From the IMG/VR virus record IMGVR_UViG_3300044707_000453, positions 1-23,921 of that record: a stretch of DNA of 23,921 bases. One strand, given 5' to 3'. The position numbers and the translations under genes were made by a program. Source of the stretch: a virus. The notes under the pieces were generated by a model. It did not search any database and was not told where the DNA came from. It saw only the letters and a program-made list of their open reading frames with translations. This document shows positions 1-23,921 of the stretch, in pieces (the first letter of the stretch is position 1; each line of letters starts with the position of its first letter).

Positions 1-1
1 C

Positions 2-400
2 CACACGCTGCCGATACGCCAGGGGCACGGCCCGTGCGCGTTTTTTCTCGACCCGCCCTACTCGGCCGAAGCCGGGCGCAATATGACCCTCTATGCGATG
101 GAATCCGGCTCAGTCGCCCACGACGTGCGCGAGTGGTGCGCGAAGAACGGCGCGAACCCGCTCAACCGGATCGTGCTTGCGGGGTACGACACCGAACACG
201 CCGAACTAGAGCAGCACGGCTGGACGGTCCACGAGTGGTTCGCGGCCGGTCATCTACAGGGCGGCATGGGCAACGTGCGCAAGGACAAGTCGAAGGGCGG
301 CCACCAGCAGAAGCGCGAAAGGCTGTGGGCGTCGCCGCATTGCTTGCCCGTCGGCGAACCGGCCAAGCCCCGCACGCGGTCGCTATTCGGCGATGATTAG
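2..400 (+). CDS. DNA adenine methyltransferase, D12 class (5'-partial)
   Basis: The frame is open from the left edge, so the N-terminus lies outside the window; about 132 residues remain. The sequence FFLDPPYSAEAGRN (DPPY encoded at 50-61) matches catalytic motif IV of N6-adenine methyltransferases of the D12/Dam class. This motif contacts the flipped adenine and the methyl donor SAM. Downstream, IVLAGYD and the C-terminal RERLWASPHC fit the later strand and tail of phage members. An internal ATG at 83 is not the start, because it would remove the DPPY motif. Phage adenine methyltransferases usually protect phage DNA from host restriction or alter packaging and expression; which applies here cannot be seen. 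No partner restriction gene is visible. The missing SAM-binding FxGxG half should lie just upstream of the window. Confidence 0.85.
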   Translation, partial: HTLPIRQGHGPCAFFLDPPYSAEAGRNMTLYAMESGSVAHDVREWCAKNGANPLNRIVLAGYDTEHAELEQHGWTVHEWFAAGHLQGGMGNVRKDKSKGGHQQKRERLWASPHCLPVGEPAKPRTRSLFGDD

Positions 401-456
401 GCCACCTGTAGCCTGACCGCGTTTACCTCTCGCCGCCCGTCGATATCGTGACGGGC

Positions 457-648
457 ATGAGCGATCTTTCTTCCGAAATCACGAGCGCCGCCACCTCGCC
501 CGCCGAAGTGCAAAACGGCGACCAGCGCGTCAAGGCGCGTACCGTGGCCGAGGTGATCGAGGCCGACAAGTACCTCGCCGCCAAGGCCGCCGCCGCTCAG
601 TCTCCGCGCGTCCTGCTGTCGCGTCTCGTCCCCCCGGGGGCGCAATGA
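457..648 (+). CDS. Small protein preceding the portal gene, possibly a head-completion (gpW-position) protein
   Basis: A 63-residue protein if started at the ATG at 457; a GTG at 448 in the same frame would add MTG. Neither start has a clear Shine-Dalgarno sequence. Its stop overlaps the portal ATG (sequence caATGa), so the two are probably translationally coupled. The centre is helical and charged (TVAEVIEADKYLAAKAAA), and the end LSRLVPPGAQ is proline/glycine-containing. In lambda-like phages the gene immediately upstream of the portal is the head-completion protein gpW, which is of similar size. The position supports that role, but I see no decisive gpW sequence signature, so the function is inferred from context only. 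Confidence 0.6.
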   Translation: MSDLSSEITSAATSPAEVQNGDQRVKARTVAEVIEADKYLAAKAAAAQSPRVLLSRLVPPGAQ

Positions 649-2201
649 TGCTCCGCTGGCTCTTCGGCGACCGACAATCCGCACGAGCGAAGGTTGACGC
701 CCGCGAAGCCCGCGCGGCCGCCGTGGCCCAGCTGCTCGCCCGCTACGATGCCGCCGGCCTCAGCCAAGACACGAAGAACCATTGGGCCGCCGCCGATAAC
801 CTATCCGCCGCGAGCGCCAACTCCCGAGCGGTCCGCGATACGCTTCGCCGCCGCAGCCGATACGAGACCGCGAACAACAGCTACGCCAACGGCATGGTGC
901 GGACGCTCGCCTATCACTGCGTGGGCACCGGCCCGACGCTCGCGATCGACCAGGACACGGACTTCGCCCGCGAGTGCGAAGACCGTTTTGGCGAGTGGTC
1001 CGAAGCCGTCGACATGGCCGGCAAGCTCCGCACGATGCGCGAGGCCCGCGCCCGCGATGGCGAGGTGTTCGGGCTCCTCACGACGAACCCCGCGATCCAG
1101 AACGCCGTCAAGCTCGACATCGTGCCGATCGAGTGTGATCGCGTGACCGACCCGCGACTCGTGGGCTACTCGACCGGCCCGTCGAGCTATCCGGGCGGCG
1201 AGATTCAGCGGCGATACAATGACGGAATCACGTACGACGCGGCCGGAAACCCGACCACGTACACGATCCTCGACGACCACCCCGGCGAAATCTTCTACAC
1301 GGCGCCGACCTACCGCGACGTTAGCGCCGAATTCGTTCTGCATTGGTTCCGCGCCGACCGCCCAGGCCAGCGCCGTGGCATTCCCGAGATTACGCCCGCC
1401 CTGCCGCTCTACGCGATCCTCCGCCGCTACACGCTGGCCGTCCTCACGAGCGCCGAAGTCGCGGCGATGATGAGCCTGTTCCTTAAGACGACAAGCCCCG
1501 CCATCAATCCCGCGAGCGTCGATCCGTATGACCTGATCGATTTGCAACGTAACACGATGATGACCTTGCCCGACGGCTGGGACGTGCAGCAGCTCAAGGC
1601 CGAGCAGCCCACGACGACGCACGACGCATTCGCTTCGACCGTGCTCCGCGAAATCGCCCGATGCCTCGACATGCCCTACTCGATCGCGGTCGGCGACTCC
1701 TCGAAGCTCAACTATTCGTCCGGCCGCCTCGACCATCAGACCTACCACCGCGCGATCGGCGTCGACCGCGTGGCCTGCGAGCGCGCCATCCTCGACCGCC
1801 TGTTCGCGACGTGGCTGGATGAGGCACTCTTGACCGACGGCCTATTCGCCGGCCGTCCCGACGGCCCGCTGCGATCCTCGTGGGACTGGCCGCCATTCCT
1901 GCACGTCGACCCGCGTCTCGAAGCCGAGGCCACCCAGATCGACCTTGCCAACGGGCTGACCTCGCTCCCCTCCGAACTCGCCATCCGTGGTCGCCGCTGG
2001 GAAGCCGAATTTGCCCGCGCGGCCCGCGCCCTGGGCGTGACCGTCCCCGAGTACCAGCGGCTCCTGCGACAGCGCATTTTCGCGGCGGGCGGAGCCCCGG
2101 CCGAGAATCAATCCGCAGGCCCGCAGCGGCCGCAGGACGACGCCGAAGACGACGACACGGCCGAAGACACCAGCGACGAGGAGACCGCCGCAGATGCGTG
2201 A
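645..2201 (+). CDS. Phage portal protein, lambda (gpB-like) family
   Basis: A 518-residue protein, close to the size of lambda gpB. It should form the dodecameric ring at one capsid vertex through which DNA is packaged and ejected and to which the tail joins. Family signatures include an N-terminal helical region with RRRSRYETANNSYANGMVRT followed by YHCVGTGPTL, typical of the lambda portal N-domain. Next come EVFGLLTTNP and LDIVPIECDRVTDP, then HWFRADRPGQRRGIPEI in the core. The last ~25 residues are Asp/Glu-rich and low complexity. ATGATG at 645 gives two adjacent possible starts; the first is used here. The gene overlaps its small upstream neighbour by 4 bases and the protease-capsid gene by 8, as expected of a head morphogenesis operon. 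The terminase genes are not in the window. Confidence 0.93.
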   Translation: MMLRWLFGDRQSARAKVDAREARAAAVAQLLARYDAAGLSQDTKNHWAAADNLSAASANSRAVRDTLRRRSRYETANNSYANGMVRTLAYHCVGTGPTLAIDQDTDFARECEDRFGEWSEAVDMAGKLRTMREARARDGEVFGLLTTNPAIQNAVKLDIVPIECDRVTDPRLVGYSTGPSSYPGGEIQRRYNDGITYDAAGNPTTYTILDDHPGEIFYTAPTYRDVSAEFVLHWFRADRPGQRRGIPEITPALPLYAILRRYTLAVLTSAEVAAMMSLFLKTTSPAINPASVDPYDLIDLQRNTMMTLPDGWDVQQLKAEQPTTTHDAFASTVLREIARCLDMPYSIAVGDSSKLNYSSGRLDHQTYHRAIGVDRVACERAILDRLFATWLDEALLTDGLFAGRPDGPLRSSWDWPPFLHVDPRLEAEATQIDLANGLTSLPSELAIRGRRWEAEFARAARALGVTVPEYQRLLRQRIFAAGGAPAENQSAGPQRPQDDAEDDDTAEDTSDEETAADA

Positions 2202-4278
2202 TAACACGATCCTACTGGCCGCCGCGCCCGTCGAGTGGATTCAAGCCGAGATGGGCGTGGACGCTGGCGACAAGCGGCTCAAGCAGTTCGCCGGCGTCGC
2301 CTACACCGGCGGCGCCATGAAGGCCAATTACCGCCAGCCCGTGGTGATCGACCTCGCCGGCCTGACCGCCGCCAGTGAATCCATCCCGTTCCTCTATCAG
2401 CACGACCCCTCGCAGATCGTGGGCCACGGCGTAGCGGCCATCGGCCCCGACTCGATTCGCGTCTCCGGCCAAGTGTCGGGCGTTGGACAAGCCGCGAGCG
2501 AAGTGACCGCCCTCGCGGCCAACGGGTTCCGCTGGCAGATGTCCGTCGGCGTCTCGCCGAGCCGAATCGAGCAAGTCGACGCCGGCGCGACGGCAACGGC
2601 CAACGGCCGCCAATTCACCGGCCCCGCGGTTATCGTCCGCGCGGGCGAGTTACGAGAAGTCTCTTTCGTGGCCATCGGCGCGGACGGTCGGACCGCCGCT
2701 TCGGTTGCCGCATCCTACCGAGGTGCAGTGATGACGTACGAACAATGGCTACAAGCCCGAGGGTGGGATGCCGCCCAACTGACCGCCGAACAATCCGCGA
2801 CGCTCCGCGCGGCCTACGACGCCGAGCAGGCCCCGCCTGCTCCGCCCGCGAAGCCGATCCAGGCCGCCGCGCCGCCCGTCGATGTCTCCGCCATCGTGGC
2901 CTCCGCCGTCTCGCAAGCCATGGCCGCTGCCCGCGACCAGCAGGAAGCCGCCGCCGTGCTCGCGTCCTTCGAAAGCCGCGTCGAACCGCAGGCCCTCGCT
3001 GGCATCCGGGCGAGCGCCACGAGCCAAGGCTGGAATCGCGATCGTGTCGAACTCGAATGCCGCCGAGCGGCTCGTCCCGAGGCTCCGGCGATCCACGTGA
3101 CCGCCAGCGCGATCAATCCCGAAGCCCTCGAAGTGGGCATCCTCCGCGCGTCGTCGAATGTCGGCTCCGCCTACCTCGAACGCACCTACCGCCCCGAGGT
3201 GCTCGCCGCCGCCGACGCTCCGGCCTACCGCCGCATGACGCTTCACAAGCTGCTCGGCACTGTCGCTTCGGCCGGTGGCGTTTACGCCCACCCCGGCGAC
3301 AAAGAATCGCTCGTCGAAGCGGCGTTCAAAGCCCAGCAAAAGCTGCTCACCTTCGACGCGTTTTCGACCGTCAACCTGTCGGGCATCCTGTCGAACACCG
3401 CCAATAAGGCGATGCTCGCGTCCTACCTGGCCGTCGGCGCAACCTGGAACCGCATCGCGGCGGTTCGCTCGCACTCGGACTTCAAGGTCAACACGCTCTA
3501 TCGCATGGATGCCGATGGCGCGTTCAAAAAGGTCGGCGCCAATGGCGAACTGAAGCTGTCGTCGTTCTCCGAAACGTCGTTCACCAAGCAGCTCAGCACC
3601 TTCGGGACGATCATCAGCTTGACGCGCCGCGACATGGTGAACGACGACCTGGGCGCGTTCTTGCAGATCGCCCAGCAGCTCGGCCGCATGGCCGCGATCC
3701 GCATCGAGGAGGCGGTCTACGTGCTCCTCTTGGGCAGCATCAACTCGACGCTCTTCACGAGCGGCAACGGCAACTACTTGACCGGCGCCGGGGCCTTGTC
3801 GCTGACCTCGCTGGCGGCGTTGGCCGCGAAGTTCAACGACCAAGTGGATTCGCAAGGCAAGCCGGTCTTGATCCAGCCCCGCGTTCTGCTCGTGGGCAGC
3901 GCCATCAAGACCACGGCGGAAAACCTGTTTAACGAAACGGTCGTGGTCGGCTCGACGACCGCCGACAAGCTCCAGCCGGCCCGCAACCCGTTCGCGGGTC
4001 TCTACGAGCCGGTGTCGAGCCCGTACGTCAATAACACCCGCATCCGCGACCAGGACGGCGTGGCGCTCTCCGGCCAGACCTCGACCGGGTTCGGCCTCTT
4101 CGCCGATCCCGCCGAGCGTGCCGCCCTTGGTGTCGCGTTTTTGAACGGCGCTCAGTCTCCGACGATCCAGTCGGGCGAGACCGACTTCGCCCAACTCGGA
4201 ATGCAGTTCCGGGGTTACATCGACTTCGGGGTCGGCCTCGAAGATCCCACCGCCGCCGCGTGGTCGACCGGCACGTAG
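2194..4278 (+). CDS. Prohead protease / major capsid protein fusion
   Basis: A 694-residue protein carrying two capsid functions. Residues ~1-170 resemble the S78 (HK97-type) prohead protease: IPFLYQHDPSQIVGHG supplies the likely catalytic His70, FRWQMSVGVS the likely Ser117, and LREVSFVAIGADGRTA (Glu155, Ser157) the conserved final motif. Residues ~180-300 are Ala/Pro/Gln-rich and helical, as expected for a scaffolding (delta-like) segment. From ~305 (SNVGSAYLERTYRPEVLAAA) to the end is an HK97-fold major capsid region of the large Mu-T-like or protease-fused type, with FGTIISLTRRDMVNDDLGAF and the C-terminal FGVGLEDPTAAAW. Self-cleavage presumably removes the N-terminal part during maturation. 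The ATG overlaps the portal stop by 8 bases. No separate capsid or protease gene is present. The catalytic residues are assigned by motif resemblance only. Confidence 0.88.
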   Translation: MRDNTILLAAAPVEWIQAEMGVDAGDKRLKQFAGVAYTGGAMKANYRQPVVIDLAGLTAASESIPFLYQHDPSQIVGHGVAAIGPDSIRVSGQVSGVGQAASEVTALAANGFRWQMSVGVSPSRIEQVDAGATATANGRQFTGPAVIVRAGELREVSFVAIGADGRTAASVAASYRGAVMTYEQWLQARGWDAAQLTAEQSATLRAAYDAEQAPPAPPAKPIQAAAPPVDVSAIVASAVSQAMAAARDQQEAAAVLASFESRVEPQALAGIRASATSQGWNRDRVELECRRAARPEAPAIHVTASAINPEALEVGILRASSNVGSAYLERTYRPEVLAAADAPAYRRMTLHKLLGTVASAGGVYAHPGDKESLVEAAFKAQQKLLTFDAFSTVNLSGILSNTANKAMLASYLAVGATWNRIAAVRSHSDFKVNTLYRMDADGAFKKVGANGELKLSSFSETSFTKQLSTFGTIISLTRRDMVNDDLGAFLQIAQQLGRMAAIRIEEAVYVLLLGSINSTLFTSGNGNYLTGAGALSLTSLAALAAKFNDQVDSQGKPVLIQPRVLLVGSAIKTTAENLFNETVVVGSTTADKLQPARNPFAGLYEPVSSPYVNNTRIRDQDGVALSGQTSTGFGLFADPAERAALGVAFLNGAQSPTIQSGETDFAQLGMQFRGYIDFGVGLEDPTAAAWSTGT

Positions 4279-4337
4279 GCCGCTCGCCGCTCCGCACCGT
4301 CCATTTACACACTTAGTCTTATACAAAGGAATCTGAT

Positions 4338-5024
4338 ATGGCTCAGACTGCCGCAAAAAGCGTCGCTAACGGCGACGTGCAAGATTACACGCCGGGGTCG
4401 GCCAAGACCGCCGGCGACATGGTTGTGATCGGCAACCGTGCGCTTCCCCTCTATGTCAACCTGGCCGCGAATGAACTTGGGGCGCTCGCCCTTGAGGGAA
4501 TCTTCGACATCCCGAAGGAAACCGGGGCCATCGCTGTCGGCTCCGAAGTCTACTGGCAGACCGACGGGACTCCGGTGACGGGCGACGCCTCCAGCGGCGC
4601 GGCGACGACCGGCGACGGCGGCGGTACGGCCTTCGTGGGCTACGCCACCGTGGCCGCTGTCTCTGGCGACTCCTACGTCCGGGTTCGTCTCGCCGAAGCC
4701 CCGACGGGTCGCCTGATTACCGGCACGGTGGCCGCCGCGGGCTCCGTCCAAGGCGATGCCGGAGCGATTCCGGCGGGCACCACGTTCGCGCTTGCTACGG
4801 GCGCCGACGCCACCAAGGGCGTGATTTTGCCAGCCCTCGCGGCCGGGCAGATGGTGGTCGTCAAGAACGTCGACAACGCGGTGCTCAAGGTCTACCCGGC
4901 CAGCGGCGGGACCATCAACGTCCTGTCGGCCAACGCCGCCATTTCCATGGCCGCGCGAACGATTGCGACGTTCATCGGCTCGTCCGCGACCCAGGTCTAC
5001 ACCCTGCCTTTGCTCCCGAGCTAA
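4338..5024 (+). CDS. Capsid decoration (DUF2190-like) protein with an added C-terminal beta domain
   Basis: A 228-residue protein. Residues ~1-115 (VANGDVQDYTPGSAKTAGDM, then VYWQTDGTPVTGDAS, GYATVAAVSGDSYVRVRL) follow the DUF2190 / capsid-cement pattern of small beta-rich decoration proteins encoded next to the major capsid gene. Residues ~116-228 form a second beta-rich part (TGTVAAAGSVQGDAGAIPAG, MVVVKNVDNAVLKVYPASGG, TFIGSSATQVYTLPL). A similar stretch can occur alone in phage virion proteins, so this looks like a two-domain decoration or head-fibre fusion. The 59-base gap before it holds an AT-rich leader and a clear ribosome site (AAAGGA, 4326-4331) 6 bases before ATG. That suits a highly expressed structural gene. 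A capsid-surface location is inferred from family and position. Confidence 0.75.
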   Translation: MAQTAAKSVANGDVQDYTPGSAKTAGDMVVIGNRALPLYVNLAANELGALALEGIFDIPKETGAIAVGSEVYWQTDGTPVTGDASSGAATTGDGGGTAFVGYATVAAVSGDSYVRVRLAEAPTGRLITGTVAAAGSVQGDAGAIPAGTTFALATGADATKGVILPALAAGQMVVVKNVDNAVLKVYPASGGTINVLSANAAISMAARTIATFIGSSATQVYTLPLLPS

Positions 5025-5028
5025 GCGT

Positions 5029-5400
5029 ATGGCCAACCTCCTCCAATCCGGTATGGCGTGGCTCGACGCTCAGCTCGTCGACCACGCTTCGTCGGCGGTC
5101 GCGTACTCGCGCGGCGCGTCGACCGTGGGCATCGCGGCGACCATCGGCCGCCACAAGCCCTACGACGCCGGACAGGAGGAGAACAGCCTTTACGGGTTCG
5201 AGATGCGCCTCACGTTTCGCCGCGACGCGCTGGCTTCCTTAGGCCTGCCGCAACGCGGCGACGTGGCGACCATCACCGTCGGCGGCGTGACCTCGCGGTA
5301 CGACGTCCTGCCGATCGACGGCGAGCGCTGGTGGCGCGATAGCGACGCCTTCGGGAACCGAATCGAGGTCCTGGTGAAACTCGCGGAGCGGACCACGTGA
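5029..5400 (+). CDS. Head-tail joining protein, lambda FII-like
   Basis: A 123-residue protein starting at the ATG four bases after the decoration gene. It has an N-terminal helix (LQSGMAWLDAQLVDHASSAV), then beta strands ending in LPQRGDVATITVGGVTSRYD and RIEVLVKLAE. The RGDxxTIxxxxxxYxV layout is that of the lambda FII / phage-attachment family of small beta-barrel connectors, which bind the portal-completion assembly and receive the tail. Its place between the capsid genes and the tail terminator-like gene is right for that job. A longer in-frame reading from upstream would overlap the decoration gene and has no ribosome site, so it was not used. Sequence similarity is weak; the assignment leans on gene order. 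Confidence 0.62.
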   Translation: MANLLQSGMAWLDAQLVDHASSAVAYSRGASTVGIAATIGRHKPYDAGQEENSLYGFEMRLTFRRDALASLGLPQRGDVATITVGGVTSRYDVLPIDGERWWRDSDAFGNRIEVLVKLAERTT

Positions 5401-5846
5401 TCGCCACCGACATCCGCGACGGAGTGATCGCCGACTTCACGGCCGCCGGTACCGCGTATTTCGGCACCGACTGGCCGTTTACGCCTGTGCCCAAGTGGTT
5501 CGAGACCGTCAATCAAACCGATGGACCGCTGCGGGTCGCCATCCTCGTCGACGCCCAGCGGACCGAACGCATCGCGCGTAAACACCTCCAGACCGATACC
5601 GACCTGATCGTCCATTGCACCGCGAAGCTGCCGGTGATCGGCGCGGAACTCGCGGATACCGACGGCCTGACGACCGTGCTCCAAAAAATGGAACGCTACT
5701 ACTACTCGCAGGCGCTGCGGATATCGGGCGTGCCCGCGACGCAGATGTCGGGGCAGATTCAACTCCCATCACGCAAACAACTGAAGGACGGCGGGCGATG
5801 GTACGCCTGGGGCCGTCTCACTTTCCGAGTCATCGAAAAACTATAA
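5397..5846 (+). CDS. Tail terminator-like / minor tail protein (gpU position)
   Basis: A 149-residue alpha/beta protein begun by a GTG that overlaps the previous stop (GTGA at 5397). It starts with a helix (IATDIRDGVIADFTAAGTAY), followed by LRVAILVDAQRTERIARK, a strand region DTDLIVHCTAKLP and a closing strand YAWGRLTFRVIEKL. This order and length fit the tail-terminator family (lambda gpU and similar), which caps the tail tube and joins it to the head. The position just upstream of the tail tube gene agrees. No catalytic motif is expected. The family call is by size, fold pattern and synteny rather than a diagnostic motif. Confidence 0.55.
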   Translation: MIATDIRDGVIADFTAAGTAYFGTDWPFTPVPKWFETVNQTDGPLRVAILVDAQRTERIARKHLQTDTDLIVHCTAKLPVIGAELADTDGLTTVLQKMERYYYSQALRISGVPATQMSGQIQLPSRKQLKDGGRWYAWGRLTFRVIEKL

Positions 5847-5856
5847 GGGTCTTTGT

Positions 5857-6339
5857 ATGACGCTCTCGCAGACGCACGTGATGGGCCACGAGGCCAAGCT
5901 CTACCGCAACACGGGCACGGTGGCCAGCCCGACGTGGAACGAAATCGCCAACTGCCGCGACCTTGCCGTCGCCGACTCCATGACGGATGTGGATGTCTCC
6001 GCCCGCGATGGCGGCGGGTTTGCGATGTCGGATGCCGGTCTGCAAACGCTTGAACTGACCTTCCAGATGATCGGCGATTACGGGGACGCCGATTTCGTCG
6101 CGCTTCAGCAGGGCTACTACGCCCGCACGCCGATCCACTACGCCGTCGCCTCTGGCGCGATCGCGGCGGCAGGGACGCAATACGTCAAGTTCGCGGGCAT
6201 CATCACGTCGTTCCAGCGGTCCGAATCGCTCGACGACGTGACGCTCTACGACGTGACCGTGAAGGTCACGCGGGCCATCTCCGCCGGCGCTCTCGTCCTG
6301 CCCTCGTGGGTCACGGTCACGACCACCGGTACGCCGTAA
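5857..6339 (+). CDS. Major tail tube protein
   Basis: A 160-residue beta-rich protein with the typical tail-tube opening (MGHEAKLYRNTGTVASPTWN, followed by NCRDLAVADS). Strand pairs follow in TLELTFQMIGDYGDADF and VKFAGIITSFQRSESLDDV, and the end reads LYDVTVKVTRA. Tail tube proteins of the lambda gpV / TP901-1 group stack as hexameric rings to form the tube of a long non-contractile tail; no sheath gene follows. The gene lies between the terminator-like gene and the tail assembly chaperone pair, the standard siphovirus order. The ATG at 5857 sits 10 bases after the upstream stop with an AAGGG-like ribosome site. Confidence 0.8.
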   Translation: MTLSQTHVMGHEAKLYRNTGTVASPTWNEIANCRDLAVADSMTDVDVSARDGGGFAMSDAGLQTLELTFQMIGDYGDADFVALQQGYYARTPIHYAVASGAIAAAGTQYVKFAGIITSFQRSESLDDVTLYDVTVKVTRAISAGALVLPSWVTVTTTGTP

Positions 6340-6353
6340 GCCGCCACGGTTCG

Positions 6354-6377
6354 CCACCACCACCACCACCACCACCA
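6354..6377 (+). repeat. (CCA)8 microsatellite in the leader of the tail chaperone gene
   Basis: Eight perfect CCA triplets lie between the tail tube stop and the chaperone ribosome site (AGGAG, 6380-6384). The tract is in frame with the chaperone gene, and the frame is open through it, so initiation further upstream would add a polyproline stretch. The SD-preceded ATG at 6390 makes that unlikely. It is the only simple repeat in this part of the genome. Confidence 0.8.
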
Positions 6378-6389
6378 TCAGGAGACGAC

Positions 6390-6869
6390 ATGTTCAAAGA
6401 CAAGACCGGCCGCTCGTGGGACTGTACGCTTTCCATCGCGGCCCTGCGGCGGATCAAGACGATGCTCGACGTGGACCTGCTCGACCTTCTCGCGGGCGGC
6501 TCCGTCGCCGAAGGCGTCAAGCGGGTGATCCTGTCGCCCCAATCCGCGTGCGACGTGCTCTACGTGGCCATTAAGCCGCAGGCCGACGCCGCGGGCCTGA
6601 CGGACGAGCAGTTCGGCGAGCTTCTCGCGGGCCAAGTGCTCGCCGATGGACTCGCCGACCTGCTCACGGAGATCGAGGTTTTTTTCGAGGCGACGCAGGG
6701 ACCGGCGGCAGCGGCAGCCCTGCGGGCGATGCGAGCCAAGCGGGACCAGATCGCCGCGAGCGTGTGGACTCAGGCCCGCGAGCAGATCGAAGCCGAGCCC
6801 CTGCCGGTGATCCCTGGCGGATCGTCTGGCGCCTCGCCGGAGAACTCGGAGTCGATCCCGGACCGCTGA
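6390..6869 (+). CDS. Tail assembly chaperone (gpG-like)
   Basis: A 159-residue protein translated from ATG 6390, preceded by a good ribosome site (AGGAG, 6 bases away). The N-terminal part MFKDKTGRSWDCTLSIAALR, KTMLDVDLLDLLAG and SACDVLYVAIKPQ resembles the helical tail chaperones encoded between tail tube and tape measure in siphoviruses. These bind the tape measure and help build the tail, and are absent from the mature virion. Residues ~90-130 are helical and acidic. The last 35 codons overlap the next gene in the -1 frame, the classic G/GT arrangement. A T TTT TTC heptamer within this gene is a candidate frameshift site. Confidence 0.75.
   Translation: MFKDKTGRSWDCTLSIAALRRIKTMLDVDLLDLLAGGSVAEGVKRVILSPQSACDVLYVAIKPQADAAGLTDEQFGELLAGQVLADGLADLLTEIEVFFEATQGPAAAAALRAMRAKRDQIAASVWTQAREQIEAEPLPVIPGGSSGASPENSESIPDR
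6680..6686 (+). promoter_or_regulatory. Candidate -1 ribosomal frameshift heptamer T TTT TTC
   Basis: Seven consecutive T residues (6679-6685) followed by C place TTT-TTC codons (6681-6686) in the zero frame, giving an in-frame X XXY YYZ heptamer. A -1 slip leaves both codons read as Phe. It enters the frame at 6686 that is open without a stop through to the end of the 6764-7099 gene. Against it, 60 zero-frame codons follow the site, more than in lambda G. The zero frame also keeps the better third-position GC bias for the first ~26 codons after it. Confidence 0.45.
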
Positions 6870-7099
6870 CCTGGTGGCAACTGACGACGATGGCCGAGGC
6901 CCGTTCGCGGGACCGATGGGAGCACACGAGCAGCATGATCTACGCCACCATCGCCGCCCAGAATCCGAAGGCCGCCAAACGCCTCAGCCCCGCCGACTTC
7001 AATCCATGGCGCCGCGCTGGCAAGGCTCGCGGCAATCCGCTGACCGTGGGCCAACTGCTCGCGATGCGTGGCATGTTCCCGGAGGACGGAGCCCAATGA
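6764..7099 (+). CDS. Overlapping tail assembly chaperone extension (gpT-like, -1 frame)
   Basis: The clearly coding part reads IVWRLAGELGVDPGPLTWWQ, then LTTMAEARSRDRWEHTSSMI and SPADFNPWRRAG. It matches the phage tail-chaperone second subunit pattern, in which a DPxxxTxxEL segment is followed by a W-containing helix and PADFNP. The first start codon in this frame is the GTG at 6764, with no obvious ribosome site; the next, ATG 6890, would cut off the conserved LGVDPGPL segment. The alternative is production as a frameshifted fusion with the 6390 gene through the T TTT TTC site, with a Gly/Ser/Ala-rich linker in between. The stop overlaps the next ATG. Its role would be binding the tape measure during tail assembly. 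Start and mode of expression are uncertain. Confidence 0.7.
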   Translation: MDSGPRADRSRAPAGDPWRIVWRLAGELGVDPGPLTWWQLTTMAEARSRDRWEHTSSMIYATIAAQNPKAAKRLSPADFNPWRRAGKARGNPLTVGQLLAMRGMFPEDGAQ

Positions 7100-7797
7100 G
7101 CCTGACGCTCAAAGCCAAGGTCAAGGACTTCTTTTTCGACCGCGAAGAAGTCCGCAAACGCTTGTCGGCCAAACGCCTCTCCGCGCTCAAAAAGGCCGGC
7201 GCCCTCTCGCGAAAAATCATCCGCCGCAAGCCGCGTAAACGCAAACGAAAAAGCCGCCCCGGCGAGACGCCAACCGTCCATAGCGAAAGTCGGTACGCGA
7301 CCCTGAAGAACGTGCAGTTCGCGTACGACCCGTCGGCCGATTCCGTCGTCGTCGGCCCAATTCGCATTGGCGCCGACCAGATGCTTTCCGGCCCGACGAC
7401 TGTCCCCGAAATGATGGAATACGGCGGAGGCAAGCGATACAACGAACTCTGGCGCAAGATGCGCGTCGGTGGAAGCGGCCCCATCGAAGTCGACCAAAAG
7501 CGGACGACCTCCAGCCCCAAATGGGGCCAGTCCCGCGAAGCGCCGGACGTGAATCGTGGGCGCCTCGGCGGCACTGCCCAAAAGTTCGTCGTCGACCAAA
7601 AAGGCAACGAGCGGATGGTGGTCTTTGTGCCGATCGAAACACCGGCCCAGGCCGCCCGCGCCCAGCGTCTCCATGACGAAGTATGGGGGCCGAAGTTCGT
7701 CGCGGCCAACATCGACGCCCGTCCCTTCGTCGGCCCCGCAATGGTCGAAGCGGCGGACAAATACCCGGACCTTTATGCCGAAGCAGGAACCCAATGA
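7096..7797 (+). CDS. HK97 gp10-like tail/neck component
   Basis: A 233-residue protein whose ATG overlaps the preceding stop. The N-terminal half is very basic (SRKIIRRKPRKRKRKSRPGE), and a strand region VQFAYDPSADSVVVGPIRIG follows. The closing motif is DARPFVGPAMVEAADKYPDL. The order basic arm, SVVVGP, then RPFxGPA near the C-terminus is the HK97 gp10-like signature of small tail-completion or minor tail proteins. In this genome the gene lies after the chaperones rather than before the tail tube, and the protein is longer than the usual ~130-150 residues because of an insertion around residues 100-165. The exact position in the virion is unknown. Confidence 0.6.
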   Translation: MSLTLKAKVKDFFFDREEVRKRLSAKRLSALKKAGALSRKIIRRKPRKRKRKSRPGETPTVHSESRYATLKNVQFAYDPSADSVVVGPIRIGADQMLSGPTTVPEMMEYGGGKRYNELWRKMRVGGSGPIEVDQKRTTSSPKWGQSREAPDVNRGRLGGTAQKFVVDQKGNERMVVFVPIETPAQAARAQRLHDEVWGPKFVAANIDARPFVGPAMVEAADKYPDLYAEAGTQ

Positions 7798-8324
7798 GCA
7801 ACACCTATTTAACCGCCGCCCTCTCCCTCGCCGGCTCCGAGGTGTTCTCCCAATCCGAAGCACCGAGCGGCGCGAGCGTCTCGCAGCGGACCCTGGCCGT
7901 GACCGGCGCGGACATGACCGCTTCGCTCGACGCCCAATCGACGCCCAAGCTGGAGGTCTCGCCAATCGTCCGGCGCATCACCATCAGCGGCACGACCACG
8001 ATTGACCTGACCGCCGCCGCCGGCGCGGCTCTTCCGATCGCCGCGTCCCGCACGATCGACGCGAGCGGCAAGAAGTTGGTCGCGGTCCGCTTGTCGTGCC
8101 CCACAACCAACGCGGGCGCCGTCAACGTGGCTCCGGGCGCGTCGAACGGTTACGCCATGTTCGGCAGCTCGAACGATATCGACGTGCGGCCTGGAGAGAC
8201 GATCATCGCGATCATCAACGCCGTGGCGTCGAGTAAGCCAGCCGTCTCCGGCTCGGCGAAGAACCTCGACATCAGCGGCACGACCAACGATGTGATCCTC
8301 GTCGAACTCTACTTCGGAACCTAA
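7794..8324 (+). CDS. Beta-rich phage protein of unknown function
   Basis: A 176-residue protein starting with an ATGA overlap. It is rich in Ser/Thr/Ala with alternating strands: RRITISGTTTIDLTAAAGAA, LVAVRLSCPTTNAGAVNVAP, then SNDIDVRPGETIIAI and KNLDISGTTNDVILVELYFG. No cysteine-pair or catalytic motif is seen. The layout (a strand carrying a polar ligand, a glycine turn, then a PGE turn) looks like a small beta-sandwich of the kind used in virion surface proteins. Its place between tail genes and the tape measure suggests a minor virion protein, but I cannot name a family. Confidence 0.6.
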   Translation: MSNTYLTAALSLAGSEVFSQSEAPSGASVSQRTLAVTGADMTASLDAQSTPKLEVSPIVRRITISGTTTIDLTAAAGAALPIAASRTIDASGKKLVAVRLSCPTTNAGAVNVAPGASNGYAMFGSSNDIDVRPGETIIAIINAVASSKPAVSGSAKNLDISGTTNDVILVELYFGT

Positions 8325-8327
8325 CCC

Positions 8328-10037
8328 ATGCCCGGCGCCTCAACCGTCAAAGCAGGCCGCGCGTGGTGGGAAATCACCGCCGAAGACAAGGCCTCGAAGG
8401 TAATCGAAGCCGTGTCCGAGCGGCTCGAATCCATGGGCCGCACGACGATGGTGGCCGGCGCCGCGATTGCCGCCGCAGGCGCGGCCATCGTTGGCCCAGT
8501 GCTCGCCGCCGCCCAGTCCTGGAGCGACTACGCTGGCGACCTCGAAGACGCTTCGATTCGCACGGGCCTATCGGTCGAGTCGCTGTCCACCCTGCAACTC
8601 GCGGCCGAGGAGGGCGGCGCGTCGGCCGAGGCCCTCACCAAGGGCCTGATCGGCGTCGCCAAGTTCGCCGACGCGGTCGGCAAAGGATCATTTGAAGCCA
8701 CCGCCGCCCTCGACCAGATGGGCCTCTCCGCCGCCACCTTCCTGGCCGCGTCTCCCGACGAGCGCGTGAAGCTTTTGGCCGACGGAATCTCCCGCATCCC
8801 CGACCCATCGAAGCGGGCCACAACCGCGATGAAAGCCTTCGGCAAGGCGGGCGTCGAACTCCTGCCGATGCTCGCCCAAGGCGGCGCGGGGATCGCCGCG
8901 ATGCAGCAACAGTTCGCCGACCTTGGCCTCGCCGTGCCCTCGAAGGACATCGGCATGTTCGCGGCCTGGGGCGACAGCATGGCCGTGATCGGGAAACAGC
9001 TCAAACGCATCTGGCAGGAATTCGGCGCGGCCCTTATCGAAGCCGTCACGCCATTCATTCCGATCATCACGCAGGCCCTCGCCGCCGCCATCGAATTCGC
9101 GCAGAACAACCGTGGCCTTATCAAGATCGTGCTCGCCGTCGGCGCGGCCCTCGTCACCGTCGGCACCGCCGTCTTCGGCGTGGGCGCCGCTCTCGCGACG
9201 GCCGGCGCCATCATCTCCGGCATCGGCTCCGCACTCGTGGCCATCGGCCCCATCGTCGCAGCCATCTCCGCCGCGTTCGCGTTCCTCGCCGGCCCCGTGG
9301 GTCTCGCGATTCTCGCCGTGGCCGCCGTCATCTCCGTGGTCACCGCGCTCGGCGTGGCGTTCGTGCAATTGACCGACGCCGGAGCCCGCGCGTGGTCGGC
9401 CCTGACGAGCGGAATCATGGTCGTCTGGCAGCGGTTCAAAGAAGTCATCGGCGGCATCGCGAACGCCCTTCTGGCGGGCGAGTGGGGTCTCGCCGTCAAC
9501 ATCGCCTGGGCCGGCGTGATGCTCGTCTTCGAACACAATTTGGCGGTGCTGTCGAAGGGCTTTTGGTCGATCGCCGAGACCCTGGGCGACTCGATTTTGT
9601 GGGGTCTCCGCAAGGTGGAGTCCGCGTTCGAGTACATCTTCGGACCAGTGGGGATAATCTCGGCCGCCCAAGACAAGCTGCGGCTCTTCGCCGACGAGCA
9701 ACGCGCCGCCGCCGACGCCGGAGTGGCCGCCCAGCGGGCAGAACTGGACAAGCTGATCGCGGAAGCCGACGCGGCCCGCCAGCGGACCAAACAGCGGTTC
9801 GACTTCGGCCGCGCGCCGCCCGGGGCCGACATCTCGCAGACGACCGCCGCGGGCGGAGCGACGGCCGCCCAGCAGCAGGCGGGAGTCCTCGGAACCTTTA
9901 GCGCCACGGTCGCCGGTATGCTCGGCGACATGCGGCCGGACGTCATGCAGTCGATCGCGGAAAACACCGGCAAGGCGGCCGAGACGCTCGACCGCATTGA
10001 AGGCAAGATGGCCGAGGGCGGCCTGGAGTTCGAGTAA
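8328..10037 (+). CDS. Tail tape measure protein
   Basis: A 569-residue protein. The N-terminal ~230 residues are helical with a typical tape-measure start (WWEITAEDKASKVIEAVSER) and a segment ASIRTGLSVESLSTLQLAAE often seen in these proteins. Residues ~260-350 form a long Ala/Val/Ile/Gly-rich hydrophobic region with several possible membrane spans (AVGAALVTVGTAVFGVGAAL and on). This is expected of tape measures that insert into the host membrane during DNA entry. The C-terminal part is again helical and Ala/Gln-rich. At roughly 1.5 angstrom per residue the tail would be only ~85 nm. ATG at 8328 comes 3 bases after the previous stop. No peptidoglycan hydrolase domain is visible. Confidence 0.88.
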   Translation: MPGASTVKAGRAWWEITAEDKASKVIEAVSERLESMGRTTMVAGAAIAAAGAAIVGPVLAAAQSWSDYAGDLEDASIRTGLSVESLSTLQLAAEEGGASAEALTKGLIGVAKFADAVGKGSFEATAALDQMGLSAATFLAASPDERVKLLADGISRIPDPSKRATTAMKAFGKAGVELLPMLAQGGAGIAAMQQQFADLGLAVPSKDIGMFAAWGDSMAVIGKQLKRIWQEFGAALIEAVTPFIPIITQALAAAIEFAQNNRGLIKIVLAVGAALVTVGTAVFGVGAALATAGAIISGIGSALVAIGPIVAAISAAFAFLAGPVGLAILAVAAVISVVTALGVAFVQLTDAGARAWSALTSGIMVVWQRFKEVIGGIANALLAGEWGLAVNIAWAGVMLVFEHNLAVLSKGFWSIAETLGDSILWGLRKVESAFEYIFGPVGIISAAQDKLRLFADEQRAAADAGVAAQRAELDKLIAEADAARQRTKQRFDFGRAPPGADISQTTAAGGATAAQQQAGVLGTFSATVAGMLGDMRPDVMQSIAENTGKAAETLDRIEGKMAEGGLEFE

Positions 10038-10040
10038 ATC

Positions 10041-10892
10041 ATGGTCGACATCTTTCAGCGGTTCGACTCCGCGAACCTGACTCTCACGAACAAAGACGCC
10101 GGCGCGGTCTCGCGCTACGTCTGCCGTGGTCCGCTGTCGCAGGACGAGGCCCTGTACCAAATCGTCCTGACCACGCCGCTGGCCTATCAAGTCGGCCCGC
10201 GACGGTTGATCCGCCAACAGGTCACGTGCTCGCCAATCGGCCCCGCGATGTGGCAAGCGGAGGTGACGTACGGCCCCGACGACGACCCGCGCAGCGAACC
10301 CGAGAAGGCGGCCGGGGACTACGACTTTTCTTTCGACACGATGGGCGCCACGGCACGTAAGCAGTTGTCCGAAAAAACGGTCTCGTCGTATTGGCTGTGG
10401 TCGATGTCGAACATGCCGCCCGACTTGGGCCGAGCGATCGGAGCGCAGGGGAACAAAGTCGAAGGCGTCGATGTTGTGGTTCCGAAGCTCGAATTCACGG
10501 TCACGGCTCACTACGCCCCGCGAACCGTCACGATCGACTGGGTTAAGGGCCTGGCCCGCGCGACGGGCCGCGTAAACTCCGATCCGTGGCTCGGGTTCGC
10601 GGCAGGCGAGTTGCTGTTCATGGGCGGTCGCGGCCAAGGGCCAATTGACACGCTCGTCGGCCCGCAGCAGAAGCCCGTGGCCATCACCCTCCAGTTCGCG
10701 GCATCGGAAAACCGCGACGACCTGACGTACGGCAGCAATCCCGAGAAGATCAAGAAAGACGGCTGGGATTACCTGTGGGTGCGGTACGAGCGAGTCCGCG
10801 AATCGGGCCTCGAATATCCGGTGCCCGTCCACGCCTACGTCGAGCAGGTTTACCCGCGCGGCGAATTCACCCCGTTTTTCGGATTCGGCTAA
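10041..10892 (+). CDS. Tail-tip-like protein following the tape measure
   Basis: A 283-residue protein, ATG 3 bases after the tape measure stop. It contains YDFSFDTMGATARKQLSEKT, then GAQGNKVEGVDVVVPKLEFT, DPWLGFAAGELLFMGGRGQG, and near the end KKDGWDYLWVRYERVRES with PVPVHAYVEQVYPRGEF. The mix of strands and conserved aromatic/Gly segments looks like a family that sits directly behind the tape measure in related phages. Position implies a distal tail or baseplate-hub role, with the following Thr-rich protein as its fibre. No enzyme motif is present. I recognise the pattern but cannot attach an established name. Confidence 0.62.
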   Translation: MVDIFQRFDSANLTLTNKDAGAVSRYVCRGPLSQDEALYQIVLTTPLAYQVGPRRLIRQQVTCSPIGPAMWQAEVTYGPDDDPRSEPEKAAGDYDFSFDTMGATARKQLSEKTVSSYWLWSMSNMPPDLGRAIGAQGNKVEGVDVVVPKLEFTVTAHYAPRTVTIDWVKGLARATGRVNSDPWLGFAAGELLFMGGRGQGPIDTLVGPQQKPVAITLQFAASENRDDLTYGSNPEKIKKDGWDYLWVRYERVRESGLEYPVPVHAYVEQVYPRGEFTPFFGFG

Positions 10893-10898
10893 GCCACT

Positions 10899-13094
10899 AT
10901 GCCCAAAAAAGTCCACCCCGGCGAGAAGGTCCGCAAGCTCTCCGCCGCCACCTGGAACGATATGTCGGCCGTGGTCGCCGAATGGCGGGGCCGTCGCGTC
11001 ACGCTCGACGGCGGCGCGGCCGAGCTGGTGGCCCGCGACGCCACGCGGTTGCTCGTCGAGAACTCGACCGGCCAAGACCTGCCGCCGTTTTCGGTCGTCG
11101 GCCTGGGCGAACCGTGGGTGGACCCGTCCGCGTCGCCCGCCGCCGAAGAGCAGTTCGTCGCCCGCTCAGGCATCCTGGGCGTCGTCCCCACCGAGGCGAC
11201 CCGTGGCCGCTTCGGCATCGTGTCCGGCGGCGTGCTGGCGGGCACCGTCTCCGACGCCGTTGTCTCCGGCGTGACCGTCTGCCGCGTTCTCGTCCGACCG
11301 GGCGAGGAATCGTACCAATACGCCGACGTGGAGCCCGGGGCCGTCGATGTGCTCCGCGCCGTCGTCTGTGGGTCCGCCCGAATCCTCTGGCGGGAACCCG
11401 GCGTCTGCGAACGCTGGGCGATCATCCGGATCGGCGACGACTGCTCTCCGCAGACCAGCGCGACGACCACGACGACCACTACGACCTCGACCACGACAAC
11501 GCCACCGGGCGAGACGACCCCGTGCGCCGGCGTCTGCCGATGGACGTGGAGCGTGGCCGCCAACGCCTGGAGCCTGACGAGCAACGGCTGCTCTGCCGCG
11601 ACCACGACGACGACGAGCAGCACCACGACGACCACCAGCACGACATCGACTACCACCGGATCGCCCGACCCGTGCGGCCGACCGCCGGCCCTGACGACCA
11701 CGACGCCGATCCCCGAGACGACGACGACGACCGCGACGACGAGCACGACGACGGCGGCCCCGTGCGGCTGCTCCTACCCCACGTGGTGTCACTGGGAGGA
11801 CGGAGCCTGCACCGATACCGTCTGCGTGCCCGGCGAGCAGACCGTGACGCTGGTCTGCACTACGACGACCTCGACGACATCGACCACGACGCCGGTCCCG
11901 TGCGACTGCGCGACCACGACCACGAGCACCACCACCGCCCAGCCCGGATGCTCGATCGGCTGCACCTGGGTTGGCGTGCCCGTGACGGGTTCGCTGTGGC
12001 AGTGGCGGCTCGACTCGAACGGCTGCAGCCCAGGCTGCCCGTGCCCGCCACCGACGGGCAACCCGTACTGCGGCACCGCGACCACGGCCTGCGTCACAAC
12101 CTCGACCGCTCCGCCGCCACCGCCGCCCGTTTGCACCGGCGGCTGCGTCTATTGGTGGCTGCCGTCAATCAACCAGTGGCACCTCAAAGAGCGAAATTGC
12201 AACACGAACTATCCCGGCTGCGAATGCGTCCGGCCATCGTACCAGGGCGACCAGTGCTCGCCGGTGCTCGTGCCGTGCGTGGCGCCGACAACGACGACGA
12301 CCACGAGCACCACGACCACGCCGCCGCTGTGCTGGCAGTGTTACACCACGACAACGACGACCACGACGACTACCGCCGCGCCCAACCCGTGCGCGACGCA
12401 ATCGTGTTGGTGGCGGTGGAACGTCAACGCCTATCTCCTGCTCGCCAGCGGATGCCCGCCGGAGTGCCCCTGCCTGCCGCCGACCGATACCGTCCACGAT
12501 GCGGATTGCCAGCGCTGGCGGACGCCCTGCGTGGGCACCACGACGACCACGACCACGACTACGACGACGACCACGAGCACCACGTCGACGACGACATGCT
12601 GCCCGCAGCTCACGCCCGGCGTGTCGTACGCTCTATTCCGCTGCGGCGCCAACGGCATCGACTACGAGGCGACCAATTGCGTCTGCCCCGAAGGGCAAGC
12701 CGCCGCCCAGCCACCGGGGCCGTGCGGAGGCTACGGGCCAACGTCATGCGTCCCATGCGGATCAACGACGACATGCCCGCCATGCTCGGCGGTGACGCCC
12801 AAGCAGGATCAATGCACCGGCTCGTGCGTGTGGCAATCCGCGCTCGCGCTTGATGGGTCGTTTTTTTACATTGGTCCGGGTAATGGACCAAATGGCGGGT
12901 GCGTCGGCGGTGATTGCGCGTGCCTAAATCCGTGCGACGAACTGGGGCTGCCAGCGTGCGAAGCAAAGTATCAGCTCGTCGAAACGCCGTGCCGATATAA
13001 CACCACGACGACGACCACGACCACGACGACAACGACCACCACGACCACCAGCGGCACGACGCCTACCACCGCCCCGCCGCCCGGAGGGCCGTAA
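10899..13094 (+). CDS. Cysteine-rich, polythreonine-linked tail protein (candidate receptor-binding fibre)
   Basis: A 731-residue protein. Residues ~1-180 form a conventional domain (LSAATWNDMSAVVAEWRGRR, GQDLPPFSVVGLGEP, YADVEPGAVDVLRAVVCGSA, ILWREPGVCERWAIIRIG), probably the attachment to the tail tip. After ~183 the chain becomes an array of Cys/Trp modules joined by long Thr tracts with occasional Ser/Pro. The modules lie near 209-231, 351-398, 412-460, 498-544 and 639-698. They share a C-x(2,3)-C-x-W start, a Trp in the middle and a C-x-C-P-like second half. Thr runs reach 13 (547-559) and 16 (702-717). No signal peptide is seen, as expected for a virion protein. The mucin-like linkers and the glycosyltransferase cassette just downstream suggest O-glycosylation. 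Receptor binding is inferred from position and architecture. Confidence 0.8.
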   Translation: MPKKVHPGEKVRKLSAATWNDMSAVVAEWRGRRVTLDGGAAELVARDATRLLVENSTGQDLPPFSVVGLGEPWVDPSASPAAEEQFVARSGILGVVPTEATRGRFGIVSGGVLAGTVSDAVVSGVTVCRVLVRPGEESYQYADVEPGAVDVLRAVVCGSARILWREPGVCERWAIIRIGDDCSPQTSATTTTTTTTSTTTTPPGETTPCAGVCRWTWSVAANAWSLTSNGCSAATTTTTSSTTTTTSTTSTTTGSPDPCGRPPALTTTTPIPETTTTTATTSTTTAAPCGCSYPTWCHWEDGACTDTVCVPGEQTVTLVCTTTTSTTSTTTPVPCDCATTTTSTTTAQPGCSIGCTWVGVPVTGSLWQWRLDSNGCSPGCPCPPPTGNPYCGTATTACVTTSTAPPPPPPVCTGGCVYWWLPSINQWHLKERNCNTNYPGCECVRPSYQGDQCSPVLVPCVAPTTTTTTSTTTTPPLCWQCYTTTTTTTTTTAAPNPCATQSCWWRWNVNAYLLLASGCPPECPCLPPTDTVHDADCQRWRTPCVGTTTTTTTTTTTTTSTTSTTTCCPQLTPGVSYALFRCGANGIDYEATNCVCPEGQAAAQPPGPCGGYGPTSCVPCGSTTTCPPCSAVTPKQDQCTGSCVWQSALALDGSFFYIGPGNGPNGGCVGGDCACLNPCDELGLPACEAKYQLVETPCRYNTTTTTTTTTTTTTTTTSGTTPTTAPPPGGP
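11463..13050 (+). repeat. Dispersed (ACN)n tracts encoding polythreonine
   Basis: At least nine ACN-codon tracts occur inside the fibre gene, roughly at 11463-11501, 11601-11657, 11694-11756, 11859-11891, 11913-11936, 12288-12320, 12345-12374, 12537-12596 and 13002-13050. ACG and ACC are mixed with some ACA and ACT, so these are not perfect microsatellites. They keep the Thr frame and are broken by AGC (Ser), CCN (Pro) or GCN (Ala) codons. Recombination between tracts could change the number of Cys modules. Confidence 0.85.
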
Positions 13095-13119
13095 CACGCC
13101 CTGGCCCATTCGCGGTACA

Positions 13120-13147
13120 CTGGGTTGAGCAACGCTAACCAACCCAG
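13120..13147 (+). promoter_or_regulatory. Inverted repeat overlapping the ribosome site of the glycosyltransferase gene
   Basis: CTGGGTTG (13120-13127) pairs perfectly with CAACCCAG (13140-13147) across a 12-base loop. The right arm runs into the Shine-Dalgarno AGGAG (13146-13150) for ATG 13158. A hairpin here could lower translation of the glycosyltransferase or serve as a protein-binding site. There is no T tract, so it is not a classical terminator. Confidence 0.5.
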
Positions 13148-13157
13148 GAGACCCGGT

Positions 13158-15104
13158 ATGCCACCGCTACTCACCATCGGCTGCGCGACGATCCGCGACT
13201 ACCACGGCCTGTATTTCACGATCCAGTCCTTGCGCCTCCAGGCCCTCGCGGGCGGCATGGCCAGCGACATCGAATTCGTGGTCGTGGACCAAGACCCGCA
13301 AAACGAGCACGGCGGAGCCGCCAAGGCGTTCGTCGAGGGCTACGCGGGCAAGCGATGCGCCGGGGCGCGGTACATCGCCATGCCTGAGATGCGCGGCACC
13401 ACCCAGCCCCGCCAGCGCATTTTTGACGAGGCGAAGGGCGATTGGGTCATGGTGCTCGACTCGCACGTGATCCTGCCGCCCGGCGTGCTGGAGCAGATCC
13501 ACGATTGGTGCGACGAGCACCCGACCGACTCGGATCTCCACCAAGGCCCGCTGCTCTACGACGGTCTCGACCTGCAATCGGTCTCCACCCACTTCGATGA
13601 CGTGTGGCGCGGCGGCATGTGGGGCCGCTGGGAAACGGACCGCGCCGCACTCGCGGCCGGCAAGCCCTTCCCAATCCACGCCCAGGGCCTCGGAATGTTC
13701 TTGTGCCGCCGCGAGTCGTGGCCCGGATTCGATCGCCGTTGGCGCGGGTTCGGCGGCGAAGAGGGCTGCATCCACGAGGTATTTCGGCACCGGGGCGACC
13801 TGGCGATGTGCCACCCCGACTGGCTGTGGGTTCACCGCTTCGCGAAGCCTGGCGGCGTCAATGTGCCCGCCTACACGTACAGCAAGGCCCGCAACTACGT
13901 GCTGGGGTTCCAGCGCGTCGGCCGCGACATCGACGAGATCCGGCGGCATCTGGTGGTCGAACTCGCCAACGACCCCGACCCGCTCGTGCGCAAGCAAGCC
14001 CTGCCCGCCGCAGATTGGGACTACCTCGTCGCCAACCCCGACAAGGAATTGCCGCCCAACGTCCTGCCGATGGAGGAACTCGAGCGCAAGCAGGCCGCCC
14101 AGGTGCAAGGCTACGCCCCGCCGCCGTCGTCGATGGCCCAACCGCCCGATGTGTCGACGGTCGGCGCGATCGCCCGGTGGGCTGCCCAAACGCCGCGCGA
14201 CCTCGACCAGCACGCCCAGGCCCTCGCCCAGTTCGCCGAGGAGCGTCACGTCGTCGAACTCTCCAAGCGCCGCGAGTCCGCCGCCCTGCTCCTCGGCGGG
14301 CGGCCCAAGTCGCTCCTGTCGTTCTGCTCCGAGCGTGACGCCCTCCAAGACGCCATTCACTGGGCCGTCCGCACCGAGAACCCGGCGTGGCTCTCGGCCT
14401 ACACCCACGGCGCCCTCGCGTCGCTTGCCGATACGCTCTCCGTGTCGATCCCGGATTGTGACGCCTTGTTCATCGACACGTTGCACAGCGGCGAGCGGAT
14501 CTACCAGGAGCTAACCCGCCACTCCCCGCGAGTCCATCAGGTGATCGCGATTCGCGGGACGGCCGCCTTTGGCGATGTGGCTGAGGGCTCCGCCGCGCCC
14601 GGTCTCTACTTTGGGATCGCCAAATGGCAGGAGGAGCAGGCCGCCAAGGGCCGCCGCTGGGTGCGCGTCTACCGCAGCGACAACCAGTACGGCCTGTCGG
14701 TCTACTCGTGCGACCCAAACGCCCGCGACATCGACACCGGACCAGGCACCGAACTGGCCAACATGCTCCGCCAGATGGGAATCGTGTCGAGCGGTGGCTG
14801 CGACTGCAAAGCCCGGCAAGCGACCATGGACCAATGGGGACCGGCCGTCTGCCGCGAGCGAATCGACGAGATCGTGGGGTGGATTACCGAAGGCGCACCG
14901 CGATGGGGCTGGGCCGAGCGGCTTAAGGCTGCCGTCTACGCCGTGGCCACTGGGATCGCGTGGCAGATCGACCCGACCGACCCGTACCGCTCACTGGTGA
15001 CGATCGCGATTGACCGGGCCGAGGCCAGGGCGCCACGCGTGCCCGATCCGGAGCGCGAAGCCGATGAAGACAGAATTCGCTATGTCGATAAGGACGAACA
15101 ATAA
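13158..15104 (+). CDS. Trimodular glycosyltransferase: GalNAc-transferase-like GT2 + methyltransferase-like domain + Cys motif domain
   Basis: A 648-residue protein; ATG 13158 follows AGGAG by 7 bases, preferred over an upstream in-frame TTG at 13125. Residues ~1-265 are a GT-A fold GT2 enzyme with VVVDQDP, the metal motif LDSH (Asp101, His103) and GLGMFLCRRESWPGFD. Then come GFGGEEGCIHEVFRHRG (197-213) and WLWVHRF (His226). The DxH motif plus the WGGEN-like block and a late His is the layout of polypeptide GalNAc-transferases, so transfer to a Ser/Thr hydroxyl is plausible. Residues ~355-490 resemble a class I SAM methyltransferase (DALFIDTLHSGERIYQEL). Its glycine loop is degenerate (VVELSKRRES), so it may be inactive. 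Residues ~525-580 hold CDCKARQATMDQWGPAVC, possibly metal-binding. It lies directly after the Thr-rich fibre gene. Donor and acceptor are not proven. Confidence 0.8.
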   Translation: MPPLLTIGCATIRDYHGLYFTIQSLRLQALAGGMASDIEFVVVDQDPQNEHGGAAKAFVEGYAGKRCAGARYIAMPEMRGTTQPRQRIFDEAKGDWVMVLDSHVILPPGVLEQIHDWCDEHPTDSDLHQGPLLYDGLDLQSVSTHFDDVWRGGMWGRWETDRAALAAGKPFPIHAQGLGMFLCRRESWPGFDRRWRGFGGEEGCIHEVFRHRGDLAMCHPDWLWVHRFAKPGGVNVPAYTYSKARNYVLGFQRVGRDIDEIRRHLVVELANDPDPLVRKQALPAADWDYLVANPDKELPPNVLPMEELERKQAAQVQGYAPPPSSMAQPPDVSTVGAIARWAAQTPRDLDQHAQALAQFAEERHVVELSKRRESAALLLGGRPKSLLSFCSERDALQDAIHWAVRTENPAWLSAYTHGALASLADTLSVSIPDCDALFIDTLHSGERIYQELTRHSPRVHQVIAIRGTAAFGDVAEGSAAPGLYFGIAKWQEEQAAKGRRWVRVYRSDNQYGLSVYSCDPNARDIDTGPGTELANMLRQMGIVSSGGCDCKARQATMDQWGPAVCRERIDEIVGWITEGAPRWGWAERLKAAVYAVATGIAWQIDPTDPYRSLVTIAIDRAEARAPRVPDPEREADEDRIRYVDKDEQ

Positions 15105-15715
15105 TGAACCTAGTTATTGCCGAACTGCTCGCCACCAGCGAGCCAATCAACCAGCTTGCGGCGGCTAACGATCATTCGTGGTTTCCCGAGTGGCAGGGGT
15201 TCTTCAGCAATCGCGAAGGGCTAGCGTACGCGCTCGCGGCCGAGGGCCGAACCGTGCTCGAAATCGGCTCGTGGAAGGGCCGATCAACGATGTTCGCGGC
15301 GGCCACGGCCAAGCGAATCTACGCGATCGATACGTGGCGCGGAGACGACTACGCCGGCCGTGGGTGGTTCTTCCCGGAATTCGAGCAAAACTGCCGGGAG
15401 GAGATCGTGGCCGGGCGGATCGTGCCGGTGATGTGCGACTTCCGGGATCCGCTTGTCACGCGCGGCTTTGGCGGCTGCGAAGTGGTTCTTTACGATGCGG
15501 ACCACTCTGACGACGCCGTCGGGGTCTTTATGCGACGATTCTGTTATTGCAACTGGTCGCGTCTGTTAATTCATGATTGCGATTATGACAACGAGAAGAA
15601 GGCAATAGCGTACCTCGCGGAAAACAACTTGTGCCGCGTCTCCTACGCGGACCGGCTTGCCGTAATCGCCATGTCCGATGATCCCATCCACGCCCGCCTG
15701 GAGACCCGCCCATGA
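15104..15715 (+). CDS. Class I SAM-dependent methyltransferase (MTase_24 / CmcI-like)
   Basis: A 203-residue protein whose ATG shares one base with the previous stop (TAATG). Motif I is intact, VLEIGSWKGRS (51-61). It is followed by RIYAIDTWRGDD with the acidic residue expected to bind the SAM ribose, and by VVLYDADHSDDAV (128-139), typical of methyltransferases that act on small molecules or sugars. Later parts of the gene (~15540-15620) are noticeably AT-richer than their neighbours, a hint of separate ancestry. Placed between two glycosyltransferases, it most likely methylates the sugar they add or its precursor; methylation of a protein or another metabolite remains possible. Confidence 0.78.
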   Translation: MNLVIAELLATSEPINQLAAANDHSWFPEWQGFFSNREGLAYALAAEGRTVLEIGSWKGRSTMFAAATAKRIYAIDTWRGDDYAGRGWFFPEFEQNCREEIVAGRIVPVMCDFRDPLVTRGFGGCEVVLYDADHSDDAVGVFMRRFCYCNWSRLLIHDCDYDNEKKAIAYLAENNLCRVSYADRLAVIAMSDDPIHARLETRP

Positions 15716-16467
15716 ACATCTGCGTCCTAATGCCCACCTACGGCCGCACGCGCGAATTGATCGAGAACGCCATCGCCTGTTTCGAAAGCCAGACCCACGT
15801 CGACGAGGGGTGGTGGCACGAGCAGCAGGGCCGCCGCTGGTCGCTCCTGCGGTCCCCGCAGCGAGCGCCCGACCTGGGGTCGAAATACAACTGGATGGTG
15901 CGTCACGCCCGCGCGAACTGGACCGACTGGACCGGCCTACCCGGCAAGCCCGATGCCTACGCGGTGTGGGATGACGACGACATCTACCTCCCGTGGCATC
16001 TGCACGCCGTTGCCGAGGCCCTCGCCACGCGGGCCTGGGCGCATCCCGGCGCGGTCTGGTCGACCTACACCGGCTCGCCGCAGATCGAGGAGGCCGCGGG
16101 GCGATTCCACGGGGCACTGGCGGTCCGCGACATCGCCGCCGATTGGGTCGAGACGCGGCGCAGCACCTTCGACCAGGAGATGCTCGCGCGTCTCCAGGCC
16201 ACCTACGGCACCCCTGGCCGCCCGGATGACTACGGCTCCCCGTCGTACGTCTTCCGCTGGGCGGATACCGGGTCGCATCACTGCCAAGCCTACATGCGAG
16301 GCCGTGACGACGAGACGTGGTACGACCGCTACGCCGAGGTGATCCGCGAGCGCCGAGCAGCGGCCGGCGAACGCCCGCCGGAGATCCTCGTGCCGCGGTT
16401 CGACGCGGCAGCGTCGAGGACGCGGGGACTGATCGAGCAGCAGCTCGGCCGCGCGGTGTGGAGATGA
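15712..16467 (+). CDS. GT2-type glycosyltransferase
   Basis: A 251-residue protein starting in an ATGA overlap with the methyltransferase gene. It opens with the GT-A signature ICVLMPTYGRTRELIENAIA, and DLGSKYNWMVRHAR corresponds to the usual conserved region before the metal site. YAVWDDDDIYLPWHL (DDDD at 87-90) carries the DxD motif that binds Mn2+ and the nucleotide-sugar. The C-terminal part (PSYVFRWADTGSHHCQAYMR) could form the acceptor side. No membrane segment is present, so it should be cytoplasmic. It ends the three-gene cassette and may extend or branch the sugar placed by the 13158 enzyme. The sugar donor cannot be read from the sequence. Confidence 0.75.
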   Translation: MNICVLMPTYGRTRELIENAIACFESQTHVDEGWWHEQQGRRWSLLRSPQRAPDLGSKYNWMVRHARANWTDWTGLPGKPDAYAVWDDDDIYLPWHLHAVAEALATRAWAHPGAVWSTYTGSPQIEEAAGRFHGALAVRDIAADWVETRRSTFDQEMLARLQATYGTPGRPDDYGSPSYVFRWADTGSHHCQAYMRGRDDETWYDRYAEVIRERRAAAGERPPEILVPRFDAAASRTRGLIEQQLGRAVWR

Positions 16468-16676
16468 GCGAGGCCCAGTATTCCGCCGCCGTCGCGTCGA
16501 TGATCCGCGCGGCGGCCCAGCGGGAAAACTTGTCGATCCGGGCACTCGCCCGGCAGTCCGGCGTATCGAAGTCGGCCGTTCAGCGGGCGCTCGCCGGCAC
16601 GCTGCCGCAGGCCTACACGCTGGCCCTAATCTGTGACCGGCTGGGCGTGATTCTGCCCCGCCCAAAAAAATCGTGA
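16464..16676 (+). CDS. Small helix-turn-helix regulator (Cro/XRE-like)
   Basis: A 70-residue protein in an ATGA overlap with the glycosyltransferase gene. SIRALARQSGVSKSAVQRAL (residues ~24-43) is a textbook helix-turn-helix: Ala and Gly at the turn positions and a Val/Ser recognition helix. TLPQAYTLALICDRLGVIL completes the five-helix fold. It is a single DNA-binding domain, like Cro. It lies immediately before the best promoter in the window, whose -35 region contains the small palindrome GTGTATTGACAC. It therefore probably controls the switch to the genes that follow. Repressor or activator role and target are inferred from position. Confidence 0.82.
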   Translation: MSEAQYSAAVASMIRAAAQRENLSIRALARQSGVSKSAVQRALAGTLPQAYTLALICDRLGVILPRPKKS

Positions 16677-16685
16677 GAGAGTGTA

Positions 16686-16712
16686 TTGACACTAGCATGG
16701 CGTGCCGATAAT
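16686..16712 (+). promoter_or_regulatory. Sigma70-type promoter for the early-type gene block
   Basis: TTGACA (16686-16691) is a perfect -35 hexamer, followed after 15 bases by GATAAT (16707-16712), a five-of-six match to the -10 consensus. The 15-base spacer is short of the ideal 17. GTGT-ATTG-ACAC (16681-16692) is a perfect small palindrome overlapping the -35 and is a candidate operator. It is the only near-consensus promoter I found in an intergenic space here. It points into the gene at 16763. Confidence 0.65.
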
Positions 16713-16748
16713 GTATCTGTACCAGTTACGGGACACGTCATTCAACAC

Positions 16749-16760
16749 AAAGGGATTTAC
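16749..16760 (+). repeat. Repeated translation leader AAAGGGATTTAC (copy 1; copy 2 at 17225-17236)
   Basis: The same 12 bases occur just before two consecutive genes: at 16749-16760 (ATG at 16763) and 17225-17236 (ATG at 17237). The gene at 17790 has a related AAAGGGAAACGT. The core AAGGG serves as ribosome site, and the identical downstream TTTAC suggests duplication or shared control, for example by the CsrA-like protein, which binds GGA-containing leaders. Confidence 0.6.
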
Positions 16761-16762
16761 CG

Positions 16763-17170
16763 ATGGCCAACACCGTCAAGTATCAAGTCACCAAGTGCAT
16801 CGGCTACACCGGCAAGAACGCGGCCAAGACCTGGATCGCGAGCATCACTGGCATTGACGCCGATTTCGGTTTCCGCCGCGAGTTCTGCCAGACAAAGTGC
16901 AGCGACGACGAGCAGCGCGACGAGATGTTGCGAGCCCGCCGCAAAGGCAAAGGTAGCTGGATCGAGACCGCCGACGTGTGCGTCGGTCTGTACGAGATCG
17001 CCACCGCCGACGGCCGCAGCTATCGGGTCGTCTACGTCAAGGACGGTGAAGTCGTCAGCATGAAGACCGACATCGACAGGGTAACCGCCATGGCCAAGCT
17101 TATGACCGCCGGCGAGTCATTCGAGGCCGCGCGGCTTGCGACCCGCAAGCCAGCGACCAAGGCCAGCTAG
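16763..17170 (+). CDS. Hypothetical early protein
   Basis: A 135-residue basic protein, first gene after the promoter. It starts at ATG 16763, preceded by AAAGGGATTTACCG. It has a two-sheet look: VKYQVTKCIGYTGKNAAKTW, IASITGIDADFGFRREFCQT, VCVGLYEIATADGRSYRVVY and VKDGEVVSMKTD are likely strands. The C-terminal segment RVTAMAKLMTAGESFEAARL is probably a helix, and there is a Lys/Arg-rich tail. Three Cys are spread out without a zinc pattern. I do not recognise the family. Promoter-proximal position, strong ribosome site and size fit a highly expressed early phage protein such as a host takeover factor or DNA-associated protein, but that is a guess. Confidence 0.6.
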   Translation: MANTVKYQVTKCIGYTGKNAAKTWIASITGIDADFGFRREFCQTKCSDDEQRDEMLRARRKGKGSWIETADVCVGLYEIATADGRSYRVVYVKDGEVVSMKTDIDRVTAMAKLMTAGESFEAARLATRKPATKAS

Positions 17171-17190
17171 TCACTCTCACGCATCACGCA

Positions 17191-17211
17191 CCGGCCGCAC
17201 GTCGCGGCCGG
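17191..17211 (+). terminator. Strong GC hairpin between two early genes
   Basis: CCGGCCGC (17191-17198) and GCGGCCGG (17204-17211) form a perfect 8-bp stem with a 5-base loop, 20 bases after the stop of the 16763 gene. No T tract follows, so it may be an attenuator, an RNA-stability element or a weak terminator. GCATCAC flanks it on both sides (from 17181 and from 17212). Confidence 0.5.
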
Positions 17212-17236
17212 GCATCACACTACGAAAGGGATTTAC

Positions 17237-17587
17237 ATGACCGAATCGAACCGAATCGCCGAAATCGCCAGCGTACTCATCACCCACGGCCCGGTCTTCA
17301 GCGGCGGCGACCGGCAGACCGCCCAACGCATCGCCAATGAGTGGTACGACCACGGGTTCGACGCCGCCGAGACTGACGAGTGGTGCGGCGCCGGTTGCTG
17401 GGACGCGAGCGTGGCGGCCGAGTTCCACGAGGCCCATATGACGCCACGCATCGCCTCGCGGGCGTGCGAGCGCTACGACGAGCGGCACGGGCAGACGCGC
17501 GGCATGGACGCCATGTACGCGACGTGCAACGGCGACCTGCCTACCGCCGCGATCATCGCGGACTGGCTGACGCCAGACGAAGCTTAG
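17237..17587 (+). CDS. Hypothetical acidic early protein
   Basis: A 116-residue acidic protein with ATG 17237 directly after AAAGGGATTTAC. It is mostly helical: RIAEIASVLITHGPVFSGGD, TAQRIANEWYDHGFDAAETD, EWCGAGCWDASVAAEFHEAH, and a C-terminal NGDLPTAAIIADWLTPDEA. The pattern (G/F)DAAExxxWxxAGCWDA suggests helices packed through Trp, without catalytic motifs. Four Cys do not make a clear metal site. The family is not recognised. It shares the leader of the preceding gene and is probably in the same early regulon. Confidence 0.6.
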   Translation: MTESNRIAEIASVLITHGPVFSGGDRQTAQRIANEWYDHGFDAAETDEWCGAGCWDASVAAEFHEAHMTPRIASRACERYDERHGQTRGMDAMYATCNGDLPTAAIIADWLTPDEA

Positions 17588-17629
17588 GCCGCATCTGACG
17601 TGACCACGAGGGAGTTCCGCACTAGTGTT

Positions 17630-17760
17630 AGCCGCGAAAGCGGCTTGAAAAAGCGGGAGCGTGCAGGAGGCTAGTGACTGATGCACGACTGGGCCGTGAC
17701 AGCAACTCGCAGAACCGTACATGCGTAGCACGGAGTCGGTGACACGCCGGAGAGACGGCG
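17630..17760 (+). ncRNA. Candidate structured RNA or leader in the 17588-17789 intergenic region
   Basis: In an otherwise densely packed genome this 202-base gap holds four stems in a row. The first is AGCCGC-GAAA-GCGGCT (17630-17645, GNRA tetraloop). The second is CGTGCA...TGCACG (17660-17665 with 17682-17687). The third is GACT-(GGG bulge)-CCGTG pairing with CACGG-AGTC (17687-17698 with 17729-17737). The fourth is CGCCG-GAGAGA-CGGCG (17745-17760). The second and third share base 17687, so they would compete for it or lose one pair. It does not look like tRNA, and no intron domain V is evident. It may be a long leader for the 17790 gene or an independent small RNA. Confidence 0.4.
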
Positions 17761-17789
17761 ACTTCAAATCAATTAGCAAAGGGAAACGT

Positions 17790-18086
17790 ATGTCGAAAAT
17801 CAAAAAGTGGCACAATGTTCGGCGACTGCACGAAGAGCTGGTCGCGGCCGAGCCGACGTGGCACGAGGAGAAGTGCGGCGGTTTGCATTTGCAGCACGAA
17901 AAACTCGGCGACATCACGAAGCTGGCTGCGGCCTGGATTCGTGCCCGAAGGCTGGAGTTGTACCGCGATTTAATCGCCTACAGTCGCGAGCAAGTCCTAG
18001 CGACCGCCCGCGAAGCCCTGGCCGAGTGCGAGCAGATCCGGGCCGACGCGGCAATGGACGTTGAATCAATTGAGGAGGGACGGTAA
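17790..18086 (+). CDS. Hypothetical helical protein
   Basis: A 98-residue protein begun at ATG 17790, five bases after AAAGGGA; an upstream in-frame ATG at 17721 lies within the structured leader and lacks a ribosome site. It is highly charged and likely all helical (NVRRLHEELVAAEPTWHEEK, LAAAWIRARRLELYRDLIAY, TAREALAECEQIRADAAMDV). One His/Cys cluster, HEEKCGGLHLQH (residues ~28-39), might bind metal. No family is recognised. It is followed without a gap by the 18087 gene, so it starts a tightly packed operon leading to the recombination genes. Confidence 0.58.
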   Translation: MSKIKKWHNVRRLHEELVAAEPTWHEEKCGGLHLQHEKLGDITKLAAAWIRARRLELYRDLIAYSREQVLATAREALAECEQIRADAAMDVESIEEGR

Positions 18087-18425
18087 ATGCCAACGCGAAA
18101 TTTTTCTACGACGTGGGTGGCGACAATCGCCACGGACTGGGTGCTGGAGTCGCCGGGCCCATTTGCCGCTCCAAGTATTCACAGCCTCTACGAGGCGCTT
18201 GAATGGATGACTGGCCGCCAAACCTACACCCACCAGTTGCCAGAGCGGTGCGCGGAGTGCCGCCCGCACGTGCTGGCCCAACTGCCGCAGCTTGCGGCGA
18301 TGGTCGACGAGATCGAGACGCGGTGCGCGGCCGGTGACTGGGAAGCACTGCGGCTTGACCTGATCGCACGTCTCGGCCCGACGTTGCCGCTGTCGCCAAT
18401 CGGGGAGGCCCCGCCATGCCGCTAA
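18087..18425 (+). CDS. Small phage protein with THQLP...C.P motif (DUF7736-like)
   Basis: A 112-residue protein with ATG 18087 immediately after the previous stop and a ribosome site GGAGGGA 6-12 bases before. The central block LYEALEWMTGRQTYTHQLPE, followed by CAECRPHVLAQLPQLAAMVD, matches a short phage family (MTG...THQLPR...C.P.L..Q.PQL) known from recombination and early regions of other phages. Its function is unknown. Conserved Cys and His in this block may coordinate metal or line a small active site. It overlaps the CsrA-like gene by 10 bases. The family name is from memory and should be confirmed. Confidence 0.6.
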   Translation: MPTRNFSTTWVATIATDWVLESPGPFAAPSIHSLYEALEWMTGRQTYTHQLPERCAECRPHVLAQLPQLAAMVDEIETRCAAGDWEALRLDLIARLGPTLPLSPIGEAPPCR

Positions 18426-18610
18426 GTGTCACCCGCAAGCCCGGCGAGGGCCTGCGAATCGAATTCGTCCGCTGCGACGGCTCGACCGTCGAGGCGATGA
18501 TCCGAGTCCACCACCGCGAGGACGGCGACCGCTTTCTGCTGACCTGCGACGCGCCCCGCGAGGTCCGCTTCATCCGCGAGGAACTCGAACGGAGGCCGCC
18601 CCGTGGTTGA
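18416..18610 (+). CDS. csrA: CsrA/RsmA-family RNA-binding regulator
   Basis: A 64-residue protein with the CsrA plan. LSVTRKPGEGLRIE (3-16) corresponds to the first strand with the conserved TRK-GE. A middle strand region VEAMIRVHHREDGDRFLLTC follows, then DAPREVRFIREELERR (45-60), equivalent to the APKEVxVxREEI that ends CsrA; Arg54 matches the GGA-contacting arginine. CsrA dimers bind GGA motifs near ribosome sites and repress or stabilise mRNAs. A phage copy could control phage or host mRNAs. The protein is slightly longer than host CsrA in the loop. It overlaps the genes on both sides (by 10 and 8 bases). The target set is unknown. Confidence 0.78.
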   Translation: MPLSVTRKPGEGLRIEFVRCDGSTVEAMIRVHHREDGDRFLLTCDAPREVRFIREELERRPPRG

Positions 18611-18710
18611 TTGTCTCATCGACTGTCTGATCGTGGTGTCGGCCCCGCTCGCCACCCTGGCGGTGATCGCGGCAGCGGCCGAGGTTTGTTTGTTTGGACT
18701 TTATCCTTAG
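18603..18710 (+). CDS. Small single-span membrane peptide
   Basis: A 35-codon reading frame starting with GTG that overlaps the CsrA-like stop by 8 bases. It is preceded by GGAGG about 9 bases upstream. It encodes a nearly continuous hydrophobic stretch (CLIVVSAPLATLAVIAAAAE) with an acidic N-terminus, consistent with one membrane span. It ends just before the ribosome site of the exonuclease gene, filling what would otherwise be a gap. Function is not recognisable; small membrane proteins at this place may be superinfection or lysis-related. Shortness makes the call uncertain. Confidence 0.4.
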   Translation: MVDCLIDCLIVVSAPLATLAVIAAAAEVCLFGLYP

Positions 18711-18720
18711 GAGATTGTTT

Positions 18721-19800
18721 GTGATCCCGAAATGGCAACTAAAAGCGGCGCTCGACGAAATCGCCGAGCGCGGCGAAGAACACGGGCAGATGCACGCCCT
18801 GTCTGTGCGGTTCGACTGCTGGCTCGATGTCCACGATTGGGGCGATAAGCATTGGCTCGCCGAGCGCCGCAAGGGCATTGGCGGGTCCGACGCCGCCGCC
18901 GCTGTCTGTGTCAGCCCTTGGAAGCACGCCCTCGGCCTCTGGGCGGAGAAGTGCGGCATCGCCGAACCGGAGGCCCCGGCCGACGCCCAGGCGGTGCGGA
19001 TGGGCCACCTGCTGGAGCCGGTGGTGCTCGAAGCCTACCGGCAGGAGCGCCCCGACGCCCAGTGCGACCTGTGGCCCCAACACGTGATCGTTCACGACGA
19101 CGAGCGGCCGTGGCTCCGCTGCACGCCAGACGCGATTGGCTGGGACGCCGGCCGCCGCGACTGGTATCTCATCCAGATCAAGACGGCCCGCGAGACGGCC
19201 CCGCGCGAAACGCCGGTGCACTACGAGATCCAGTGCCAGCACGAGATGATGGCTACGGGGCTCGACCGCTGCCTGCTGCTGACGCTCTACGGCGGCCGCG
19301 ACCTGACGGTGGTGCAGCTCGACGCCGACAAGGCCGTGCAGGGGTGGTTGCTCGAAGTCGAGGCCAAGCTGTGGCAGGCGGTCGAGACCCGCGAGCGGCC
19401 GACGTGGGCCGAGGAGTTCGGCGACCCGCGACAAGTGGCCGACGACATGCGGCGCGTCTACCCGTGGGACGATGGCGAGATCGTCGAACTGGATCCGCTG
19501 TTCGCCCAGATATCCGCGGACCTATCCGCGTGGAAACGGCAGCGAAAGGAACTCGACGAACAGATCGAGTACGCCGAGTCGCGGATCAAGACCGCCATCG
19601 GTCCGCACGTCGCGGGCTCGCTGCCGGACGGCTCCGGGGCGTGGTATTGGCAGACGCAGGAGCGCAAAGGCTACACCGTCGAGCCGTCGACCTGCCGCGT
19701 CCTCCGGTTTAAGAAAGCGAAATCGACTGAATTTCGCGACAAGGCGTTGAAGATGGCAGACGAACTAATGCAATCGAACTGGAGTGAAACCAATGAGTGA
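18721..19800 (+). CDS. YqaJ-like viral recombinase (exonuclease)
   Basis: A 359-residue protein started by GTG 18721, seven bases after TAGGAG; the longer in-frame TTG at 18694 lacks a ribosome site. It has the PD-(D/E)xK nuclease pattern of YqaJ/lambda exonuclease: RRKGIGGSDAAAAVCVSPW (49-67), GHLLEPVVLEAY with Glu99, RCTPDAIGW with Asp137, and IQIKTA (Gln152, Lys154). Then comes HYEIQCQHEMMATG with the helix Gln171. The residue before the catalytic lysine is Gln instead of the usual Glu. It degrades one strand of double-stranded ends to give single strands for the annealing protein encoded next; the two genes overlap by 8 bases. The ~110 C-terminal residues are coiled and may contact the partner. 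Confidence 0.85.
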   Translation: MIPKWQLKAALDEIAERGEEHGQMHALSVRFDCWLDVHDWGDKHWLAERRKGIGGSDAAAAVCVSPWKHALGLWAEKCGIAEPEAPADAQAVRMGHLLEPVVLEAYRQERPDAQCDLWPQHVIVHDDERPWLRCTPDAIGWDAGRRDWYLIQIKTARETAPRETPVHYEIQCQHEMMATGLDRCLLLTLYGGRDLTVVQLDADKAVQGWLLEVEAKLWQAVETRERPTWAEEFGDPRQVADDMRRVYPWDDGEIVELDPLFAQISADLSAWKRQRKELDEQIEYAESRIKTAIGPHVAGSLPDGSGAWYWQTQERKGYTVEPSTCRVLRFKKAKSTEFRDKALKMADELMQSNWSETNE

Positions 19801-20701
19801 CGCAGTACAAACGAAACCGCAAACACAAACACCCGCTACGGCAGAGCCGACGGGCATCACGATTGACCTCGCGCACGCGGCGGCCGTTGCGATCCGCCAA
19901 GGCGGCGGAGCGTCCATCGCCACGATGGTCGACGCCATGCAAGTGGCCAAGGTGCTCGCCCTGAGCGCCCAGGCCGTACCGCCGCATTGCCGAGGAAAAC
20001 CGGGCATCTGCCTGGGGATCGTCCTGGCCGCCGCCGAGCTGAATTTGTCGCCGACGGCATTGGCGAACAAAACCTACGTGGTCAACGATCGGCTGGCGTA
20101 CGAGTCGCAGGCCATCCATGCCATCGTCGAGCGGCGGGCACCGCTGGCCCGTCGGCTGCGGCCGATATACATGGGCGAAGGCGAGAATCGCCAATGTCAG
20201 GTCAAAGGGTATTTGCACGGCGAGGAGGAGCCGTTCATTTACACGTCGCCGAAGATCAAAGACATCAAGCCCAAGAACTCGCCGCTTTGGGCGACCAAGC
20301 CGGACTTGCAGCTCTGGTACAACGCTGTACGTGACTGGGCGCGAATGTACGTGCCGGACGTGATCCTTGGCATGTATACCGCCGATGAACTCGACGGGCC
20401 GGCCGCGCCCGCATCCCGACCGCCCCGCACGGCCGCCGAGGCGATGCAACGGGCCACCGCTCCGAGAACCGTGGTGACGCAAGTCGCACCGCCACCGCCG
20501 CCACCCGTGGGCGTGCCTGGGGACTCGCCGGCAATGGCCGCGTGGCGTTCGTCGATCGACGCCGAGGCCGCAGCGGGTCGCGACGTGTCGCGGTGGGCCA
20601 TCCCCGCGACGCTGACCGAGGAGGAGTTCGAAGAGGCCGTGACGTACCGCGACATTTTGACGGCCGCCCGCGAGGCGGCGAAAGGAGACGCGGGGCAATG
20701 A
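19793..20701 (+). CDS. recT: RecT-family single-strand annealing protein
   Basis: A 302-residue protein; ATG 19793 follows GGAG by 8 bases and overlaps the exonuclease stop. After a Thr/Pro/Gln-rich start it shows the RecT core: MQVAKVLALSAQAVPPHCRG, ICLGIVLAAAELNLSPTALA, NKTYVVNDRLAYESQAIHAI, then NSPLWATKPDLQLWYNAVRD and WARMYVPDVILGMYTADE. This is the pattern of phage RecT-type annealing proteins. It coats single strands made by the exonuclease and pairs complementary strands during recombination and recombination-dependent replication. The last ~90 residues are low complexity, with proline runs around 238-242, and may be a flexible tail. A GTG at 19784 is an alternative start. Confidence 0.85.
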   Translation: MSDAVQTKPQTQTPATAEPTGITIDLAHAAAVAIRQGGGASIATMVDAMQVAKVLALSAQAVPPHCRGKPGICLGIVLAAAELNLSPTALANKTYVVNDRLAYESQAIHAIVERRAPLARRLRPIYMGEGENRQCQVKGYLHGEEEPFIYTSPKIKDIKPKNSPLWATKPDLQLWYNAVRDWARMYVPDVILGMYTADELDGPAAPASRPPRTAAEAMQRATAPRTVVTQVAPPPPPPVGVPGDSPAMAAWRSSIDAEAAAGRDVSRWAIPATLTEEEFEEAVTYRDILTAAREAAKGDAGQ

Positions 20702-20937
20702 CCAAGAAACCGGACGCCGAACCGAAGGCGGAAAAAAAGCCGCCGTATCAAGTCGCCAAAGAGGACATCCTGTTCGCCAGCGGCCTGATGTCTGAGATTT
20801 GCGGCTTGGTGATCGAGTGTCATCAAGATTTGCAAAGAGACATCTGGAAGCGCGCCGCGTGTATTTCCGAACTGTTGCGGCAAATGCGAAAAAACGCGGA
20901 GTGGGCCGAGCGGCAGCAAGGAGACGCGAGCAAATGA
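20698..20937 (+). CDS. Hypothetical small protein between recT and the SMC-like ATPase
   Basis: A 79-residue protein starting in an ATGA overlap with recT and ending in another with the next gene. The N-terminal ~20 residues are Lys/Pro-rich (KKPDAEPKAEKKPPYQ), followed by a helix LFASGLMSEICGLVIECHQD and a charged helix WKRAACISELLRQMRKNAEW. No family is recognised. Its strict embedding in the recombination operon suggests an accessory role with the exonuclease, RecT or ATPase. Confidence 0.55.
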   Translation: MTKKPDAEPKAEKKPPYQVAKEDILFASGLMSEICGLVIECHQDLQRDIWKRAACISELLRQMRKNAEWAERQQGDASK

Positions 20938-21155
20938 CAAACCAAGGCGCTTTCGGAAAAAACCAAGGCGATTACGGGCTCGCGGTATCGCATCTCCGCG
21001 AGGCCATTTTGCACTGCATTTTTTTGAGCGCCGACGATGACGCCGAGTTCAAGGGCGACATCGGCACAATGACCCAAATATTCGAGAAGCTAAAGACCAG
21101 GGAAGCCAAAGCAAAGGAGACCAAAGAATGTCTGACATCACCATCCGAAACGTAG
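20934..21155 (+). CDS. Hypothetical small protein overlapping the ATPase gene
   Basis: A 73-residue protein, ATGA overlap upstream and a 28-base overlap with the ATPase gene downstream. It contains DYGLAVSHLREAILHCIFLS and a helical Lys/Glu-rich end, FEKLKTREAKAKETKE. The ribosome site of the ATPase (AAAGGAG) lies inside its coding region, so the two are probably coupled. No family is recognised. Confidence 0.5.
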   Translation: MTNQGAFGKNQGDYGLAVSHLREAILHCIFLSADDDAEFKGDIGTMTQIFEKLKTREAKAKETKECLTSPSET

Positions 21156-22591
21156 GCCCGATAACCGAATGGGCCATCCCGCATCCGGAGCAAGGCGGCG
21201 TGGTCGTGCTCGCAGGCCGCAACGGGTCGGGCAAGTCCACCGCCCTCGAAGCGATCCGCGCGGCGATCGGAGGCAAGGCGGACCTGTCCGCCCGCGACGG
21301 AACGGCTCGTGGCACGATTGAGGCCTTCGGCGCGACCATCACCGTGGCCGCTTCGACCCGCAGGCGTGGCGAGGCCGATGTGGTGTCGATCGAGGGCCGT
21401 GGCGACGTGGCCGCCCTGGTCGACCCCGGGATTGCCGATCCGGTCGCGGCCGACGCGGCGCGAGTTCGGGCCATCGTGGCCATCTCCGGCCGCTCGCTCT
21501 CCGCCGCCGACTTCCGCGACCTGCTGCCGGACCCAGGCGAGTGGGAGCGGCTCGTGGGCGAGATGGCCGCAGGCGATCCCGTCACCTTGGCGGGCAAGAT
21601 CAAGCGGGCCATCGAAGCCGAGGCGCGGCGGCACGGCGAACGGGCGGCGGCGGCGATGAGCACCGCCCAGACGCTCCAGCGGGAGAACGCGGGCATCGAC
21701 ACCACCGGCGAGCACGACGCGGCGGTCCTGGCGGAGAGGTACGCGGCCGCGCGGGCCAACGTGGCCGAGCTGCAAGCCGACGAGCGAGCGTACGCGGCGG
21801 CGGCCAAGCGGCGGGCCAATGCGGAGGCCGAACTTGCTGGCGTGCAGTTTTCGCCGGGAGATTTGGCGGCGGCGGAGGAGCGGGCATTTCACGCGCATCG
21901 GCTAGTCCACAAGCACGCCGACGAAGTGGCGATGATGATCCAGCGGCTTGAAGCGGCCAAGCAGGCCCTGGCAGCGGCTGAAGCCGATGGGCGCATTGCC
22001 GCGACGCTCGCGCGTCAAGCCGAGGCCGACCTGGAAGCGGTCAAGGCCCGCGCCGCTCACGTGGCAACACTCCAAGCGATCGTCGCGGAGGCGTGGGTGC
22101 CGATACCAGCCCCCGACGAAGCGGCGGCGGCGTGGCGCGCCGTCCAAGACGCCAATTCGGCAATGGAAGTCGGTGGCCGAATCCGCGAAGCCCTGCGGCG
22201 GCAGGAGGAGATCCAGCGGGCCCACGCCAAGGCCAGCGAAGCGGCTCGCGACGAGCAGCGGCTACGCGGCGCGGCCCGTGGCGTGGACGGCGTGCTGTCG
22301 GCGGTCGTCTCCGCCTGCTCCGCCGCCCTGCGGGTCGACGATGGGCGGATCGTCACCGATACGGCTCGCGGGCAGACGCTCTACGCTGACCTGTCGCACG
22401 GCGAACGCTGGCGGCTGGCCATCGACTTCGCGATCCGCGCCGTGGGCCGTCGCGGTGTGCTGGTCTGTCCGCAGGAGGCATGGGAGGGACTGGACCCCGA
22501 CAACCGCGAGTCGGTGCGGATCCAGCTCGAAGGGTCGGGCGTGACGCTCTACACGGCGGCGTGCTCGGATGGCGAAAGGGCGGTGGCGTGA
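21128..22591 (+). CDS. SMC/RecF/RecN-like ATPase of the recombination module
   Basis: A 487-residue ABC-type ATPase. The Walker A motif is GRNGSGKST (30-38) after a short N-terminal sheet. A long Ala/Glu/Arg-rich coiled-coil region spans roughly 150-320. The ABC signature YADLSHGERWRLAIDFAI has LSHGE at 422-426, and the Walker B position reads VLVCPQEAWEGLD (444-456). Instead of hhhhDE, the last positions are Pro-Gln-Glu: the catalytic Glu is kept while the Asp is replaced. ATG 21128 follows AAAGGAG. Proteins of this shape (RecF, SbcC and phage gp46 relatives) organise or hold DNA ends; here it would work with the YqaJ nuclease and RecT encoded upstream. No partner Mre11-type nuclease gene is visible, so the YqaJ protein may fill that place. 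Confidence 0.82.
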   Translation: MSDITIRNVGPITEWAIPHPEQGGVVVLAGRNGSGKSTALEAIRAAIGGKADLSARDGTARGTIEAFGATITVAASTRRRGEADVVSIEGRGDVAALVDPGIADPVAADAARVRAIVAISGRSLSAADFRDLLPDPGEWERLVGEMAAGDPVTLAGKIKRAIEAEARRHGERAAAAMSTAQTLQRENAGIDTTGEHDAAVLAERYAAARANVAELQADERAYAAAAKRRANAEAELAGVQFSPGDLAAAEERAFHAHRLVHKHADEVAMMIQRLEAAKQALAAAEADGRIAATLARQAEADLEAVKARAAHVATLQAIVAEAWVPIPAPDEAAAAWRAVQDANSAMEVGGRIREALRRQEEIQRAHAKASEAARDEQRLRGAARGVDGVLSAVVSACSAALRVDDGRIVTDTARGQTLYADLSHGERWRLAIDFAIRAVGRRGVLVCPQEAWEGLDPDNRESVRIQLEGSGVTLYTAACSDGERAVA

Positions 22592-22827
22592 TGCTGATGA
22601 CGCTTGTCGAAATAGGGCGATGGGTCGCGTTTATTGGCTCCGTTTATTTGCTTGGAGGGCTGCTGTTCGAATGCGTGCGACGATGGCTCGACCAACGCAA
22701 ATCGCGGCAAATTCGGGAGGAAGCCGAGCGAATGCGGGCCGAATACCTAGCGAGTTTGGAACGCGGCTATGTGCCGCCAATCACGATTACGACCACGGCG
22801 CCGCCGGAAAAAAGGGGCTCGGAATGA
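22591..22827 (+). CDS. Small membrane-anchored protein with Thr/Pro C-terminal tail
   Basis: A 78-residue protein starting in a TGATG overlap with the ATPase gene. One hydrophobic span (GRWVAFIGSVYLLGGLLFEC, residues 9-28) is followed by a strongly charged helix (RRWLDQRKSRQIREEAERMR). The tail ITITTTAPPEKRGSE ends the protein. The basic side after the span predicts a cytoplasmic helix. The C-terminal TTTAPP tail is shared with the next protein. No family is recognised; membrane location suggests a role at the cell envelope, such as superinfection control or lysis timing. Confidence 0.55.
   Translation: MLMTLVEIGRWVAFIGSVYLLGGLLFECVRRWLDQRKSRQIREEAERMRAEYLASLERGYVPPITITTTAPPEKRGSE
22789..22806 (+). 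repeat. 18-bp direct repeat encoding the TTTAPP tail (second copy 23007-23024)
   Basis: ACGACCACGGCGCCGCCG occurs exactly at 22789-22806 and at 23007-23024, each time at the end of a small gene and in the same reading frame (Thr-Thr-Ala-Pro-Pro). Similar Thr/Ala/Pro codons end the fibre gene at 13094. The two copies suggest local duplication or recombination, or selection for a common tail. Confidence 0.75.
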
Positions 22828-23039
22828 CCACGGACGAAACGCAGCGGATGGAGGAAGTGTCACGCGAAGCGGACGCCATGCGGCAGGAATGCTTAGCCGT
22901 CGCGCAGCAACTCGACGAGCTATGGCAGCGTGTTGTGCGGGCGAGCTGGAAGGCTAACCACCTAGCAAATCTGTCAAGTCGAACGGCGGGATTGGCGGTT
23001 ACGACAACGACCACGGCGCCGCCGAAGGAGGGCTCATGA
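22824..23039 (+). CDS. Hypothetical helical protein with Thr/Pro tail
   Basis: A 71-residue protein in an ATGA overlap with the membrane protein gene. It is almost entirely helical and acidic (TTDETQRMEEVSREADAMRQ, ECLAVAQQLDELWQRVVRAS). After LANLSSRTAGLAV it ends in TTTTTAPPKEGS, nearly the same tail as the preceding membrane protein. This suggests that the two proteins share a partner or came from duplication of their ends. It is probably a coiled-coil dimer. No family is recognised. Confidence 0.52.
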   Translation: MTTDETQRMEEVSREADAMRQECLAVAQQLDELWQRVVRASWKANHLANLSSRTAGLAVTTTTTAPPKEGS

Positions 23040-23242
23040 ACTCCCTCGAACGACAACGGCGGCTGACGAAGCTGCTGGCGATGGTGCAGACGACGCGGGT
23101 GGCGGTCTGGGCGCTGAGTGACCGTGTGCGGCCCGACAACGAATCGCCGATCATAGTTGAGCTAAACGGATCGGACATTCGGCTGCAACAGGCGGCCGAG
23201 TTGCTCGCGAGCGCGATCGAGCGTGAGACCGTCGAAAGCTAG
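23036..23242 (+). CDS. Hypothetical small protein
   Basis: A 68-residue protein, ATGA overlap with its neighbour. Two helical parts (SLERQRRLTKLLAMVQTTRV and DIRLQQAAELLASAIERETV) flank a short strand-like region SPIIVELNG. There is no membrane span or catalytic motif. It is the last gene before a strong hairpin, so it probably ends the operon that began near 17790. No family is recognised. Confidence 0.5.
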   Translation: MNSLERQRRLTKLLAMVQTTRVAVWALSDRVRPDNESPIIVELNGSDIRLQQAAELLASAIERETVES

Positions 23243-23256
23243 GCAGTCAAAAAAGA

Positions 23257-23287
23257 AGGCGGCGCGGCTGGCGAGACCGCGCCGCCT
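23257..23287 (+). terminator. Perfect 11-bp GC hairpin, probable transcription terminator
   Basis: AGGCGGCGCGG (23257-23267) pairs perfectly with CCGCGCCGCCT (23277-23287) around a 9-base loop, in the 95-base gap after the last gene of the operon. AAAAAAGAA lies immediately upstream, which would be the U tract for transcription from the opposite strand. On the + strand no T run follows, so + strand termination may be partial. Confidence 0.65.
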
Positions 23288-23337
23288 AACGGCGGAAAGA
23301 CGCACGAATCATACACCAAAAGCGGCGGCGGGCAACA

Positions 23338-23921
23338 ATGGACGAACCGAGACACTGGGTGCGGATACAGCGCCGCATCCTGGGCGGGTCGCTGTGGGCC
23401 GACCACCACGGCAGCCGAATTTTCCTCTATCTGATCCTCGCTGCCGAGTGGCGCGAGGGGCCGGAGCGGGGCACGGTCTGGACGACGCGGGCGGCGCTCG
23501 CCGAGGCCAACCATTGCACGGTCGGGGAACTCGAAGCGGCCCTGAGGCGACTCCGCCGACGCAAGCGAATCGAGACGACCCGCGAGCGAAGCGGGATGCG
23601 AATCAAGGTCGCCAATTACGACCGGTATCAAAGCTGGAAGCGCGACCCATCCCAGGCGTCGAAGCCGCGAGCGAAGGCCCCGCGCGCCGCAGCTCCGCCG
23701 CACCAGCAGGCCGCGCCGGGCGTCGTCGCCGCGCCGGCCGCGAAGCCGTCGCTGGTGATCCCAGCCGAGGTAATCCGCGAGGCGTGGCACACGGGCCGCA
23801 AAGACTGGGCCGGACTCGCGGCCCTGCCCGTCAAGTCGCTGCCGATCCCGGCTGGAGATACGCGGCATCCGCTGGAGTGGCTGACGCTCGACACGTGGCG
23901 AGTGGATCCCGAGGGGCGATT
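23338..23921 (+). CDS. Phage replication initiator / replisome organiser-like protein (3'-partial)
   Basis: The reading frame starts at ATG 23338 and runs off the right edge with 194 full codons and no stop. The N-terminal ~95 residues are a winged-helix pattern typical of phage replisome organisers: HWVRIQRRILGGSLWADHHG, FLYLILAAEWREGPERGTVW, RAALAEANHCTVGELEAALR, and KRIETTRERSGMRIKVANYD ending in RYQSWKR. A Pro/Ala/Lys-rich linker follows, and then a second region (VIREAWHTGRKDWAGLAALP) that may contact helicase. The ribosome site is not obvious; the gene follows a terminator-like hairpin and may have its own promoter. Such proteins bind the phage origin and recruit the host helicase. Confidence 0.72.
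   Translation, partial: MDEPRHWVRIQRRILGGSLWADHHGSRIFLYLILAAEWREGPERGTVWTTRAALAEANHCTVGELEAALRRLRRRKRIETTRERSGMRIKVANYDRYQSWKRDPSQASKPRAKAPRAAAPPHQQAAPGVVAAPAAKPSLVIPAEVIREAWHTGRKDWAGLAALPVKSLPIPAGDTRHPLEWLTLDTWRVDPEGR

Follow-up and report, generated by a model that had tools for sequence, protein, structure and literature searches.

Mucin-type glycosylation is initiated in animals and protists by the polypeptide GalNAc-transferases (CAZy GT27), which add the first sugar of mucins by retaining transfer from a UDP-GalNAc donor to Ser/Thr, through a GT-A catalytic domain with a DxH metal motif, a GGE block and a distal histidine, and which carry a C-terminal ricin-like (beta-trefoil) lectin domain and a type II Golgi membrane anchor. 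In phages, virion glycosylation by phage-encoded glycosyltransferases (GTs) thought to modify the phage's own structural proteins is exemplified by putative capsid glycosylation in mycobacteriophage Maravista (PMC11256854). Virion glycosylation of mycobacteriophages is otherwise known. Two further systems are relevant for comparison, namely the GT2 enzymes chondroitin polymerase (K4CP), RmlT and TarP, which share the GT-A fold but act on polysaccharide or teichoic acid, and the bacterial neighbourhoods of HprK-related kinase A (HprK_rel_A; TIGR04352) and PqqD. Here we analysed a 23,921-nucleotide viral sequence (the window; IMG/VR record IMGVR_UViG_3300044707_000453) in which a threonine-rich structural protein gene is followed by a gene whose product has a predicted fold closest to the GT27 enzymes. 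The features of this region are as follows.

8328..10037, plus strand: tape measure protein marking the tail context (PHROG tail length tape measure, E=4e-25)
10041..10892, plus strand: 283-aa protein of unknown family in the distal-tail position, with no Pfam or PHROG hit and one 29% homologue after a tape-measure-like gene in random contig L313
10899..13094, plus strand: P0001, 731-aa structural (probable fibre) protein with Thr tracts and Cys/Trp modules, the proposed acceptor
11463..11501, plus strand: Thr/Ser tract of 13 residues (189-201)
11601..11657, plus strand: Thr/Ser tract of 19 residues (235-253)
12537..12596, plus strand: Thr/Ser tract of 20 residues (547-566)
13002..13052, plus strand: Thr16-Ser tract (702-718)
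13107..13157, plus strand: predicted intergenic stem-loop containing the GGAG ribosome-binding site
13158..13934, plus strand: GT-A domain of P0002 (13158-15104) with DxH, GGEE and H, polypeptide GalNAc-transferase-like, the proposed Thr O-glycosyltransferase
13935..15104, plus strand: C-terminal half of P0002, methyltransferase-like (CmcI/TylF type, possibly degenerate), plus a Cys-containing C-terminal region shared with relatives
15104..15715, plus strand: P0003, class I SAM methyltransferase (Methyltransf_24, E=1.2e-7, above cut-off)
15712..16467, plus strand: P0004, second GT-A glycosyltransferase with a WDDDDIYLP motif

The initial annotation had described Cys/Trp modules joined by polythreonine linkers of up to 16 residues, followed one hairpin downstream by a GT2 gene with LDSH and GFGGEE...WLWVHRF motifs and then by a methyltransferase and a second GT2 enzyme in overlapping frames, and our analysis confirmed this observation. 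P0001 contains 157 Thr, 57 Cys and 22 Trp residues and nine [TS] tracts of 6-20 residues, of which the longest pure Thr run is 16 (residues 702-717). Thr codons in the tracts were mixed (ACG 54%, ACC 34%, ACA 7%, ACT 5%) and 69 of 106 neighbouring codon pairs differed at the third base, indicating that Thr is kept at the protein level and that the tract is not a simple DNA microsatellite. A long overlapping Asp/His-rich ORF (10775-12853) was rejected as a reading-frame shadow of the ACN repeats. RNA folding of positions 13095-13160 gave a stem of -20 kcal/mol between the fibre stop and the next start, which is most likely ATG 13158 after GGAG rather than TTG 13125, the start assigned mechanically. 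P0002, P0003 and P0004 overlap by 1-4 nt. P0004 had no Pfam hit itself, but 15 of 19 proteins in its alignment hit PF00535, and its AlphaFold2 model (pLDDT 78) returned GT2 GT-A hits at about 5e-5.

The N-terminal domain of P0002 belongs to the GT2 superfamily by sequence (PF00535, E=1.9e-10; 41.4 bits against a gathering score of 23.3), while its AlphaFold2 model (pLDDT 96.1) matched polypeptide GalNAc-transferases above everything else in the PDB. The top 50 Foldseek hits were all GT27 members (E=6.6e-13 to GalNAc-T2), with a best VIA Z of 23.6 over 240 aa to GalNAc-T2 in comparison to 19.7 for chondroitin polymerase, the next family, and 18.9 for RmlT. Among 92 relatives, D101, H103, E201 and E202 were invariant and H226 was present in 91, with an E201-to-H226 spacing of 25 in all 92, as for Glu334 to His359 in GalNAc-T2, whose Mn ligands are Asp224, His226 and His359 (PMC4432651). 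Sequence-level similarity to GT27 was weak, however, with 16-17% identity and a match to GALNT4 at E=0.002, profile similarity in the N-terminal part was 1e-7 to TarP and 8e-6 to K4CP, and a search of PDB sequences with the C-terminal half of the GT domain alone found no match. P0002 also lacked a lectin domain (no hit at E<=1) and an evident membrane segment (maximum 19-residue hydropathy 1.16), and would therefore not be filed under GT27 even though it is proposed to work in a similar manner. In place of a lectin domain, the C-terminal half is methyltransferase-like, as Methyltransf_24 was detected in 8 of 11 homologues (best 1.3e-7) but only at 0.044 in the window copy, where the HDT motif reads RGT.

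Single-sequence searches for relatives with P0002, the 283-aa tail protein and the fibre N-terminus found nothing and an alignment-based search was needed. A search that used only enzyme motifs, and was therefore blind to Thr, found at least 475 viral relatives. Of 52 non-redundant viral loci, 31 carried a Thr-tract ORF (at least 12 Thr in 20 residues) in comparison to 0 of 53 random viral loci (p=5e-13), and 22 of the 31 were located directly upstream of the enzyme where 3.0 were expected. Thr was the only one of the 20 residues to be enriched, and nine other GT2 genes in random viral contigs had no Thr-rich ORF within 1.5 kb. A module profile derived from the window hit the Thr-tract ORFs just upstream of the GT at loci L126 (4e-9), L125, L135 and, weakly, L051. 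The order of fibre, GT-methyltransferase fusion, methyltransferase and second GT recurred in divergent phages (L163 and L183) and with variation in L126, which also has a sulfotransferase-methyltransferase fusion, and in L177. No relatives were found in cultured phages or plasmids at the limits used, including 50,697 phage records searched at E 1e-5 with the window protein and at 0.01 with two relatives, which indicated a different GT family from that of the described virion glycosylation systems.

The pairing also extends to bacterial chromosomes, where members of this GT family are fused to an N-terminal HprK_rel_A-like P-loop domain (E=6e-25) and sit near small Tat-exported proteins with Thr-rich tails, as well as near PqqD (PF05402) and NTP_transf_5 (PF14907) genes. 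The score of the bacterial relative L206 was 87.8 against an HprK_rel_A cut-off of 200, so it is not an equivalog, and the phage protein lacks this domain. In 9 tract-bearing genomes, 12 of 20 distinct (ACN)9 tracts fell inside the 12.7-kb GT loci, which represent about 0.2% of the sequence, albeit that 13 of the 18 loci were chosen knowing that they had Thr tracts. As bacterial loci scored as Thr-positive in the first screen could include wrong frames, the count restricted to tiled ORFs is to be preferred, which lowered the bacterial number from 20 to 11 of 71 and the viral number from 31 to 30 of 52. Several actinobacterial genomes had many Thr tracts away from the GT.

The initial annotation interpreted the Thr tracts as the acceptor of a methylated glycan built by the cassette on the phage's own fibre, and this interpretation is partly supported. 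The structural match to polypeptide GalNAc-transferases and not to a lipid- or DNA-sugar transferase, the co-occurrence with Thr-tract proteins far above the control and the recurrent cassette order all agree with it. Of the conditions set beforehand as refuting, the cassette without Thr tracts was seen in one clear phage clade lacking a nearby tract, and in its largest contig read a 1823-aa Cys-rich protein with a T/S/A/P-rich domain lies elsewhere in the genome. A marine T4-like GT clade sits in the replication region with no nearby Thr tract; DNA-sugar transfer was considered for this reason and rejected as the general role, because the fold and the Thr linkage point to protein, but it is not excluded for that clade. 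The reverse situation goes against a strict pairing, as only 4 of 74 Thr-tract viral loci had this GT, and PF00535 was no commoner in Thr-tract contigs (5 of 50, leaving out the four contigs known to carry the GT) than in random contigs (5 of 42). Contig L106 (32 kb) has a Cys-rich Thr-tract fibre and no GT2 hit, and L110 and L063 have similar Thr proteins without and with an adjacent GT, respectively. Methylation of the glycan rests on a methyltransferase family call only and the tail fibre assignment on gene position, while host binding, protease resistance and immune-like evasion remain conjectural roles.

Our favoured explanation, held with fair though not full confidence, is that the GT-A domain of P0002 is a soluble, cytoplasmic polypeptide O-glycosyltransferase that adds a sugar (probably an N-acetylhexosamine from a UDP donor) to the Thr/Ser tracts of the adjacent virion protein before assembly. 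In this view, the tracts would become stiff, mucin-like glycosylated stalks between disulphide-stabilised Cys/Trp modules, P0004 probably extends or branches the glycan, and the methyltransferase or methyltransferases may cap it. Bacteria would use the same enzyme, fused to an HprK-like domain, probably on Tat-exported mini-proteins with Thr-rich tails, and since Tat exports folded proteins, modification in the cytoplasm before export would fit. Our analysis establishes the sequence anatomy, the match in predicted fold and motifs and the genetic linkage, whereas catalysis, sugar donor, linkage, acceptor residues, methylation and biological role are inferred in the absence of biochemical evidence.

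Alternatively, the cassette may modify a host surface glycan (O-antigen, capsule or teichoic acid), as serotype-converting prophage genes do, with the Thr tracts serving merely as flexible linkers. The resemblance of the fold to RmlT, TarP and chondroitin polymerase and the fact that most Thr-tract proteins lack the GT are consistent with this, but we consider it unlikely, as the best fold match is a polypeptide transferase by about 4 Z units, no membrane segment is evident in P0002, the Thr-specific linkage immediately downstream of the Thr ORF recurs in divergent phages, and bacterial relatives sit near Tat-exported poly-Thr proteins rather than in recognised polysaccharide clusters. Slightly less likely still is that the GT glycosylates the virion protein at the Cys/Trp modules or other residues, with the Thr tracts acting as spacers or being modified by other enzymes, for example by phosphorylation. 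The HprK-like domain fused in bacteria and the occurrence of Thr tracts without the GT could be taken to favour this, yet the phage protein has no HprK domain, the bacterial partner proteins share Thr-rich tails but not the Cys/Trp modules, and only Thr is enriched across contexts. A hitch-hiking accident, in which phage tail regions collect moron genes and poly-Thr linkers are common in tail fibres, draws on the rapid change of both enzyme and fibre genes and on random contig L313 (where a different, unclassified enzyme follows a fibre without Thr tracts), but is very improbable given 31 of 52 against 0 of 53 loci, 22 directly adjacent ORFs where 3.0 were expected, and the extension of the pairing to bacterial chromosomes.

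In summary, a phage structural protein strung with Thr runs sits beside an enzyme with a predicted fold closest to that of the animal enzymes that initiate mucin glycosylation, and the same pairing recurs in many uncultured phages and in bacteria, suggesting that prokaryotes and their viruses make mucin-like glycosylated proteins by an undescribed route. Free-text searches for prior descriptions of poly-Thr, GT and phage together found none in the open literature, subscription papers not being covered. A broader reading, which we regard as about as likely as not, is that prokaryotes and their phages have a widespread mucin-type protein O-glycosylation system, in which a cytoplasmic GT27-like transferase dedicated to poly-Thr tracts is used by bacteria on Tat-exported mini-mucins (with HprK-like and PqqD partners) and by phages on Cys-rich structural proteins, and is possibly related by descent to the animal mucin enzymes. 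Such an enzyme would also be a candidate tool for making mucin-like proteins in E. coli. As dedicated initiation of mucin-type glycosylation on Thr-rich polypeptide is textbook animal and protist biology, a soluble prokaryotic and phage enzyme with that fold, genetically tied to poly-Thr proteins, would give a cytoplasmic route to mucin-like proteins, explain why many environmental phages carry this GT family, and give a testable role to bacterial gene neighbourhoods with HprK-related and PqqD genes that have no known function.

The window is an IMG/VR virus record of 23.9 kb from a tailed phage, and its annotated features were as follows.
645-2201, lambda-type portal
2194-4278, protease-capsid fusion
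5857-6339, major tail protein
8328-10037, tape measure protein, followed by a 283-aa protein of unknown family
10899-13094, P0001, a 731-aa protein with 157 Thr, 57 Cys and 22 Trp
13158-15104, glycosyltransferase (GT) with a methyltransferase-like C-terminal half
15104-15715, P0003, a Methyltransf_24 protein
15712-16467, P0004, a second GT
18694-22591, by eye only, a YqaJ-like exonuclease, a RecT-like protein and an SMC/RecN-like ATPase, read as a recombination module

In P0001, nine Thr/Ser tracts separate Cys/Trp modules. Thr codons in the tracts were mixed much as in the rest of the window and two thirds of neighbouring codons differed at the third base, indicating that the protein sequence and not a DNA microsatellite is what is kept. 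A long open frame overlapping P0001, the probable fibre gene (10775-12853), rich in Asp and His, was identified as a frame shadow of the ACN repeats, which automatic annotators may nevertheless call as a gene.

Sequence analysis alone assigned the first enzyme only to GT2 (PF00535), and a search with the single protein returned no PDB sequence hit. An alignment of its GT domain with 91 relatives, however, gave an AlphaFold2 model with a pLDDT of 96.1, and the first 50 Foldseek matches to this model in the PDB were all polypeptide GalNAc-transferases (best E 6.6e-13). VIA-align gave a Z value of 23.6 (2.8 A over 240 residues) for GalNAc-T2, in comparison to 19.7 for chondroitin polymerase, 18.9 for the teichoic-acid enzyme RmlT and lower values for TarS. 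Residues D101, H103, E201 and E202 were invariant, H226 was kept in 91 of 92 sequences, and the distance from E201 to H226 was 25 in all 92. In GalNAc-T2 the manganese ligands are Asp224, His226 and His359, while Glu334 contacts the peptide (PMC4432651), and the distance from 334 to 359 is also 25; this residue correspondence rests on motif and spacing and not on an inspected superposition.

To determine whether the enzyme is linked to poly-Thr proteins, we first scanned for a Thr4-Ser-Thr4 coding pattern, which gave 120 viral loci, four of which carry the GT, each close downstream of a Cys-rich Thr-tract ORF. As that scan selects on Thr, the unbiased test was the reverse one, in which a search with the GT alignment used only the DxH and GGEE stretches and identified at least 475 viral relatives (80 kept) and 90 in genomes (80 kept). 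After removal of near-copies, 31 of 52 viral loci carried an ORF with at least 12 Thr in 20 residues, in comparison to 0 of 53 random viral loci fetched with an arbitrary 15-mer (Fisher p 5e-13). In 22 of the 31 the Thr ORF ended within 150 nt upstream of the GT match, where 3.0 would be expected if it preceded a random gene of the locus. Among the 20 amino acids only Thr behaved this way, and nine other GT2 genes in random viral contigs, some of them near-copies of each other, had no Thr-rich ORF within 1.5 kb. The window fell in a supported clade of 11 phages that all have Thr tracts. In searches of phage and plasmid collections, no relative of this GT was found in 50,697 phage records or in plasmids at the limits used, so that the system seems to be missing from cultured phages, although at least 475 relatives occur in environmental viral contigs.

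Exceptions to this association were found in both directions. One clade of marine T4-like phages, including loci L138 (GT at 4980-5843) and L180 (GT at 4959-5858), carries the GT inside its replication region, after a PD-(D/E)XK-like gene and next to helicase/primase-like and nuclease-like genes, with no Thr tract within 5 kb. In the 108-kb member (L138) an 1823-aa protein with 121 Cys and a long T/S/A/P-rich domain lies elsewhere in the contig (locus L351, 9160-14628), whereas the 68-kb member (L180) showed none. In the other direction the pairing was weak, as only 4 of 74 Thr-tract loci with at least 1 kb downstream have this GT, and PF00535 was not commoner in Thr-tract contigs (5 of 50, the four known cases left out) than in random ones (5 of 42). 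Viral locus L106 has a Cys-rich Thr-tract fibre without a GT, and loci L110 (1492-2274) and L063 (5139-5894) have similar Thr-tract proteins without and with a P0004-like GT 13 nt downstream, forming a natural pair for asking whether the tract needs the enzyme. In the random contig locus L313 (7760-11429), a tail module with a homologue of the 283-aa protein has a fibre without Thr tracts followed by an unclassified protein with a GT-like start (VTIGIPVRGQID...LLVDTG), as if the enzyme had been swapped with the fibre. Many contigs are fragments, which weakens both counts, and the outcome is that the enzyme predicts the Thr tract, but the Thr tract does not predict the enzyme.

The bacterial relatives (Oricola, Labrys, Bradyrhizobium, Desulfobulbaceae, Rhodococcus and others) are C-terminal parts of proteins of about 600-800 aa in the loci examined, preceded by an HprK_rel_A-like P-loop domain (E 6e-25, below the equivalog cut-off). 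Such fusions were observed at L206 4975-7314, L220 4329-6734, L263 5017-6831 and L224 4999-6840, near PqqD and NTP_transf_5 genes and sometimes a P0004-like GT or a sulfotransferase, in a gene neighbourhood with no known function. Close by are small proteins with twin-arginine-type signals (TAT domain hit in L220) that end in poly-Thr or TTTAAP-like tails. In 17 such genomes, 20 distinct (ACN)9 tracts were found in 9 genomes and 12 of these lie inside the 12.7-kb GT loci, although most of those loci were chosen knowing that they had Thr tracts, and a second, unselected set of 49 genomes includes actinobacterial genomes with many tracts elsewhere. Linkage in bacteria is therefore good in proteobacterial examples and unproved in general.

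Relatives of the fused C-terminal half (Methyltransf_24 in 8 of 11), of P0003 and of P0004 recur in the same order in loci L163 and L183 and with variations in L126, L177, L052, L051, L125 and L127. In L126 a sulfotransferase (PF03567) fused to a Methyltransf_24 domain (6754-7893) lies between the GT and a second GT, which may indicate a sulfated, methylated glycan. P0004 is a GT-A protein according to its homologues and predicted fold. These are the genes expected for extending and decorating a glycan, but that they act on the same glycan is inference, and in the window copy the fused methyltransferase has lost the HDT motif (RGT) and so may be inactive.

Phage virion glycosylation has been proposed previously (for example PMC11256854), and GT27 enzymes are described as having a GT-A fold, DxH and a lectin domain (PMC4202792), whereas we found no open-access description of a phage or bacterial poly-Thr transferase. 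Membership of the phage enzyme in GT27 is not claimed, as the lectin domain and the anchor are absent and the donor is unidentified, but it is inferred to work like a GT27 enzyme. Host-surface modification, modification of other sites and an accidental association are considered less likely explanations of the cassette. Most likely, the soluble enzyme glycosylates the Thr tracts of P0001 in the cytoplasm before assembly, an activity inferred from the fold, motifs and gene linkage, and this would give stiff, mucin-like stalks between disulphide modules.
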